Shown here: piece by piece, positions 1 through 64,000 of the stretch
Position numbering within the stretch: the stretch's first letter is position 1
Layout: each line of letters begins with the position of its first letter
Source of the DNA: Ignavibacteriaceae bacterium
GTDB taxonomy: Bacteria > Bacteroidota > Ignavibacteria > Ignavibacteriales > Ignavibacteriaceae
Direction: 5' to 3'
Length of the DNA stretch: 64,000 nt
Assembly (NCBI GenBank): GCA_013360295.1
Contig: JABWCL010000001.1
Span: 124,001-188,000 of the forward strand
The notes under the pieces: generated by a model
Database searches by the model: none
Told to the model about the DNA's origin: nothing
The model's input: the letters and a program-made list of their open reading frames with translations, nothing else
Translations under genes and position numbers: made by a program

Positions 1-3000
1 CAGTCCAGGCATACGTCTGCAGGGCAGCGTTTACTGATGCTGCTATTACATTCCAGGAAGAACCGTTATTTGTCGAATAATCTAGTGCCACATTTGTCAC
101 AGAACTGATATTAAGCCAGGTAATATTCCGAATGGTACCTGCTTGCCAGGTTTCACCGCCATTGGGTGAAGTAAGCTGAATAGAAGATATGCTAAACACA
201 GCTGCGCTGGTATCGGCAACAAAAGAATTTGAAGCATCAGCAATTCGGACCCTGACCTGACTGGAAACAGTATTCGGAACAAGCCAGGAATAGCTTTTCG
301 GTGCGGCTGGAGTGGACGCGATTACGGTACTCCAGGAAGTGCCGTTATTCGTTGTATATTCAATGCGAAGATTGGCTATCGAAGCAGAACTGCTCCAGGT
401 GATGGGAACAGTACTGTTTACAGCAAAGACTTCTCCCCCATTGGGAGAAATAAGGGCTAACGAATTGATCGAAAAAACCGCGTTACTTTCATCGGCAATA
501 TTATCTCCCGGATAGTCAGCGTCTGATATCCTGACTTTTGCCGAATTTGTAGAAACACCCGGTACAGTCCAGGCATATAATTGTGATGCCGCAGAAGTTG
601 AATTAGTGATAGTAATCCAGGTCATGCCGTTATTGGTGGTATACTCAAGTTTAACGTTCGTAACATTCCCGCTGCTCCAGGTAATGTTATTTAAACTGTC
701 AGCCTGAAGGAATTCTCCACCGTTAGGATAAGTCAGCTGAAGAGATTTTACGCTGAAAACTGCGTCACTCTGATCCTGAATAAAAGAATTTGATGCATCT
801 GTAATTCTGATAAGTGTAGAATTGCCCGGGGCGTTCGAGACAAGCCAATTATAAGTACCGAGGGCAGCGTTCACAGACGAAGCGATGTTTGTCCAGCTGG
901 TTCCATTGTTTGTGGAATACTCAAGGGTAACATTAGCAACATTTGAACTGTTAGTCCAAGTAATCGCTTTTGTTGTACCCGATAACCAGCGCTCACCACC
1001 ATTCGGTGATGTAACCGATAAATTAGCTATCTTGAATACGGCATCACTCTGATCGGAAAAGGCAGAATTATCCACATCAACAACCCTCACAAGCGCCTGA
1101 GAAGTAGGAGCATTTGGGACGGTCCAGTTATATGTACCTGAGGCAGCATTAAGGCCCGTTGCAATATTGGTCCAGTTGGTTCCACCGTTGGTAGAATATT
1201 GTAAATTCACCTGATTAATAATGGTGGATGTCCAGGTAATATTTTTCGATGCACCAATGATGAATCCTTCCCCTCCATTCGGTGAAGTAAGAGTCAGAGT
1301 GGCGATGGTAAAAGTTGCATCATTTGTATCTGAAATTGAAGCCGCGAAAGCGTCACTGATCCTGACTCGCGCATTACTTGTTGCAACATTGGGAACTGTC
1401 CAGGCATAAGTACCGGCCCCACCCGCTGTTGCACTTGTGATGGTTGTCCAGGAAGACCCGTTATTCGTAGAATACTCGAGTTTTACAAAGTTAACACTCG
1501 AACTTTTCAGCCATTGAATATTAAAGGTTGAACCGGCGAACACCTTTTCTCCGCCAACCGGAGCAGAAAGCGCAACATAGCCAACCTTGAACTGTCCCGA
1601 AGTTGAAGTAATGGTTGATGTACCGTTATCAGTGAGTCGAATTCTTCCCTGGCTGGCTGAAGCATTACTTGGAATAACCCAGGGAAAAGTTCCGGTTGTT
1701 GCATCAGCATTTGTAGTGATGGTTGACCAGTTCGTTCCATCATCTGAACTGTACTCAATAGTAAGAGAGACAAGATCACTGCTCGCTGTCCACGTTATAT
1801 TTTTAGTAGAACCTGCTCTAAGGGCTTCACCTGCAGTAGGTGCATTCAGAGTCAATCTTGAGACAGTAAACATACCGCTTGTAGAACTGATATCCATTCC
1901 CGTTGTAACATCTGAAAGGCGTATAAGAGCCTGGGTTGATACAAAAGAGGCTGGAATACTCCAGTTATAACTTCCTGAAGAGGCAGAGGTAGAATTAGTA
2001 ATTGTGGACCAGGATGTTCCATTGTTAGAAGAAAATTCAATTTTTAAGAGATTAATCCCAGAACTGGACCATGTGATACTTTTATTAGTGCCTGACTGTA
2101 TAACTTCTCCGCCAGCAGGTGATGTGAGGCTTAAAGTGCCTATTGTAAAAGCAGCGTCTGAGACGTCGAATTGTGAAAAATCAGAAAGATTTACGATCCT
2201 GATTCGCCCGTTCGTGGTGGGCGTATTAGGCACTGTATAGGAATAGGTACCCAATGAAGCTGAAACAGAGGCTTCGAGCACGGTCCAGGCAGCACCGTTA
2301 TTAGTAGTGATATCAATCCTGATATTTCCAGGAAGATTTGATGTCCAGGTAATATTTTCTGTTGCTCCAACGATAAATCCTTTGGTTGTATTCGGAGCAG
2401 CTAACTGCAGGGTATAAATATTAAAAGGATTATCACTCTCATCTTTTATCCCAACATTCGAAACGTCCGAGATCCGGATAAGGCCTTCTGTGGTACCGCT
2501 GTTGGGTACGCTCCAGGTGTAAGTACCTGTGGTAGCGTTTGTTGAAGCAACCACATTATTCCAACTTATACCATTATCAGACGAAAATTCAATTTTAACA
2601 AAGTTTATATTCGAACTTGTCCAATTAATCGCATAATTAGTCCCGGCGTTAATGTCTTCAAAACCATTAGGTTGTGTAAGACTAAGTGAGGAAATGACAA
2701 ATTGATTACCAGTAGTAACAATGGTTGGATCAAGTACGTCGCTAATTCTAATCAATCCCTGGGTTGTCGGAGAATTGGGTACAGTCCAACTATAAGATCC
2801 AGTCAGACCGTCAGTGCTGGCAACAATGTCGCTCCAGGTGGTACCATTATTCGCTGAGAACTCAATTTTTACATTGGCGATATGAGCGCTGGAGGACCAG
2901 GTGATTGAATGCGTTTTTCCGACCTGAAGTTTCTGCGCGCTGGCAGGCGAATTAATTACTATTCTCGAAATGTTAAAAACGGCATCTGATGTATCACCGA

Positions 3001-3240
3001 AGGTGGTTTCTGAAAGGTCATACATCCTTATAAGTGCCTGGGAAGTACTGACGTTAGAAGGTATTGACCAGGCATGTACCCCGAGACTCGCCGAAACTGA
3101 AGATGCAATCACTATCCAGGTTCCCCCGTTATTAGTGCTGTATTCAATTCTCGCGTCATCAAATCCGGAGCTATTCCAGGTTATATTCTTACTGGTTCCG
3201 CTCTGCCAATTCTCGCTTCCGTTGGGAGAGGTAATTGTTA
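1..3240 (-). repeat. About twelve tandem 92-residue SPNGGE-type repeats
   Basis: The repeat cores, in frame on the minus strand, lie near 3229, 2950, 2670, 2390, 2122, 1835, 1560, 1285, 1009, 727, 448 and 171, a spacing of about 277 bp. Later units keep SPNGGE well; the units near 2950 and 2390 are degenerate (SPASAQ, APNTTKG). The DNA itself has diverged, so these are old protein-level repeats rather than a fresh DNA duplication. Confidence 0.85.
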
Positions 3241-3346
3241 ATGTTTTAGAAAAAAAGGAGTTAGCCCCGACATTCCCCTTAGAGGGAAGTATTATCGAAC
3301 TAAATACAAAAACAAAAAAAAAGAGAGTAGTAAATATTCTGTTCAT
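1..3346 (-). CDS. Large secreted SPNGGE-repeat surface protein (C-terminus beyond window)
   Basis: The frame starts with ATG at 3346 and stays open to the left edge, giving at least 1115 residues; the stop lies outside the window. Residues 1 to about 22 form a signal peptide (MNRIFTTLFFFVFVFSS). After it come about twelve degenerate repeats of roughly 92 residues, each following the pattern SPNGGE, then G(T/S), ITW, LEYSTNNGTSW, Y-W-(V/I)P and RI-D. The pattern resembles Ig-like (Kre9/KNH-type or FN3-like) beta-sandwich repeats common in secreted proteins of Bacteroidota and Ignavibacteria. A T9SS sorting tail may follow but cannot be seen. The gene lies 62 bp downstream of the duplicated barrel genes and may share their transcript. 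A role as adhesin, filament or motility track is inference. Confidence 0.85.
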   Translation of the reverse strand, partial: MNRIFTTLFFFVFVFSSIILPSKGNVGANSFFSKTLTITSPNGSENWQSGTSKNITWNSSGFDDARIEYSTNNGGTWIVIASSVSASLGVHAWSIPSNVSTSQALIRMYDLSETTFGDTSDAVFNISRIVINSPASAQKLQVGKTHSITWSSSAHIANVKIEFSANNGTTWSDIVASTDGLTGSYSWTVPNSPTTQGLIRISDVLDPTIVTTGNQFVISSLSLTQPNGFEDINAGTNYAINWTSSNINFVKIEFSSDNGISWNNVVASTNATTGTYTWSVPNSGTTEGLIRISDVSNVGIKDESDNPFNIYTLQLAAPNTTKGFIVGATENITWTSNLPGNIRIDITTNNGAAWTVLEASVSASLGTYSYTVPNTPTTNGRIRIVNLSDFSQFDVSDAAFTIGTLSLTSPAGGEVIQSGTNKSITWSSSGINLLKIEFSSNNGTSWSTITNSTSASSGSYNWSIPASFVSTQALIRLSDVTTGMDISSTSGMFTVSRLTLNAPTAGEALRAGSTKNITWTASSDLVSLTIEYSSDDGTNWSTITTNADATTGTFPWVIPSNASASQGRIRLTDNGTSTITSTSGQFKVGYVALSAPVGGEKVFAGSTFNIQWLKSSSVNFVKLEYSTNNGSSWTTITSATAGGAGTYAWTVPNVATSNARVRISDAFAASISDTNDATFTIATLTLTSPNGGEGFIIGASKNITWTSTIINQVNLQYSTNGGTNWTNIATGLNAASGTYNWTVPNAPTSQALVRVVDVDNSAFSDQSDAVFKIANLSVTSPNGGERWLSGTTKAITWTNSSNVANVTLEYSTNNGTSWTNIASSVNAALGTYNWLVSNAPGNSTLIRITDASNSFIQDQSDAVFSVKSLQLTYPNGGEFLQADSLNNITWSSGNVTNVKLEYTTNNGMTWITITNSTSAASQLYAWTVPGVSTNSAKVRISDADYPGDNIADESNAVFSINSLALISPNGGEVFAVNSTVPITWSSSASIANLRIEYTTNNGTSWSTVIASTPAAPKSYSWLVPNTVSSQVRVRIADASNSFVADTSAAVFSISSIQLTSPNGGETWQAGTIRNITWLNISSVTNVALDYSTNNGSSWNVIAASVNAALQTYAWT

Positions 3347-3408
3347 AAAAATAAAAAACTCCTAATATCGATCATTCTTATTCACGGCTAATAGGGAAAA
3401 GTAATGAA

Positions 3409-4809
3409 CTAATAATTGATTCTGAAAACGGGAGAAAACACAACATAATTATCACTGCGATAAAACGGTGTACCGGTATTTCCAAATCTGTAACCGGTGT
3501 GAAACCTAAAATCTAGCCCGATGGTATTTGTCAGCATAAAATAAAAATTCACGCCGAGATATCCGTCAGCATCTGAGAAATTATGATTTAACATCGCAGC
3601 GAATTTATAGTTAAGCAAACCACCTTCACCCTCAATTCCCGCTTCAGTATTAAGGACGTGCTTGAAGCCGGCACCACCGCCGTTAATGTCAACAAGCTTC
3701 GTGATCCCCGGAATCAGAGCGTAATACTTAACATCGAAAGCGCTGTACCCCGCTCCTGCGTAAATGGTACCTGCATCTCTGATGTCAAAAATATTCGGGT
3801 ATTTTGCAAAGAAAGTAATATAATTTCGAGTTGAATAAAATTTTGTGAGATAGCTCAATCCGATATCAGAACTTTTTAACTGACTAAGAGTAAAAAATCC
3901 CTGCAGTTTAAGTTCGATATCCTTGATAGGTCGGTAAATATATCCTAATGGGCTTCCTATAACTTTAATATAAAAACCGGCACCGGTGTAAAACATCCTT
4001 CTGCCAACGTCATCAGGTTCAAACCCCAGGTCGGGTTGCCTCGCGGGTAAACCAAAACCGATTTCTCCAACATAGGAGTTATAGGCGCGGTTATTTATCA
4101 GCGAGTCAATATAAGTGACTTTTAATCCGGTAACGTAGTTTGGATAGTACCAGCCAGGTATCGGGATATGATCATTGCCCCACCTTCCTATAAGTGAAGC
4201 CAGATATTTATTCCTGCCTTTTGTCGTAAGCGACCAGAACATAAGTTCCGGTTCGAGCAGATGAAGGTATATATTAAAGTTGTATGCATACTTTGAATCG
4301 TAAAAAGTTTTTGTCAGATCATTCAGAGCATAAAACTGTTTTTTAAGTTCCTGATAAAGTTCCGGACCAACAACTTCTCTGAGGTAAACGAAATCCGTTA
4401 TCGGGTCAAAGAAGAAATCAGTCGAATCCCTCCTGCCATAACTGGACTCTTTAAAGAACCGTAACAGTTCGATTTCATCATCATAGTAGCGCTTACGTAA
4501 GTCTATAAAAACATTACCGAGATAAATATCTTTACTCTTTTCCTGAAGATCATCGATTGTGGGTTTTGCTCCGTTAACCCGGAGCGCGCTCTTAACGACA
4601 AACTTATTAAAAATTTCCCGCACAAAAACCGGGTCAGTGACAACCCAGGTTTTTTTCAGGTCATTAAATGCAGTCGTGGGATACTCAAGATTATTGTAAA
4701 GTGAATTAAGTAACCGGAGTTTGAAGGTCTGCATGGTATCTGCTGGCTGCGGCAGTATTGCGCCAAAAGAGCACGATATAAAAATAAGAATCAATAATTT
4801 CAATTTCAT
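3409..4809 (-). CDS. Outer-membrane beta-barrel protein, copy B2 of the duplicated module
   Basis: I do not recognise a named family. ATG at 4809 is preferred over ATG at 4818 because a GGAG site lies 9 nt upstream of it; this gives 466 residues. A signal peptide (MKLKLLILIFISCSFGAILP) is followed by a roughly 110-residue domain with LKKTWVVTDPVFVREIF and RKRYYDDEIE, then by long stretches of alternating aromatic and polar residues typical of a beta-barrel. It ends in RINY, an aromatic C-terminus of the type recognised by the BAM machinery. It is a paralogue of the product of 6362-7753. The gene sits only 15 nt after its A-type neighbour. A structural or channel role with the GldL/GldM-like proteins is inferred from position only. 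Confidence 0.8.
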   Translation of the reverse strand: MKLKLLILIFISCSFGAILPQPADTMQTFKLRLLNSLYNNLEYPTTAFNDLKKTWVVTDPVFVREIFNKFVVKSALRVNGAKPTIDDLQEKSKDIYLGNVFIDLRKRYYDDEIELLRFFKESSYGRRDSTDFFFDPITDFVYLREVVGPELYQELKKQFYALNDLTKTFYDSKYAYNFNIYLHLLEPELMFWSLTTKGRNKYLASLIGRWGNDHIPIPGWYYPNYVTGLKVTYIDSLINNRAYNSYVGEIGFGLPARQPDLGFEPDDVGRRMFYTGAGFYIKVIGSPLGYIYRPIKDIELKLQGFFTLSQLKSSDIGLSYLTKFYSTRNYITFFAKYPNIFDIRDAGTIYAGAGYSAFDVKYYALIPGITKLVDINGGGAGFKHVLNTEAGIEGEGGLLNYKFAAMLNHNFSDADGYLGVNFYFMLTNTIGLDFRFHTGYRFGNTGTPFYRSDNYVVFSPVFRINY

Positions 4810-4824
4810 TGGATGCATCTCCGA

Positions 4825-6342
4825 TTAAAAACCATATCTATAGCGTACCTGAACAAGACTGCTCCCCTCGCCGGTCTCCCAGGGATGTACGCTCCTGAAC
4901 AGCGGAGGTGATATATAGGTTGTCTCGAATCTGAATAGATGAGATGGAGCCAATTCGAATACCTTCATCCAGAATTCGATCCCCAGTACGTTATCGAAGA
5001 TTCTGAATTTCGAACCAAAAAACTCATTACCTTTTGGCACAAAAGTAACATAAGTCGAGATGACGGGCTGGATCTGGTTATAAACCAATTTTTGATTCAT
5101 TCCCCTATAATAATTGATTTTATAAACGTCATAATTACCAATACCGACATCCATTCTAAAGCGGACAGTCATTTGTTCGGAATTATTCCAGTAGAATGAC
5201 ATAGACATTTCCCATTGCTTCGTGGTAAAATAAGCATCCGCGCTGTCAGATTTACCAAAAGTAGTAAAAGGGTTGGAAAAATCGTTCGAACCTGTGGAGA
5301 GATAAAGATTGAAAAACGGCAATCCGTATGCCCTTGATCCGGCGATGTCAACCATTATTCCCGGTCCCACATTTAGTCTTGGTTTATCGGTAAAAAGAAA
5401 AGGAAGATAGCTGGCAAAGCCTGATGTATTCAGCCGCATACGCCCGAGCAATTTGGCATCAATTATGAAAGCATCCATAATGTTATTCACATCGCCGGAA
5501 ATACTAACAAGCGAACGGATACCTAAATTCATACTCATACTCTGCCAAGGCAAGACGTTAAGAACAGGAGTTCCAAATCCCATTTCAGCGCTTATACTGC
5601 TGAACCCGAAATCCATCGAACGATGGAAGAAACTCGCTTTTGAAAAACTAGCGTCAACCTGGTATTCGCTCGCGACAACTTCAGCCTGCTGCTGGCGGCG
5701 GCGACCTGTTTGTTTGCTAGCAGAAACCGGGTCTTTAGGGAAACGATGAATTCCGTTTACTCGGGCAAAATTAATGAAGTCTTTATTGTCCGTGCTGGTA
5801 ATGCCACCGCTTTTACTGACTTGCTCGTCAATATCTATAGTAAGAAGGCTGCCGGGTTCCTCTCCCGCTTCAAGCTGTAAAACAACTTTGTTGAAGAGAA
5901 AGTCATAATACTTCTTCTTATCAGGGTCGAAGTACATCTCTGACAAATCCTTGAATCTCAGAACGACATTCGTGTCAATCTGCGGCCCACCGGTTGTCGA
6001 TCCGAAAATTGATTCCGTCTCACTTGCGGATCTATCAACGATCTCTTTTACGTATAATAACGTTACAGAATCAAATTCGATTGTTTCCTTAAGAAAGACA
6101 ATTTGATATGTGACCGTCTCTGAAAGCCGAAATGTAAACGGTTCCCTTTCATCTGTCCTGGGAACATTAGTTAAGATACTGATATCCTCGGCTTTCAGGG
6201 TTATGGGGAAAGAATGAATATTTAGATAGCTCCGGTCAAAGATCAACTTTTTGTCAATCTTATTATAAATATTCCTTAATTCCTGAGCGCCCACTGACCC
6301 TGCAAGAAAGAAGATAGCGAAGAAGAATATAACTCGCTTCAT
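4825..6342 (-). CDS. Outer-membrane protein, copy A2 of the duplicated module
   Basis: No named family recognised. The frame can start at GTG 6345 or ATG 6342; I use the ATG, which gives 505 residues, the same length as its paralogue A1. A signal peptide (VIFFFAIFFLAGSVGAQ) is followed by an N-terminal domain of about 200 residues containing PRTDEREPF, then a Gln/Arg-rich linker (GRRRQQQ) near residue 215 and a beta-rich C-terminal half ending in RYRYGF. The linker separates an apparently periplasmic domain from a barrel-like domain. It is flanked by B1 (16 bp upstream) and B2, so all four copies are probably co-transcribed. Confidence 0.8.
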   Translation of the reverse strand: MKRVIFFFAIFFLAGSVGAQELRNIYNKIDKKLIFDRSYLNIHSFPITLKAEDISILTNVPRTDEREPFTFRLSETVTYQIVFLKETIEFDSVTLLYVKEIVDRSASETESIFGSTTGGPQIDTNVVLRFKDLSEMYFDPDKKKYYDFLFNKVVLQLEAGEEPGSLLTIDIDEQVSKSGGITSTDNKDFINFARVNGIHRFPKDPVSASKQTGRRRQQQAEVVASEYQVDASFSKASFFHRSMDFGFSSISAEMGFGTPVLNVLPWQSMSMNLGIRSLVSISGDVNNIMDAFIIDAKLLGRMRLNTSGFASYLPFLFTDKPRLNVGPGIMVDIAGSRAYGLPFFNLYLSTGSNDFSNPFTTFGKSDSADAYFTTKQWEMSMSFYWNNSEQMTVRFRMDVGIGNYDVYKINYYRGMNQKLVYNQIQPVISTYVTFVPKGNEFFGSKFRIFDNVLGIEFWMKVFELAPSHLFRFETTYISPPLFRSVHPWETGEGSSLVQVRYRYGF

Positions 6343-6361
6343 CACCGTTTAAAAGCCGACT

Positions 6362-7753
6362 TTAGTAATTGATTCTGAGTACAGGCGAGAATACGATGTT
6401 CTCGGTCATCCTGTACTGAGGGAATTTCTTATCGTCAGTTAAAGCGTTAACAATTCTCAGGTCAAAACCAAAATTGTCGCTGACCATCACTCTGGATTTG
6501 ATGCCGGCAAACAGATAGCCGTCACTGCTGAAGCCAAACAACATCGCGAAATTGTGCTGGATCAGACCGCCGGTTCTGGAAACGCCAACTTCGGTAAATA
6601 GATGATGTGTGAATTTATTCAAGAAGTCTTTATTCTTCTGTAAATCAACAAGTTTCTTTGTATTTGTCCTCGCGAGGTATTTATTAATATCCATCGTTGA
6701 AAATCCTGCTGCAACTTCCAGCATTCCAAAATCGAATAGATTGAACAGATTACGCTTCCTGCCTTCGACAACCAAATATGTTCTGTTTGACCAAATCTCA
6801 GTCGAATCTTTCAGCCCCAGTTCTTTACTGGTATATTCAGTTGCAACATATTTAGTTTCAATAGTCATTTGGAAATCTTCCCAGTCGGTATCGAAAAATC
6901 TGAGCGGGTCTCCGGTTATCTTCATATATACGCCCTGTCCGGTAACATAAAGACGCTTAGGCGCATAAGTACTCACGAAAGGATTGCCTGCAGGAAGAAC
7001 TAATCCAAGTCTAAGGTCATAAGTAAAATTCTGTGGATTACTGCTTATGTTTTGATAGTATGTTAGACTTGATCCTACTACATAATCACCAAGCTGCCAA
7101 CCCGGGAGAAAAAGATAATCATTTCCGTACTTACCGAACATAGATAAAAGGTATTTATTACGAAAATTTGAAGTAGTATTCCAATACATAACTCTCGGTT
7201 CAAGCAGATTCAGATTAAGATCAAAGAAGTAACCATTCTTGGTATCGAATTCTTCTTTCGTCAGGTTACTGAAATAATAGCTCTGGGTACGGATCTTATC
7301 ATAGATCTTTTCACCGACAATATCTCTTAAAAGGAAACCGTCTTTCACGGGGTCAAAAGCGTATTTGGGATCCTGTTTGTGGACTTCACTCTCAGGAATG
7401 AAAGCAAAATGTTCGATTTCGTCATCATAATACCTTTTTCTGATATCAATAACTATTTTCCCATCGTAGATTTCCTGCGATTTTGTCTTAACTACATCGA
7501 GCGGAACTTTCTTTCCATCAATTCTGAGCTTATTTCTCACCACGAATCGGTTGTAGACTTCGCGAATAAATGTTGGGTCATTTACGATCCATTTTTTCTT
7601 AAGATCATCGAAAGCAAGTGTGTTATATTCAAGGCTTTCATAAATTTTCTGAAGATCTGCCGCATTTGGGACATTGTTTTCTTGTGCATTAACTGGTGAG
7701 AAGTAGCACAGTGAAACTAAAAAACCGAGAAATACTATTTTTTTCATATTCAT
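6362..7753 (-). CDS. Outer-membrane beta-barrel protein, copy B1 of the duplicated module
   Basis: No named family recognised. The protein has 463 residues starting at ATG 7753 (a second ATG lies two codons inside). A signal peptide (KIVFLGFLVSLCYFSPVNAQ) precedes a globular N-terminal section with DLKKKWIVNDPTFIREVYN and RKRYYDDEIE, both closely matching copy B2, followed by a barrel-like region rich in Tyr/Phe and Gly-Asn turns, ending in RINY. The N-terminal section is the best conserved part between B1 and B2, which suggests it makes the specific contact in the system. The gene lies 26 bp downstream of A1 and 16 bp upstream of A2. I see no convincing match to GldN, PorP/SprF or PorV, although a remote relation cannot be excluded. 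Confidence 0.8.
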   Translation of the reverse strand: MNMKKIVFLGFLVSLCYFSPVNAQENNVPNAADLQKIYESLEYNTLAFDDLKKKWIVNDPTFIREVYNRFVVRNKLRIDGKKVPLDVVKTKSQEIYDGKIVIDIRKRYYDDEIEHFAFIPESEVHKQDPKYAFDPVKDGFLLRDIVGEKIYDKIRTQSYYFSNLTKEEFDTKNGYFFDLNLNLLEPRVMYWNTTSNFRNKYLLSMFGKYGNDYLFLPGWQLGDYVVGSSLTYYQNISSNPQNFTYDLRLGLVLPAGNPFVSTYAPKRLYVTGQGVYMKITGDPLRFFDTDWEDFQMTIETKYVATEYTSKELGLKDSTEIWSNRTYLVVEGRKRNLFNLFDFGMLEVAAGFSTMDINKYLARTNTKKLVDLQKNKDFLNKFTHHLFTEVGVSRTGGLIQHNFAMLFGFSSDGYLFAGIKSRVMVSDNFGFDLRIVNALTDDKKFPQYRMTENIVFSPVLRINY

Positions 7754-7779
7754 TTCAATCTCAATATTACTTATTATTA

Positions 7780-9297
7780 CTAAAATCCGTACCGATACCT
7801 GACCGTAGCAGTCGCCCCGCCTTCATTATCCCATTTCCTGGCTTTATGAAAGATCGGTGGAGTAAGTACCTGTGTCTCAATTCTGAAAGTATGCCCTCCT
7901 TCGAGTTCAAGCAGTTTGAGCCATGAAATTACCTTTGCCGAACCGTCAAATAGCTTGATCCTGGTTCCGAATAATTCTTTATCATCCGGAGCAAAATTGA
8001 AGTGGAATTGAACCATTGGATAAAAGTTGGCAAACACCTGCTTTTTAGTGGTAGGTTTTTTCGAACCTGCTGCATATTCGGCTCTCCACACATCGTAGTA
8101 ACCCGCTCCTACATCCATACGGAATCTTGAAATAAAATTATCACTGGTGTTCCAGTAGAATGACATACTCCCTTCCATGGAATTCCAGTTAAAGTAAGCC
8201 TCCTGTTTGCCTCCGGCAATGCTAAACTTGCGTGCAGGATCTGCGTATTCGGGTGCCCCAACCATTACGTAAAAATTCATAAAAGGCATACCGAAGGGAC
8301 GCGTTACATTCACGTCTATACCACCTCCAAAACCTGTGTTAAGTTTTGGACCTGAAAGGCCTAAAAAGGGAATGTTCTTGGCAATTGACCAAAGATCAAA
8401 CCCAAGTTTTCCAAGTATCCTTGCGTCGATGACAATTGACTGGTCAATATCTTCTTTCTTTTCAGACAGGCTTACTAGCGTACGGAAGCCCATTGTCATT
8501 GACTGTCCCTGGAAAGGCAACACATTGAGGACTTTATCTTCAAATCCTAATTCGATGCCTGCGCCTCCCATCGCGAAATTCATTACTTCGTGGGAAAAAC
8601 TTGAAGTGGAGAAACCGGCATCAATTTTATAAGATGATGTGACCACCGGCTCAACTTTCTTACGTCCACCGCCTTTTTTTTCAATCTTCGGCCTCGGATA
8701 CCAGTGGAAGCTATTTGCCCTCATATAATTAAGATAATCAGTGTTATCTCTGGAGGCAATACCGAGACTGGTTTTAATTTCTGTATCCGGGGTAATACGA
8801 AGTAATGTCGGAGGATCAGAGTCAGGGTTATCCTTAAGATACTTATCAATTAGTTTATAAAACCTGAAATATATTTGAGGATGATTCAGCCTGAGGTTGT
8901 ACATATCCGCAAAGTTCACAACTAATTGTGTGTCCTTGCTGGCTCCTGCAGTCTCGCCGAAGATACTTTCTCCGCCGGCAGCGAGATCAGTTATCTGTGA
9001 GACGTATAGAACCATTGGAGAATCAATCTGAATACCTTCCCTGACAAAAACAATATTATATACTATATTATCTTTTGCCTGCATCTGAAAGGGTTCCTTC
9101 TCATCAGTTCTGGGTATGGAGAGGAATTCCTCTGCAATTTTACCTCCTTCGGGGTAACTGATGTAATGGAGATTGAGATAGCGTTTATCTCTCCTGAGTT
9201 TTAGATCGATCTTTTCAACGACCTCACTTGCATCTTGCGGAAATACTGGTAACATTATACCGAACAACGCAATAAACAAAACAATGTTCTTAATCAT
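7780..9297 (-). CDS. Outer-membrane protein, copy A1 of the duplicated module
   Basis: No named family recognised. ATG at 9297 is preferred: AGAAGG lies just upstream of it and would be inside the coding region if TTG 9309 were used. The 505-residue product has a signal peptide (MIKNIVLFIALFGIMLPVFPQ), an N-terminal domain with YLNLHYIS and PRTDEKEPF, a basic/glycine linker (KKGGGRKK) near residue 215 and a beta-rich C-terminal half ending in RYRYGF. The linker occupies the same place as the GRRRQQQ linker of A2. It is the first outer-membrane gene after the GldL/GldM-like genes and their periplasmic partner, 84 bp downstream of the latter. Confidence 0.8.
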   Translation of the reverse strand: MIKNIVLFIALFGIMLPVFPQDASEVVEKIDLKLRRDKRYLNLHYISYPEGGKIAEEFLSIPRTDEKEPFQMQAKDNIVYNIVFVREGIQIDSPMVLYVSQITDLAAGGESIFGETAGASKDTQLVVNFADMYNLRLNHPQIYFRFYKLIDKYLKDNPDSDPPTLLRITPDTEIKTSLGIASRDNTDYLNYMRANSFHWYPRPKIEKKGGGRKKVEPVVTSSYKIDAGFSTSSFSHEVMNFAMGGAGIELGFEDKVLNVLPFQGQSMTMGFRTLVSLSEKKEDIDQSIVIDARILGKLGFDLWSIAKNIPFLGLSGPKLNTGFGGGIDVNVTRPFGMPFMNFYVMVGAPEYADPARKFSIAGGKQEAYFNWNSMEGSMSFYWNTSDNFISRFRMDVGAGYYDVWRAEYAAGSKKPTTKKQVFANFYPMVQFHFNFAPDDKELFGTRIKLFDGSAKVISWLKLLELEGGHTFRIETQVLTPPIFHKARKWDNEGGATATVRYRYGF

Positions 9298-9381
9298 TTT
9301 CCTTCTCAAAATAGTAGGGTAATTATATTCAAATTTTAATATACAACATCAGCACAATAGCGAATGTGATTTCTGTCCGTT

Positions 9382-10464
9382 TTACTTAATTACAGTAGCG
9401 TAAAATGTCTCTTTGACCTGTTCCCCAAACTGAGTCCTGAACTGAATAGTCAGTTTGATCGCCTGCTCATCACCGACCTGCATCCCGTCAACGAAATCCT
9501 GATTAATATTAATGTCAATATACCGAAAAACGCCACTTTTCCGGTTTGTCCCGCCGCTAGCGAAAGTTTCTGGCTCTGCAGTCACTCTCAAACCTGAAAC
9601 GTCGGGAGTAACAGTGACATATGATCCTGCAGGAGTGAGGCTCATATAAACAAATAAAAATTGCTTGGAAAAAGCGTTGTCAACACTGATATACCAGGGA
9701 GCATCACCGTCTTTGGGTTCCTTAGTGTTCCATCCGTGAAACTTTTGCATCTGTGGTTTCTCAACAGAGAAGTCCCAGGATGAACGCTTGATTTCCTTCG
9801 AAACGGCATCTTTATACTCAAATTCTTTCCCCTCGTAAAAGCCTTTTACCGTTATCTTCTTACCGACATTATTAATATCTTTTAGAATTTTTTCCAATTT
9901 TACAATCGGTCCTTTTCCGTTCTCTATTGCTGCTCCCCCCGCATCTGTTATCAGGTAAGAATATTCATTAGGGTCACTGTATTCAAGTGTGGCAAAACTG
10001 AATGCTTCATTCTCATTGAAAAAGTAACTCGGACGGAGATTAATTTCGGCTGCCATAGTGGGATTGTCCACAATTACCATCGTATACCTGTCCGCACGAA
10101 TGGCTCCGCCAACTTCTCCCTGAGCAGATAATGTAACTTTAATATAAAAAGTGCCCGGAGATTCAATCAGATCGTGCAAAACTAACGAGACCGTGATTCC
10201 ACGCCCACCGGTAACTCTTTTGGCAAATTCTTCCTTTTTTGGGATTTGGGTATAGTTAGCAACATCACGAACCTTACTCATGTTCGCATCAAGTATCTCG
10301 GCAGTAAAATCAAATCTGGTCAGGTTAGCCAATACAATAGCCCCAACTGACGGAACATTAAATTCCTGCAGCGCAGCAACCTTAATGGTATCACGTACAT
10401 CAACCTGGGCGATAGAATTGGCAACTAAGAATAGAAATAGTATCAGGAAAAATTTTTTTGTCAT
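9382..10464 (-). CDS. Secreted beta-domain protein, possible periplasmic half of a GldM-like protein
   Basis: The 360-residue product starts at ATG 10464 with a signal peptide (KFFLILFLFLVANSIAQ) and no further membrane segment. The rest looks like several Ig-like beta domains (for example FYIKVTLSAQGEVGGAIRA, RYTMVIVDNP, KFHGWNTKEPKDG and a C-terminal FRTQFGEQVKETFYATVIK). GldM of Flavobacterium has one N-terminal membrane helix and a long periplasmic part made of stacked domains. Here the preceding gene supplies a membrane helix and one beta domain and this gene supplies more periplasmic domains, so the two together might correspond to a split GldM. That is inference from order and architecture; sequence similarity is not obvious by eye. 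A strong hairpin separates the two genes. Confidence 0.7.
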   Translation of the reverse strand: MTKKFFLILFLFLVANSIAQVDVRDTIKVAALQEFNVPSVGAIVLANLTRFDFTAEILDANMSKVRDVANYTQIPKKEEFAKRVTGGRGITVSLVLHDLIESPGTFYIKVTLSAQGEVGGAIRADRYTMVIVDNPTMAAEINLRPSYFFNENEAFSFATLEYSDPNEYSYLITDAGGAAIENGKGPIVKLEKILKDINNVGKKITVKGFYEGKEFEYKDAVSKEIKRSSWDFSVEKPQMQKFHGWNTKEPKDGDAPWYISVDNAFSKQFLFVYMSLTPAGSYVTVTPDVSGLRVTAEPETFASGGTNRKSGVFRYIDININQDFVDGMQVGDEQAIKLTIQFRTQFGEQVKETFYATVIK

Positions 10465-10496
10465 TTCAATTAACCTTTATATTTAAGAAACATAGA

Positions 10497-10520
10497 AGGG
10501 CGGGACTAAAGCCCCGCCCT
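10497..10520 (-). terminator. GC-rich hairpin between the GldM-like gene and the next gene
   Basis: An 8-bp perfect stem (AGGGCGGG / CCCGCCCT) with an 8-nt loop lies 8 nt after the stop codon of 10529-11149. On the minus strand the stem is followed by TCTATGTTTCTT, a weak U-tract. It could be a partial terminator, a processing site or an mRNA 3' stabiliser that sets lower expression of the downstream genes. Confidence 0.6.
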
Positions 10521-10528
10521 GAAAGAAA

Positions 10529-11149
10529 CTATAATATTTCAACGCCGCGGCGCTGCACACCTGAACCGGCTTTAGCACTGACCTTGAAGGTCTCATCATT
10601 GCTTACAGCAACTTTCTGCTCACCGATCATTGTTTTGAGATCATCAAGAAGATAATCCGGTAAATAACCAGGCAATTTACGTTCTACTGTGCATTTAGCA
10701 ACAAAATTAAATTCACCCGATGATGTAAGTTTAAGTTCCAACTTCCCATTACCGTTGATATTGGTGATTTTGTAATTTGCGCTTTTACCTGGGTTTTTAC
10801 AACTGATCCCACCGGCCGGCCACCCGGGGGGTGCCTGACTTCCGCGTGCCACATTAACTGTGAATTCTACATCGGCTTTCTCTTCATCAGAAACCAAACC
10901 GACAGTTGTTAAGGTGATCTGAGCGGAACCTGCATCTTTATTTGTAATATCAAAATCAAGAGCTTTTGGAGTTGCCGTCAGAAGTACCGGTTGTTTATAT
11001 GAATTTGCAATACTCGCGAGCATTTTCTCGCGGATGGCGTGTTCCTTTTCTTCAAGTTCATCACGCTCTGTAATTACGATCATTAGCTCTGTAATGAGTA
11101 CAACGTATAAAACGAAGTACAGCATTTTTGAGCCGCTGCCTTTAGCCAT
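10529..11149 (-). CDS. GldM-like single-pass inner-membrane protein with periplasmic beta domain
   Basis: The 206-residue product starts at ATG 11149 with AGGAG 8 nt upstream. Residues 9-27 form one membrane helix (MLYFVLYVVLITELMIVIT) with a buried glutamate, E21, followed by a charged helix (ERDELEEKEHAIREKML) and a beta-rich periplasmic domain. It directly follows the GldL-like gene (29 bp), the order seen for gldL-gldM. In known GldLM motors five GldL and two GldM make a proton-driven complex. The periplasmic part is short and beta-rich, unlike the helical first domain of GldM, so it is a distant relative or an analogue. It could also be a different two-subunit ion-driven motor. Confidence 0.65.
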   Translation of the reverse strand: MAKGSGSKMLYFVLYVVLITELMIVITERDELEEKEHAIREKMLASIANSYKQPVLLTATPKALDFDITNKDAGSAQITLTTVGLVSDEEKADVEFTVNVARGSQAPPGWPAGGISCKNPGKSANYKITNINGNGKLELKLTSSGEFNFVAKCTVERKLPGYLPDYLLDDLKTMIGEQKVAVSNDETFKVSAKAGSGVQRRGVEIL

Positions 11150-11178
11150 AATGCGTTCTCCTATCTAAAATTTAATGA

Positions 11179-11721
11179 TTATCCTTTGAAGACTTGCTTC
11201 ATTTCGGACATAGATTTGAAGAAGTCAGCTTTAACAGCTGCGAGTTTCTGGCTTACTTTTGCAATATTTTCAGCATAGTTGTTGAGAGCTTTCATTTCTT
11301 CATCAGCAATAACCTTAAATTCAGCAATCTGCTGTTTAATTTTTGCAATCTCTGCTTCAGAAGCTTTGGTGTCAGGCGCTGCTGCTGCTGGAGCAGGTTC
11401 GTGCCCGCCTGCTTCTTCAGGGGTGAAGAATGTAACTATCGCGAGAACCATAAGTAACGCGAACTCGAGGAAGAGTGAGGTCATTACCCACATCGGAGAA
11501 ACTTTGTGAGTTGCCTCATCAAAAAGAAATCTGGGAACGATAGGAATATCATAAGCTACGGTACCAAGTCCTCTTAATCCAACGATGATGATCAAGAGCG
11601 CTGCACCCATATACACCAAGCCCTGAACGTTATTGGCGTAATTAGGAATAAAATTGTATACCATGTAACGCCCAAATGCGGTTTTGGGGCCGGTAGTTGT
11701 GTTCTGTTTTTGTGTTGCCAC
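11179..11721 (-). CDS. gldL: GldL-like inner-membrane motor protein
   Basis: The start is GTG at 11721, supported by AAGGAGAT about 6 nt upstream; the product has 180 residues. Two membrane helices occur at about 35-53 and 77-98, followed by a cytoplasmic tail that includes an Ala/Pro-rich linker and a predicted coiled coil (about 120-175). Helix 1 ends with Arg50 (VGLRGLG) and helix 2 carries Glu86 (TSLFLEFALL). GldL/PorL proteins have this same topology and a conserved glutamate in helix 2 thought to lie on the proton path. The tail resembles the GldL cytoplasmic region in length. Symbol and role are inferred from topology, the buried glutamate and the following GldM-like gene. First gene of the minus-strand block that runs to the window edge. 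Confidence 0.7.
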   Translation of the reverse strand: MATQKQNTTTGPKTAFGRYMVYNFIPNYANNVQGLVYMGAALLIIIVGLRGLGTVAYDIPIVPRFLFDEATHKVSPMWVMTSLFLEFALLMVLAIVTFFTPEEAGGHEPAPAAAAPDTKASEAEIAKIKQQIAEFKVIADEEMKALNNYAENIAKVSQKLAAVKADFFKSMSEMKQVFKG

Positions 11722-11972
11722 TGAAAGATCTCCTTACTGTATAATTAATAAGATTTAGTTAAAGTATATATAAAATTACCGAAAAATAATAAAATACAAC
11801 ATAAAAAAATGAAGAAATGCAATATTTAAGGTTCCCCGCCCTCACGGGTATCATCCATTAAAATAAGATATAAACAGTTACTGAAGTTAATTAACAACAA
11901 CTCAAAATCAAAATAAAGAAATCTTAATTTTATTACAAAAATCAGAATCTGTGTTTTTTGTGATATAAATCA
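11722..11972 (-). promoter_or_regulatory. AT-rich gap with possible promoter of the GldL-like operon
   Basis: This 251-bp gap separates two minus-strand genes. An imperfect AT-rich hairpin (11935-11961) follows the DUF2254-like gene and might end its transcript. On the minus strand, TTG, 18 nt and TAATTTTA upstream of the GTG start resemble the Bacteroidota promoter pattern TTG / TAnnTTTG with one mismatch. No tRNA or small gene is visible. Confidence 0.3.
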
Positions 11973-13544
11973 TCAGACCTGGGCTTTTGAAAACCAGGAG
12001 AAAAATTCCTGCAGCGCTTCTCTCCGCTCAGGCGCCACGTAATTAAAGTTGATTCCTCTAGGTGTAATTTCCCAGAACTCCTCATCCTTCGTATTAAATA
12101 TCATATCCTGAATCTTCGATATACGTGAGTATGGCTCGATCTTCATATCATCGTATATTATTCTTGCAAGTTCAATATCACCTTTAAGCAGATAGAAACC
12201 GGCTAATTTTGCCTGTGCAATCCTCACTCCTATAAGGGACATTTCCTTCACAGACTGCTGTTCTTCCGCAGCCTCTTCAAGCGGTTCATCAACAGTGAGA
12301 AACATCTGGAGCAGGTTCCTGATATTTGGCACTTTCTTTTCATAAGCCAGTTCATTAATCATACAGAGGTCGTGCGCGGCGGTTTCAATGATGAACAGTA
12401 CCTGATTTTTATTGGCTTCCTGCCCATAGTACTTGAAATAAAACGAAATATTCTCCACCTCGTAGGGATCTTCATCCAGCAATTCTTCCGCAAGAATCCT
12501 GTAGTGTTCCAGAGTATTAAAAGCTGAACGCGGGTCCCTTTCACGGATTGAGATTCTCAGATACGAATTGAAATACTGGAATACACAGTACAGAGCGCCT
12601 TTATCATTGGCTTTCACTGCTCCCGAAGCAATCAGTTCCGAATTCAACAATACTCCGGACGCCACATCCCTCAGGGTCACCCGCGAGTATGCGAACAGCA
12701 TTTCGAACAACCGGAAGACTTTCCTTTCCAGGAAGATCTTTTTATTCTCAATAACTGTCATAACAAATCTGGAGTAGCTTGAGAAATCCGGGTCAAAGTA
12801 CTCGAGTCCGGACATCTTAAACCAATTTGCCGGAAGATCCTTCTTATAACCAAGATACTTTACCGTTATTTCTCTAAGTATCGCTAGACACTGAAGCGTT
12901 GTGGCACGGTCTCCCTGAATAACTGAGTTCAGGGCTATATCACCGATAAAATTGATGGACTCACTAATTTCCTCTTTTACCGAATAACTGTATTTCCTTT
13001 TCCCTTCGCTAAGGTTCTTCAGGTTCTTAAGTATTTTATCTTTCACATAAGAAAGGAAATTATTCGGACGAAGGAAGTTAAAAACATAATTGAAGTGCGG
13101 GATAACTATAAGGAGACTTATGACAATAAGGACAAGGCAAATGGTAATACTAAAGTAGGGCACTGCCTCATTAGAAATTGTATTGCTGACCAGGACAGTA
13201 TTGATTGCAGTAATAACGTATATGGAAATTACGACAAAGTTTACTCTGTCCCCAATAAATAGTTCCATAACTTTTGAGGAGTATTTATTCGCTGCTAATT
13301 GCACGATAATCGCGAGCACAGTAATTTCAATCCCAAGCACTGACGCAACTAGTTCACCGAGCCCCCCAAGCGTATTCGTCATATTCCCGACATCCTCATT
13401 ATAAAAAACAGAAAAAAAGTTTAAGCCGCTTTTTATGAGGATGAGGTCAATGATCCGGTTGACACCAAAAATAACAAAACTTATTATCATTAAAATCAGG
13501 AATGGCCACACCCATTCCGATTTCTTCTTAAAAATTTCGGTCAA
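11973..13544 (-). CDS. DUF2254-like membrane protein
   Basis: Four membrane segments lie in the first 180 residues, followed by a long soluble C-terminal region that looks helical. The stretch IIVQLAANKYSSKVMELF followed by DRVNFVVISIYV matches the pattern of DUF2254 proteins (QLAANQYSPR...DR), a family of predicted membrane proteins without known function. Only TTG codons are available at the start; TTG 13544 (523 residues) has AAGGA at a better distance than TTG 13553. The C-terminal part is longer than I would expect for the family and may be a helical repeat. It is not clearly co-transcribed with its neighbours (gaps of 251 bp downstream and 75 bp upstream). Confidence 0.7.
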   Translation of the reverse strand: MTEIFKKKSEWVWPFLILMIISFVIFGVNRIIDLILIKSGLNFFSVFYNEDVGNMTNTLGGLGELVASVLGIEITVLAIIVQLAANKYSSKVMELFIGDRVNFVVISIYVITAINTVLVSNTISNEAVPYFSITICLVLIVISLLIVIPHFNYVFNFLRPNNFLSYVKDKILKNLKNLSEGKRKYSYSVKEEISESINFIGDIALNSVIQGDRATTLQCLAILREITVKYLGYKKDLPANWFKMSGLEYFDPDFSSYSRFVMTVIENKKIFLERKVFRLFEMLFAYSRVTLRDVASGVLLNSELIASGAVKANDKGALYCVFQYFNSYLRISIRERDPRSAFNTLEHYRILAEELLDEDPYEVENISFYFKYYGQEANKNQVLFIIETAAHDLCMINELAYEKKVPNIRNLLQMFLTVDEPLEEAAEEQQSVKEMSLIGVRIAQAKLAGFYLLKGDIELARIIYDDMKIEPYSRISKIQDMIFNTKDEEFWEITPRGINFNYVAPERREALQEFFSWFSKAQV

Positions 13545-13619
13545 AATCAACAATCCTTAGGTATATACTGCTTCCAAATATACTAAGAAATTACATAAAT
13601 AGTCAGTATAATTGAAAAA

Positions 13620-14591
13620 TTACAATAACTTTTTAATGACGTCTTTCGAGGAGATTCCCTCAGCTTCAGCATTGAAATTTAAGATAATACGGTGGCGCAA
13701 TACCGGGAGCGAAGCGAACCGCACATCATCGATGTTGGGACTAAATCTGCCCTCAAGAACTGATTTTACCTTCGCGGCTAGTACCAGGTATTGGGATGCA
13801 CGAGGTCCGGCTCCCCAGCGAACAGCCTCTTTCACGATCGCGGGAGTATTTTCATTATTAACCCTTGTTTTTGAAACGAGATCAACAGCGTAGTTCAATA
13901 CATTGTCTGCCACCGGTACCCGCTTGATCAATTCCTGGTATTCGCCGATCTGTTGTGCGGTAATAACTTTTTCCAGTACCGGAGAATACTGGCTGGTTGT
14001 CTGTTTTACTATCTGGCGTTCTTCATCCACCGACGGATAATCGAGCCATAAATTAAACATAAAACGATCAAGCTGGGCCTCCGGTAAAGGATAAGTACCT
14101 TCCTGCTCGATCGGGTTCTGAGTTGCAAGAACGAAGAATGGCTCTGATAGTGAATATGTTTTTCCCGCGACTGTGACCCTGTGCTCCTGCATTGCTTCGA
14201 GAAGCGCTGACTGAGTCTTAGGCGGAGTACGATTGATCTCATCCGCCAAAATTACATTGGCAAAGACGGGGCCCGGAATAAATTTAAACTCCCGTTTTTT
14301 CGTGATCTGGTCTTCTTCCAGTATCTCGGTACCTGTGATGTCGCTTGGCATTAAATCTGGTGTGAACTGAATCCTGTTGAATTTCAGGTCCATTACCTCG
14401 GATAGGGTTTTAATCAGCAGCGTTTTAGCTAAGCCCGGAACCCCAACGAGCAGGCAGTGTCCTTTTGCTAAAAGCGAGATTACCAACTGCTCAATAATCT
14501 CATCCTGCCCAACGATAATCTTAGCAATCTCCTTACGGACCCGGTCTATTTCTACAGCCAGTTCTTTGACTATTTCAACATCATTTTTCAA
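13620..14591 (-). CDS. MoxR-family AAA+ ATPase
   Basis: The start is TTG at 14591 with GGAAGG 7 nt upstream; the product has 323 residues, normal for MoxR. Walker A is GVPGLAKT (about residues 43-50), Walker B is ILADEINR, with the following TPPKTQSALLEAMQE segment and sensor region LATQNPIEQEGTYPLPEAQLDRF all characteristic of MoxR proteins. These ATPases act as chaperones for metal-cofactor enzymes or for von Willebrand-domain proteins and are usually followed by a DUF58/VWA gene. No such partner follows here: the next minus-strand gene is the DUF2254-like protein. Upstream, 24 bp away, is a SurA-like chaperone gene, so the ATPase may belong to the envelope-folding operon. Confidence 0.92.
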   Translation of the reverse strand: MKNDVEIVKELAVEIDRVRKEIAKIIVGQDEIIEQLVISLLAKGHCLLVGVPGLAKTLLIKTLSEVMDLKFNRIQFTPDLMPSDITGTEILEEDQITKKREFKFIPGPVFANVILADEINRTPPKTQSALLEAMQEHRVTVAGKTYSLSEPFFVLATQNPIEQEGTYPLPEAQLDRFMFNLWLDYPSVDEERQIVKQTTSQYSPVLEKVITAQQIGEYQELIKRVPVADNVLNYAVDLVSKTRVNNENTPAIVKEAVRWGAGPRASQYLVLAAKVKSVLEGRFSPNIDDVRFASLPVLRHRIILNFNAEAEGISSKDVIKKLL

Positions 14592-14615
14592 TTTAAGAGC
14601 CTTCCGATAATACGA

Positions 14616-15884
14616 TTATATTTTAATTTCCCAATAGATCTTGGTTCTGAGTTCCTTTATCCATTCAGCATAAAGTTTCTGCTTTTTGAATTCATCGGAT
14701 AATTTTTTAAGATCGGTATAATCCATCTCAAGGTTAGGCTTGTGCTGAGGAATTCGCTTTTCGAGAAATACTATGTGATAACCGTATGTGGTCGAGGTAA
14801 CATTTACTCTTTTAGGGAAACTGATTTCCCCTTCTTGAAGTTTGGAGGAGATATCTAATAGATTTTTATCAAGCTGTTCCATATAAAAAGTACCCAGAAC
14901 GCCACCAAAAGGAGCGGTTTCCTTGTCATCGCTGTAGAGCTTTGCCATATCATAAAAACTGCGGCCTTCTCTCATTATAGTGTCTCTGAGATCAGTAAGG
15001 AATTCTATCGTCTGCAGGTCAGTTTGTTCATCAGCTTTAATCTTGATAAGAATTTGACGGGTCCTGACTGATTCCCCTCTCTTTTCAAGCAGCTGAATGA
15101 TATGAAAACCTGCGGGTGATTCGACAATATCAGAAATCTGGTTGATGTCCAGTGCGAACGCGGCAGCTTCATACTCAGGGAAGAAGAAACCCTTCTTAAC
15201 AAATCCCAGGTCTCCCCCATCCTTTGCGCTTTCAGTATGATCAGAATAACTTTTCGCCAGTTCTGCAAAATCTGCTCCGGCTTTTATTGAATCCAAAAGA
15301 TTACGCGCAAAAGCTTTATACTTCTCCTTTAAATTGCCGGCAGCCTGCGGATTTCTGAAGATGTGACTGATCTTAACCTTCTCAGGAATTACGCCGAGAC
15401 TATCCTTGTAGGTTTCAAAAAACGATTCCACCTCTCTTCTTGAAGATTCAACAAAACCAAACTTTTTTTCCTGGAGTTTCTGAACCATAATATCTTTACG
15501 GATATTCTCTCTCAGTTCCCTCTTAATCCTGTCGATACTCATTCCGTAGGTTTGTTCAAGCCTCTCTTTTGAGCCATATTGCTGAATAAACATCTCGATC
15601 TGATAGTCGATCTGCCTGGTTACTTCTTCTTCCGTGGCAAAGACCGAATCGATTAATGCCTGCGCGTAAACAAGTTTTTCATCTATAAGGTTGTTCAAAA
15701 CCTGCTGACGGGCTTCAGGATTCTGAGGGTCGATCCTTCTTTGGGCAGCTAAAAGATTTAACTGAAAGTCAAGTTCAGTACCAAGAATTATCTCGTTATC
15801 AACAACCGCTACAATCCGGTCAATCACCTGTTGCGGATAAACGGAAGTGGCAATGATCAATAAACCTAAAAATAAAAATCTCAT
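14616..15884 (-). CDS. surA: SurA-like periplasmic peptidyl-prolyl isomerase
   Basis: The 422-residue product has a signal peptide (RFLFLGLLIIATSVYPQ), a SurA-type N-terminal chaperone region (IDRIVAVVDNEIILGTELDFQL, then LIDEKLVYAQA) and two parvulin domains, at about 170-270 (VKISHIFRNPQ ... GFHIIQLLEKR) and about 275-385 (VRTRQILIKIK ... YGYHIVFLEKR). Length and domain order match SurA, which escorts outer-membrane proteins across the periplasm. The start codon overlaps the stop of the upstream lipoprotein gene (ATGA). Three folding factors in a row fit a cell with many exported barrel and repeat proteins. Confidence 0.88.
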   Translation of the reverse strand: MRFLFLGLLIIATSVYPQQVIDRIVAVVDNEIILGTELDFQLNLLAAQRRIDPQNPEARQQVLNNLIDEKLVYAQALIDSVFATEEEVTRQIDYQIEMFIQQYGSKERLEQTYGMSIDRIKRELRENIRKDIMVQKLQEKKFGFVESSRREVESFFETYKDSLGVIPEKVKISHIFRNPQAAGNLKEKYKAFARNLLDSIKAGADFAELAKSYSDHTESAKDGGDLGFVKKGFFFPEYEAAAFALDINQISDIVESPAGFHIIQLLEKRGESVRTRQILIKIKADEQTDLQTIEFLTDLRDTIMREGRSFYDMAKLYSDDKETAPFGGVLGTFYMEQLDKNLLDISSKLQEGEISFPKRVNVTSTTYGYHIVFLEKRIPQHKPNLEMDYTDLKKLSDEFKKQKLYAEWIKELRTKIYWEIKI

Positions 15885-16684
15885 CTTATCTCAATTTTAC
15901 TTTCTGATGTTAGTTTCTCGAAGAGTTCTTTCTCTTTAATAATTTTTCTTGAGGCTAAAAGGTCGCTCATTACGATATCCCGTATATTCTCAAGAGGAGG
16001 CAGGGTACCTTGTCTAAAAATGTTCATCATCTCAAAAACAATAAATCGCCTCTCACTGTTTTTAATTACGAGGCTCACCTCGCCGACATTCATATTCCGT
16101 AATGCACTGAGCATATCTTTGCCCGGAATTTCATAGAATTTCAAATAACGGGATTGCTCAACAATAACGCCGGGTACCCTCTCCAACACTTTCTTTATGT
16201 GATCCCACTTTTTATTGATCCATTCATAACGCCACTTTATGGCTGATTCCTCATCCGTGAAAGTAACCGAATTAATCAGATAAGCATCATCTTTGAGGAG
16301 ATAGAATTCAGGATGATGATTATAAAAATAACTTAAATCATCTTCTATAATCTCAGTCTCAGTCTGAATGATAGCTTCGTCGAGAAGGAGTTGATAGGCA
16401 ATTTTCTTTTCAATATTCAAGAACTTTTGCCTGTTGGAATCAATATCAAGCAGCCCCTTGCGTTCAGCTTCCTGCCAGAACAATTCCCGCTTTATCCATC
16501 CGTTAATAACTTCAACTGAATCCGAAGGAGAGTGCTTACTCGAATCATACATCTGGTAGAACTCACGATGGTAAAGATAGGAATCATTGACCCTGGCAAT
16601 AAATTCTGTTTTCTGTTCCTCCCGTTTGCACGAGGGGAACAGAAACAGAATTAATAATAATACCGCGATGCGGTTACTTTTCAC
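15881..16684 (-). CDS. SurA-N-like lipoprotein chaperone without clear isomerase domain
   Basis: I place the start at GTG 16684, overlapping the end of the upstream gene by 11 nt, because this gives a clean lipoprotein signal (SNRIAVLLLILFLFPSC) with a lipobox cysteine; upstream starts in this frame would run through the previous gene. The 267-residue product has a SurA/PpiC-like N-terminal segment (ARVNDSYLYHREFYQMY) and a helical middle. The C-terminal half (IPGKDMLSALRNMNVGEVSLVIKNSERRFIVFEM) looks like a degenerate parvulin fold without the usual GG-DLG and GYHII motifs. It is probably a folding factor anchored to a membrane leaflet, working with its two neighbours. Confidence 0.75.
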   Translation of the reverse strand: MKSNRIAVLLLILFLFPSCKREEQKTEFIARVNDSYLYHREFYQMYDSSKHSPSDSVEVINGWIKRELFWQEAERKGLLDIDSNRQKFLNIEKKIAYQLLLDEAIIQTETEIIEDDLSYFYNHHPEFYLLKDDAYLINSVTFTDEESAIKWRYEWINKKWDHIKKVLERVPGVIVEQSRYLKFYEIPGKDMLSALRNMNVGEVSLVIKNSERRFIVFEMMNIFRQGTLPPLENIRDIVMSDLLASRKIIKEKELFEKLTSESKIEIR

Positions 16685-18662
16685 CTTTAAAAGCTTTTCC
16701 CAACTCTTCGGAATGAGTAACAGGTTTATATGTCTGGTAAAGCCTGTCAACGTAACTGTTTTCAAGTCGTTTGCTTTCTTCTTCCTGGAATGAGCCCGAT
16801 ACTTCTGCGCGGGCTTCCTCGAATGTCTTTATCCTCGCAGGTTCTTTTCTGATAAGTTTCACGATGGAGTAACCGCCTGACATCGGGAACGGTTCTGAAA
16901 AATCACCGGGATTATTCAGTTTATTAGCTTCCATTGATAGCTGGGAGGAATTAATACTGAGGAGCTGAAATCTGCCTGCTTTTTCCTTAAAGCCCGGCCT
17001 TTCAGTATGCTTCGCTGCGAGCGTATCAAAATCTTCACCCTTTTTAAGAAGGCTATGGTAATGCTTTATCAGAGAATCACTTTTTGAATGAATCTCGCTA
17101 AGTTCAATTCTGTCATCCCAGCGGTATTTTTCCTTGGTTTTCTCATAATGCTCAACAAGGCGGACTGAGTCAAGTTCTATCTTACCCCACACTTCATCGT
17201 CCTGAAGTTTAAAAATGTAAATACCGTTCTGGTAGTCAGTCATTAAAGCTGCAAACTCAGAATTGGTTTTATCCAAATTCAGAGCTTCATTTTCAAGTAA
17301 AAGGTCACCTGAAACTTTTTTAACGGCATCCTCCATATTAGTTTTATTAATTAACTTCGACTGATATTCAGGGAGCGCATCAACCTTAGTGAAAAAAGTA
17401 TCAAGGATAACATTCTTATTATCATAGGAGAAGAGGATGCTGCCGCCTATAGTGGATCTCCACTCAGCTTTCCAATAGTCGCCCGCCATTTTCAGACTAT
17501 CACCAAGTTCAGCAACCTGGGCGATAACAGCCTGATTCGAAGAATAATTATATTTCTTCTTTAACTGATCAATAAGCTGGTCATAGTCCCGGTTGTAACG
17601 GGTTTGCTTATAGATTCTTTTTAGATTTTCCTTATCATCCTCAAAACCGGGGTAAGGTTTACGTTCAGTAAGTTTGATGATGTGATATCCGAAAGAAGTA
17701 CTAATGACTTTTGAGATCTCTCCGGGCTTCAGATTAAATGCAGCTTCGTCAAATTCCTTAACCATCATTCTGCGTTCGAAATAGTTGAGGTCGCCTCCGT
17801 TAGCCTTTGAACCCTGATCTTCAGAATAATCAGCTGCCAGTTTTGCGAAATCTCCGCCGTTCTGCAGCATAGTATAAACAGAATCAATGCGTGCTTTAGC
17901 TGCCGCAGAATCCACCTCTCCGCCTTCTGAATAGTAATCTACCATAATATGGCTGGCACGAACCTGTGGAATTCTTTCACGTTTTTCTGTCACTTTGATT
18001 ATATGATAGCCGTATTTTGTCTTTACTACTTCAGAGTAGATCCCACCAACCTGAGTTTTGTATACCGCTTCTTCAAATTCGGGAATTAGCATACCGGCAG
18101 TAATGTAGTAAATGTCTCCGCCGGTTGTCTTCGAAAAATTATCATGGGAATGTTCGGCAACCAGTTGTTCGAATGATTCACCGGCTTTCATCCTGTTAAG
18201 AAGATCCTGAGTTTTTACGCGGGCAGCTTCCTCTCCCGAGGTATCGGGACGTATCATAAGGTGGCTGACCCTGAACTCAGTCTTTCTTTCTTCATACAAT
18301 TTTTTAATTGATGGCTCGACGAGCTGCTTCTCAAGTATATAAGTAACTCCGACTTTCTTTTTATAGTCCAGGAGTTCATCCCTCAGTTCAGGATTCGTGT
18401 CGTATCCTCTCGCGTTCGCATCCTTCAGCTTCAGCCTGAAATTCGTGTAAAGCTTAAGAAAATTTTCCATATTCTGGATGCTGTCCTTCTTGGCTTTTTC
18501 AATTCCGCCGGCATTTTTTGCGTATGCCTGCTCAAACTCTCCCATCGTGATTTTGTCATTACCAAATTTAACGAGAACTATTTCAGAATGTGGTGTTGTG
18601 CATCCTGAAAGTATTACTGCCGCGATAACCATTACCGGCAAGAGAACCCTTTTAAGTATCAT
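16674..18662 (-). CDS. Lipoprotein peptidyl-prolyl isomerase with two to three parvulin domains
   Basis: ATG 18662 is chosen (662 residues; GGAG lies 10 nt upstream). The lipoprotein signal ends in LSGC at about residue 21. After a SurA/PpiD-like N-terminal region come parvulin domain 1 (VSHLMIRPDTS ... KYGYHIIKVTEKRE), parvulin domain 2 (ASHIMVDYYSE ... SFGYHIIKLTERK), and a degenerate third near the C-terminus (EIHSKSDSLIKHYHSLLKKG ... GGYSIVKLIRKEP). It begins an overlapping three-gene operon of SurA/PpiD-type factors. A perfect inverted repeat (TTTGAA, 3 nt, TTCAAA; 18705-18719) lies about 43 bp upstream of the start and may be an operator. Confidence 0.87.
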   Translation of the reverse strand: MILKRVLLPVMVIAAVILSGCTTPHSEIVLVKFGNDKITMGEFEQAYAKNAGGIEKAKKDSIQNMENFLKLYTNFRLKLKDANARGYDTNPELRDELLDYKKKVGVTYILEKQLVEPSIKKLYEERKTEFRVSHLMIRPDTSGEEAARVKTQDLLNRMKAGESFEQLVAEHSHDNFSKTTGGDIYYITAGMLIPEFEEAVYKTQVGGIYSEVVKTKYGYHIIKVTEKRERIPQVRASHIMVDYYSEGGEVDSAAAKARIDSVYTMLQNGGDFAKLAADYSEDQGSKANGGDLNYFERRMMVKEFDEAAFNLKPGEISKVISTSFGYHIIKLTERKPYPGFEDDKENLKRIYKQTRYNRDYDQLIDQLKKKYNYSSNQAVIAQVAELGDSLKMAGDYWKAEWRSTIGGSILFSYDNKNVILDTFFTKVDALPEYQSKLINKTNMEDAVKKVSGDLLLENEALNLDKTNSEFAALMTDYQNGIYIFKLQDDEVWGKIELDSVRLVEHYEKTKEKYRWDDRIELSEIHSKSDSLIKHYHSLLKKGEDFDTLAAKHTERPGFKEKAGRFQLLSINSSQLSMEANKLNNPGDFSEPFPMSGGYSIVKLIRKEPARIKTFEEARAEVSGSFQEEESKRLENSYVDRLYQTYKPVTHSEELGKAFKGEK

Positions 18663-18770
18663 CAATTTTCTCCGATTGTTAGTAATATTATTAAAAGTAG
18701 GGTATTTGAAATATTCAAACTTAAATGTTACGGACTCAGAGTGAGAAAATCAATATAAAATGACTGGTAT

Positions 18771-18802
18771 AAAAAAATAACCCGGCAGGGGTTCCGCCGG
18801 GT
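18771..18802 (-). terminator. Rho-independent terminator of the subtilase gene
   Basis: A 7-bp GC-rich stem (ACCCGGC / GCCGGGT, 18780-18786 and 18796-18802) is followed on the minus strand by TTATTTTTTTAT. It lies 21 bp after the subtilase stop codon. Confidence 0.88.
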
Positions 18803-18823
18803 CTTTAAGGAAAAAAAATAGTT

Positions 18824-20833
18824 TTATCTGGTTATCAGCATTTTTCGTGACCGACTTCTTTCCCCCGAAGAAAGAGTATAAAAATAGACTCCGCTGGGAA
18901 GGCCGTCAGGGCTGAAACTTAAACTATGTTCACCCGCCTCATACATTCCTTCCGCAATATTTGCAACCGTATTGCCAAGGATATCAGATATTTTTATCAA
19001 AATAAATTGCCGTGAAGGTAAATGGAAACTAATTGTGGTCTGCGGATTGAACGGATTCGGATAGTTCTGGTAAAGCGTAAATTCGCCGGGAAGAATCTTT
19101 CTTGCTTCGAGTACCTCGCTGTAGCTGATCCCTCCTGAAAAATCTATTTGTTTTAGCCTGTAATAGTTCCTCCCCACAGGCGCACTTTTGTCAGTGTACT
19201 GGTAACTGTGCGGCAGGAGTGTGGTTCCGTTTCCATCAACGAAGGCAAGAGATTTCCAGTTACTTTTATCCGGCGATCTCTGAATTTCGAAACCTTTATT
19301 GTTATTTTCAGATACTGTTTGCCATTTCAGAGTAATATCCCCGCCTTCCTGGCCAGCAATAAAAGTCCAGCCTTCAACCGGGACTGCAAAGTAATTAACT
19401 GCAGCTAAAGCATTAAGAATTCCCCAACCGAATTCCCGATTCGGAGCCGCCGCGTTTGACGCAGTATTTCTCATTGCTTCCCGGACCTGCATCGGTGTTA
19501 AATTCGGACGTGCGGAGAGTACCAGGGCGGCAACACCGGCCGCCAGAGGACAACTGAATGATGTTCCGCTTGATGAGGAATATTGTGTGTTACTGCTCGT
19601 GCTTGCCACTCTTACTGATGAACCTCTCGCCATCACATCGGGCTTTACTCTGCCGTCAACTGTATTCCCAACACTGCTGAATGAACTGCGCGTACCGGTT
19701 GAGGTAACAGCACCAACCGCAATTACACTATCCCCATCTGCGGGAGCACCTAATGTATTCTGTGTGGAATGAAAACCTTCGTTACCGGCGGAGTTTACAA
19801 CTACAATTCCCTTTTTAACAGCCAGGTCTGCCGCTATTGTAATTCTGCAGGTATTTCCATCCATACTCTGCCAGGTATAACTCGTATATGGCGGATCGAA
19901 ATCGAGATAGCCGAGTGAAGTGGAAGTAACATCCACTCCGATACTGTCTGCCCACTCCATTGCTCTTATCCAGTTATCTTCCTCAATCGGGGTTTCTGAG
20001 TCAGTGTTTTCCGTTTTTGCTAGAATGTAATCAGCACCAAATGCCGGGCCGATAAGAGAGCCGGATTTATATCCTCCGATTGTGGAAAGTGTCTGCGTTC
20101 CGTGTGTTCCGCTACCCATATCGGTGCTGTCACCAACACCAGGGTCATTGTTGACAAAATCCCATTTGGCGATAATATTCATTGTAGCGAATGATTCGTG
20201 CGACAACCTGTTGAAACCCGCGTCAAGCACACAAACGACAACATTTTGCCCGGTGAAACCGAGATCATGAACCGCGGGTACATTTATTTGTTCGTTCTGG
20301 GCAAGTGAGTTCCCATAATTAAGCGAATATAAAGATGACTTCGGCAACACAACGTCAATTGGTTTGTCAGATTCGATCACCTCTGCTGGTTTCTTTAACC
20401 GCGCAACAACGTCAACTTGTTTTACACAACCCAGTTTTGAGATATTGACCAGAGTCCTGACATCAATGAATGCACTAACAGAGTTTAACCATTTACTTTT
20501 ATGCCTGATTTCAGTTCCAAGGCTTTCTATCTGGCGGATATATTCTTCATTTACAGGGTAGTCTGTAAAATCAAATCTGGATTCCTTTGACAATACCTTT
20601 CCTCTGCGCTTGACCGCCCTTTCGGAGACTGATTCATAGACATTGTATTTTGAGAGAGCATTGCCTTTGTCGGTGAATTCAATCCAAACTAGCATCTTCT
20701 CTGTGACGGGCTTTTGCGAAAGTTCATATTTCAGCATCGGCGTTACCTTATGATCTGCCACCTGAGGATATACCGTGAGTGTAAACAACAGAACTAAAAA
20801 AGCAGAAATTTTTCTAATCATATTTACCATCAT
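18824..20833 (-). CDS. Subtilisin-like serine protease with T9SS C-terminal sorting domain
   Basis: The 669-residue product has an N-terminal signal peptide, a prodomain (about 25-150), a peptidase S8 domain and an exported-protein tail. The catalytic triad is visible: Asp in VVVCVLDAGFN, His in GSGTHGTQTLS and Ser in SSGTSFSCPLAAG. An FN3-like domain follows (ITLKWQTVSENNNKGFEIQR). The last 80 residues (LYQNYPNPFNPQTTISF ... GLPSGVYFYTL ... RKMLITR) form a Por secretion (type A CTD) domain, which directs transport by T9SS and attachment to the surface. The ATG overlaps the metG stop codon (ATGA); a start at the later ATG (MIRKISAFLV) is also possible. A strong terminator follows. Confidence 0.93.
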   Translation of the reverse strand: MMVNMIRKISAFLVLLFTLTVYPQVADHKVTPMLKYELSQKPVTEKMLVWIEFTDKGNALSKYNVYESVSERAVKRRGKVLSKESRFDFTDYPVNEEYIRQIESLGTEIRHKSKWLNSVSAFIDVRTLVNISKLGCVKQVDVVARLKKPAEVIESDKPIDVVLPKSSLYSLNYGNSLAQNEQINVPAVHDLGFTGQNVVVCVLDAGFNRLSHESFATMNIIAKWDFVNNDPGVGDSTDMGSGTHGTQTLSTIGGYKSGSLIGPAFGADYILAKTENTDSETPIEEDNWIRAMEWADSIGVDVTSTSLGYLDFDPPYTSYTWQSMDGNTCRITIAADLAVKKGIVVVNSAGNEGFHSTQNTLGAPADGDSVIAVGAVTSTGTRSSFSSVGNTVDGRVKPDVMARGSSVRVASTSSNTQYSSSSGTSFSCPLAAGVAALVLSARPNLTPMQVREAMRNTASNAAAPNREFGWGILNALAAVNYFAVPVEGWTFIAGQEGGDITLKWQTVSENNNKGFEIQRSPDKSNWKSLAFVDGNGTTLLPHSYQYTDKSAPVGRNYYRLKQIDFSGGISYSEVLEARKILPGEFTLYQNYPNPFNPQTTISFHLPSRQFILIKISDILGNTVANIAEGMYEAGEHSLSFSPDGLPSGVYFYTLSSGERSRSRKMLITR

Positions 20834-22878
20834 TTAACTCTTGATCCGATTTTTGAATTATCATCAGGGTGAACTACTTTGAGTTCACCATCAATTGTTT
20901 CCGCTGCCAGCAGCATGCCCTGGGACTCTATCCCACGAAGTTTTGCCGGTTTGAGATTCGATACAATTATTACTTTCTTTCCTTTTAACTGCTCAGGGTC
21001 ATAAAATTTGGCGATCCCCGCGACAATCTGCCGCTCCCTATAACCGTCAAAAATACGAAGTTTGAGCAGTTTATCCGCGCCTTTTATATTCTCAGCGCTA
21101 ATAACTTCAACCACGCGAAGCCTGATCTTATCAAAATCTTCAATAGTGATAGTCTCTTCCGCGGGTTCTTTTTCACCCCGTTTAGTAGCATCTTTAATAC
21201 TATCCAGTTCAGAATCAATAGCAGAATCCTCAATCTTTACGAAGAGGATTTCGGGTTTGTTTAACAGGTGCCCTTCATTTAGCGTGTACCTGCCGCAATT
21301 ATCCCAGTCGGTAGGCGAGACATTAAGCATCCTGAATATTTTCTCCGAAGTAAACGGGATAAACGGCTGGAATAGTTCCGCGAGAGTATAAATTGTTTGT
21401 ACACAAATATTAAGTGTGGATGCACACTTTTCACGGTCTGACCTTATGGTCCTCCAGGGTTCGGAATCATTGAAATACTTATTGGCAGCCCTGGCAAGAT
21501 TCATTGTTTCCAATGAAGCTTCCTTGATTTTATATGATTCAATAAGCGAGGCAATTTTTTCAGGGTATCTTTCAAGAAGTTCGAGCATTCCCTTGTCGCG
21601 TTCTTCAAGCTGATAAATCGGCGGCACCTTATTCTCGAAATGTTTTCCGACAAAAGTGAGCGTCCTGTTAATAAAATTACCGAGGATATCAGCTAACTCA
21701 TTGTTATGCCTCGCCTGGAAATCCTTCCAGTAAAAATCAGTGTCCCTGAGTTCAGGCAGGTTAAGAGCAAGTGTATAGCGCAGTGAATCAGCGTTGTATT
21801 TCCCCAGGAAATCCTGAAGGTCTATTCCCCACCCCCGGCTCTTCGAAAACTTCAGCCCTTCATAATTAAGGAATTCATTTGCGGGTACATTTTGAGGAAG
21901 AATATATTTTCCGGCATTACCTTCATTCCATGCCATAAGCATTGCGGGAAATACTACACAGTGAAATACTACATTGTCCTTCCCGATGAATGCTACATAC
22001 TTCGTGTCATCTCCCTGCCAGTATTGCTTCCAGAGATCAGGTTGATTCCTTGAAATTCCCAGTTCCTTTGTAGCGGAAATATATCCAAGTACCGCCTCAA
22101 ACCACACGTAGAGCACTTTCCCCTGAGCATTTTCAAGAGGTACAGGTATTCCCCAATCAAGGTCTCGAGTAACCGCTCTTTCCTTGAGTCCGTCCTTAAA
22201 CCAGCCGCTACAATACTGCAAGACATTATCCTTCCATCCGTATTTGACATTCATTTCATCGATGTAGGAGACAAGTTTTTCCTGAAAATCACCCAGCGGG
22301 AAATACCAGTGCGAAGTTTCTTTTAGTACCGGAGCCATCCCTGTAATTTTACTTACCGGTTTTTGCAGATCAGAAGGGTCATACAATGAACCGCAATTTT
22401 CACATTCATCACTTCTTGCCTGATCATAGCCGCATTTTGGGCAGGTACCCTCAACATATCTGTCAGGCAGAAACATCTGAGCTTTTTCATCATAGAACTG
22501 GCGGCTTTTATGCTCGTTTAATAATCCACGGTTGAAAAAATCAAGAAAGAATTCTTTCGCGGTCTCGTGATGTATTAATTGGCTGGTGCGTGAATAAATA
22601 TCAAAACTCATTCCGAACTTTTCGAAAGCTTCCTTATTTCTGGTATGGAAGCGATCAATGATATCTTTTGGTTTTAATCCCTCTTTATCGGCTGTTATTG
22701 TGATTGGTACCCCGTGTTCATCCGATCCGCAAATAAAAACAATATCATTTCCTTTAAGCCTGTGGTATCTGACGTATACATCCGCAGGCAGGTAAGCTCC
22801 CGCAAGGTGCCCCAGATGGATATTCCCGTTGGCATATGGCAAGGCGGCAGTTACTAATATTTTTTCTTTAGTTGGCAT
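20830..22878 (-). CDS. metG: Methionine--tRNA ligase
   Basis: The 682-residue product charges tRNA-Met. The class I signature is ALPYANGNIHLGH (residues 12-24) and the KMSKS loop is FSKSRG. A zinc knuckle has two CxxC pairs (CPKCGYDQARSDECENC). The C-terminal region, from about residue 575, is an OB-fold tRNA-binding domain (IRLRVVEVISAENIKGADKL ... VIIVSNLKPAKLRGIESQGM), as in dimeric MetG of many bacteria. The length is normal. The gene shares a 4-bp overlap with the downstream subtilase gene, so a housekeeping gene and an exported protease are translationally coupled. It is divergent from rmuC across 73 AT-rich bases that include the palindrome TTTACGTAAA. Confidence 0.97.
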   Translation of the reverse strand: MPTKEKILVTAALPYANGNIHLGHLAGAYLPADVYVRYHRLKGNDIVFICGSDEHGVPITITADKEGLKPKDIIDRFHTRNKEAFEKFGMSFDIYSRTSQLIHHETAKEFFLDFFNRGLLNEHKSRQFYDEKAQMFLPDRYVEGTCPKCGYDQARSDECENCGSLYDPSDLQKPVSKITGMAPVLKETSHWYFPLGDFQEKLVSYIDEMNVKYGWKDNVLQYCSGWFKDGLKERAVTRDLDWGIPVPLENAQGKVLYVWFEAVLGYISATKELGISRNQPDLWKQYWQGDDTKYVAFIGKDNVVFHCVVFPAMLMAWNEGNAGKYILPQNVPANEFLNYEGLKFSKSRGWGIDLQDFLGKYNADSLRYTLALNLPELRDTDFYWKDFQARHNNELADILGNFINRTLTFVGKHFENKVPPIYQLEERDKGMLELLERYPEKIASLIESYKIKEASLETMNLARAANKYFNDSEPWRTIRSDREKCASTLNICVQTIYTLAELFQPFIPFTSEKIFRMLNVSPTDWDNCGRYTLNEGHLLNKPEILFVKIEDSAIDSELDSIKDATKRGEKEPAEETITIEDFDKIRLRVVEVISAENIKGADKLLKLRIFDGYRERQIVAGIAKFYDPEQLKGKKVIIVSNLKPAKLRGIESQGMLLAAETIDGELKVVHPDDNSKIGSRVK

Positions 22879-22951
22879 ATTTACGTAAATTTATAATTTA
22901 TTTCTATAATATAGATAATTAATTTATTTCTTAAGAATCCGCTAATCAGGC

Positions 22952-24418
22952 ATGGAAAAAATCATTCTCTTACTTACAATAGTGTCATTCCTACTTATAA
23001 TATATCTTGTTTTAAAACAAAGGAATTCCGGAACCACGAATTTCGCCGACTTGCTGCAAAGAAAGAATGATGAATCTCTCGACCGGATTGACAGCCGTAT
23101 TAAAGATGATTCTGCCAGGATGCGGGATGAACTAAAGGGTACGATCAATTATCTCCGCGAGGAGATCTCGAATAATCAAAAAAACTTTATTGAGGTGATT
23201 CTCGCACAATTAAAAATGTTCAGTACAAGCCTTGAGAATCTGACTACTCGCCTTGAGAATAATTATCAGAGCTTTCAGGGCGAATTGCTAAAGAATTCTA
23301 CAGATTTCCGTTCCGAATTTATTAAATCTCACGAGTCAATTTCCGGCATTTTACTAAAACAACTTGCCGATTTTTCACAATCACAAAAAGCAGAAATCAC
23401 TCTACTTACCGATCAGACTGCAAAGGTTATACAAACCATTGACCTCAAATTTGAAGAGCTTCGTACAAAAGTGGAAACAAAGCTATCCTCGATCCAGGAA
23501 AACAATGAAAAGAAACTCGAAGAAATGCGGATAACAGTTGACGAGAAACTTCACGATACTCTGGAGAAAAGGCTTGGCGATTCTTTTAAAATTGTAAGCG
23601 AGAGACTGGAACTTGTTCATAAAGGGCTGGGTGAAATGCAAACCCTTGCCAGCGGTGTCGGAGACCTGAAGAAGGTACTTACAAACATTAAGACCCGCGG
23701 TAACTGGGGTGAAATTCAGTTGGCAGCCCTGATAGAGCAGCTGCTAACACCCGAGCAATACGAAACGAATTTTGTAACTAAGTCCGGTAGCAGCGAACGT
23801 GTTGAATTTGCAATCAAGTTACCCGGCAGTAAGTCCTCGAAGGATACTCCCCTGCTCCTGCCTATTGACGCGAAATTTCCAATTGAGCACTATCAAAGAC
23901 TCCTCGATGCGCAGGACGCCGCGAATCCCGAACTTGTTGCCGAGCATAAAAGGGCACTTGACAGGACAATACGCCTCGAAGCCGACAAGATCCACAATAA
24001 ATACGTAGACCCGCCTAATACAACAGATTTTGCGATTATGTTCCTCCCCGTTGAGGGTTTGTTTGCGGAGGTTCTCAGGATTCCCGGTTTAGTTGAAAGT
24101 ATACAGCGTGTAAACAAAGTCGTGATCACCGGCCCTACAACTCTTACAGCTGTCCTTAGCAGCCTCCAGATGGGTTTCAGAACCCTGGCAATAGAAAAAC
24201 GCTCTGGTGAAGTCTGGGATTTGCTCGCGGCAGTGAAAACAGAATTCGGTAAATTCGGGGATGTTCTTGAAAAGACACAGGAGAAACTTACGCAGGCGAG
24301 TAATACACTTGATACCGCAAGGACCCGTACCAGGCAGATTGAACGTAAGCTGAAAAAAGTTCAGGAACTACCTGTGGAGAAAACTAATCAGCTCTTAGAT
24401 TTTGATTCCGAGGATTAA
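22952..24418 (+). CDS. rmuC: DNA recombination protein RmuC
   Basis: The 488-residue product starts with a membrane-like N-terminal helix (IILLLTIVSFLLIIYLVL), continues with a long coiled coil (about 40-230) and then the RmuC core domain, recognised by RGNWGEIQLAALIEQLLTPEQYE and PIDAKFPIEHYQRLLDA and FLPVEGLFAEVLR. RmuC is a predicted nuclease that limits DNA inversions between short repeats. Length and layout are typical. The stop codon overlaps the next start (TAATG), so it may be co-expressed with the outer-membrane protein downstream, with no obvious functional link. Confidence 0.95.
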   Translation: MEKIILLLTIVSFLLIIYLVLKQRNSGTTNFADLLQRKNDESLDRIDSRIKDDSARMRDELKGTINYLREEISNNQKNFIEVILAQLKMFSTSLENLTTRLENNYQSFQGELLKNSTDFRSEFIKSHESISGILLKQLADFSQSQKAEITLLTDQTAKVIQTIDLKFEELRTKVETKLSSIQENNEKKLEEMRITVDEKLHDTLEKRLGDSFKIVSERLELVHKGLGEMQTLASGVGDLKKVLTNIKTRGNWGEIQLAALIEQLLTPEQYETNFVTKSGSSERVEFAIKLPGSKSSKDTPLLLPIDAKFPIEHYQRLLDAQDAANPELVAEHKRALDRTIRLEADKIHNKYVDPPNTTDFAIMFLPVEGLFAEVLRIPGLVESIQRVNKVVITGPTTLTAVLSSLQMGFRTLAIEKRSGEVWDLLAAVKTEFGKFGDVLEKTQEKLTQASNTLDTARTRTRQIERKLKKVQELPVEKTNQLLDFDSED

Positions 24419-25284
24419 TGATAAAAGACGTTAAATTATCCCTGATATTCATTACCATATTTCTATTCTTTAGTAATCTGCTCGCGCAGACAAAATTTGT
24501 TTTTCTACCTGACCATACTAATTTTAAGCCTCTGAGAGGAAATCATCAGGAGGCGAGAATGGGTATCAATTTCTTCCCTTCTGATTCTCATATGAAAGTT
24601 GACATTGGGAACAGTACTGATGTGCTCGGGTTAGCCATTACTGACTTATATATTTCAGTGGGAGCGGAATTTATGGCATACGCTTACGTAACCAGCTATA
24701 AAGGATACCGTTTACAGATTGATGCAGTTGACGGTTTCTTTGGCGGCAATGCCACTATGCGTTACACTCCCAAGAGTATAACTCACGTATTCAGATTCAG
24801 GTTTATACATAACAGTGCCCACCTGGTCGACGGACATTACGATATTACAATCCGGGATTGGATCAATGGAGATGAGCCTATACCTTACACCCGCGACTTT
24901 GGTGAGCTAACTTATGCCCCTGAGTTTAACACCGGAACTTTTACGTTAAGGCCATATCTTCTCGTCTCCCAGTCTTTCAGGCGACGCCCGGAAGAGCTAA
25001 AACGCTTTATGGCAGCAACCGGAATCGAATTCAGAGATAAAGCCCCTCTCACAGAATTCCTGGGTAAAGAAGTAAACATTTTTGGCGCTCTCCATTTTTT
25101 TACGGCAGGTCTGCCTGAATTTACCGGAACGATCAGCACCCAGTTTGGAGTCAAATTCGGAGACTGGGACTCCAAAGGCATCTCATTTTTTCTCTCGTAT
25201 TATCAGGGTAATAATATGTTCAGCGAATATTATCAGATGAGAATCTCCCGTTTTGGTGTTGGATTCAATTTTGATTTCCCCTGA
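24418..25284 (+). CDS. Outer-membrane protein, DUF1207-like
   Basis: The 288-residue product has a signal peptide (LSLIFITIFLFFSNLLAQ) and a beta-barrel-like body ending in FGVGFNFDFP. The opening FLPDHTNFKPLRGNHQEARMG and the repeated Gly/aromatic strands recall DUF1207 proteins, predicted outer-membrane proteins of unknown function; I hold this family call only loosely. Translation is coupled to rmuC through a 1-nt stop/start overlap. Confidence 0.65.
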   Translation: MIKDVKLSLIFITIFLFFSNLLAQTKFVFLPDHTNFKPLRGNHQEARMGINFFPSDSHMKVDIGNSTDVLGLAITDLYISVGAEFMAYAYVTSYKGYRLQIDAVDGFFGGNATMRYTPKSITHVFRFRFIHNSAHLVDGHYDITIRDWINGDEPIPYTRDFGELTYAPEFNTGTFTLRPYLLVSQSFRRRPEELKRFMAATGIEFRDKAPLTEFLGKEVNIFGALHFFTAGLPEFTGTISTQFGVKFGDWDSKGISFFLSYYQGNNMFSEYYQMRISRFGVGFNFDFP

Positions 25285-25370
25285 TCACTGTTTTTTACCT
25301 CCCGTCAGTAAAGTATTTGAACTAAATTTCCGTTTAACAAGTTTAACAGGTATAATAATATTTTACCAAA

Positions 25371-26294
25371 GTGAATACAGAAAAAATTATTGAGATAAAA
25401 AATCTCACAAAAAAATTCAAGGACCTTACCGCCGTAAATGAGTTAAATCTAAATGTTTACCGCGGTGATGTCTTTGGATTCCTGGGTCCGAACGGCGCCG
25501 GGAAAAGCACAACTATCAGGATGATGCTGTCCCTTATTGCCCCGACATCGGGCGATATTAAACTGTTCGGAAAAAGCCTTACCGCAAACCGCAACGAAGT
25601 ACTCGGCAAAATAGGTGCAATTGTAGAGAAACCAGATTTCTACGGTTATCTTTCTGCTTATGATAACCTGGAAATTTTCGGGAAGATATCGGGTTGCAAC
25701 CCCTCCAGAAAACTGATCATGGAAAATCTCGAATTAGTCGGGCTTAGTAAAAGGTATAAAAGTAAAGTTAAAACCTTTTCTCACGGAATGAAACAACGCC
25801 TTGGATTAGCCCAAGCTCTTCTCCACGATCCCGATCTGATCGTCCTAGATGAACCAACAACCGGACTTGACCCTCAGGGTATGAAGGATATCAGAGACCT
25901 GATAATACACCTGAGTAAGGACAGGCAAAAAACAATTTTTCTTTCATCACATATCCTGTATGAGGTTGAACTTGTTGCTAACCGTATGATCATTATTAAT
26001 AAGGGAACTACGGTGGTTGAGGGATATGTTAAAGATTTACTTAATTCAAGCGAACTCCAGGTCACACTCGAATGCGACAGTGTGGATTCGGTGGCAGGTA
26101 TGCTTACTGAGCAATTTGACGGAGTGAGGATCAAATCTGTAACCAATGAAAAAATTCTATTCAGTGCTGGTAAAGAAGCTATACCACAAATTAATAAGCT
26201 CCTTGTGGAAAAAGGGATAAATGTCTACTCCCTGGTACCTGTCAGATCTCTTGAGGAGTATTTCCTCCAGTTAACCGAAAAGGAGAAAAAATGA
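25371..26294 (+). CDS. ABC transporter ATP-binding protein (NatA/CcmA type)
   Basis: The start is GTG at 25371; no clear Shine-Dalgarno site is seen. The 307-residue ATPase has intact motifs: Walker A GPNGAGKST, signature FSHGMKQR (a common variant of LSGGQ in this subfamily), Walker B LIVLDEPTTGLDPQG and the H-loop SSHILYEVE. A C-terminal extension of about 90 residues (VTLECDSVDSVAGML ... SLEEYFLQLTEKEKK) is typical of the drug and sodium export subfamily with ABC-2 permeases. The permease gene overlaps by 4 nt. The substrate is unknown. Confidence 0.92.
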   Translation: MNTEKIIEIKNLTKKFKDLTAVNELNLNVYRGDVFGFLGPNGAGKSTTIRMMLSLIAPTSGDIKLFGKSLTANRNEVLGKIGAIVEKPDFYGYLSAYDNLEIFGKISGCNPSRKLIMENLELVGLSKRYKSKVKTFSHGMKQRLGLAQALLHDPDLIVLDEPTTGLDPQGMKDIRDLIIHLSKDRQKTIFLSSHILYEVELVANRMIIINKGTTVVEGYVKDLLNSSELQVTLECDSVDSVAGMLTEQFDGVRIKSVTNEKILFSAGKEAIPQINKLLVEKGINVYSLVPVRSLEEYFLQLTEKEKK

Positions 26295-27127
26295 TTAACC
26301 TTATCAGAATTGAATTATTTAAGATTTTTAAGAAAGTCAGAAGCTACATTGGTTTCATTGCTATAGCCGTGTTGGTGCCCGTAATTCAGATCGCGTTGTA
26401 TCTCGAAGGAGAAAACATACTCAATTTCCTGACACAGAACCTGAGACAAAGTTTCTTCTTTGTCGGGAATTTTCTGAACGGTTACCTGATTGCGTTCATT
26501 GTTCTTGGAAGCCTGATGATACATATTCCCTTCCTCATTACGCTTGTCACCGGCGATTTGCTTGCCGGCGAAGCTACTTCCGGAACGTACAGAATGCTTC
26601 TCACGAGACCGGTATCAAGAACAAAGATCCTCACCGCCAAATTCATAGCAGGTCAGATTTATACACATTCGCTCGTTCTCTGGCTCGCTGCAATTAGTAT
26701 GGGTTTAGGCGTTATCATCTTTGGTGTCGGTGAACTGATTGTTATTACGGACAATATCACCATCTTTGCCAAAGACGATATACTCTGGCGATTCGCCCTG
26801 GCTTACGGATTCGGCGCTCTGAGTATGTCCGTTGTGGCATCTCTCTCTTTTCTCTTTTCGTCATTGGTGGAGAATTCAATCGGGCCGATAATCTCCACTA
26901 TGGCTATTATCATTGTATTCATCATTATCTCATCGATCAATGTTAATTTCTTCGAGTCCATTAAACCATACCTTTTCACAAACTATATGCAACACTGGAG
27001 ATACTTCTTTGATGATCCGCTTGATTCCGCCGAGATAATAAAATCGGGAATTATCCTGCTCGGACACGTAGTCGTTTTCTTTACAGCTACATTAATTATT
27101 TTCAGAAAAAAAGACATTTTATCATAG
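26291..27127 (+). CDS. ABC-2 type transporter permease
   Basis: The 278-residue membrane protein has about six hydrophobic segments, starting with SYIGFIAIAVLVPVIQIAL. The stretch LVTGDLLAGEATSGTYRMLLTRPVSRTKIL is the typical cytoplasmic signature of ABC-2 permeases that pair with NatA-type ATPases. It overlaps the ATPase gene by 4 nt (ATGA) and is followed 7 bp later by a LolA-like gene, which hints at export of a lipid or lipoprotein-related substrate, but this is inference from order only. Confidence 0.9.
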   Translation: MINLIRIELFKIFKKVRSYIGFIAIAVLVPVIQIALYLEGENILNFLTQNLRQSFFFVGNFLNGYLIAFIVLGSLMIHIPFLITLVTGDLLAGEATSGTYRMLLTRPVSRTKILTAKFIAGQIYTHSLVLWLAAISMGLGVIIFGVGELIVITDNITIFAKDDILWRFALAYGFGALSMSVVASLSFLFSSLVENSIGPIISTMAIIIVFIIISSINVNFFESIKPYLFTNYMQHWRYFFDDPLDSAEIIKSGIILLGHVVVFFTATLIIFRKKDILS

Positions 27128-27134
27128 GTCATAA

Positions 27135-27842
27135 ATGCTAAAATTTATATTAAGTTTGATATTATTCACAAGTATAATCACGGTACCTCAGACCAAAGAC
27201 CCTGACGAAATACTCGACCGGGTAAAGGATAGATTTAAGAAGGTAAAGGATTATGAAGTTGACGTCAAAATTAAAATAGATGTTGACTTTTTGAAAGTGC
27301 CTGAAAACAAGGCGAAGATACTTTTTAAACAACCCGACAAAATCCGGATCAAATCTGATGGTTTTGCTCTCCTTCCAAAAAAGGGTTTGAACTTTTCTCC
27401 GGTTAGCCTTCTGAGCACTAACTTTACAAGTTTTTATGAACGTGATGAAATTATTGACGGGAACAATACCGCGGTGATCAAAGTAATACCGCTTGGTGAA
27501 TCACCTGAAATTGTCCTTTCTACAATTTGGGTGGACAGAAAAAGTTTCGTTATAAGAAGAGTTGAATCGACTACAAAACTTGAAGGAACCTTTAACATTA
27601 ATTTAGCTTATGATCAGAAAATGATTTCTGATTTCCCGCTTCCTTCCTCGATGATTTTTACTTTCGATATAAGTAAAGTAGCTATACCGAGAGGTTTTAC
27701 CGGGGATGTTTCCAATGAAAGGCAGCTGAAGAAAAAGAACAGGATGACAAAGGGGACTGTTAATATTTACTATTCTGACTACAAAATTAATAAGGGAATC
27801 AGTGATAAGGAATTTATGGAGAAAGAGTCCGTAGAAAAGTAA
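27135..27842 (+). CDS. LolA-like outer-membrane lipoprotein-sorting protein
   Basis: The 235-residue product has a signal peptide (KFILSLILFTSIITVPQ), then ILDRVKDRFKKVKDYEVDVKI and ILFKQPDKIRIKS, which match the opening of LolA-superfamily proteins, with TIWVDRKSFVIRRVES as the following typical strand. Such proteins form an open beta half-barrel that carries a lipid or lipoprotein acyl chain through the periplasm. It follows the ABC-2 pair at 7 bp. It converges on the GH3 gene with only 5 bp between stop codons. A specific LolA assignment is uncertain because the family is wide. Confidence 0.75.
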   Translation: MLKFILSLILFTSIITVPQTKDPDEILDRVKDRFKKVKDYEVDVKIKIDVDFLKVPENKAKILFKQPDKIRIKSDGFALLPKKGLNFSPVSLLSTNFTSFYERDEIIDGNNTAVIKVIPLGESPEIVLSTIWVDRKSFVIRRVESTTKLEGTFNINLAYDQKMISDFPLPSSMIFTFDISKVAIPRGFTGDVSNERQLKKKNRMTKGTVNIYYSDYKINKGISDKEFMEKESVEK

Positions 27843-27847
27843 ATCCC

Positions 27848-29476
27848 TTATTTTATTTCCTGTATACTGAGTTTTCCTTTCAGGAAATTTATAACAGCAT
27901 TTTGGGAGTAGTAACTATCGCTGTAAGTAAGCACAAGGTTTTTAATACCTTTAATTCCGGACAGGTAATACGGGTCACCGAAAGCTATAATAATGTAATT
28001 CTTTCCGCTGTTGATCACATATTCTATTACAGCCTGCTGAAGCGCCGTCAATTTGAGTTTTCCCTGATAGGATCTGATCCTGAGGAACACCGGCAGAATG
28101 AGAGTTGCAGAATTATCAATCTCCTGCCTTACTCTTTCAAATTCCGACAAATGCCATCTGTTATTGACAACAAAATTAAAATCGGAATTAAAATGATTAT
28201 TGATCAGCTCGTGGAAGTAAATTTCCTGCTGCCCTTCCACTTTATCTGAAATACCGATACACCCCATTTTCCCGCTTTCAGGAAGGGTGAGGCTCACAGA
28301 AGTATTCTTAATTTTTAGTGCCCGTGAGGCGATCTCCTCTGAGATTCTTTCAGCTTCGCGTGAGTTGACAGTCCCCGCAATATCTTTCTTTGCAGTTTTC
28401 ATCTGATATAATCCAAGCCAGTGTTTCGCTGAAAGAATCCTGATAACGCTCTCTTTAATCCTGCTTAGAGAAATCTCACCGCTCCTGACTGCCTCATAAA
28501 GACTATTAAAAGATATCTCGTCATCACCGCTAACAAGAACAATATCCGTGCCGGCTTTCACAGTCATTATCGTGGCTTCTTTGATCGAATGATAGTTACA
28601 AATCGCCTGCATATTCATGGCGTCCGTCACAATTAATCCGTCGAATTTCAGCTCATCTCTGAGTACTCCGGTCACTATTCGGGGGGATAAAGTTGCCGGA
28701 AGATTGGAAGGGTCAAGAGCGGGAACAACGAGATGTCCCACCATCACGGAATGTACCCCTGCCCTGATGGCATTTATAAACGGTAGAAGGTCCTCGGAAA
28801 AGATTTTCTCAGTTGATTTGGCTATAACAGGTATATCACGATGGGAATCCGTATCAGTGGCTCCGTGCCCCGGGAAATGCTTTGCCGTGGCTATCGCCCT
28901 CTCTTTTCTGTATCCGTCAACAAAAGCTTTCCCCATATGGGAGACAATCGCAGGTTCACGCGAAAATGAGCGTATATTCACTATCGGGTTATCGTTTACC
29001 TCCTGCAGATCAAGGACGGGCGCGTAATTCTGGTGGACACCAATCTCTAGCCCTTCTCTCGCGACGATTCTTGCAAACTTTCTCGCAAGATTAATATCGT
29101 TCACTGATCCCAGCGCCATGTTATGGGGAAATTGCGTCATTCCTTCAATTCGCATTGCCAGTCCTCTTTCAAAGTCGGCAGCGAAAAGCAAAGGGATACC
29201 CGTCATCCCCTGTAGTTTGCGGGTCACCCACTGATAATTAACCAGTGAGCCCTGAAAAATCACGAAACCGCCGGCAGAGAATTTCTGAACCAGCCTTTTG
29301 ACACGCTTAAAAGTTTCGTGCGATTCATTGTTGAAATTAGCGGAGAAACCAGGCATTAGCATCTGACCGACCAATTGCCGCAAATTCATATTCTCCACTT
29401 CTCTTAATATCTTATTTCTAGAACGCGGATCAAGAGGAAATACAGATGGGAATTTTATAACCTCATTTTTACGCAT
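27848..29476 (-). CDS. nagZ: Cytoplasmic glycoside hydrolase family 3, NagZ-like
   Basis: The 542-residue product shows the NagZ type of GH3: KHFPGHGATDTDSHRDIPV carries the His/Asp pair that acts as general acid/base, and IVTDAMNM contains the Asp nucleophile. NagZ removes N-acetylglucosamine from muropeptides during wall recycling. There is no signal peptide, which fits a cytoplasmic location. The C-terminal 170 residues form the second GH3 domain, longer than in the short proteobacterial NagZ. The gene lies 16 bp after the secreted GH3/beta-lactamase fusion, so the cell seems to have one copy outside and one inside. Confidence 0.87.
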   Translation of the reverse strand: MRKNEVIKFPSVFPLDPRSRNKILREVENMNLRQLVGQMLMPGFSANFNNESHETFKRVKRLVQKFSAGGFVIFQGSLVNYQWVTRKLQGMTGIPLLFAADFERGLAMRIEGMTQFPHNMALGSVNDINLARKFARIVAREGLEIGVHQNYAPVLDLQEVNDNPIVNIRSFSREPAIVSHMGKAFVDGYRKERAIATAKHFPGHGATDTDSHRDIPVIAKSTEKIFSEDLLPFINAIRAGVHSVMVGHLVVPALDPSNLPATLSPRIVTGVLRDELKFDGLIVTDAMNMQAICNYHSIKEATIMTVKAGTDIVLVSGDDEISFNSLYEAVRSGEISLSRIKESVIRILSAKHWLGLYQMKTAKKDIAGTVNSREAERISEEIASRALKIKNTSVSLTLPESGKMGCIGISDKVEGQQEIYFHELINNHFNSDFNFVVNNRWHLSEFERVRQEIDNSATLILPVFLRIRSYQGKLKLTALQQAVIEYVINSGKNYIIIAFGDPYYLSGIKGIKNLVLTYSDSYYSQNAVINFLKGKLSIQEIK

Positions 29477-29492
29477 CGTGGGCCATGCCTTG

Positions 29493-32363
29493 CTATTCCT
29501 TCACTGAATCCAATGATTTAACTACTGCCTCGTGGATCAATGATCTGTGCTTTGAAAGTTTGTTATTCTCCCTCGTGGGATGCACCCTGTTTGTAAGTAA
29601 AATAACTATCAGGTTCTGTTTTGGGTCAGTCCAGACAGATGTCCCGGTATATCCGGTATGACCGTAGGCTTCCTCTGAGAATGACTTTCCCGGTGAACTA
29701 TTGAACTTAAAATTTGTATCCCACCCGATTGCCCTGCTGCTGGATTTATCAAACTGTGTCACAAACTTTTTGACAGTTGAATTCCTGATGTATTCTTTTC
29801 CCTGGTATTTCCCTCCTTGAAGGAGCATCTGCAGGATCTTTGCCAGGTCAGAAGTCGTAGAGAATAGTCCTGCATGCCCCGCCACGCCGCCCAGAAGATG
29901 TGCGTTTTCATCGTGCACAGTACCGATCAGCAATCTGTTACGCCAGTAATTATCTACTTCAGTCGGCGCGATCCTATGATACACTTTCTCTGATGGATTA
30001 TAATAAGTATCGTTCATACCGAGTGGTTTGAAAATTTCATCAGCACAAAACTTATCCAATGGTTTTCGGGTAACCTTCTCGATCACCTTCCCCAGTGTGA
30101 TCATTCCGAGATCAGAATACACCGTCTTGGTACCGGTCGGATATTCAAGTTCGGCATTATAAATATCCTTCAGTACTTCTTCCGAAGTTTTATACATCTT
30201 ATAATACTGTTTATATGCTATCAGGCCACTATTATGAAGCAGGAGATTTTTTAGAGTAATTTTCTCCTTCCCGTTCGCTCTGAATCCCGGAATATATTTC
30301 TTAACCGGGTCATCAAGTTTAAATAAGCCCCTGTCAACACATATCATGGCAGCAGTTGTTGTCGCGATCACTTTTGAAACTGATGCCATATCAAAAATGG
30401 TATTAGTGAGCATCGGCTGTGCATCCAAAGCATAGGTATATTTTCCATAAGCTCTGTCAAATACGATCTGACCATTCTTGATTACCATTAAAGCAGCTCC
30501 CGGAAATACAGTGTCAGTAATGCAGGATAACATAATTTTATCGATCAGGGAAGAATTTTTTAATTCCTGAAAACGGGTGACATCAGCAAGAGAAGTCCGT
30601 TCTAATCTCTGTCCGCTGCCGTATACAAATTTGCTGTTCGGTACGGAGACCGGCAGGCTTCCGCTTACCTGGTACTCTCCGAAGATTATCTCGGCAAGCG
30701 CAACCTCACTTACTCCGGTTTCGCCATAGTTTATAATACAGTTTCTGACAGATGAATAATTCTCCAATTCATAAGGAGTGCCCTGAACTGCAAGAAGAGT
30801 TCTTTTGTTGGCAGATAAAAGTTTTTTAACCGCGTTTTGTCGTTTTTTTAGATAGCTGTCCTTTTTATTCAGAAACCCTGATTTTGAATATACAGATAAG
30901 ATAACACCATTTGAATTCTTTGCCTGCTTAATGATTTCATTCAAAGCTGACTTATTATTGACGTCCGACAATCTCACGGTTTTAATTGAACTGTCTCTGT
31001 ATCGTAATTCTGAACCGAATATACCCCCATCCCCGTTTTTATCACTATTTAGGATAATATGTATTATCTCTTTCCCTCCGGATGTTATAAGGGGAACCAT
31101 CCGGTCTTTGTTTGAAAGCAGTGTAATGGATTTACGGGCTAGTTGTAATCCGGTAATATTATTCTCAAAAGAGTTTTTTCTCAACTCCTCCTTAACGAAC
31201 TTGTTATTAAACAAACCGAGATTGTATTTAGCAGCTATGATTTTCCGTGCAGATTCATTAATTCTTTCTTCGGTTATGAGACCAGATCTGAAAGCACTGA
31301 GCAGCCCGGCATATGCAGAATCATCATCCTCAGCCATTAACAGAATATCATTGCCCGCTAAAAACGCCATAACCGCGGCGTCACCGCTGCTGTACTTTTT
31401 TGAAATTGCTTTCATGTTAAGCGCATCGGTTACTATCAGGCCGCTAAATTTGAGTTTTTCACGGATAAGCTCCCTGGTTAGAATAGGGGATAAACTCGCA
31501 GGCAATCCTGTTGAATCTATATTGGGAAGTGCAAGGTGGCCGGTCATTATCGAACTTACCCCGGCAACAATTGCCTGGCGGAAGGGAACCAGTTCTTTCT
31601 TTTCGAGAGAAGCGTAATTCTCCTTCAATACCGGAAGTTCAAGATGAGAGTCAACTGATGTGTTGCCGTGTCCGGGGAAATGCTTCGCAGTGGCAAGGCA
31701 TCCGCCCGCCTGGATACCCCTGATGAAGGCTGTGCCTAATTTCGAGACCAGAGCAGGCTTTTCTCCGAAAGACCTGATGTTAATCACCGGGTTAAGACTA
31801 TTTGTATTCACATCCAGAACTGGCGCATAAATATGGTGTATCCCTACTGAACGTGCGGTGCGCGCAAGTTCTCTCCCGGCTTCGAAAGTTTTTAATGAAT
31901 CACCTGCGGCACCTATTCCCATATTGTAGGGAAGAGAGTAAAAATCACCTTCATCAGAGGCAATTGCCCGCTCATAGTCCGCAGAAAATAAGAGCGGCAC
32001 CTGACTGATATTCTGAAGTCTGTTAAGTAATTTTACTTGTCCTCTGATGTTGCCTTTATAACAAATTGCTCCGCCGATTTTAACATCCCTTATAAGGTGT
32101 GCAAGACGCTGATACCTCGGATCATCTTCGGAATAGTTCCTGCCGGCGAAATAAGTGAAGATTACCTGTCCGAGTCTCTCCTCAATCGAAAGGCTTTTCA
32201 GAGTGAGCTCGACAATATCCGGAGATACAAACGACGAAGTATCATTCATATCGGGATAAATGATGTCACCATCATAACTAAGGTCTGCGTTGAGCCTGTG
32301 GCCGGTAAAGAAACCAGAAGCAATCAGAAGCGCGAAAAAAATTAAAAGATTACGAAGAATCAT
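29493..32363 (-). CDS. Secreted GH3 beta-N-acetylhexosaminidase fused to a class C beta-lactamase-like hydrolase
   Basis: The 956-residue product begins with a signal anchor (NLLIFFALLIASGFFTG). Residues about 45-400 are a GH3 domain with KHFPGHGNTSVDSHLELPV and IVTDALNM. A second GH3 domain follows to about 590. The C-terminal 350 residues are a serine beta-lactamase/DD-peptidase fold: SVSK (nucleophile Ser and Lys in FDMASVSKV), YSD (in TKTVYSDLGM, in place of YxN) and HTG (in GHTGYTGTS, in place of KTG). This fusion is known in Bacteroidota and joins removal of GlcNAc with cleavage or binding of wall peptides. It sits 14 bp after the AmpG-like gene. Because the active-site variants differ from true AmpC, an antibiotic-resistance role is unlikely; esterase or D,D-peptidase activity is possible. 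Confidence 0.92.
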   Translation of the reverse strand: MILRNLLIFFALLIASGFFTGHRLNADLSYDGDIIYPDMNDTSSFVSPDIVELTLKSLSIEERLGQVIFTYFAGRNYSEDDPRYQRLAHLIRDVKIGGAICYKGNIRGQVKLLNRLQNISQVPLLFSADYERAIASDEGDFYSLPYNMGIGAAGDSLKTFEAGRELARTARSVGIHHIYAPVLDVNTNSLNPVINIRSFGEKPALVSKLGTAFIRGIQAGGCLATAKHFPGHGNTSVDSHLELPVLKENYASLEKKELVPFRQAIVAGVSSIMTGHLALPNIDSTGLPASLSPILTRELIREKLKFSGLIVTDALNMKAISKKYSSGDAAVMAFLAGNDILLMAEDDDSAYAGLLSAFRSGLITEERINESARKIIAAKYNLGLFNNKFVKEELRKNSFENNITGLQLARKSITLLSNKDRMVPLITSGGKEIIHIILNSDKNGDGGIFGSELRYRDSSIKTVRLSDVNNKSALNEIIKQAKNSNGVILSVYSKSGFLNKKDSYLKKRQNAVKKLLSANKRTLLAVQGTPYELENYSSVRNCIINYGETGVSEVALAEIIFGEYQVSGSLPVSVPNSKFVYGSGQRLERTSLADVTRFQELKNSSLIDKIMLSCITDTVFPGAALMVIKNGQIVFDRAYGKYTYALDAQPMLTNTIFDMASVSKVIATTTAAMICVDRGLFKLDDPVKKYIPGFRANGKEKITLKNLLLHNSGLIAYKQYYKMYKTSEEVLKDIYNAELEYPTGTKTVYSDLGMITLGKVIEKVTRKPLDKFCADEIFKPLGMNDTYYNPSEKVYHRIAPTEVDNYWRNRLLIGTVHDENAHLLGGVAGHAGLFSTTSDLAKILQMLLQGGKYQGKEYIRNSTVKKFVTQFDKSSSRAIGWDTNFKFNSSPGKSFSEEAYGHTGYTGTSVWTDPKQNLIVILLTNRVHPTRENNKLSKHRSLIHEAVVKSLDSVKE

Positions 32364-32377
32364 TACACTTTTCTTAA

Positions 32378-34237
32378 TTAGTCGGCTTTCTTCCCAAATT
32401 CAGGATCAAGCTTTAAAAAAGGAATTATTAAAAATGCCGGTATTGTTGATATCATCACCCATATAAAGAAGTGCTGATACCCGATAATTTCCTGTAACCA
32501 TCCGCTAAACATACCCGGCAGCATCATTCCAAGCGCCATAAACCCTGTACATATCGCGTAATGCGCGGTTTTATATTCACCCTGCGATGCATAGATCATA
32601 TAGAGCATATATGCTGTAAAACCGAACCCATAACCAAACTGCTCTATCGCGACCATAAAATTAATTGTAATAAAGCTTTCAGGCTGGAAATACGAGAGGT
32701 AAACGTAGTTTAGGTCCGGAAGATGGATTGCACAAACCATGAACCAGATGACTTTTTTCAGACCATATTTGGATGCAATCATTCCCCCAAGAATACCTCC
32801 GAGAGTAAGTGAAAGAACTCCAACCGTCCCATATACTATACCAATCTCACCTGTTGTGAGCGCCAGTCCGCCAACATCTCTTGCATCAAGAAGAAAAGGG
32901 GTTGCAAGTTTAACCAATTGTGCTTCAGCAAAGCGATAAAGGAGCAGGAATGTCAATATTATCCCTATTCTCTCTTTCCTGAAGAAGAGAGCAAAAGTCC
33001 TGAAAAATTCTATCAGAATATTTTTATAACCGGCAGTAAGAGACGGCCTGTCTGATTCAGGTTTAGGTAATACCACCTTGTGGTACACCGCAAGCGCGAT
33101 AAACATTGCTGCAATAAAGAAAAATGTCAGTGACCAGGCTAACGGAATATTTCCTGATCTCGCTTCAAATATGGTTGAAGTTGAATACGTGAGTTTAGGA
33201 TCTAATTGGAACAACAAAATTGCAGGTTTATTCCAGTTATTACTGTCAAAAACCAGCCTCTGGCCCTCAATGAGAGTAATACTTGCATCACCTGATTCTT
33301 TCTGTACCGTGACAACTTTCTGCCCCTGGGGATCAGCCTTCAGTTTAATATATACGACGCCGATGTTTCCTGTACTTTTTAATTCTGGAATTTCCGCGAG
33401 CTTAGCAGGCGAGAAATTTTCTTTCAAAAATTTTTCAAGAGGGAATTTAATGTAATTATCATACCATCCCGGAGAAACTTTCACGACCGGTGCCTGCGCT
33501 TTAGCTTCTTCGGTCTGATAAAAGCCGTTACCGAGGTTTCTTTCTTTCGAATGTTTTATAACCGAGTCCGCAAATGCCGGGCTTACAGGCGAAGTGCTGA
33601 CCCTTATTACTGAAGAAGATATATAAAAATCACTATCACCCGATTCAAACCTGACCAGAGAATCAGGAAGGACGTATTCCTGCCTGATATTTTTAGCTGA
33701 CTGGACTTCCACAGCAACAGGATTAAAACCTGTTGAGGATTCGAGGTATCCCGCAAAAATTATCAGAAGCCCCTGACCGGTAATCATGGCGATGCGGTAA
33801 AATGTACTCCGGATACCAACAAAAAAAGTCTGGTCTTTTTGTGATAACCCCAGCATATAAAAACCATCTGCCGCGATATCGTGCGTAGCTGAAGAAAATG
33901 CCAGAAGCCACAAAAGTATCAGAGAATACTTGAAAAAATCCGGAGCAGGTATTGTCAGACCGGCACCGGCAAGAGCAGCTCCAATCAGGAACTGCATCGA
34001 AAGGATCCAGAAACGCTTCGTTTTGAGAAGTTCGACGATGGGGCTCCACAGAGGTTTGATCACCCAGGGGAGATATAGCCAGCTCGTGTATAGTGCGATA
34101 TCAGTATTTGATACACCTAATCTTTTGTACATGATTACTGATAGACTCATGACCACAACGTACGGTATGCCCTGAGCAAAGTAGAGAGTTGGAATCCACG
34201 ACCACCCTCTGGATTTTTTTCCGGTATTTTCTTTCAT
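32378..34237 (-). CDS. ampG: AmpG-like muropeptide permease with a large extracytoplasmic insert
   Basis: The 619-residue MFS transporter opens with WIPTLYFAQGIPYVVVMSLSV and WLYLPWVIKPLWSP, a match to AmpG, which imports anhydro-muropeptides. DIAADGFY in the fourth or fifth helix region is also typical. Between the helix ending in GQGLLIIFAGYLES and the helix IPLAWSLTFFFIAAMFIAL lies an insert of about 190 residues (roughly 172-362) with beta-like segments and no membrane helix. Such an insert is absent from the short proteobacterial AmpG. Its neighbours (two GH3 enzymes and an amino-sugar kinase) support a wall-recycling role. Confidence 0.85.
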   Translation of the reverse strand: MKENTGKKSRGWSWIPTLYFAQGIPYVVVMSLSVIMYKRLGVSNTDIALYTSWLYLPWVIKPLWSPIVELLKTKRFWILSMQFLIGAALAGAGLTIPAPDFFKYSLILLWLLAFSSATHDIAADGFYMLGLSQKDQTFFVGIRSTFYRIAMITGQGLLIIFAGYLESSTGFNPVAVEVQSAKNIRQEYVLPDSLVRFESGDSDFYISSSVIRVSTSPVSPAFADSVIKHSKERNLGNGFYQTEEAKAQAPVVKVSPGWYDNYIKFPLEKFLKENFSPAKLAEIPELKSTGNIGVVYIKLKADPQGQKVVTVQKESGDASITLIEGQRLVFDSNNWNKPAILLFQLDPKLTYSTSTIFEARSGNIPLAWSLTFFFIAAMFIALAVYHKVVLPKPESDRPSLTAGYKNILIEFFRTFALFFRKERIGIILTFLLLYRFAEAQLVKLATPFLLDARDVGGLALTTGEIGIVYGTVGVLSLTLGGILGGMIASKYGLKKVIWFMVCAIHLPDLNYVYLSYFQPESFITINFMVAIEQFGYGFGFTAYMLYMIYASQGEYKTAHYAICTGFMALGMMLPGMFSGWLQEIIGYQHFFIWVMISTIPAFLIIPFLKLDPEFGKKAD

Positions 34238-34251
34238 ATCATTTATTTAGT

Positions 34252-35178
34252 TTATTGTCCGGCAAGTCTGTTTATTGAGAATAATGCGGCACCGACGGCA
34301 GGATTATTTTCCGGTGCGGTAATCCTGATTTCGGGCATTCTGTTTTTTACCTGTTCGATAAACAGGTTATTGTAGTAGTTATTATTTGTTATGAGGCTCC
34401 CCACGAGCGATACCTCAATGACATTGAGTAACAATTTTTTCTTGATCGCTGAGAGATGAAGCAGCATTTCTTCGGTTTCGTCTTCGATAATTTTTTTTGC
34501 AATAACATCGCCCTGCGAAGCGGCCTGCAATACCATCGGAGCAAATGAGGCAATATCAAAGTTATTTTTATAAATCTCGGAGATCAATTCCTCAGGAGAG
34601 GTCATATTGAATTTGCTTTGCAGGAGGTTCTGAAGTATCGTGGTTTCTCCCCTGCCATCGAATGCCTTTGCGACCGCGTTAAGTCCTTTTTTACCGATCA
34701 TGTATCCGCTTCCCTCATCGCCGATAAATCGGCCAAAGCCCCCGACCCTGTAAAGTCTTCCCTTCGCATCTTTGCCATAAAGGATGGAACCTGTCCCGGC
34801 TATGAGTATGCAACCGGGCCTCCCTGAAAACGCTCCTTCGAGAGCTATTCTTGCATCGCTCTCAACGAATAAATTCTTCGGTTTGTAGTCTTTTGTCTGG
34901 CAATATTTTCGGAAGTCATTCTCCAGCCTGTCAGCGTCAGCTTTTCTCCCCGCGCCGGTAGCACCTATCAAAACAGCTTCAACTTCATGATATCTGACTT
35001 GATTTTTCTGTATACTCTCTTTAACTAATGAGTAAATAGTTTCCGAAACCTGTTCCGTCCCCAGCATTAAAAAATTTGCCGGGCCTCCGAAACACTCATA
35101 AACTCTTTCCTTTTTATCGTTTACCAGAACGCAATGAGTTTTGGTAGCCCCGCCGTCTATTCCAATGTAATACTTCAT
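34252..35178 (-). CDS. BadF/BadG-type amino-sugar kinase (N-acetylglucosamine kinase-like)
   Basis: The 308-residue product is an ASKHA-fold ATPase: the phosphate-1 loop is IGIDGGATKTH at the N-terminus, the phosphate-2 loop is ILIAGTGSILYGKD, and FGRFIGDEGSGYMIGKKGL is characteristic of the GlcNAc kinase/BadF group. It would phosphorylate GlcNAc or MurNAc released by the GH3 enzymes encoded downstream. Gaps of 14 to 16 bp join it to the AmpG-like and GH3 genes. The exact sugar cannot be told from the sequence. Confidence 0.87.
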   Translation of the reverse strand: MKYYIGIDGGATKTHCVLVNDKKERVYECFGGPANFLMLGTEQVSETIYSLVKESIQKNQVRYHEVEAVLIGATGAGRKADADRLENDFRKYCQTKDYKPKNLFVESDARIALEGAFSGRPGCILIAGTGSILYGKDAKGRLYRVGGFGRFIGDEGSGYMIGKKGLNAVAKAFDGRGETTILQNLLQSKFNMTSPEELISEIYKNNFDIASFAPMVLQAASQGDVIAKKIIEDETEEMLLHLSAIKKKLLLNVIEVSLVGSLITNNNYYNNLFIEQVKNRMPEIRITAPENNPAVGAALFSINRLAGQ

Positions 35179-35201
35179 ATTTTAGTCTAAATAATTAAAG
35201 A

Positions 35202-35411
35202 TCATTCATGTGTGTAAAAATTTTCAATGAGGTAGTAACTCATCAATGTGATGAGGGTTACCGCTATCAGCAGCCATAAAACTGACCTAACCATTCTCTT
35301 CCGCCTGTTTTGGAGAATGCGTTTATTCGAAATGTAGCTGCTCCTCTGATAATCACCGTTTTTAATATCCCAGGAATCCTGTCCCGGAACTTTATGATTC
35401 TCTTCCGACAT
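35202..35411 (-). CDS. Small single-pass membrane protein of unknown function
   Basis: ATG 35411 gives 69 residues; the frame also has a TTG at 35420. The first 38 residues are polar and basic (NKRILQNRRKRM just before the membrane) and one helix follows (VLWLLIAVTLITLMSYYLI) near the C-terminus. It lies 23 bp upstream of the kinase gene and is probably the first gene of the wall-recycling operon. Family not recognised. Confidence 0.6.
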   Translation of the reverse strand: MSEENHKVPGQDSWDIKNGDYQRSSYISNKRILQNRRKRMVRSVLWLLIAVTLITLMSYYLIENFYTHE

Positions 35412-35534
35412 ATTATCCAAAAGTTTGATAAATAAATATCATGTTTAAATATATGGAATATTTTTTCCTTTTGTAACCCGTTTTTATTTTTATTTTTCAA
35501 TAAGCAATTTTTTTTGATTTAACAGACTACTTTA

Positions 35535-36995
35535 ATGAGCCGGCTCGAAAGCTACTTCGCGAAATTCCGTCAGAATATAATTGGGATTGATCAGACTTTT
35601 GAATCTCCTTACGGGAGAAAGAAAATAATTTATGCTGACTGGATCGCAAGCGGAAGATTATACAAACCGATTGAAGATAAAATGATATCTGACTTCGGAC
35701 CCTTCGTTGCCAATACTCATTCCGAATCCAGCACGACCGGAATGATCATGACCAACGCTTATAAACACGCGCAAAAATTTATTAAGGCTCACGTGAACGC
35801 AAATGAAAGCGATGTCATAATTGCCGCAGGGTCAGGAATGACAGGAGTTGTGAATAAATTTATCCGAATACTTGGGTTACGGGTACCGGAACAATTAAAA
35901 CCTTTCCTGAATATATCCGAAGATTTGAGACCTGTAATTTTTATCTCTCACATTGAACATCACTCAAACCAGACATCGTGGCTAGAAACCTTAGCCGATG
36001 TAGTCATTATTCCTCCCGCGGATGATGGCTCTGTTTCTCCTGCTAATCTGAAAACTGAGTTAAAGAAATACAAAAACAAAAAACTCAAGATCGGAACCTT
36101 TTCTGCTTGCTCAAATGTAACAGGGATACACGCCCCCTACCACGAGCTAGCAGAGATCATGCACTCAGAAGGCGGATATTGTTTTGTGGATTTTGCCTGT
36201 TCTGCCCCATATATGGATATAAATATGCACCCGGCGAATTCAGAACAGTCACTCGATGCTATTTTCTTCTCTCCTCATAAATTTCTTGGCGGTCCTGGTA
36301 CCCCCGGAGTACTCATTTTTAACTCAAATTTGTATCACAATCAGGTTCCCGACCATCCCGGTGGCGGCACAGTTGACTGGACTAATCCGTGGGGTCAGCA
36401 CCGTTTCGTCAGTAGCATTGAGGCACGGGAAGATGGCGGTACACCCCCCTTCCTCCAAACGATTAAAACGGCTCTTACGCTGGGCCTGAAAGACCAAATG
36501 GGTACTGGAAATATGCTCCAAAGGGAAGAAGAACTGGTTGACATAATCTTTGATAAATTTCCCGCAATCCCTAAACTTCACCTGCTGGCTGGCAATATTA
36601 CACACCGTCTCGGTGCCATTTCATTTTACCTGGAGGATATTCATTATAATCTTGCTGTAAAACTTTTAAATGACAAGTACGGAATTCAGGTACGTGGGGG
36701 TTGTTCCTGCGCAGGTACCTACGGGCATTTCCTGCTTCATGTGGATCCTAACCGTAGCAAACACATAACAGATCTGATTGATAGCGGCGATCTCTCTGAA
36801 AAACCAGGTTGGGTCAGGGTTTCACTTCATCCGACTATGACTGACGACGAGTTATTTATGATAATCGAGGCACTGAATGAAATTGTCAGAAATTATTCTT
36901 CCTGGGCAAAAGACTATTATTATTCGAATCACACCAATGAATTCCTCCATAAGGAACAGAAATTCAAGGATCTTAACATTTCATTCAATTTTTAA
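35535..36995 (+). CDS. Class V aminotransferase / cysteine desulfurase-like PLP enzyme
   Basis: The 486-residue product has the class V fold: ANTHSESSTTGMIMTNAY near the N-terminus, FISHIEHHSNQTSW, FVDFACSAPYMDINMH (Asp binds the pyridine nitrogen) and the PLP-lysine motif FFSPHKFLGGPGTPG. Near residue 390, VRGGCSCAGTYGHFLL places two cysteines at the position of the catalytic Cys loop of cysteine desulfurases. The total length is longer than IscS or SufS (about 400). Whether it is a desulfurase, a selenocysteine lyase-like enzyme or another lyase is open; no iron-sulfur assembly genes are adjacent. Confidence 0.82.
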   Translation: MSRLESYFAKFRQNIIGIDQTFESPYGRKKIIYADWIASGRLYKPIEDKMISDFGPFVANTHSESSTTGMIMTNAYKHAQKFIKAHVNANESDVIIAAGSGMTGVVNKFIRILGLRVPEQLKPFLNISEDLRPVIFISHIEHHSNQTSWLETLADVVIIPPADDGSVSPANLKTELKKYKNKKLKIGTFSACSNVTGIHAPYHELAEIMHSEGGYCFVDFACSAPYMDINMHPANSEQSLDAIFFSPHKFLGGPGTPGVLIFNSNLYHNQVPDHPGGGTVDWTNPWGQHRFVSSIEAREDGGTPPFLQTIKTALTLGLKDQMGTGNMLQREEELVDIIFDKFPAIPKLHLLAGNITHRLGAISFYLEDIHYNLAVKLLNDKYGIQVRGGCSCAGTYGHFLLHVDPNRSKHITDLIDSGDLSEKPGWVRVSLHPTMTDDELFMIIEALNEIVRNYSSWAKDYYYSNHTNEFLHKEQKFKDLNISFNF

Positions 36996-37055
36996 ATGAA
37001 TCCTTAACTGGTTACCGGCATCCTACTGACAGTAACTTAAATTATAGGAAAATTA

Positions 37056-37247
37056 ATGCAAAAAAATGTTGGCTCTATGGATAAGGTAGTTCGTATCGTG
37101 GTAGGTTTGTCTGTGATGGTATTTGGATACCTGAATGAATCATGGTGGGGCTTGATTGGCCTCGTACCATTATTTACGGCTTTTATGGGCACTTGCCCGG
37201 CTTATCTCCCCTTTGGGATTTCAACATGCAAAACTGAAAAAAAGTAA
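37056..37247 (+). CDS. DUF2892 / YgaP-type transmembrane protein
   Basis: The 63-residue product starts at ATG 37056 with AGGA 9 nt upstream. NVGSMDKVVRIVVGLSVM, two short membrane helices and MGTCPAYLPFGIST match the DUF2892 family, the membrane domain found at the C-terminus of the sulfurtransferase YgaP and often as a stand-alone gene. It follows the cysteine desulfurase-like gene by 60 bp, so a link to sulfur handling is possible. A GC-rich hairpin follows. Confidence 0.85.
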   Translation: MQKNVGSMDKVVRIVVGLSVMVFGYLNESWWGLIGLVPLFTAFMGTCPAYLPFGISTCKTEKK

Positions 37248-37256
37248 AATTTCGCA

Positions 37257-37280
37257 CCCGTTCGGCTGCTGCCGGACGGG
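37257..37280 (+). terminator. Hairpin terminator after the DUF2892 gene
   Basis: A 10-bp stem (CCCGTTCGGC / GCCGGACGGG, one G-U pair) with a TGCT loop lies 9 nt after the stop codon and is followed by CACTTTTA, a modest U-tract. The rest of the 242-bp gap up to 37489 is AT-rich and presumably holds the promoter of the cytochrome operon; I see no clear promoter consensus or other gene in it. Confidence 0.65.
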
Positions 37281-37489
37281 CACTTTTACCTGATTTTAGA
37301 AATTTAACCCTCCGAATTCTCAAATTTTAGAATTCTTTTCTTTATTTTAAAAAATCCTGACTACTTCCTAAAATAAAAGCCTGAAAATGGGCTAAAAATT
37401 GCTTTTTTATTTTTCTTTCCACAATATTTGAATGGAATAATTATTGCTAATAACAAAGTAAATCTAAGTTATATCGAAAGGATTCCATT

Positions 37490-38035
37490 ATGAACAAATT
37501 GCAACTTTTTTTGTTTCTCCTTCTCTCAGCCTCCCTTGTCGTTTCGGCACAGGACACTCCGAAAAAATTCGGTTATGTAGGCGTTGATGACTGTGGAATG
37601 TGTCACAAAACAGATAAGCAAGGAAAACAACTTGATATCTGGAAGAATTCCAAACACTCAAAAGCATACGAAACCCTGAAGACGGAACAAGCAGATAAAA
37701 TCGCAAAAGATCTTGGTTTCGAAACCCCGGCGGTTCAGACTCCCAAATGCCTAAAATGCCATGCCAGTGGTTACGACACAGAACCTGCATTACTCGGTAA
37801 GAAGTTCAAAGTTGAAGATGGCGTTCAGTGCGAAACCTGCCACGGTCCGGGCTCAGAGTATAAAGCAATGAAAATTATGAAAAGCCGTGAAGAATCAGTT
37901 AAAAACGGCCTCATTATTCATGATCAGCTTGAAAAATTCTGCGTTAACTGTCACAACGCGGAAAGCCCGACCTATATTGCCATTGATGTTAATGAAGCAT
38001 GGAATAAAATTAAACACCCAGTACCAACCAAATAG
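37490..38035 (+). CDS. Periplasmic tetrahaem cytochrome c (c554-like)
   Basis: The 181-residue product has a signal peptide (NKLQLFLFLLLSASLVVSAQ) and four CxxCH haem-binding motifs: CGMCH (35-39), CLKCH, CETCH and CVNCH. The spacing and GVDDCGMCHKTDKQGKQLDIW resemble the cytochrome c554 superfamily. It should be a soluble periplasmic electron carrier. An AAAGGA site lies upstream of the ATG. It opens a three-gene operon with a porin (9 bp downstream) and a 14-haem cytochrome, so it may bring electrons to an outer-membrane conduit. Confidence 0.9.
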   Translation: MNKLQLFLFLLLSASLVVSAQDTPKKFGYVGVDDCGMCHKTDKQGKQLDIWKNSKHSKAYETLKTEQADKIAKDLGFETPAVQTPKCLKCHASGYDTEPALLGKKFKVEDGVQCETCHGPGSEYKAMKIMKSREESVKNGLIIHDQLEKFCVNCHNAESPTYIAIDVNEAWNKIKHPVPTK

Positions 38036-38044
38036 TATAATAAC

Positions 38045-39319
38045 GTGAAAAACATTCTCATTATTCTATTGCTGTTAACCTCCACTGCATTTTCCCAAAT
38101 AATAAACGGAAGAGTTTCCTCTTCCGTTTATGCTTTTGAGAGGATTGAATCCAGTTCTTCCTCAACAATGTATGTCAGGGGTTATCAGGCATTAAATCTC
38201 TCTATCGGTAAAGAAAATCTGTTTCTTCGTACCAGTCTCAACTTCGAGAATGCATACAGCAATCCCCTTGATCAGGATTCAAGGTTAAGATTCTACTCTA
38301 TGTATCTTGATGTGCGTAATTTATTTCAGATTGCCAGCTTTAAGCTCGGCAGGCAGCCCGTCACCGCGAAAATAGGCGGAGGGAACTTTGACGGTATTTC
38401 AGCAAAATTGAAATACTTCGACTTTACCCTCAGCGGCTTTTACGGTGGAAATGTTCCGGCTTACCAAAAACTTGAATTAACAAGTGATTTCGCTAGTGAC
38501 AACGTTTATGGCATTGGCCTTTCCACTCCGGAATATTTCAACCTTACATTTAACATTGATTACTATGCAAAAAACTCGGCAGGTAAAGAGTATACAGCCA
38601 CCAGGCTCGACGAGAATTTTAATCCTATTACTCTCCTTATCAGGAAGAATTCGACAAACTTCTCTTTTATGGCCGGTACACTAAATTATTCATTGGAAGA
38701 ACTGCTCAATATCACGACCAGATATGAGTATGATCTGAATTTTGAGAAGACTTCACTGTTCGAGGCAGATCTTTCATATCTTGTCACAAAAGACCTGGAT
38801 GTTCAGGCGTATTATAATATAAGAGAACCTAGGGTCAGATATAACTCGATATTTTCAGTTTTTGATTATGGTAACACGAGTGAAGTTGAGATCGGCGCCG
38901 GTTACAAATTCCTTCCTAATTATATCGTCTCATCCCGTTTTGGTATGACAGAGTTTAAGGATGAATCATCAGGCCGTTTTTCTCTCGGACTCTCGACCCC
39001 GTATGGCACAGTCAACTACCGTAATGGTTTTGGCTATGCCGGTGAATTGAATTCGTTTTCTGTCGGTACTTCCAGATCCTTTTTTGACGGTATGATTACT
39101 CCTTCAGTTGCATTGAGCTACGTTACCTATAAACTCTCGGCCGATGACAAGGAGCAGAATCTGACATCCGTCCTTGGCGGAATAAACTACAGGCCGTTTA
39201 ATAAATTCTCAGCGGACTTTCAGGTTCAATATCTGAACAATAAGATTTATTCTAACGACCTGAGATTCCTTCTCAAACTCAATCATTGGTTTAATGCGGA
39301 TTTGAAAAATGTTTTCTAG
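38045..39319 (+). CDS. Outer-membrane porin-like beta-barrel between two cytochrome genes
   Basis: The start is GTG 38045; the 424-residue product has a signal peptide (KNILIILLLLTSTAFSQ) and a body of alternating strands with many aromatic residues (for example RYEYDLNFEKTSLFEADLSYL) and Gly/Asp turns, ending in LNHWFNADLKNVF. There is no haem motif. Length and strand number fit a barrel of about 16-20 strands. Its place between a 4-haem and a 14-haem cytochrome, with overlapping genes, suggests it is the barrel of a porin-cytochrome complex. It is smaller than MtrB. A family name cannot be given from the sequence. Confidence 0.8.
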   Translation: MKNILIILLLLTSTAFSQIINGRVSSSVYAFERIESSSSSTMYVRGYQALNLSIGKENLFLRTSLNFENAYSNPLDQDSRLRFYSMYLDVRNLFQIASFKLGRQPVTAKIGGGNFDGISAKLKYFDFTLSGFYGGNVPAYQKLELTSDFASDNVYGIGLSTPEYFNLTFNIDYYAKNSAGKEYTATRLDENFNPITLLIRKNSTNFSFMAGTLNYSLEELLNITTRYEYDLNFEKTSLFEADLSYLVTKDLDVQAYYNIREPRVRYNSIFSVFDYGNTSEVEIGAGYKFLPNYIVSSRFGMTEFKDESSGRFSLGLSTPYGTVNYRNGFGYAGELNSFSVGTSRSFFDGMITPSVALSYVTYKLSADDKEQNLTSVLGGINYRPFNKFSADFQVQYLNNKIYSNDLRFLLKLNHWFNADLKNVF

Positions 39320-40523
39320 CAAAGTATTTAAAGTCTATACAGGATTATTTCTATTACTATTTCTCGTGGGTTTTATCTCCATCAACGCCGATGAAGAAAA
39401 AGCCGGCAATAAGGAGATTATTAAATTTTCCCACGAAGTCCATACTTCTGCGACAGAATGCGCAGATTGCCACACCTCGGTTTCTGGTGCTGAGTCGCTT
39501 AATGACAGGCTGCTGCCTAATAAGGCTGATTGTGAAACCTGCCACAGTGACTGGCTTGAAGATAGCGAGTATTGTGAAAAGTGCCATTATCCCGACGTGA
39601 TGACAAAACTCGTACAGAATCCTTCTCTGCTGATCTTCAACCATAAAGCTCATATAGAAGAAGGAGCAAAATGCGAATCGTGCCACAAGGATATTGCCGG
39701 CACCGGTTACAGTTATTCAAAATCTTCTTTTAACCCGGCAATGGAAGACTGTTATACATGCCACAATAGCGATAAAGGGCCTACACAGACCTGCGAATCG
39801 TGCCATAAAACTACTGATAACCTTATTCCGGAAAATCACAGGAATGTAAACTTTGTTTCTTCCCATAAATTCCATGCAACCGGTAAAGATGCTAACTGCA
39901 TGATGTGTCATGACGATCAGAGCTGCGAGAATTGCCACCTGGCAACCACCGGAATTACTGAGAAGAACACAAAGACAGATTTCTTTATGCCTTACAGTCC
40001 TGCGAACAGTGCAAATAAGGCTAAGATTCAGAAGATCACACAAGTTCATGAACTTAACTACAGATTCCTTCACAGCATAGACGCTAAATCAAAGTCATCG
40101 GAATGTATCACCTGTCACCAGGTTGAAACTTTTTGTGTCCAGTGCCATGCCGGAAATAACGAAGATTACGCACTCAGCGGTGTAATGCCGGCCTCACACC
40201 TTAAACCCGATTTCAAAACGATCGGAGTTGGTTCCGGTGGAGGACTGCATGCAACACTTGCAAGACGCGACATTGAGAGATGCCAGTCCTGCCATGATGT
40301 TCAGGGTGGTGATCCAACTTGTATTTTATGCCATTCGGATCCGGACGGCATTAAGAACACAAATCCAAAAACACATGCTAAAAACTATCTGCAGAATTTT
40401 GACGGCGGAGACTGGCATTCAGACCAGGCATCAGTATGTTATACATGCCACACTGACGCTAATGCCCGTCCAAACGGAATTGCCGGTACTAACTTCTGCG
40501 GTTATTGCCACGGAATAAAATAA
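39309..40523 (+). CDS. Tetradecahaem cytochrome c
   Basis: The 404-residue product has an N-terminal hydrophobic signal (VYTGLFLLLFLVGFIS) and 14 CxxCH motifs (in order CADCH, CETCH, CEKCH, CESCH, CYTCH, CESCH, CMMCH, CENCH, CITCH, CVQCH, CQSCH, CILCH, CYTCH, CGYCH). Distal His ligands are plentiful (FSHEVH, FNHKAH, SSHKFH). About one haem per 29 residues indicates a packed haem wire, comparable to MtrA or OmcB-type conduits but with a different count. No lipobox is seen, so it is either periplasmic and docks in the barrel or is exported across it. The gene overlaps the barrel gene by 11 nt. Confidence 0.92.
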   Translation: MFSSKVFKVYTGLFLLLFLVGFISINADEEKAGNKEIIKFSHEVHTSATECADCHTSVSGAESLNDRLLPNKADCETCHSDWLEDSEYCEKCHYPDVMTKLVQNPSLLIFNHKAHIEEGAKCESCHKDIAGTGYSYSKSSFNPAMEDCYTCHNSDKGPTQTCESCHKTTDNLIPENHRNVNFVSSHKFHATGKDANCMMCHDDQSCENCHLATTGITEKNTKTDFFMPYSPANSANKAKIQKITQVHELNYRFLHSIDAKSKSSECITCHQVETFCVQCHAGNNEDYALSGVMPASHLKPDFKTIGVGSGGGLHATLARRDIERCQSCHDVQGGDPTCILCHSDPDGIKNTNPKTHAKNYLQNFDGGDWHSDQASVCYTCHTDANARPNGIAGTNFCGYCHGIK

Positions 40524-40533
40524 AAAATACCCG

Positions 40534-40573
40534 TCAGCGGAGAATGAACTCAAAAAAGTTTCTTCTCCGCTGA
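40534..40573. terminator. Perfect 11-bp stem-loop after the cytochrome operon
   Basis: TCAGCGGAGAA (40534-40544) pairs perfectly with TTCTCCGCTGA (40563-40573). The plus strand has no U-tract after it, while an A-rich run precedes it (T-rich on the minus strand). Both sides are flanked by ATACCCG. It may end or stabilise the cytochrome mRNA, or serve as a binding site for the MarR protein encoded next. Confidence 0.55.
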
Positions 40574-40688
40574 TACCCGTTATGGCATTCAGCCGGCAAC
40601 GGATTTCATAAGCCATTAGATTTACTTTAATGTTTTTTTGACGGAACGATAAATTGACATCATAAACTATCAGATTTGAGAAGCGAGC

Positions 40689-41168
40689 GTGGGTAAAACC
40701 ACTAAAATTATGGAACGAACAGAAATACAGATAACAGCAGCACAACTAGCGGATTTAACATTTAAACTTCTTGCCAGTTGTCATGAAAAGGAAGAGCGTC
40801 TTGCCCGCCAGTACAGGCTAACACAGGCTGAATTCAGATGCCTGAGACACTTGCATGCGGACGAGAATATTAACAATAAAGAAATTGCTGAAAGAATGAA
40901 CCTGAGCGCCAGCAGGCTGACGCGAATAATCGATGGGCTCGTCACCAAAGGTTACGTTATGAGGGAAATTGAACCAAATGACAGGCGTAATATGAGAGTT
41001 TCTCTTTCGGATAAAGGAAGAGAATTCGTGAATATGCTCGATGAGGCTTACATGAACATTCATGCTGAAATACTGCAGGATATCGAAAGTGTTCAGCACC
41101 GCCCCTTGATTAACGCTATGAGCCACCTCCTGGTAGCTCTTGAAAAATGGATCGCGAAAGGCGCCTAA
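40689..41168 (+). CDS. MarR-family transcriptional regulator
   Basis: The 159-residue product has the MarR winged helix: LTQAEFRCLRHLHADENINNKEIAERMNLSASRLTRIIDGLVTKGYV contains helices H2 to H4, and MREIEPNDRRNMRVSLSDKGREF is the typical wing. GTG 40689 has GAGAAG nearby; ATG 40710 would give 152 residues. It lies 165 bp downstream of the 14-haem cytochrome gene, in the same direction, and may control that operon or itself. The ligand is unknown. Its terminator lies inside the convergent HIT gene. Confidence 0.92.
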   Translation: MGKTTKIMERTEIQITAAQLADLTFKLLASCHEKEERLARQYRLTQAEFRCLRHLHADENINNKEIAERMNLSASRLTRIIDGLVTKGYVMREIEPNDRRNMRVSLSDKGREFVNMLDEAYMNIHAEILQDIESVQHRPLINAMSHLLVALEKWIAKGA

Positions 41169-41179
41169 GCCTGAATTTC

Positions 41180-41686
41180 TTACAGATTAAGAACTGATTC
41201 GTAGGCCCGGATCAGTTCTTTTTTTGTATTTAACAGATCCTGAGAAAGCACCTTTGCTTCCCCTAAGACCGGCATAAAGTTTGTGTCTCCGTTCCAGCGA
41301 GGAACAATATGGAAATGAATATGATCATCAATTCCCGCTCCGCTTGATTTTCCAATATTTGCCCCGATGTTAAACCCATCAGGCCTGCTCACTATCGAAA
41401 GGCATTTCTGCGCGAGTTGTAATTCTGACATTATTTCCGCGTTTTCCTCAGCCGTTAGATTCTGAAAATCATTAAGATGCCGGTTTGGAACAATCATTAG
41501 ATGCCCATTATTATAAGGATACAGATTAAGAACTGTAAAAGTTAATTTTGCTTTTCTAACGACTAGGCTGTCGTCAGAAAATATATCCTCGGAAACTGCA
41601 TCGCAAAAAATGCAGTTTGATTTTTTCTTCGCTTCTTTGAAGGACTGAATGTACTGCGACCTCCAGGGTGACCAGAGTTTTTCCAT
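41180..41686 (-). CDS. HIT-family nucleotide hydrolase/phosphorylase
   Basis: The 168-residue product opens with MEKLWSPWRSQYIQSF, a hallmark of the bacterial Ap4A-phosphorylase-like HIT branch, has a CxxC (NCIFC) near residue 25 and the histidine triad HIHFHIVPRW near residue 110. NRHLNDFQNLTAEE is also typical. Likely substrates are Ap4A or AMP derivatives. The 3' end of the gene carries the terminator of the convergent marR gene. Confidence 0.92.
   Translation of the reverse strand: MEKLWSPWRSQYIQSFKEAKKKSNCIFCDAVSEDIFSDDSLVVRKAKLTFTVLNLYPYNNGHLMIVPNRHLNDFQNLTAEENAEIMSELQLAQKCLSIVSRPDGFNIGANIGKSSGAGIDDHIHFHIVPRWNGDTNFMPVLGEAKVLSQDLLNTKKELIRAYESVLNL
41189..41225 (+). terminator. Terminator of marR inside the 3' end of the HIT gene
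   Basis: AAGAACTGAT (41189-41198) pairs with ATCAGTTCTT (41211-41220), followed by TTTTT. The 10-bp stem and U-tract lie 20 bp after the marR stop codon and wholly within the last codons of the opposite-strand HIT gene. Confidence 0.82.
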
Positions 41687-41707
41687 TTGTTTCTAAATCA
41701 GATTGTT

Positions 41708-41752
41708 AAAAAAAATGCAGCATTACCACCTTTAAATCCGGGTAATGCTGCA
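41708..41752 (-). terminator. Terminator of the EF-G-like gene
   Basis: TGCAGCATTACC (41716-41727) pairs with GGTAATGCTGCA (41741-41752), a perfect 12-bp stem, followed on the minus strand by eight T residues. It lies 21 bp after the stop of 41774-43867 and ends the long minus-strand gene run. Confidence 0.92.
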
Positions 41753-41773
41753 GTAAATATTTGTGTTTCGGAA

Positions 41774-43867
41774 TTAGTGCCCTTCTTCGCGGGACTTCTT
41801 ATATTCCTCCACAATCTTGTTCTCAACGTCCTTAGGAACTTCCTCATAGGTAGAGAAACTTCTTCTGTAAGCACCGCGTCCGCCGGTAAGGCTGCGGAGT
41901 GTTGAAGAATACTTATGAAGTTCTGATAACGGAACCAGAGCCTTTATTATTTGAAAATGTCCGTTAGAATCCATTCCAAGGATTTTGCCTCTGCGCGATG
42001 AAATGTCTCCCATAACGTCACCCATGCATTCTTCAGGAATCGTAACTTCAATTTCGTAGATCGGCTCAAGCAGGATTGGCTTCGATTCAAGGAATGCCTT
42101 CTTAAAGCCCATCGAACCTGCGATCTTAAAGGACATTTCATCCGAGTCCACAGAGTGGTGAGAACCGTCAAACAGAGTAACTTTGACGTCAACAACCTTA
42201 TAACCGGCAAGTACGCCTCTTTCCATCGCTTCAACGACACCTTTTTCCACTGCTGGAACAAATCTGCCGGGCACTACACCACCAACAATTTCATCCGAGA
42301 ATTCGAATCCGGATCCGCGTTGTTTCGGCTCCAGTTTCAGGAAGATATGACCGTACTGTCCTCTGCCTCCTGATTGTTTTTTATGTTTGTATTCCGCGCT
42401 AAGGCATTTCCCCTTAATAGTTTCTCTCATGGGTATTCTTGGCTCGACGAGATCAACTTCCACATTATATCTCTCCTTAAGCCTCTTAACCGCCAGGGCA
42501 AGGTGTAACTCACCCTGACCGGAGATAATAGTCTGTCCTAATTCCGGATTAAAAGCACCAAAGAATGAAGGGTCTTCCTCGTGTAAGGTATGCAAACCAT
42601 CAGAGATCTTATCTTCGTCACCTTTTGCTTTTGGAATGATCGCGCCTTCAATGATTGGCTCGGGGAAAGCAATCTCTTTTAGAATGACGGGGAAACTCTT
42701 TGAAGCAAGGGTGTTATTAGTATGGGTATCTTTCAGTTTAACTACGGCGCCAAGATCACCCGCGTTCAGCGTGGATACTTCGGACCTGTTTTTACCGTTC
42801 ATTAATGACAGCTGACTTAGTCTTTCTGTTTTGGAATTGGCTTCATTGATCAGATCCATTCCGGGATGTATATTCCCAGAAACAACACGGAATAGCGAAA
42901 GTTCGCCTACGTGCTGCTCGGATACTGTCTTAAATATAAAAAGAACAGGTTCACCTTTAGGATCACATTTAATATCGACAAGCTGATCTGAATCTTTGAA
43001 GCGGGCGTGTTCAACTTCCCGCTCAAGCGGCGACGGGAAATATTTCTCCACGAAATCCAGGAAATTATTCATCCCGACAGCCTTTGTAGAGCTAATCGCG
43101 AATACAGGAGTAAAACTGCGGTTGAGAACCGCATCCCTGATTCCCTTTTCAATCTCTTCAAGTGAAAGGGTTCCCTCTTCGAAATATTTATTCATCAGGT
43201 TTTCATCAGATTCAGCAACTTTCTCAATCAGCTGTGTTCTAATTTCTTCAACATTCGAAACCAGGTCGGCGGGAATGTCCATTTCAGTAACCTGCTTTGA
43301 TCCGGGTGCACCGTATTTATATGCTTTCATCTTCAGGATGTCAATGACGGTATCAAAATTCAGGCCCTCATTGGCGGGAATAACCACCGGAATTGCACCG
43401 CTGTGAAGGCGATCGTTCGCCATTTTTACAACCGTATCAAACTGTGACCTTTCATTATCACATTTGTTGACTACGATAGCTGATGGAAGTTTAAACTCGT
43501 TTACAAAATGTCCGGTCATTTCAGAGCCAACTTCAACGCCTTCAAATGCTTTGAGAAGCATAACGGCGGTGTCGCATACTCTTATTCCGCATTTAACTTC
43601 ACCTATAAAGTCCGAATACCCGGGAGTATCGACGATGTTAATCTTACTGTTCTTCCAGCTAAGATGCAGCAAGGAAAGAGAGATTGAAAACTGCCTCTCA
43701 ACTTCATTTGCGTTGTAATCGGATACAGTATTTCCTTCTGCGATGGTACCTATACGGTTAATTTCACCGGCTGTAAATAATGCCAATTCGGAAAATGATG
43801 TCTTCCCGCTTCCCCCGTGTCCTATTAAGGTTAGATTTCTGATGTTCTCGGGAGTAATTTCTTTCAC
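41774..43867 (-). CDS. fusA2: Elongation factor G-like GTPase (EF-G II type)
   Basis: The 697-residue product starts at GTG 43867 with AGGAGAT upstream. It has the five-domain layout of EF-G: P-loop GHGGSGKT (16-23), G3 DTPGYSDF, G4 NKCD, a domain IV with GGRGQYGHIFLKLEPKQRG and VVDVKVTLFDGSHHSVDS, and domain V ending in GRGAYRRSFSTYEEVP. The switch I segment has QFSISLSLL where true EF-G has RGITI, a feature of the EF-G-like paralogue group. It is thus probably not the main translocase but a second, possibly ribosome-recycling or stress-related factor; fusA itself is not in the window. It follows YtxG/YtxH-like genes at 17 bp. Confidence 0.88.
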   Translation of the reverse strand: MKEITPENIRNLTLIGHGGSGKTSFSELALFTAGEINRIGTIAEGNTVSDYNANEVERQFSISLSLLHLSWKNSKINIVDTPGYSDFIGEVKCGIRVCDTAVMLLKAFEGVEVGSEMTGHFVNEFKLPSAIVVNKCDNERSQFDTVVKMANDRLHSGAIPVVIPANEGLNFDTVIDILKMKAYKYGAPGSKQVTEMDIPADLVSNVEEIRTQLIEKVAESDENLMNKYFEEGTLSLEEIEKGIRDAVLNRSFTPVFAISSTKAVGMNNFLDFVEKYFPSPLEREVEHARFKDSDQLVDIKCDPKGEPVLFIFKTVSEQHVGELSLFRVVSGNIHPGMDLINEANSKTERLSQLSLMNGKNRSEVSTLNAGDLGAVVKLKDTHTNNTLASKSFPVILKEIAFPEPIIEGAIIPKAKGDEDKISDGLHTLHEEDPSFFGAFNPELGQTIISGQGELHLALAVKRLKERYNVEVDLVEPRIPMRETIKGKCLSAEYKHKKQSGGRGQYGHIFLKLEPKQRGSGFEFSDEIVGGVVPGRFVPAVEKGVVEAMERGVLAGYKVVDVKVTLFDGSHHSVDSDEMSFKIAGSMGFKKAFLESKPILLEPIYEIEVTIPEECMGDVMGDISSRRGKILGMDSNGHFQIIKALVPLSELHKYSSTLRSLTGGRGAYRRSFSTYEEVPKDVENKIVEEYKKSREEGH

Positions 43868-43884
43868 TAAGATCTCCTATTAAT

Positions 43885-44265
43885 TTATTTTTTCATACGA
43901 TTAAAAAAAGCTGCCAGCCCTGCTTTTAGCGCATTGAGGTTCGACATAAGCGTGGAGACAGGCGCCTCAACGCCCTTCACCACTTTCGATTCTATGTTCT
44001 GAAGCAGTTCAATTTTTGATTTAATTTCATCAACTATCCAGTTGATCTTTGAGATTTGCTGTCGCAAGTCTTTCGTCAGTTCATTGACTGAGACGGATAA
44101 GGATTTAATTGAATCGACCAGAGGTCCAACCTGCGCGGTTATCGCCTGGATCTCCTGTTGTATTAATCTGATCGAACCAGTTAACTGGTACAAAAAATAG
44201 ATCAAAAAAATACAAAGCGCTGAGGCGGAGATAAGCAGGATTACCTCCATAATCTCGATAATCAT
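43885..44265 (-). CDS. DUF948/YtxG-like single-pass membrane protein
   Basis: The 126-residue product has one N-terminal membrane helix (VILLISASALCIFLIYFLYQL) and a long coiled coil with heptads (IQQEIQAITAQVGPLVDSIKSL ... ELTKDLRQQISKINWIVDEI). This layout is that of DUF948 proteins such as YtxG. It lies 18 bp after a YtxH-like gene, the same pairing as in Firmicutes general-stress operons. Function unknown; an envelope scaffold is possible. Confidence 0.75.
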   Translation of the reverse strand: MIIEIMEVILLISASALCIFLIYFLYQLTGSIRLIQQEIQAITAQVGPLVDSIKSLSVSVNELTKDLRQQISKINWIVDEIKSKIELLQNIESKVVKGVEAPVSTLMSNLNALKAGLAAFFNRMKK

Positions 44266-44283
44266 TTTAAAGCCGGAATATTA

Positions 44284-44697
44284 TTAGTTTTTAGATTCTT
44301 TATAAGCATCCACGCCGGCTTTCACCGCGCTCTTTACTCTTCCTGCTTCGGAAGTTAAAGTCTCCTTACCTTGAGCGACGGCATCACCTGCTTTGTCTTT
44401 TACCTGCGAGAAAATTTTCTCTGCATCTTTCAGAATATCGTCAGCCTTAACTTTGGCATCAGCAATTAATTGTTCGCCTTTTTTCTTGCCTTCATTAAGA
44501 GCATTCTCTGCTTTGACTTTTGCTGTTTCAAGAAATTTTTCGGTTTCGTCCATCCACTCATCAGCCCGATCCTTAATATCTTTCCTGAGTTCTTTACCGG
44601 ACTTCGGGGCATACAATAACGCGAGAGCCGCACCGACAATACCTCCGGTCAGGAAGCCAATTAATAAACCTTTACTTAAATTCGATTCTTTTGACAT
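44284..44697 (-). CDS. YtxH-like protein
   Basis: The 137-residue product starts with GLLIGFLTGGIVGAALALLYAPKSGKELRKDI, a clear YtxH-family N-terminus (a short glycine-rich membrane helix followed by YAPKSGKE), and continues as a charged amphipathic helix rich in Lys, Ala and Glu with LEA-like repeats (KVKAENALNEGKKKGEQL, KVKADDILKDAEKIF). GGAG lies 7 nt upstream of the ATG. It pairs with the DUF948-like gene. Confidence 0.88.
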   Translation of the reverse strand: MSKESNLSKGLLIGFLTGGIVGAALALLYAPKSGKELRKDIKDRADEWMDETEKFLETAKVKAENALNEGKKKGEQLIADAKVKADDILKDAEKIFSQVKDKAGDAVAQGKETLTSEAGRVKSAVKAGVDAYKESKN

Positions 44698-44723
44698 ATG
44701 AACTCCAGATTTTGATTAATAAA

Positions 44724-45974
44724 TTACATGTTGCTAATGATTGCTTTTGCAAATTCACTGGCTTTGACTTCGGTCGCGCCTTTCATTAGGCGTGCAAAGT
44801 CGTAAGTGACTGTCTTTTGTTTAATTGTTTTCTGCATAGCTTTTTCTATCAGTTCCGATACCTTGTTCCATCCGATGTGTTCAAACATCATCACACCTGA
44901 AAGGATTACTGAACCCGGATTAACTTTATCCAGCCCTGCATATTTTGGCGCGGTACCGTGTGTAGCTTCAAAAATTGCTGTGTCGTAACTCATATTCGCA
45001 CCCGGCGCAATACCAAGTCCGCCAACCTGGGCAGCTGCAGCATCACTCAAGTAATCACCGTTCAGGTTCGGTGTAGCAAGTACGTCATACTCGTTTGGCC
45101 TGAGTAGTAACTGCTGGAACATACTGTCCGCAATCCTGTCTTTAATAAGGATTTTACCATCCGGCATTTTGCCGTTAAAAGATTTCCATAATTCATCTTC
45201 AGAGATTGTAACGTCACCAAATTCCTCCATGGCCACCTGGTAGCCCCACTCCTTGAAGGCCCCTTCTGTGAACTTCATGATATTGCCTTTATGTACGAGG
45301 GTAACAGATTCCCGCTTCTTATCGATGGCGTATTCAATCGCTTTTTTAACCAGCCTCTTAGCACCAAATTCGCTTATAGGTTTGATCCCAATTCCTGACG
45401 GACGCCTGATATTTTTATCAAAATTTTTATTGATAAACTTGATAAGTTTATCCGATTCATCCGTACCGGATTTAAATTCAATCCCGGCATAAACATCTTC
45501 AGTGTTTTCTCTGAAGATCACGATATCAAGATCCTGCGGACGTTTCATTGGGCTGGGGACGCCGGTATAATATTTTACTGGGCGTACACACGCAAAAAGA
45601 TCCAGAAGCTGTCTGAGCGCGACGTTGAGACTCCTGATACCTCCGCCTACGGGTGTGGTAAGTGGTCCTTTAATCGCAACTTTATATTCCCTGATCGCCT
45701 CAACGGTTTCTTCGGGTAACCATTTATTCTTCCCGTAGACTTTTAATGCTTTTTCTCCGGCATAAATCTCCGCCCATTCGATAACTTTTTTGCCTTTGTA
45801 GGCTTTTTCAACAGCGGCATCGAAAACCATTTTTGATGCATTCCAAATATCAGGACCTGTTCCGTCACCTTCAATAAAAAGGATTATAGGGTTATCTGCT
45901 ACAGCTAATTTCCCGGAATCTATTGTGATAGGGGTACCGGAGGAAGGGATGTTAATTTTTTTGAATTTTTTCAT
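44724..45974 (-). CDS. icd: Isocitrate dehydrogenase (NADP type)
   Basis: The 416-residue product oxidises isocitrate to 2-oxoglutarate in the citrate cycle. [12 protein letters not shown] opens the fold; [13 protein letters not shown] holds the isocitrate-binding Ser and Arg (the serine modified by AceK in E. coli), [17 protein letters not shown] and [21 protein letters not shown] are family signatures and [11 protein letters not shown] carries part of the cofactor site. Length matches the E. coli enzyme. The start overlaps the stop of the upstream membrane-protein gene (ATGA). Cofactor type is inferred from overall similarity. Confidence 0.95.
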
Positions 45975-46945
45975 TTTTGATTAGTCTGTTTTATGTTTAA
46001 TAATTCGTTATTTATTTTACCAAATCTCTTCTGATAAAGGAATATGCTTATTATTCCAACCACAACGGCAAACCACAGTGTCGCCATACGTATAATAAAA
46101 GTCGAGGCAACCCCAACCTCCGGACCGGCACCCTGTCCGATCACAAGGAATGTGAGTGTTCCATCAGTTAACCCCAGGCCTCCGGGCAGCATGGCGATTG
46201 CACCTACTATAGTTGAAAATCCATAACTAAATGCAGCCCAAAAAAGGGATATCTCAACCTTAAAATTAATGAGAATAATGTAATATCCCAAACATTCAAA
46301 AAACCATGAAATCAGGCTTAGGCCTGTCATTAATAGTAAGGGTCTTGTCCTAAGCATCAGGTAGGAACTCTCATAAGCTTTTTCGATTCCTGTAATGAAC
46401 TTTCTCGCAGGAGGAATTTTTTCCAGGAATTTCAGTGTTCTTAGAGACAGGGCATGATTCGCCAGGAAAACAGTTAAGGTTATAAAAAATACAGCTGTTC
46501 CAGCTACAACCATACCGCCATAATTATAGGCATACGCGCCTGCAGCGGCGATCAGAATCAGTGAAAGGAAGTCCGTTATTCTCTCCACAAGGACAATCGG
46601 GGCCGTTTTGCTCACTGGCTCCTGAGTTAGTTCTTTTACAAGATATACTTTCAGTAATTCTCCCATTTTCCCCGGAGTTACACTCATTACCAGCCCTGAC
46701 ATAAAAATGGAATAGGAATCTCTGAAACTCAACTGTATGTTAAGAATTCTTACATAATAGTGCCATTTGAGAAAGCGGACAAAATAATTCAGATATGAGA
46801 GGCCCAGTACAGGGATTAATATGTACCAGCTGAAACGGCTAAAGGCAAGGAGCACCTGATTAAAATCAGCGTATAAAGAGAAAACCAAATAAATTATGCC
46901 GGCAAAGCCGACTGATATAAGAATTTTCCGGGAAAGGCCCTTCAT
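45971..46945 (-). CDS. Flippase-like membrane protein (lysylphosphatidylglycerol synthase TM / UPF0104)
   Basis: The 324-residue product has about eight membrane helices. [37 protein letters not shown] and [16 protein letters not shown] are the usual signature stretches of the UPF0104 group (the integral membrane domain of MprF and AglD). [18 protein letters not shown] is the typical late motif. It lacks the catalytic domain of MprF, so it may flip a lipid rather than aminoacylate it. Overlaps with maf upstream and icd downstream, 4 nt each. Confidence 0.88.
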
Positions 46946-47526
46946 TCGGAGATAACTGAGGAGATGGATTGATATATCCTGCTGAGTGGCAGGCCAACAA
47001 CATTGTAATAACAGCCAACGATTTTTTTTACAAATACTGCGCCATAATCGTCCTGAATGCCATAGGCGCCAGCCTTATCCATCGGGGAGCCCGATGAGAC
47101 ATACCTCCGTATTTCGTCTTCGCCCAGGTGTCTGAAGGACACTCGGGTCTTTTCATACCCTGTCACCCGGCGGCCATTAGCAGAATTACAAACTGTAAAT
47201 CCTGTATAAACCGTATGAGTCCGGTTACTTAGAGTCTTAAGCATCCTGAAAGCTTCGGTGCTATCTTTAGGCTTCCCGAGGATCTTTCCATCGAGAACCA
47301 CGATCGTATCGGCAGTAATTATTATCCCTTCCCTGTGTCTTGAACGGGCGATCGCGAGTTTCTCTGCGGAGATCCTTTGGACAGCTTTGTAGGGAGCCTC
47401 CTTCGGTAAGATGTTCTCATCCGAGTCAACTCTCATGTATGAGGGATTTTCAACAATTAAAAGGATTAGTTTTCGCCGGCGTGGTGACTGTGACGCAAGT
47501 ATAATATTATGGTGGCGGGAAAACAA
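46942..47526 (-). CDS. maf: Maf-family nucleotide pyrophosphatase
   Basis: The product has up to 194 residues; TTG 47526 is the only plausible start I can find near the conserved ILASQSPRRRKLI. Further Maf motifs are SAEKLAIARSR, IITADTIVVLDGKILGKP, FRMLKTLSNRTHTVYTGF and DKAGAYGIQDDYGAVFVKKIVGCYYNVVGLP. Maf hydrolyses non-canonical or damaged nucleoside triphosphates such as dTTP/UTP analogues. It begins a run of 4-nt overlapping genes with the flippase-like protein and icd. Confidence 0.93.
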   Translation of the reverse strand: MFSRHHNIILASQSPRRRKLILLIVENPSYMRVDSDENILPKEAPYKAVQRISAEKLAIARSRHREGIIITADTIVVLDGKILGKPKDSTEAFRMLKTLSNRTHTVYTGFTVCNSANGRRVTGYEKTRVSFRHLGEDEIRRYVSSGSPMDKAGAYGIQDDYGAVFVKKIVGCYYNVVGLPLSRIYQSISSVISE

Positions 47527-47580
47527 ATGGTTAAAAGATTAAGTTAGGAAGATTCGAGGGGGCGGATAGACAGTTACTGC

Positions 47581-47976
47581 CTATCTGAACATGGCCTTGA
47601 TACTGCCCCAGGTTCTTTTTACATCCGAAATATTGTGAGTTACTGTGACTTCTTTTGAGTATGAGGCCTTGGAATCATTATCCACGATTTTAATCCGGTA
47701 GACGAAAAGATAATCACTAGTTTTGAAAACATTCTCATCGATAAACTGATAAAAAGAATTATCACCCTTAGGCGCAATAGTGCCTACGGAAATAAAATTA
47801 CCGTGTAAGGTTTTTCTTTCTATCACGAATTCCTTCAGGTTAATTTCATCCGCTGTTTTCCACTCAATTTTCACATTACCGTATTCACTTCTGGCAGAGA
47901 AATATTCCAGAAACGCCCCGGCTGATAGTATCGTAGTGAAAAGCAAAATGATTATTAAAGTTGATAACTTTTTCAT
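47581..47976 (-). CDS. Small secreted FN3-like domain protein
   Basis: Start placed at ATG 47976 because it gives a proper signal peptide (KKLSTLIIILLFTTILSAG); upstream codons in this frame lack one. The 131-residue product then holds one FN3-like domain, NVKIEWKTADEINLKEFVIERK ... FVYRIKIVDNDSKASYSKEV. The WKTADEINLKEFVIER stretch resembles the domain that precedes the T9SS tail in the subtilase of this window (WQTVSENNNKGFEIQR). The protein has no sorting tail of its own; its end (VKRTWGSIKAMFR) is basic. Role unknown. Confidence 0.65.
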   Translation of the reverse strand: MKKLSTLIIILLFTTILSAGAFLEYFSARSEYGNVKIEWKTADEINLKEFVIERKTLHGNFISVGTIAPKGDNSFYQFIDENVFKTSDYLFVYRIKIVDNDSKASYSKEVTVTHNISDVKRTWGSIKAMFR

Positions 47977-48176
47977 AACTGCAATATATTTCTTAAAAAT
48001 GGAATAAACAAGTATATATTTGTGCTCAGGCGCAAGATTTCGGAGGGATTCCACCTCAGAATTTTGAGTCGAATTTTGGCCAGAATTTGCCCGCTTTAAT
48101 TATTTGCCGTCCTGCAACAAATCCTTAAAAATCACTATATTTATAGTTTATTGTATTTATATTTTAACAAGGATGT

Positions 48177-50525
48177 ATGCAAACCACTCACTTAAAGTTG
48201 TTTTCCCAGGTCAATTCCCTCATAAATTCTGCCCGGCGCAGTGAAGCGGGATTCATTGACTCATTCTGTGATTTCCTTGTTGACGAATTCCAGTTTCAGT
48301 CAGCAATTCTATTCAGAATCACTGAAGAATCAAAATTACAGCTGTTGGGCAAGTCTTCCGGCGCCAAGAAGTCCTATCTTCCGACAATGCTTTATGACTG
48401 CGGTGCATGCAAACTTTTAAGAGGGGAAGTTGAAAACTATGAGTTTTCCACAGACCCCAACTGTCAGCTTCAGTCAATTGACCATATCCTCTATGAGGCC
48501 TGCCAGGTAATCAAGAGTACAAAGGGATCAAACTATTTCCTTAAAGTTTCTCAAAAAAGCCAGTTTACAAATGCTGACAAAGAACACTTCAGGATCCTTG
48601 GTGAATTTATCAGCGTTGTACTTTCAGCGTGGTCAGGCAAGATTGAATCCGACGAGTTTTCACTTGGCAAACTCATCGCGGAACTGGCGTCTGAATTCAG
48701 AACTCCATCAAACAGTATACTTGGCTTTACATCACTTCTTTCAGAACAAAGACTGACTCCGGGACAGACCGAATATGTAGCAACTCTAAAGGATAATGCT
48801 CAAAAACTGACATCATTAATAAACGACCTGGTGGATATTGCAAAATGTGACTCCCAGAGTGTAGTCATAAACACTAATCTTATCAAGCTGGATGAATTCA
48901 TCAACGAAATCAAAACAACCGTAAACGAAAAGCTAGACAGTAAAGTTTCTTTTGATGTAGTCGTTGAAAAGAATGTAAGCAATAACGTTAAAGTTGATAA
49001 TGTGAAGTTAAAATACATCCTGAACAACATAATCGCTTATTATGTGTATTCAACTTCCGCGGGTAAGATAAGCCTGACCATTTCATCCTCATCAAAGGAA
49101 AAGTTAAACTTTAAGTTCAGCAATTCGGGGAGTTTCAAACCTCTCGTCAATCCAAAAAATTTCTTTTCCCAGCCATATACCGGAGAAGACACAAAAAACA
49201 AAATCATAAACGCCTCAATACTTGGCGTCTCGCTATCGCGTAATTATATTGAGCTTATGGATGGCAGGCTCGAGGTCAATGCCTCATCAACAAGAGGAAC
49301 GGTAATACAATTTTATGTAAAAGCTGAGAGCCTTAACCCGATTGAGGCGACTATCACGTCCCTGCCAAAATCAGACACAAGAAGCAAAGTTCTTGTAATT
49401 GAAGATGATTATGCTACATCAAAATTATTATCAAACTATCTGAATAAATGGGGCTATGAACCAGCTATCATCAACTCGGGTGAAAAAGCGCTTCAGATTC
49501 TGAAAAAGGAAAAGTACCTCGCGGTGATCATGGACATCGTGCTTCCGGACGTCAACGGACTTGAACTGCTTAAGAAGATCAGGGAATTGGATAGAACAAA
49601 GAACATGCCGGTTATCGTTTGCTCTGTGGAGGCCGAACAGCAGAAAGCGTTTATGATGGGAGCGGTAGAGTACTTTGTAAAACCGATTAAATATAAAGAC
49701 CTTGTTGAAGTTCTCACAAGCTATAAATTGAAAAAGGATTCTAACGTCCTCTGTGTGGATGATGACATACCTACACTTAATCTGGTAAAGAGCGCCATCG
49801 AATCTGTCGGCTACAATGCGATCGCAGAATCAGTATCAGTAAAGGTCATGGACCTCATTAAGGATATGCAACTTGATCTGGCAATTGTGGACCTTGACAT
49901 GCCTGAGGTGAACGGATTTGAATTGATAAAGCTGATCAAATCCGTAAAGAAGTTTTCAAACCTGCCGATAATAATTTATACGGGTAAAGAGGATTACGCA
50001 GAAGACCTTAAAAAAATCGACGGCCTATTCACGGATTTACTTGATAAACGAAGCACCAAGATCGAAGACCTAGCCGATACAATAAGCGCGATGATTAATC
50101 GCTACGAAGAGCCGACTCCTCCCGAGATAGCTGCAAAGCAGGAAGGAGGAGAACTGAAGATATTACTTGTGGAAGACTATAAGCATTCACAGATTATCGT
50201 GACCCGTCTGCTTAAGAAGAACGGGTTTAATTCAGTAGTGGTCGTTGAAAACGGCGCTGAGGCTCTCGAGAGAGCGAAAGAGCAGAAGTTCGATTTGGTA
50301 CTTATGGATATGCAGATGCCTGTAATGAATGGCTTCGAGGCAACCGAGCGTATGCGTCAGCTTCCGGAATATAAAGATACTCCAATAATAGCTTTAACAG
50401 CGTTTGCTATGAAAGGTGACCGCGAAAAGTGCATTGAAGCGGGTGCAACCGATTATATACCCAAACCAATCGACAGTGTGGAATTTATCGATAAGGTCCG
50501 GTACTATACTTCGGTGCAGGTATAA
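48177..50525 (+). CDS. Pseudo-histidine kinase with GAF-like domain and three receiver domains
   Basis: The 782-residue product starts at ATG 48177 with AAGGA upstream. Residues about 10-160 look like a GAF-type sensor. A HisKA-like helix pair follows (ASEFRTPSNSILGF), with Ser172 where the phospho-accepting His should be. The HATPase-like region is degenerate: the N-box second Asn is Tyr288, the G1 Asp is Asn316 (SNSGS), and G2 reads GVSLSRNYIELMDG. Three receiver domains follow, each with its phosphorylatable Asp: D453 (MDIVLPD), D572 (VDLDMPE) and D711 (MDMQMP); the Lys is also present (FVKPI, DKRS, IPKPI). It therefore cannot autophosphorylate by the usual route and probably receives phosphate from other kinases or acts as a scaffold. 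No output domain is visible. Confidence 0.9.
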   Translation: MQTTHLKLFSQVNSLINSARRSEAGFIDSFCDFLVDEFQFQSAILFRITEESKLQLLGKSSGAKKSYLPTMLYDCGACKLLRGEVENYEFSTDPNCQLQSIDHILYEACQVIKSTKGSNYFLKVSQKSQFTNADKEHFRILGEFISVVLSAWSGKIESDEFSLGKLIAELASEFRTPSNSILGFTSLLSEQRLTPGQTEYVATLKDNAQKLTSLINDLVDIAKCDSQSVVINTNLIKLDEFINEIKTTVNEKLDSKVSFDVVVEKNVSNNVKVDNVKLKYILNNIIAYYVYSTSAGKISLTISSSSKEKLNFKFSNSGSFKPLVNPKNFFSQPYTGEDTKNKIINASILGVSLSRNYIELMDGRLEVNASSTRGTVIQFYVKAESLNPIEATITSLPKSDTRSKVLVIEDDYATSKLLSNYLNKWGYEPAIINSGEKALQILKKEKYLAVIMDIVLPDVNGLELLKKIRELDRTKNMPVIVCSVEAEQQKAFMMGAVEYFVKPIKYKDLVEVLTSYKLKKDSNVLCVDDDIPTLNLVKSAIESVGYNAIAESVSVKVMDLIKDMQLDLAIVDLDMPEVNGFELIKLIKSVKKFSNLPIIIYTGKEDYAEDLKKIDGLFTDLLDKRSTKIEDLADTISAMINRYEEPTPPEIAAKQEGGELKILLVEDYKHSQIIVTRLLKKNGFNSVVVVENGAEALERAKEQKFDLVLMDMQMPVMNGFEATERMRQLPEYKDTPIIALTAFAMKGDREKCIEAGATDYIPKPIDSVEFIDKVRYYTSVQV

Positions 50526-50538
50526 AGTATTCCGAGTT

Positions 50539-51591
50539 TTATTTTTTCTTTATAACGGACGAGGTGTCCCTGCCCAAACCCCCTGACGGGCCACCGCCCA
50601 TAATTGCGGAATTGTTAAGGGTTTCGAAAGTGTATCTCATCTCTTCAAGAGTAATACGAAGCTCCTTCATCAGGAATAGTATATCTCCTTTCTGATCTGA
50701 AACAAATTTTGTCAGGCTTTGTATTTCAGGAAGTAAATCCTGTGTCCCGGTGAGTAATGTCCGTAAAGGTTTGATTACCGTCTCTCCTGTCGGATCAAGC
50801 ATCTTAATTGCAAGGCTGTCAGGTTTACTGTAAACCGCCATTAAAGTGTCCGTTCTCTGTAAAATTACTCTTAGACTTTTTTCCGCATCCAAAGCTCTTT
50901 CGGATAACTCGGCAAGATTATTCATTAATCTGAAAGCTGTACCTGCGCCAGGATTGTGGTCTTTCTGAATGTTTTCAGTGATCGCCTTAACGTCATCCAA
51001 TAAAAGGTTCATTTTTTCTGATGCATCGGCCATATTCACAATAGCTCTGAAAATTGCGCCGTCGCCGGCATTTCTGTCACGATTAAGGTTACCTGATAAT
51101 TGTTCAAGATTAAAAATGAGCGAAGACAACAAATCACCGGACTTCTGGACTTTGTTATTTTCCAGTAACCTCTTCCCTTCTAGGGTTGCTATTGAAGGAA
51201 TGAGGCTTAGCTCAGGAAGCACCCTTTTTGAATTTACACCCTGTAAAAATTCTATGGAACTTGCGAGCGTGACAGGATTTACCGATTTATAGAGAGCAGA
51301 GTTTTCAACGATGAGATGTTTATAATCATCAAATATTTCAAGAGTTGCCTTTATATTATTATCCTCATCAAGGTTATAATCGGTTATCCTCCCGATCTGA
51401 AAGCCCTTAAAAGAAACCGGTGAATTAGCACTGAGGCCGTTTGCATCTGCAAATTTTGCGGTATAATAGACTTTTGCCTCAAAAATTCGTTTATCAATTA
51501 AAACAGTTATTAAAGCAAGGCCAAAAATCAGCGTAGCGATCAACACAAAAATTCCGACTGTACGCTCTGAATATTTATATCTCAGTTTCAT
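50539..51591 (-). CDS. mlaD: MCE/MlaD-family lipid-binding protein
   Basis: The 350-residue product has one N-terminal membrane helix (VGIFVLIATLIFGLALITVL) and an MCE domain (AKFADANGLSANSPVSFKGFQIGRITDYNL ... PVTLASSIEFLQGV), followed by a long helical region of about 200 residues. MlaD rings bind phospholipid between the inner membrane and the periplasm. The helical extension is longer than in E. coli MlaD, resembling proteins that build a tunnel. The gene overlaps the ATPase-like gene by 17 nt and is third in the mla-like operon (permease, ATPase-like, MCE). Confidence 0.9.
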   Translation of the reverse strand: MKLRYKYSERTVGIFVLIATLIFGLALITVLIDKRIFEAKVYYTAKFADANGLSANSPVSFKGFQIGRITDYNLDEDNNIKATLEIFDDYKHLIVENSALYKSVNPVTLASSIEFLQGVNSKRVLPELSLIPSIATLEGKRLLENNKVQKSGDLLSSLIFNLEQLSGNLNRDRNAGDGAIFRAIVNMADASEKMNLLLDDVKAITENIQKDHNPGAGTAFRLMNNLAELSERALDAEKSLRVILQRTDTLMAVYSKPDSLAIKMLDPTGETVIKPLRTLLTGTQDLLPEIQSLTKFVSDQKGDILFLMKELRITLEEMRYTFETLNNSAIMGGGPSGGLGRDTSSVIKKK

Positions 51592-52327
51592 TTAAACCTA
51601 TTGATAGATAATTTGTAACAATCTTCCGGACTAATTCATCCTCAATCATAATCAGATCTTCCCAGGGCCCCTCACAAACAAAATTGCCCTTATGTAATAT
51701 AATTCCCCTGTCCGCCCTGTCAAACAAAATATCATTGTTCGAATAGAAAACCTGAGTCGTTTCCCCTTTCTCCCTGATACGGGTGATCTCTTCGATTAGT
51801 TTCTTTTTAGCACCAACCTCAAGATCAGTGAACGGCATATCATAAATAATTATATCCGGGTCTATAATATATGCACGAATAATGATTATCAGTTTATAAT
51901 ATTGTGCATTAAGCCTGGCCGGCCTTTCCCTGAGTAAAGATTCCGGAATTGAAAAATAGGAAAAATATTCCATTATTTTCGAGAGTTTGTCTGCCAGCGG
52001 TATTTCCGGAAACACGTAATTGTATGGCAGCAGCAAGTTTTCCTGGATCGAAAGGTTTGAAATCAGCCCGAGTCTTTCAAACACAAAAGCGGATTTTCGT
52101 TTTAATTGGGAGATTATACGGCTGTCAATTGTATGGACACTGAGATCGTCTATCGTTACAGTGCCGGAATCAGGCGTATATATACCGGCTAAAATTTTCA
52201 GGAAAATGGATGCCTCTTCCTCACTCTGGCAAAGTATTCCGTATAACATTCCTTTTTCAAAAGCGTAACCTATATTATCGCAAAACACCCGGTCATCAAT
52301 AGAATATTTTAATCCTGTAATTCGCAT
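51575..52327 (-). CDS. Degenerate MlaF-like ABC ATPase lacking all catalytic motifs
   Basis: The 250-residue product has the ABC ATPase fold pattern: core strands, Q-loop region, helical part and H-loop region align by spacing with MlaF. Yet the P-loop is GILCQSEEEASIF (30-42, no GKS/T), the Q-loop Gln is Glu84 (VFERLGL), the signature reads RLNAQY (138-143, not LSGGQ), Walker B has Asp163 but Met164 in place of the catalytic Glu (IIYDMPF), and the H-loop reads SNND (196-199, not THD). The frame is intact with no stop or shift, and the overlaps with its neighbours are kept. It is probably a structural, non-hydrolysing subunit, or the pump uses another ATPase. Inner-membrane, cytoplasmic side. 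Confidence 0.88.
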   Translation of the reverse strand: MRITGLKYSIDDRVFCDNIGYAFEKGMLYGILCQSEEEASIFLKILAGIYTPDSGTVTIDDLSVHTIDSRIISQLKRKSAFVFERLGLISNLSIQENLLLPYNYVFPEIPLADKLSKIMEYFSYFSIPESLLRERPARLNAQYYKLIIIIRAYIIDPDIIIYDMPFTDLEVGAKKKLIEEITRIREKGETTQVFYSNNDILFDRADRGIILHKGNFVCEGPWEDLIMIEDELVRKIVTNYLSIGLNETEI

Positions 52328-52333
52328 CTTCCT

Positions 52334-53119
52334 TTATCCCAAATAGGTAAGAATGGTTACAGCTATGTCAACGATTATTATGAGGCCGAGGGACTGGACC
52401 ACTGCCTTAATAGTTCTCTGCGGTACCTCTGTACTCGCGTATGACACCCTAAGTCCCTGATATGAGGCCGATACTGATATAATAATTCCAAAAAGAGTGG
52501 ACTTTAACAGGGTTGAGGCAAAATCGGCAACCGTGAAATTACGCAGTATTGAGAGCAGGTAATCAAAGAAGCTAGCATGAGTGATAATTATTGAGAAAAA
52601 ATATCCGCCGAGAATTGCGACGAAGTTAAAATATATAGTGAGGATAATCATCGAGACTGTCACGCCAACAAGTCGGGGAACGACCAGATACGACACTGGG
52701 GAAATTCTCATCGCGACCAGAGATTCGATCTCAAGATTTACAGACATATTACCTAGTTCGGTAGAAATCGCTGTTCCTGACCTGGCAACAATTATGAAAG
52801 CGGTTAAAAGGCAGGATAATTCCCTGGTTATACCGGAGACAAAAATTGTGTTAAATAATGAGCTCTGCGAAAAGCCCGGAATGATACTATTCCCCTGAAT
52901 AATTATCAGTCCGGTAATGGAGAGAGAGACTAAAGAGATTATGCCAAGTGCTTCAAATCCCGTAAATAGTATCTGGCGGACTAAAACAATAAAACCTATA
53001 TTCGTATTTTTTCTGAAAGCAAAAAGCTCAGTTAGAGTTTCCGCGGCAAATTGAAAGAATCCGATTGTGTTTTCTATTCTTTCTTTCAGGGGGTCTATGA
53101 TATATTGTTTTATTTGCAT
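52334..53119 (-). CDS. mlaE: MlaE-family permease
   Basis: The 261-residue product has about five to six membrane segments. ITRELSCLLTAFIIVARSGTAISTELGNMSVNLEIESLVAM and SPVSYLVVPRLVGV are diagnostic for MlaE, the permease of phospholipid-transport systems that move lipids between the membranes. Length is normal. It lies 6 bp upstream of the degenerate ATPase gene and 16 bp downstream of a B12-binding protein gene. Confidence 0.93.
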   Translation of the reverse strand: MQIKQYIIDPLKERIENTIGFFQFAAETLTELFAFRKNTNIGFIVLVRQILFTGFEALGIISLVSLSITGLIIIQGNSIIPGFSQSSLFNTIFVSGITRELSCLLTAFIIVARSGTAISTELGNMSVNLEIESLVAMRISPVSYLVVPRLVGVTVSMIILTIYFNFVAILGGYFFSIIITHASFFDYLLSILRNFTVADFASTLLKSTLFGIIISVSASYQGLRVSYASTEVPQRTIKAVVQSLGLIIIVDIAVTILTYLG

Positions 53120-53135
53120 TGTATCTTGCCGCAGT

Positions 53136-53774
53136 CTACCTGGATTTGCTAATAAACTCCTCTAATTGCTCAAGCGATTCACACACCACCACATCGGGAT
53201 AGTTCTTATCAATTTCGGCGCGTATCCCGGTTATCCCTTGTCCGCCGATAATGATTTTCTGTTCCGGGAATTTTTTCCTGATATTATCTATTGTCTCCAA
53301 AAGTCTAAGTCCATTAAGATGAAAGTTGATTGACAATCCGACATAATCAGGTTGTTTTTCTTCAATATATCTAACCAATTCTCTGGCCGGAGTATTCGCG
53401 CCCAGGTAGAAGGTCTGCCAGCCATTAATTTCAAAAAAATTTGCGACCATCTTTGCGCCGATCTGATGAAACTCCTTATCAACGCAGGTTACGATTACGG
53501 AATTATCAACATCTTCTTCTTTCCTGACTTTGTCAGAAATCATAGTTATCAAGTGATCGATAATCGTAGTAGCTACGTGTTCATCGGCAATATTAATTTT
53601 GCCGTCTTCCCACAATTTCCCAATCCGGTAAAGCGATTTCTGGAAGAGGTCCAGGTATATGGATTTGGGAGATTCGCCGTTCTCAAGAAGAGTCAGGCAT
53701 ATTCGTTTACAAGCTTCTTTATCCCCATTTAAAAGGGAATCAAAAAACTCCAGATATTGAACCTGTTTAATCAT
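53136..53774 (-). CDS. Stand-alone cobalamin-binding (B12-binding) protein
   Basis: The 212-residue product has a helical cap domain with LWEDGKINIADEHVAT followed by a Rossmann-type B12-binding domain with EFHQIGAKMVANFFEINGWQTFYLGA, where His-x-x-Gly is the lower cobalt ligand motif, and IIIGGQGITG. This two-part layout is that of MtaC/MetH modules and of the C-terminal half of CarH-type photoreceptors, but there is no MerR DNA-binding domain and no methyltransferase partner nearby. It is the first gene of the mla-like operon. It may sense cobalamin or light and act on a partner, or serve as a corrinoid carrier. Inference only. Confidence 0.9.
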   Translation of the reverse strand: MIKQVQYLEFFDSLLNGDKEACKRICLTLLENGESPKSIYLDLFQKSLYRIGKLWEDGKINIADEHVATTIIDHLITMISDKVRKEEDVDNSVIVTCVDKEFHQIGAKMVANFFEINGWQTFYLGANTPARELVRYIEEKQPDYVGLSINFHLNGLRLLETIDNIRKKFPEQKIIIGGQGITGIRAEIDKNYPDVVVCESLEQLEEFISKSR

Positions 53775-53908
53775 TTCATTAAAACCTAAAAAAGAGTATT
53801 TAAAACAAGCCAGTTAATTAAAATAATAATTTTATTTGAATTATTTCTATTTCCGCCGCTGATCATTGAATTTATTCTTTTACGCCTGAAATTGTCCCAT
53901 TATATAAA

Positions 53909-53922
53909 AACAAAATTTTGTT
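53909..53922. promoter_or_regulatory. 14-nt perfect palindrome between divergent genes
   Basis: AACAAAATTTTGTT lies 42 bp before the DUF5916 protein start and 135 bp before the B12-binding protein start. The rest of this 189-bp divergent gap is AT-rich and holds no other signal that I recognise. It may be an operator. Confidence 0.35.
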
Positions 53923-53963
53923 GTATTAGGTTCGCTATTTTAGGGCATATTTACTGAGCAATT

Positions 53964-56192
53964 ATGGTTTTTCTTTTTACAGTTTTTCTCTTTATAGCAG
54001 CCTCCTTCCCGATGTCACGGGCGGATTCCCTTCGTGCCCCGGTATACAATACAACTCGTGCCACGGAAGTAATAAAGATTGACGGCGTACTCAATGAATC
54101 CGACTGGAATAAAGCCGAATCCGTCATTATGAATTATGAAATCCAGCCGGGGGATAACTCACTCCCACGAGAGAAAACTGAGGTAAGGATTCTCTACAAC
54201 GACAATTATCTTTACTTTGCATTTACCTGCTATGACAAAAATCCTTCCGAAATACGTGCCACCCTCAGCGACAGAGACCAGATTTACAGAGAAGATTTTG
54301 TATTTGTCGGGCTGGAAACATTCGGTGAAAAACAACGGATGTATGAATTTCTTGCAAATCCTTTAGGTGTCCAGGCTGATCTGATGCGGGTTGGTAATAA
54401 TGAAGACGATACCTACGATGCTCTCTGGTATTCACACGGGGTTATTACGGATTCAGGATATAACGTGGAAATTGCCGTTCCGTTCCGGATATTAAAGTTT
54501 CAGAATAGCGCTCCGATGGAATGGGGATTACTTCTGGGGAGAAACTATCCCCGTGAAACCAGGTATATTTTTTCGTGGTCGCCATTTGACCGTGATGATC
54601 CCTGCTTCATCTGTCAGAGCGGAAAACTTACTGGACTCCCACGATTGGAAATCCCAGTCACTTATGAATTACTCCCCTACATCATAGGACACAGACATGG
54701 CAACATTGAAGACTACGATGACCCCTCTTCCCCCTTCATTCAGTCAAACTTTAAAGGAAGAGCCGGACTTGGATTAAAGGTGCTTCCAACAAGCGATATT
54801 ACTCTGGAGACAGTAATTAATCCGGACTTTAGTCAGATTGAATCAGACGCAAAGGTTATAAGCGTTAACAGCCCATTCGCCGTGTTTTACCCGGAAAAAC
54901 GTCCTTTTTTTCTTGAGGGATTGGATATTTTCCGTCTGGGAGGTGAACACTTCTATTCCAGAATGATTAATGATCCGGTATTTGCCCTTAAAATGACAGG
55001 CAAAGCCGAGAAACTGACATATGCAGTATTGGGCGGCAGTGACAAAAATTCACCGCTCATTGTTCCCGGAACTGATTACAGCGAGTTCGTCGAAACCGGA
55101 ATGCGAAGCTTCTCCGGTATCGTCAGAGCGAGGTATGATTATGGTGATGAATCATTTTTGGGCGTCCTGCTCAGTAACAAAAAATGGACTGGAGCTAACA
55201 ATTTTGCGGGCGGAATAGACTGGAAGGCAGGATTCGCTAAATACTATTATTTTCGTGGTGAGGCAATGTTTTCGTCAACACGGGAACTTGATGATCTGAC
55301 ACTATATGACGACTCGAGAACTCTGGGCAATACAAACTACGATGCCGCACTTAACGGAGAAAAATATAATGGATACTCTGTGAGAATAGCCCTGGAACGC
55401 AGCAGCAGAAACAATTATTTTATTTTGTCGCTATTCGATGTCAGTCCGACTTTCCAGTCACATACTGGATTTATTAACCGTGTTGACAGAAGAATGGCTG
55501 AGATTGAGGCAGGCTATATCGTATATAACGACAGCTCATTCTTGGAGAGGATAAACCTCTTTATTAATCATGGTTCAGATTTTACCTATAAAAGCATAAG
55601 GAAAGACCAGTGGGTTTTTCTTGGTATATCAATGACGCTTCCGGGCCAGACCAACCTGACCATAGGAGCACCGGTATTAAACCGTGAAATTTTCCGCGGA
55701 AAAGAATTTCATAATATTGCCAGAATTCATACAAATCTTAACAGCAGTCTTTCGAAATATATAGATTTCTACTATTCCGGAGTCTATGGAAGAAATATTT
55801 ACAGAGACGATCCTCCTGAGCTCGGAACTGGCTTTGAAATTAGTGCCGGAATAACTTTCAAACCATTCTCCAGTTTTAAGACCAGTCTGGATGTAGCGCT
55901 GGCGAGGCTAAAAAGCATTGCAAATTCGGACGTTTTTTACGACGGATACATCGTGAGAAATACAACATACTACCTCCTTTCTAAAGAATCTCAATTCCGG
56001 CTCATTAGCGAATATGATTCCTTTTCAACTGCATTCTATTTCTATCCCCTGTTCAGCTATAAATTAAACCCGTTCACAACCTTTTTCATCGGCACAACTC
56101 ACGATTTCCGAGACTATGGAAACAGCACCAGCTTCATACGAACTGGCACTCAGTATTTTATAAAACTCCAATACCTCTGGAGTAACTTATAA
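53964..56192 (+). CDS. DUF5916 outer-membrane protein with CBM9-like N-terminal domain
   Basis: The 742-residue product has a signal peptide (FLFTVFLFIAASFPMSRA), then a CBM9-like beta-sandwich domain (IDGVLNESDWNKAE ... VRILYNDNYLYFAFTCYDKNPSEI ... EIAVPFRILKFQ), and a long C-terminal beta-barrel region that begins around ETVINPDFSQIESDAKVISVN and YPEKRPFFLEG, both typical of DUF5916. Such proteins occur widely in Bacteroidota; their substrate is unknown, possibly a carbohydrate. There is no SusD-like gene beside it. The gene has its own 189-bp upstream region. Confidence 0.9.
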   Translation: MVFLFTVFLFIAASFPMSRADSLRAPVYNTTRATEVIKIDGVLNESDWNKAESVIMNYEIQPGDNSLPREKTEVRILYNDNYLYFAFTCYDKNPSEIRATLSDRDQIYREDFVFVGLETFGEKQRMYEFLANPLGVQADLMRVGNNEDDTYDALWYSHGVITDSGYNVEIAVPFRILKFQNSAPMEWGLLLGRNYPRETRYIFSWSPFDRDDPCFICQSGKLTGLPRLEIPVTYELLPYIIGHRHGNIEDYDDPSSPFIQSNFKGRAGLGLKVLPTSDITLETVINPDFSQIESDAKVISVNSPFAVFYPEKRPFFLEGLDIFRLGGEHFYSRMINDPVFALKMTGKAEKLTYAVLGGSDKNSPLIVPGTDYSEFVETGMRSFSGIVRARYDYGDESFLGVLLSNKKWTGANNFAGGIDWKAGFAKYYYFRGEAMFSSTRELDDLTLYDDSRTLGNTNYDAALNGEKYNGYSVRIALERSSRNNYFILSLFDVSPTFQSHTGFINRVDRRMAEIEAGYIVYNDSSFLERINLFINHGSDFTYKSIRKDQWVFLGISMTLPGQTNLTIGAPVLNREIFRGKEFHNIARIHTNLNSSLSKYIDFYYSGVYGRNIYRDDPPELGTGFEISAGITFKPFSSFKTSLDVALARLKSIANSDVFYDGYIVRNTTYYLLSKESQFRLISEYDSFSTAFYFYPLFSYKLNPFTTFFIGTTHDFRDYGNSTSFIRTGTQYFIKLQYLWSNL

Positions 56193-56258
56193 TTTATGCT
56201 TTCTCCTGTCATAATTCCCTAAATACTGACATTTCGTCACAAAAGTCTCTCCCAATTC

Positions 56259-56289
56259 TTGATTTAGGTTACTATCTTAAATAAATTTG
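56259..56289 (+). promoter_or_regulatory. Candidate Bacteroidota-type promoter of htpG
   Basis: TTG (56259-56261) followed after 20 nt by TAAATTTG (56282-56289) fits the TTG / TAnnTTTG consensus of the Bacteroidota primary sigma factor exactly. It lies 29 bp before the htpG ATG, and a TGAGGA ribosome-binding site precedes the start. I see no CIRCE element. Confidence 0.45.
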
Positions 56290-56318
56290 GGATTATTTTG
56301 TAAAATTTTGAGGATACT

Positions 56319-58229
56319 ATGGCAAAGACTAATGCTGATAAATTTGAATTCAAAGCTGAGACCAGACAATTACTTGACATTCTGGCACACTCACTCTATT
56401 CCAGTCGCGAGATCTTCCTCCGGGAACTGATCTCCAACGCATCTGATGCACTTGATAAACTAAGGTTTGAGTCCAACAGAAATACGGACTATGCTGATAA
56501 AGACCTGCCGCTCGAAATCAGGATCGGTTTCGATGAAAAGAAGAGCATTCTGACAATTTCTGATACAGGTATCGGTATGTCACACGAAGAAGTGATCTCG
56601 AACATCGGAACAATAGCGCACTCAAGTTCTGCAGAATTTATCAAACAACTGAAAGAGAATAAAGAAGAAGCCAATAATATTATCGGGAAGTTCGGTGTGG
56701 GCTTTTATTCAATATTCATGGTCGCAGAAAAAGTTGCCCTTAAATCAAGATCTTACAGAAAAGAAGAAAAACCGGTCATCTGGGAATCGGAAGGTACCGA
56801 TGAATACAAACTCAGTTATCTTGATGAAAATCTTAAACGTGGCACTTCTATTGAAATAAAACTGAAAGAGGACGCTAAAGAATTTGCTTCAAAATGGAAA
56901 ATTGAAAGCGTCATCAAACAGCATTCAAATTTTATCTCATTCCCCATTTACCTTGAGAAAGAAAAAGTAAATACTACACCGGCATTGTGGCGGGAACCTA
57001 AATCCAAAATCACCCCAACAGAGTATGAGGATTTTTACAAATTCCTGTCTCATGACTCTGAACCGCCTGCCGAAACTTTGCATATATCGGTTGACGCGCC
57101 AATTCAGTATAACGCCCTGCTCTTCATCCCAAAGAAAAATGAAGACTTTTTTGGTTTTTACAGGGACCAGTACGGCCTCGACCTCTATGTGCGCAGAGTC
57201 CTGATTCAGCATAAGAGTAAGGATCTTATCCCTGAGTATCTTGGATTTGTTAAGGGTGTAGTAGATTCTGAAGATTTACCCTTAAATGTCTCGAGAGAAA
57301 CACTTCAGGAAAACGCAGTCTTCTCGAAAATTTCCAGTAATATTATTACTCAGGTCCTGAATTTTCTTATAAAAAAGGCTACTGATGAGCCGGAGAAGTT
57401 TCTGGAAATATGGAAAGAGCACGGAAGACAGTTTAAACTCGGCTATAGTGATTTTGTGAACAAAGACAAATTCACACAATTATTGAGATTTAATTCTTCT
57501 TCGTCCTCAGACCAGACCGGATTCGTTAGTATTGACGAGTATATCAACAGGGTTAAAAAAGATCAGAAGGAGATTTATTTTGCGTTCGGCACAACGAGAG
57601 ACGCGCTAATTTCCTCTCCTCAGTTTGAAATATTCCAGAGGAAAGGAATAGAAGTTCTTTTCCTCCTTGATCCGATTGATGAGTTTGTATTAACTTCATT
57701 AGGGGATTACAAAGATTTCAAGTTCATTCAGGTTGACCAGATCGATCTCGGTAAGATCGAAAAATTTGAAGATGTGAAGAAGGATGAAACGAAAGCACCT
57801 GAACTCTCAAAGGATGACCTCAAACACCTTGACAGCCTTGCACAGAAGATAAAATCAATACTTGGGGACAATGTTACTGAAGTGAGAATTTCAAAGCGGC
57901 TCGATTCAAGTCCTGCCTGTCTTGTTAATCCGGAAAACTCCCTCTCTTCAAGTATGCAGAAGTTTTTAAAGCTCACTCAGAAAGATTACGCGCAGCCAAA
58001 GAAGATATTCGAAATCAATCCGAAGCATCATCTGATTATAAACCTGCTGGAAATATTCAAGAAGGATTCACACGATACTTTCATCGAAAGAAGCGCCTGG
58101 CAGCTTTTTGAACTTTCACTGCTGCTGGAAGGAAGTTTATTGGATCCGCATAAATTATTTAAGCGGGCTAATGATATGGTTACTGAGGCAAGCGATCTGT
58201 ATCTAAAGGCAAAAGCTAATCAGCAATAA
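56319..58229 (+). CDS. htpG: Hsp90 chaperone HtpG
   Basis: The 636-residue product has the usual HtpG layout. The N-terminal ATPase shows the Bergerat fold motifs FLRELISNASDALDKLRF, ISDTGIGM and IGKFGVGFYSIFMVAEKV. The middle domain contains GFYRDQYGLDLYVRRVLI and FVKGVVDSEDLPLNVSRETLQ. The C-terminal dimerisation domain ends in FKRANDMVTEASDLYLKAKANQQ. Length is normal, and it lacks the eukaryotic MEEVD end. It has a candidate promoter upstream and a strong bidirectional terminator downstream, so it is likely a single-gene unit. Confidence 0.97.
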   Translation: MAKTNADKFEFKAETRQLLDILAHSLYSSREIFLRELISNASDALDKLRFESNRNTDYADKDLPLEIRIGFDEKKSILTISDTGIGMSHEEVISNIGTIAHSSSAEFIKQLKENKEEANNIIGKFGVGFYSIFMVAEKVALKSRSYRKEEKPVIWESEGTDEYKLSYLDENLKRGTSIEIKLKEDAKEFASKWKIESVIKQHSNFISFPIYLEKEKVNTTPALWREPKSKITPTEYEDFYKFLSHDSEPPAETLHISVDAPIQYNALLFIPKKNEDFFGFYRDQYGLDLYVRRVLIQHKSKDLIPEYLGFVKGVVDSEDLPLNVSRETLQENAVFSKISSNIITQVLNFLIKKATDEPEKFLEIWKEHGRQFKLGYSDFVNKDKFTQLLRFNSSSSSDQTGFVSIDEYINRVKKDQKEIYFAFGTTRDALISSPQFEIFQRKGIEVLFLLDPIDEFVLTSLGDYKDFKFIQVDQIDLGKIEKFEDVKKDETKAPELSKDDLKHLDSLAQKIKSILGDNVTEVRISKRLDSSPACLVNPENSLSSSMQKFLKLTQKDYAQPKKIFEINPKHHLIINLLEIFKKDSHDTFIERSAWQLFELSLLLEGSLLDPHKLFKRANDMVTEASDLYLKAKANQQ

Positions 58230-58251
58230 TCAGATCAGATAGCGTAAAAAC

Positions 58252-58298
58252 AAAAAAGTTTATCCGGCACAATTAATTGTCACCGGATAAACTTTTTT
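58252..58298. terminator. Bidirectional terminator between htpG and the PKD protein gene
   Basis: A 16-bp perfect stem (58252-58267 with 58283-58298; core AGTTTATCCGG) is flanked by A-run and T-run, and the loop contains the palindrome ACAATTAATTGT. The A/T tracts on both sides allow termination on either strand. Confidence 0.93.
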
Positions 58299-58310
58299 TG
58301 ATAGTTTTAC

Positions 58311-61300
58311 TTAGTTTACTGGCTGACGATCATTTGCTTTAATCTCAATGATCTTCGTATTTACAGAACAACTCGTATTTCTGTTATCGCTCACGGTCAG
58401 TTTCACTTTATAAATACCGGATTTAAGGAATTTATGAAATATCTTTGCTCCTGTACCTTTCGAGCCATCTCCAAAATCCCACGAATAATTTATGAAGTCA
58501 CCTTCCGAGTCATAGCTCTTAGATGCGTCGAACATATATCCGTCATATACTCCTCCAACAAGCAATTCACCCTTATCTTCTATACTGATAACCGGGGCGG
58601 AGTTAACAACTAATTTAAATTTCCTGACATCAATGGCAGACGAAGAACCGCTTCCGTCATCAACAACCAGGCGGCAGTCATAAATTCCGGGCACCGTAAA
58701 TCTGGCTTTTGCTATCTTACCCGACAAGGTTTGTTCTTCGGGGAGTTCCCATCTGAAGGATAGAGAATCACGGTCAAGATCAAACGACGCGGAACCGTCA
58801 AAAACGAACTCCTGGGAAGGGCAAACTACAATCTCTTCCGGATACACAGCCTTTGGTCTCGTATTAACTTTAATTTTTTTCGAGACTTTCTGTCGGCTGT
58901 TTGCCAGATTGGTATTATCGTCCACCGTCAAAGTGATATTATAAATACCAGCTGTAAAATACTTATACTTAATTTTTTCACCGATGAGCGTATTACCATC
59001 GCCGAGATCCCAAGTGTAAGCAAGTTTCTGACCGTCTGCATCTTCTGAAACTGAAGCATCAAGCTGAAATTCTTCATTCAGAGCGACAGAAGAAGGGATC
59101 ACAAAATCAGCAACCGGTGTGGAATTAATAAGAATTGTTATCTCTTCAGTTACAACACCATTACCCAGGCCAGAGTTATCTTTCAGTGTTAAAGAGCCGG
59201 AGTACCTTCCGGCAGCGCTATATGAATGGCGGGAGATCATACCACTTCCGGAATTACCATCTCCAAAGTTCCATTCGTAGGTTACTATTGAACCATCCGC
59301 GTCCTTAGATTCCCGGGCGTCGAAGGTTATCATTTCATTTACGCCGGCAGTTATTTCCCGTGAAGTGGCTATAACCGGCGGTGCATTGATTTCAATAAGT
59401 TTGTTTATCGTAGCGGTATTGCACTCAGTCTTTGAGTCCGTGATAATTGTCAGCTGGACAAAGTATTTTCCTTCTTTTTTAAACGTATGCTCAATATTCT
59501 TTCCTTCTGCTGAATTTCCGTCTTTAAAATCCCATTTGTAAGATGTAATATTTCCTCCGCCGCCGTAAGATTCTTCAGCATTAAAGGACACACTCATATC
59601 CCGTCCAAAAGCAACCGGAGCAGTAAAGTTAGCGACCGGCGCAGCTTTAACGACCACAATAAGTTCATCGGTGTCCGTATTATCACAGTCACCCAGTTCA
59701 TCCCCGGTAATCGTAAGAACAACGTTATATGTTCCCGGCTTTTCAAATGCGTGTGTCGGGCTCATACCGCCGCCCGTCGTTCCGTCACCAAAATCCCATA
59801 GGAAGCTGTTTACGACTCCATCGTTATCACGCGACTTCGAACCGTCGAATTTCACAACAGTACCGGCACAAACTTCCATATCCGGGCCTGCGAATGCCAC
59901 CGGAGACTCGATAACGGTTATTACCTTATGATCAACATCTGTGTTACACGGTAATTCCGAATCATCCTGAACACGAAGCGTAACCTGGTAAGTACCCCCG
60001 ATTTTATAGATCTTTGTGGGATTGATTCCGTCCGCAGTTGTACCGTCACCAAAGTCCCAGAAGTACTTAAGTAAGCCTTTTTCAGCATCCTTTGATTCAC
60101 CCGCATTAAAAACAACTATATCACCCGCGCAGACGGTGATATCCTTGCCGGCTTCTGCCACAGGGGGCTCGTTAATGAAAATTGTAATAGATGTTCTTGC
60201 TATAGAATTATTCAGGTTTAATCCGTCATTTACAGTCAGTATTACAGGGTAAGTACCGGCTTTTTTGAAATCATGGATTACCTTCACACCATTAACAGAT
60301 TCAGAACCATCGCCAAAGTTCCAGGTGTAGACAAGCGGATCTCCGTCAGGATCACCTGATTCGCTTGCATCAAAAGTAAGGATAGTAGTACACTCCCGCA
60401 TATTGCTCCCCGCTTTTGCGACAGGCTGGGCATTAATCCGTATCATCACTGTATCGGAAGAAATCTGATTATCGGCATTACTGTTATCACGAATCGTTAA
60501 TACACCGAAATAGATACCGGTTTGTTCGAACGAACGGTTAACGATTGCTGTATTATACGTCATTCCGTCGCTGAATTTCCATTGGTACTCTGCAATTTTA
60601 TTGTCCAGATCATAAGAAGCTGTGCCATTGAAACTGATGTTATCACCAGGAGCGGCGATTATGTCTTTTCCCGCGTTAGCCACCGGCTTGCTATTAACAT
60701 ATACAGTAAACTCGTCAAAATCTATGGCATTGGGCTGATTACTGTCATCTGTTACTATTAACCTTACAGTATATATCCCGGGCTTTTTAAATGAGTGTGA
60801 CGAGTTAATGCCTTCTTTGATAGTACCGTCTGAGATCTCCCAGCGGTAACTGATAAGTTTACCATCCGGATCAACGCTGTTCTGACCTGAGAACTTAATC
60901 TCCTGCATCGGCATTGATATCTGGTCTTCACCTGCCTCTGCGATAGGCTTTGCGTTAACATATACAATAAGATCGGTGATAGCCTCATTATTCTGTTCTT
61001 TGGTATCATCGGTTACTTTAAGCCTTACACGATACATCCCGGGACGTGTATAGTAATGAGTAGGTGCCGGCTGCGTGCTTGTTTTACCGTCACCAAAATC
61101 CCAGTAATATTTCATAATGTTTCCGTCAGGATCGGAAGATGACGTACCGTCAAACTTAAATTCAGCAAGGGTGACATTCAGATCCTGAGTTGCGGAGGCA
61201 ATCGGTTTTGCGTTTATCCTGACGTCAATTGTGGTTGATCCATATGAATCCTTTGTACCCGAATTATCCTTAACTTTAAGAGTTACAGTATAATTTCCTG

Positions 61301-63152
61301 GTTTACGGTAAGAATGTGACACCGACTCCCCGCTGGATTTTGTACCGTCACCGAAATCCCACAGATACTCTGTAATAAAACCATCCTGATCTTTTGAATT
61401 ACCGCCATAAAAATAAATTATTTCATCCTGCGCGCTTGAGATATTCTGACCTGCATTTGCTACAGGAGGAAAATTAACTTTTACAATCAATTCATCCTTA
61501 TCCTGACTATTGGAAACCCCAGCATCATCGGTCACGGTGAGGATCACTTTATAAATTCCGGAATTAGAATAACTATGAGTAATCCGCTCACCTTTAGAGA
61601 AATTTCCATCTCCAAGTTCCCACGAGTATTCGGATAGCTTTCCATCTAAATCAGAACTCTGAGAACCATCAAAGGAGATGACCTCTCCTGCTGCAACGAT
61701 CTTATCTTCCCCTGCTGCAGCACGGGGCTGACTATTAACAAAAACTCTGAGAGTGTCCGTGTCGAAGTTGCAGGGAGTACCTGAATTATCCTCCACACGT
61801 AAAACCGGATAATAAACCCCGGGCCTGGTGTATTGATAACTAACGACCATCCCCTCGGCAGTCCTGTTATCGCCAAATTCCCAGAAGTAGCGACTTATTT
61901 TACCATCCCTGTCCGTACTGCTTTCAGCCGAAAATTTTATAATCTCATTCGGAGCCGTTGAAATATCATCGCCGGCAACTGCCTGAGGTGGCTCGTTAAC
62001 AATTACATTAAAGTTTTCGAAGCTGCTGTTCTCAACTTGCCCTGAATTGTCGGTGACAATTAAAGTAGCAGAATAAGGGCGCTGTTCAGAATAACGGTGC
62101 TGAGCGCGCATTCCTTTTTCCGAAGTACCATCGCCAAAATACCAGTGGTATTCAAGCCTGTCCCCGTCAGCATCGGTAGTACCCTTCGCGTCAAACACTA
62201 CGGTGTAGCAGTCAGATAACTGATAATGGCTTCGAGATATCTTTGGTTTGTTATTCGTTTTAAATATCTTGACCGGTAAAGACATCGGGAGTGAAGCTCC
62301 TTTGTTATCCCTGATATAAACAGAGATATCATTGGGATTTTCCCGTCCTTTGCCTACCATTACTCCACTCATCCTTCCAAACTCTTTCTGATCGGGGAAG
62401 ACTACATTCTTGTTCCAGACTCCGTCTCCGGATGCCTTTAGCGCATAGTCACCTTTGAAAGGGCTGACATAATTATATTTAGCCTGAGAAAAATCAAAGT
62501 CATATATTTCCAGAAATTCTGTATCACCCGGAACGATGAATGGTACGACAGCGGAGGCAACTTTTTGCGGAATATTAAAAGTAAGGTTATAACTGATAAT
62601 CTCAGTACCGTTGAAACTTAGATTATCGATTGAAGTGGAAGAAATGAAGAGATCATATAAATTCGCATCGTTACCGCTCACTCCTCTCACGACTAATTTA
62701 AAATAATGATACCCGTCCTTCTGATCACCCATAGAAGGACCCAATTCAGCGAAAGTCATCCATTCCCCGTCATATTTCGCATCAACTGAAAATTCAAGAG
62801 ATTTTATCAATTCACCTCTATCAATTTCCTCCGCTGACGGAGCGCTCGATTTAATCGCTTCACCATATACACCCGCGCCGCCATAGAGACTAAAACGAAA
62901 GTTTGAATTGAAATCTTCAAATTTAATATCATTGACTCCGGCACACTCGGGATCAAATACTCTTAGATAGGCCTTTTCAGTCTCGGTGAACTTTACTTTT
63001 AAAAGAAAGACCTGGACAAAATCATCATCACCCTCTTTCGATGACGCCTGATTCCCATAGTTTACATACAGAACCCGATCCTGGGCGCTAAGCTCAAAAC
63101 TGAGGGAAACAAGGAATAGGATAAAAAATATTTTCATTACTGATTTCTGCAT
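58311..63152 (-). CDS. Secreted 1613-residue protein with 15 PKD domains
   Basis: ATG 63152 gives a signal peptide (KIFFILFLVSLSFELSAQ). The first about 290 residues are a non-repeat beta-rich region (FVQVFLLKVKFTETEKAYLRVFD ... FNIPQKVASAVVPFIVP). Then come about 15 PKD domains of 85-90 residues in a row, each with the usual YxWDFGDG and H-(Y/F)-G-Y-V-L-V-D motifs and joined by a short VN-x-PPVANAG linker. The sequence ends about 15 residues after the last domain, with no T9SS sorting tail, so export route and anchoring are unclear. PKD arrays commonly form extended stalks on exported proteins. The preceding partial gene is 22 bp upstream. Confidence 0.92.
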   Translation of the reverse strand: MQKSVMKIFFILFLVSLSFELSAQDRVLYVNYGNQASSKEGDDDFVQVFLLKVKFTETEKAYLRVFDPECAGVNDIKFEDFNSNFRFSLYGGAGVYGEAIKSSAPSAEEIDRGELIKSLEFSVDAKYDGEWMTFAELGPSMGDQKDGYHYFKLVVRGVSGNDANLYDLFISSTSIDNLSFNGTEIISYNLTFNIPQKVASAVVPFIVPGDTEFLEIYDFDFSQAKYNYVSPFKGDYALKASGDGVWNKNVVFPDQKEFGRMSGVMVGKGRENPNDISVYIRDNKGASLPMSLPVKIFKTNNKPKISRSHYQLSDCYTVVFDAKGTTDADGDRLEYHWYFGDGTSEKGMRAQHRYSEQRPYSATLIVTDNSGQVENSSFENFNVIVNEPPQAVAGDDISTAPNEIIKFSAESSTDRDGKISRYFWEFGDNRTAEGMVVSYQYTRPGVYYPVLRVEDNSGTPCNFDTDTLRVFVNSQPRAAAGEDKIVAAGEVISFDGSQSSDLDGKLSEYSWELGDGNFSKGERITHSYSNSGIYKVILTVTDDAGVSNSQDKDELIVKVNFPPVANAGQNISSAQDEIIYFYGGNSKDQDGFITEYLWDFGDGTKSSGESVSHSYRKPGNYTVTLKVKDNSGTKDSYGSTTIDVRINAKPIASATQDLNVTLAEFKFDGTSSSDPDGNIMKYYWDFGDGKTSTQPAPTHYYTRPGMYRVRLKVTDDTKEQNNEAITDLIVYVNAKPIAEAGEDQISMPMQEIKFSGQNSVDPDGKLISYRWEISDGTIKEGINSSHSFKKPGIYTVRLIVTDDSNQPNAIDFDEFTVYVNSKPVANAGKDIIAAPGDNISFNGTASYDLDNKIAEYQWKFSDGMTYNTAIVNRSFEQTGIYFGVLTIRDNSNADNQISSDTVMIRINAQPVAKAGSNMRECTTILTFDASESGDPDGDPLVYTWNFGDGSESVNGVKVIHDFKKAGTYPVILTVNDGLNLNNSIARTSITIFINEPPVAEAGKDITVCAGDIVVFNAGESKDAEKGLLKYFWDFGDGTTADGINPTKIYKIGGTYQVTLRVQDDSELPCNTDVDHKVITVIESPVAFAGPDMEVCAGTVVKFDGSKSRDNDGVVNSFLWDFGDGTTGGGMSPTHAFEKPGTYNVVLTITGDELGDCDNTDTDELIVVVKAAPVANFTAPVAFGRDMSVSFNAEESYGGGGNITSYKWDFKDGNSAEGKNIEHTFKKEGKYFVQLTIITDSKTECNTATINKLIEINAPPVIATSREITAGVNEMITFDARESKDADGSIVTYEWNFGDGNSGSGMISRHSYSAAGRYSGSLTLKDNSGLGNGVVTEEITILINSTPVADFVIPSSVALNEEFQLDASVSEDADGQKLAYTWDLGDGNTLIGEKIKYKYFTAGIYNITLTVDDNTNLANSRQKVSKKIKVNTRPKAVYPEEIVVCPSQEFVFDGSASFDLDRDSLSFRWELPEEQTLSGKIAKARFTVPGIYDCRLVVDDGSGSSSAIDVRKFKLVVNSAPVISIEDKGELLVGGVYDGYMFDASKSYDSEGDFINYSWDFGDGSKGTGAKIFHKFLKSGIYKVKLTVSDNRNTSCSVNTKIIEIKANDRQPVN
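58335..62256 (-). repeat. Array of 15 PKD-domain repeats
   Basis: Each unit is about 260 bp. The third to tenth units are most alike (for example YLWDFGDG, YYWDFGDG, FLWDFGDG). Units six and seven are altered in the core (WEISDG, WKFSDG), and unit fourteen has WELPEE in place of WDFGDG, so it may not keep the typical fold. Boundaries are approximate. Confidence 0.85.
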
Positions 63153-63174
63153 TTATAACTCTTCTTTTAGTCCG

Positions 63175-64000
63175 TCATGGAATTAATACTTTTACCTTTT
63201 TCTCCAGTTTGTAACCCGTTCTGGTCTCAACCTGAAGAATCAGCTCTTCTCCGGAATTAACATTTAGTACATTAAAAACAAAGCCACCTTCGGAGTCTGA
63301 TTTAGTCCGCAGCGTCCTGTTGTCTCCGGAGTAGACAAGATTGACTTTTGCAAGCGGGCGGGTCTTACCCCTGAGAGTGAACGACTTCATCGAGACGGAT
63401 ATTTCATTAGCCTGGTTCAGCACAGGGTCTACTAAGGTAATTGTTGAACTCAGGTCGTCTTCATGAAATACAGTGATCCTGACAGAAGAAACATTATTGC
63501 TTGAATCTTTTGCTTCTACAACAAACGGGTTCGCGCCTTCTTTCAGTGGTAACATTCTTGAAAACTCTTCGGTTCCGTAGGCCAGATTGAGCGGTTCACC
63601 ATTAAGGCTGATGATGGCTCCCTTTTCAAATCTGCTTTTGAGTTCAACTTCCGGTTTATTCGTAATCAAACTATCTGCCGGAGAAGAAATAGTGATGAAG
63701 GGGGGCGTCACATCAACAGTCAGATTGCAAAAAACAAAATCACTAAAGGGGCCAATAAACCCGTCTTTATCTTCTGAAGCAATCCGGATAAAATAATTAC
63801 CCGCTCCCAATTTTACTCCGCTAAGTGAAGTGGTTTTTGATTTAGCAGTGTAGGCAATATCTTTAAAGTTCTGCTCAGTGGCTATCTGAACAAGATAATT
63901 TACTGTACCTTCCACTGTGCTCCAGTTAAGTGCTAATTCAGGAGAGTAAAAGACCTGCTGATTCTTAGGATGAGTAATGAGAGGTGCAGGCAGAAGATCC
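63175..64000 (-). CDS. Secreted Ig/FN3-domain protein, N-terminal part beyond window
   Basis: The frame is open to the right edge; only the last 275 residues are visible. The first visible part (LITHPKNQQVFYSPELALNW, then YLVQIATEQNFK) looks like an FN3-like domain. Next is a bacterial Ig domain (PPFITISSPADSLITNKPEVEL ... PLKEGANPFVVEAKDSSNN), a glucodextranase-B/Big-like pattern, then a carboxypeptidase-regulatory-like domain (FTLRGKTRPLAKVNLVY ... TKSDSEGGFVFNVLNV). It ends in KKVKVLIP without a sorting tail. Co-oriented with the PKD gene, 22 bp away, so the two may act together. Confidence 0.8.
   Translation of the reverse strand, partial: DLLPAPLITHPKNQQVFYSPELALNWSTVEGTVNYLVQIATEQNFKDIAYTAKSKTTSLSGVKLGAGNYFIRIASEDKDGFIGPFSDFVFCNLTVDVTPPFITISSPADSLITNKPEVELKSRFEKGAIISLNGEPLNLAYGTEEFSRMLPLKEGANPFVVEAKDSSNNVSSVRITVFHEDDLSSTITLVDPVLNQANEISVSMKSFTLRGKTRPLAKVNLVYSGDNRTLRTKSDSEGGFVFNVLNVNSGEELILQVETRTGYKLEKKVKVLIP

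Follow-up and report, generated by a model that had tools for sequence, protein, structure and literature searches.

Nine genes, all on the minus strand, form an operon that extends beyond the window (i.e. the whole 64,000-nucleotide stretch of Ignavibacteriaceae DNA, from an uncultured bacterium, analysed here; Table 1); the first eight lie 6 to 72 bases apart in the ORF list. We propose, with confidence that is about even, that this operon encodes an envelope-spanning motor that belongs to the GldL superfamily, is a distant relative of the gliding motor, and would drive dedicated outer-membrane carriers together with a giant surface protein, without GldK or GldN. The nine genes comprise L, M and P, two B-A pairs, the gene for the giant and, directly after it, a 286-aa lipoprotein-like ORF; an earlier note on this DNA had described a co-directional block of at least eight genes, and the coordinates agree. 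None of L, M, P, A and B reached a Pfam or NCBIfam cut-off, and searches of the open-licence literature for the block and for GldL/GldM in Ignavibacteria turned up no description of the block. Proton-driven motors with reach as far as the outer membrane are known in few types. For the question of how such motors transfer force across the periplasm, the operon provides a compact, self-contained case, in which the force path can apparently be read off successive genes, as ring, axle, shaft, barrels and surface protein.

Table 1. Features of the operon and its upstream neighbour (window coordinates).
Feature	Position	Strand	Description
DUF2254 membrane protein	11973..13553	-	upstream neighbour; membership in system uncertain
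L	11179..11721	-	180 aa; GldL-like inner-membrane protein, two helices, Arg50 conserved, Glu86 invariant, C-terminal tail coiled
M	10529..11149	-	206 aa; one N-terminal helix with Glu21, then E28-R29-D30, then small domain
Terminator-like hairpin	10497..10520	-	between M and P; 10 pairs, 8 GC; from consensus scan only; possible attenuator
P	9382..10464	-	360 aa; exported, three tandem Ig-like domains in model
B1	7780..9309	-	509 aa; first pair; probable outer-membrane protein with N-terminal domain
A1	6362..7753	-	463 aa; first pair; predicted N-terminal alpha/beta domain and outer-membrane beta-barrel (~172-463), FadL-type-channel-like
B2	4825..6345	-	506 aa; B of second pair
A2	3409..4818	-	469 aa; A of second pair, old paralogue of A1
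Giant repeat protein, N-terminal part	1..3346	-	leaves window; continues in locus L020 to base 6845

Conservation of the block was assessed across 41 genomes (its own and 40 relatives). Gene order in relatives, on which the earlier note had let its reading depend, was retained as L-M-P-B-A in all 28 named loci containing L, so the arrangement is not due to chance. A DUF2254 gene lay upstream of L in 19 of these loci, and three of the remaining nine start at a contig start. The block occurs in about a third of the genomes, L being missing from 26 of the 41. In a search that scored at most 40 candidates in each genome, A was present in 14 genomes, all of them among the 15 with L, and in 0/26 of those without it. 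The sole L-less locus with a visible upstream flank (L163) has a B-A pair without L-M-P. In a test for joint evolution, distance matrices of the block parts across the 28 loci gave only modest Spearman correlations (0.11 to 0.61), and the correlation between L and M distances was weak (0.22).

Hydropathy placed two hydrophobic peaks in L, at residues 34-53 and 79-97, and Glu86, in the second helix, was invariant in 28/28 and 16/16 aligned L proteins. A helix pair whose second member bears a strictly conserved glutamate is the pattern of GldL and PorL; the helix-2 residue E49 of Flavobacterium GldL is described as essential (PMC8986121). L had no NCBIfam match at E≤1, and thus fell below the cut-off of the GldL model TIGR03513, to which its own genome likewise gave no match. 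Profile comparison instead joined the two through an intermediate family, Lk (98.0% with L and 88.7% with GldL; shuffled and reversed controls ≤2.7%). Direct comparison of L with GldL gave 89.3% using alignment “A1” (not the protein A1), the match being partly coil, and a weak 11.9% using the deeper alignment “A11”, with 1.4% for the helix pair alone and 38.1% for a reversed control of A11. The Lk comparisons support a GldL-type membrane hairpin for L, tied to GldL solely by way of Lk; hydropathy and the invariance of Glu86 agree with the earlier suggestion of a GldL-like protein with two helices and Glu86 in helix 2. Sequence-profile searches of the PDB with L, M and P returned nothing usable, a PorL chain (7sat_C) appearing at E 0.85 over the coil part only. 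A search for other GldL proteins in the 41 genomes with a mixed profile (A6) recovered nothing below E 2e-5 except the L of the block, and weaker matches elsewhere covered only the region after the helices. In the wider class, L-domain ORFs adjoin C25 peptidase genes (two scanned).

M has a single hydrophobic peak (residues 9-27; hydropathy) and so, as GldM and PorM do, one N-terminal helix. Glu21, inside this helix, was found in 28/28 aligned M proteins and in 15/16 of a wider set; longer M proteins of family f5 carry N, S or G at that position, as judged by eye. Homology of M to GldM, which the earlier note had favoured, was not supported: profile comparison with canonical GldM gave 1.4% and 3.1%, M fell below the cut-off of TIGR03517 (GldM) in the NCBIfam scan of window proteins, the glutamate within its helix is invariant, and M lacks a long one-chain periplasmic arm at 206 aa versus 507-590 aa for 19 canonical GldM proteins (loci L066-L084). 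The periplasmic arm of GldM is described as having four domains (PMC8986121). A periplasmic beta-domain protein had also been noted earlier, and P was modelled as three tandem Ig-like domains (mean pLDDT 91.4). As to whether P might be a split-off periplasmic arm of GldM, no sequence link between the two was seen (0.7% and 4.2% in profile comparison), and the 50 fold matches listed for P do not include GldM, an absence that excludes nothing. The idea that P is the missing part of M was not supported, as no similarity was found, including in comparisons with Mk and with the longer proteins of f5. L and M could also be no motor at all and the block a passive envelope-spanning scaffold, given that L is tied to GldL only indirectly; we consider this very improbable, because L and M alike have an invariant glutamate in a predicted helix.

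The model of A1 contained 14 strands of three or more residues after residue 172, and barrels were matched throughout the fold lists. By Z score, FadL-type chains led (13.9 to 12.7), followed by CymA and OmpG (12.4 to 11.6), with CymD as the top match (Z 13.9, rmsd 3.9, 236 aligned); further down, at Z 10.8, came chain 6h3i_F, which is from a type 9 translocon entry. Foldseek E-values, unlike Z, ranked general porins first. A is thus predicted to be an outer-membrane barrel, closest by Z to channels of the FadL type, and to have an additional N-terminal domain. Models of PorV, PorP/SprF and FadL families had no match in 49 A proteins at E 0.05. A match of A or B to GldK, GldN or PorV families, which would have told against the novelty claimed earlier, was likewise not found (for B against NCBIfam, this covers the two window copies only). 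A profile hint that A might be GldN (36.5%) dropped to 16.7% with a deeper alignment, and the candidate was rejected. The A proteins fall into two old clades, both of which were retained. B resembles A weakly in profile comparison, and from this likeness and its sequence it is probably an outer-membrane protein. Of the duplicated outer-membrane pairs noted previously, then, both are present and A has a barrel fold in the model, while placement of B in the outer membrane is inferred. No cysteine column was conserved in the A or B alignments, the richest having 4% Cys.

The giant repeat protein had also been recognized earlier, and after joining the adjoining contig stretch it measured 4,833 aa with zero internal stops. 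A motif, I/L-T/Q/R-W, recurs about every 93 residues; Tandem Repeats Finder returned 0 rows on the DNA, where the repeats are too diverged. The portion within locus L020 (4,350 aa) matched Kre9_KNH and Reelin_subrepeat-B, and its C terminus matched Por_Secre_tail (32.5 bits versus a cut-off of 27), a T9SS C-terminal sorting domain whose model is that of type A tails. Among named loci with DNA beyond the pairs, a giant followed A2 in 10 of 17 two-pair loci and was beside the pairs in none of the other seven, nor in any of four single-pair L loci. Such an optional giant might be a mere passenger of the locus, with the motor acting in a Ton/Tol-like manner to open or cycle the barrels for uptake, or to tether the outer membrane. 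The folds nearest to A are channels for hydrophobic compounds, and M resembles ExbD, TolR and MotB in having an acidic residue within its helix. We nevertheless find this reading improbable, as no window protein matched the ExbB/TolQ, ExbD/TolR or OmpA families at E≤1 and the two kept B-A pairs beside a surface protein suggest a surface role.

SprA was detected in 40/41 genomes and the PorU sortase in 41/41 (39 above cut-off each), a near universality which indicates that the export machinery is present. Models of GldN and canonical GldM had no match above cut-off in any of the 41, own genome included, which raises the question of what powers the T9SS there. As reported earlier, no gldK or gldN accompanies L and M: none was recognized in the block in Pfam and NCBIfam scans of window proteins, and the neighbours of L and M are DUF2254, P, B and A. 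Because T9SS genes occur in nearly all of the genomes and L is absent from 26, the idea that the block powers the T9SS of these bacteria in general was rejected. Of the “divergent or reduced motor” in the earlier note, “reduced” is doubtful: the block looks like a branch apart, equipped with parts of its own, rather than a stripped GldKLMN locus. A dedicated energizer of T9SS export, feeding the SprA translocon for the giant or a class of cargo, with the barrels as PorV/SprF-like shuttles and no surface movement, would be consistent with the sorting tail, the resemblance of A to FadL-type and, lower, translocon chains, the lack of GldN and GldM above cut-off in genomes with SprA and PorU, and the C25 peptidase neighbours in the wider class. 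We regard it as unlikely, given the many L-less genomes with SprA and PorU and the seven two-pair loci without an adjoining giant.

In the self-contained motor that we favor, L would probably be the ring, as a pentamer, and M the axle, as a dimer, of a proton-driven inner-membrane unit of the 5:2 type, with L-Glu86 and M-Glu21 as likely proton-handling or coupling residues. As M is short, P would prolong the drive through the periplasm and pass force to the N-terminal domains of B and A, so that the periplasmic domains of B and A themselves would make the contact, in place of a GldK/GldN track. B and A may then hold, export or move the T9SS-tailed giant encoded beside the second pair, much as SprF does for SprB. 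Such a motor would suggest a second, independent means by which these bacteria drive proteins across the outer membrane or along it. Points against it are the weak direct match of L to GldL and the high score of its reversed control, the dissimilarity of M and GldM, the N, S or G at the M-Glu21 position in family f5, the failure to find a GldK/GldN-like track, the seven two-pair loci with no giant alongside, the B-A pair of L163 and the weak correlation of L and M distances. A bolder extension, which we put forward tentatively and consider somewhat unlikely, is a separate class of envelope motor: the ring (L-Glu86) and the axle (M-Glu21) would each have a proton-active glutamate, Ig-domain shafts would drive paired carriers and giant surface fibres directly, with neither GldK/GldN track nor disulfide tether, and gliding-like movement would have arisen alongside the T9SS motor but independently of it. 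Within the class, the L domain would have been taken up by several systems, one beside PorU-like peptidases.

The block shares with GldLM and PorLM a two-helix partner with an invariant helix-2 glutamate, encoded beside a one-helix partner, and links both to partners in the outer membrane and to a giant protein with a T9SS tail. The periplasmic part of GldM is of Ig type, and the block likewise has an Ig-type part. It differs in having no gldK or gldN and no NCBIfam match for L and M; M is far shorter, not demonstrably homologous and carries a glutamate within its helix as well, the Ig part is a separate exported protein (P), and the operon includes its own outer-membrane proteins. The genes sprB and sprF are linked, and here too an outer-membrane protein is encoded beside a giant T9SS-tailed repeat protein. 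SprF is described as having a Cys-Xaa-Cys tail that forms a disulfide link to GldK (PMC12635249); A and B, in contrast, have N-terminal domains and no conserved cysteine, so such a link is unavailable to them. A further difference from the SprF/SprB system is the match of the giant's sorting tail to Por_Secre_tail, the type A model. With PorV and FadL-type barrels, A shares a barrel that matches FadL-type channels best by Z (OmpG and CymA were 1.5 to 2 Z lower), yet it has no family match and an extra N-terminal domain. Other 5:2 motors (MotAB, ExbBD and TolQR) are described as having a two-component inner-membrane pair (review PMC9389320). A two-component inner-membrane pair is present in the block too. 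Window proteins matched neither MotA/TolQ/ExbB nor MotB/ExbD/TolR. The one-helix partner of MotAB, ExbBD and TolQR carries an acidic residue, as M does.

The earlier note's coordinates for the block proved correct when its open reading frames were checked in the window; the genes encode a GldL-like two-helix protein (L), a one-helix protein (M), an exported Ig-like protein (P), two pairs of outer-membrane proteins (B, whose type is inferred, and A) and a giant repeat protein, with intergenic gaps of 6 to 72 bases (see table). A strong terminator-like hairpin lies between M and P (window 10497-10520), and could hold expression of L and M above that of the remaining block genes. Three upstream genes (window 14616-18665) look by eye like SurA/PpiC periplasmic chaperones, which would put candidate outer-membrane assembly factors close to genes for outer-membrane proteins.

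Features of the block, the lipoprotein family and L-domain proteins of other families (Lnnn, loci)
Feature	Location	Length	Strand	Order or neighbours
L	window	180 aa	minus	first in transcription order
M	window	206 aa	minus	second
P	window	360 aa	minus	third
B1	window	509 aa	minus	fourth
A1	window	463 aa	minus	fifth
B2	window	506 aa	minus	sixth
A2	window	469 aa	minus	seventh
Giant repeat protein	window	truncated at window edge	minus	eighth
Lipoprotein-like ORF		286 aa		after giant repeat gene
Lipoprotein family member	L020:5984-6844			
Lipoprotein family member	L154:14410-15255			
Lipoprotein family member	L160:14515-15360			
L-domain protein	L122:4609-12051 (with adjoining gene)			beside gene of about 1,900 aa
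L-domain protein	L127:2189-9244 (with adjoining gene)			beside gene of about 1,900 aa
L-domain protein	L120			same, by size and position
L-domain protein	L135			same, by size and position

Gene order is conserved: a collection scan with A found 36 loci (Ignavibacteriales, Ignavibacteria, Ignavibacteriaceae, Melioribacteraceae, Chlorobiota and similar), and all 28 that carry L read L-M-P-B-A. In one of these 28, L170, the contig stops within A, and P and B are separated by an ORF of 92 aa. A DUF2254 gene lies upstream of L in 19/28 loci. Of the eight loci lacking L, seven start at a contig end or close to one; the eighth (L163:3523-6410) is a B-A pair without adjoining L-M-P and with unrelated genes upstream. 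Among 41 genomes (the window's own and 40 relatives), L was found in 15 by profile search and in 17 by sequence search at E 0.01, two of the latter being weak matches interrupted by stops. L-M-P followed by outer-membrane genes is the order in 15 neighbourhoods from 14 L-bearing genomes; nine of the scan's L loci lie on contigs equal in length to contigs of these genomes, so the two sets overlap. The block set is highly divergent in genome G015, and in G013 (L033) a different 302-aa protein, barrel-like by eye, replaces B-A. The divergent block (L034:8602-17140) adjoins a PorE-like OmpA/PD40 protein (172.6 bits; PorE cut-off 600). With up to 40 candidates scored per genome, A is present in at least 14 of the 41 genomes, each also with L, and among the matches listed G013 is the L genome without A. 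In a phylum sample of 296 genomes, L was found in at least 40 (up to 9 candidates scored in each genome) and B in at least 26 (up to 5 candidates; 14 of these weak barrel-end matches), all from the window's own class.

A maximum-likelihood phylogeny built from 54 A proteins places first-pair and second-pair copies in two clades (support 99/99 and 99/96); the pairs therefore go back to an old duplication and have both been retained. The L169 protein fell outside both clades, and three proteins labelled first pair grouped in the second (L164, L167 and L168, loci starting at or near a contig end with at most one pair visible).

The giant protein reaches 4,833 aa once the window is joined to the neighbouring part of its contig, and carries an I/L-T/Q/R-W motif spaced about 93 residues apart; Tandem Repeats Finder detected no repeats in its DNA, where divergence is too high. 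The 4,350-aa part within locus L020 matches Reelin_subrepeat-B and Kre9_KNH and ends in a Por_Secre_tail above its cut-off. Where DNA extends beyond, the gene follows A2 in 10/17 two-pair scan loci (11/18 with the window), and is present in 0/4 single-pair L loci and 3/6 L-less loci. In the window's genome a lipoprotein family gene lies 3' of the giant gene; in 2/7 two-pair loci without a giant it lies directly 3' of A2. Judged by eye, the lipoprotein tail and the giant's C-terminal region may be cohesin- and dockerin-like.

None of L, M, P, A and B exceeded a curated Pfam or NCBIfam cut-off. For M, SpaA_4 scored below its threshold (21.7 bits against a cut-off of 27.3), which we take to reflect a generic beta domain. 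Searches of 49 A proteins (NCBIfam and Pfam, E 0.05) turned up nothing beyond stray matches to one or two proteins, and 49 B proteins gave one stray Pfam match.

The canonical GldL profile matched 31 of 118 phylum genomes, 28 over cut-off, with no match in the window's own genome. Profile comparison of L with GldL gave 89.3% with a 16-row alignment (partly via coil), 11.9% with 28 rows and 1.4% with the helices alone; reversed and shuffled controls of the 28-row alignment reached 38.1% and at most 2.9% (30 shuffles), respectively, and we regard the direct comparison as unsafe. An intermediate family, Lk, whose 10 sequences come from the class's other families and in nine cases adjoin a one-helix protein of roughly 500 aa (Mk), matched across the helix pair both L (98.0%, E 2.3e-13, a likeness partly due to selection because the L profile served to find Lk) and GldL (88.7%, E 2.6e-6); these E-values are for single comparisons, and controls stayed at or below 2.7% (20 shuffles each) and 1.7% (reversed). 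We place L, described earlier as GldL-like, probably within a GldL superfamily and outside GldL proper. In the class's other families the L domain sits within 440-455-aa proteins adjoining genes of about 1,900 aa, two of which, when scanned, were C25 peptidases with a FlgD-type tail; the L domain may therefore serve several T9SS-linked systems.

For M, proposed earlier as GldM-like, sequence gives no demonstration (profile comparison 1.4% and 3.1%). The longer M proteins of family f5 and Mk compared with GldM at 1.4% and 9.2%, and one of ten Mk proteins (L196) matched the GldM profile at E 5.6e-4. Family f5 resembles both the window M (99.7%) and Mk (95.1%), yet these do not form a chain because the matches span different f5 parts (N-terminal versus C-terminal). 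Glu21, inside the predicted helix of M, is invariant in 28/28 proteins and present in 15/16 of a wider set; it is not retained in f5, and the helix middle of eight canonical GldM proteins compared has no acidic residue. PMC8986121 places the essential glutamate of the Flavobacterium motor in helix 2 of GldL.

SprA was matched in 40/41 genomes and the PorU sortase in 41/41 (39 over cut-off for each, own genome included), and L in 15/41; the block is accordingly an optional supplement to a translocon that nearly all of them have. Neither GldN nor GldM exceeded its cut-off in any of the 41 genomes (two weak matches each). According to PMC11285876, a T9SS may exist in Ignavibacteriota. Most economically, the block, with its observed order, co-occurrence, invariant residues and sorting tail and the predicted folds of its parts, would encode a motor accompanied by dedicated carriers and a giant surface protein. 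We infer that such a motor would use protons, with its stoichiometry, force path and movement likewise putative; sequence does not tell export from movement as its work.

The model of P (mean pLDDT 91.4) resembled, among the matches listed, generic tandem Ig and Ig-like proteins with low whole-chain TM-scores. The A1 model (pLDDT 83.4) predicts a barrel from about residue 172 onward, closest by Z to FadL-type channels (13.9 to 12.7), followed by CymA and OmpG (12.4 to 11.6) and by PorV, which is chain F in the type 9 translocon structure 6h3i (10.8); Foldseek's own ranking placed general porins first. A and B profiles share a weak likeness (33.0% over 250 columns). SprF is disulfide-linked to GldK (PMC12635249), whereas no conserved cysteines were found in the A and B alignments, so the SprF-GldK mechanism would not apply to these outer-membrane pairs.
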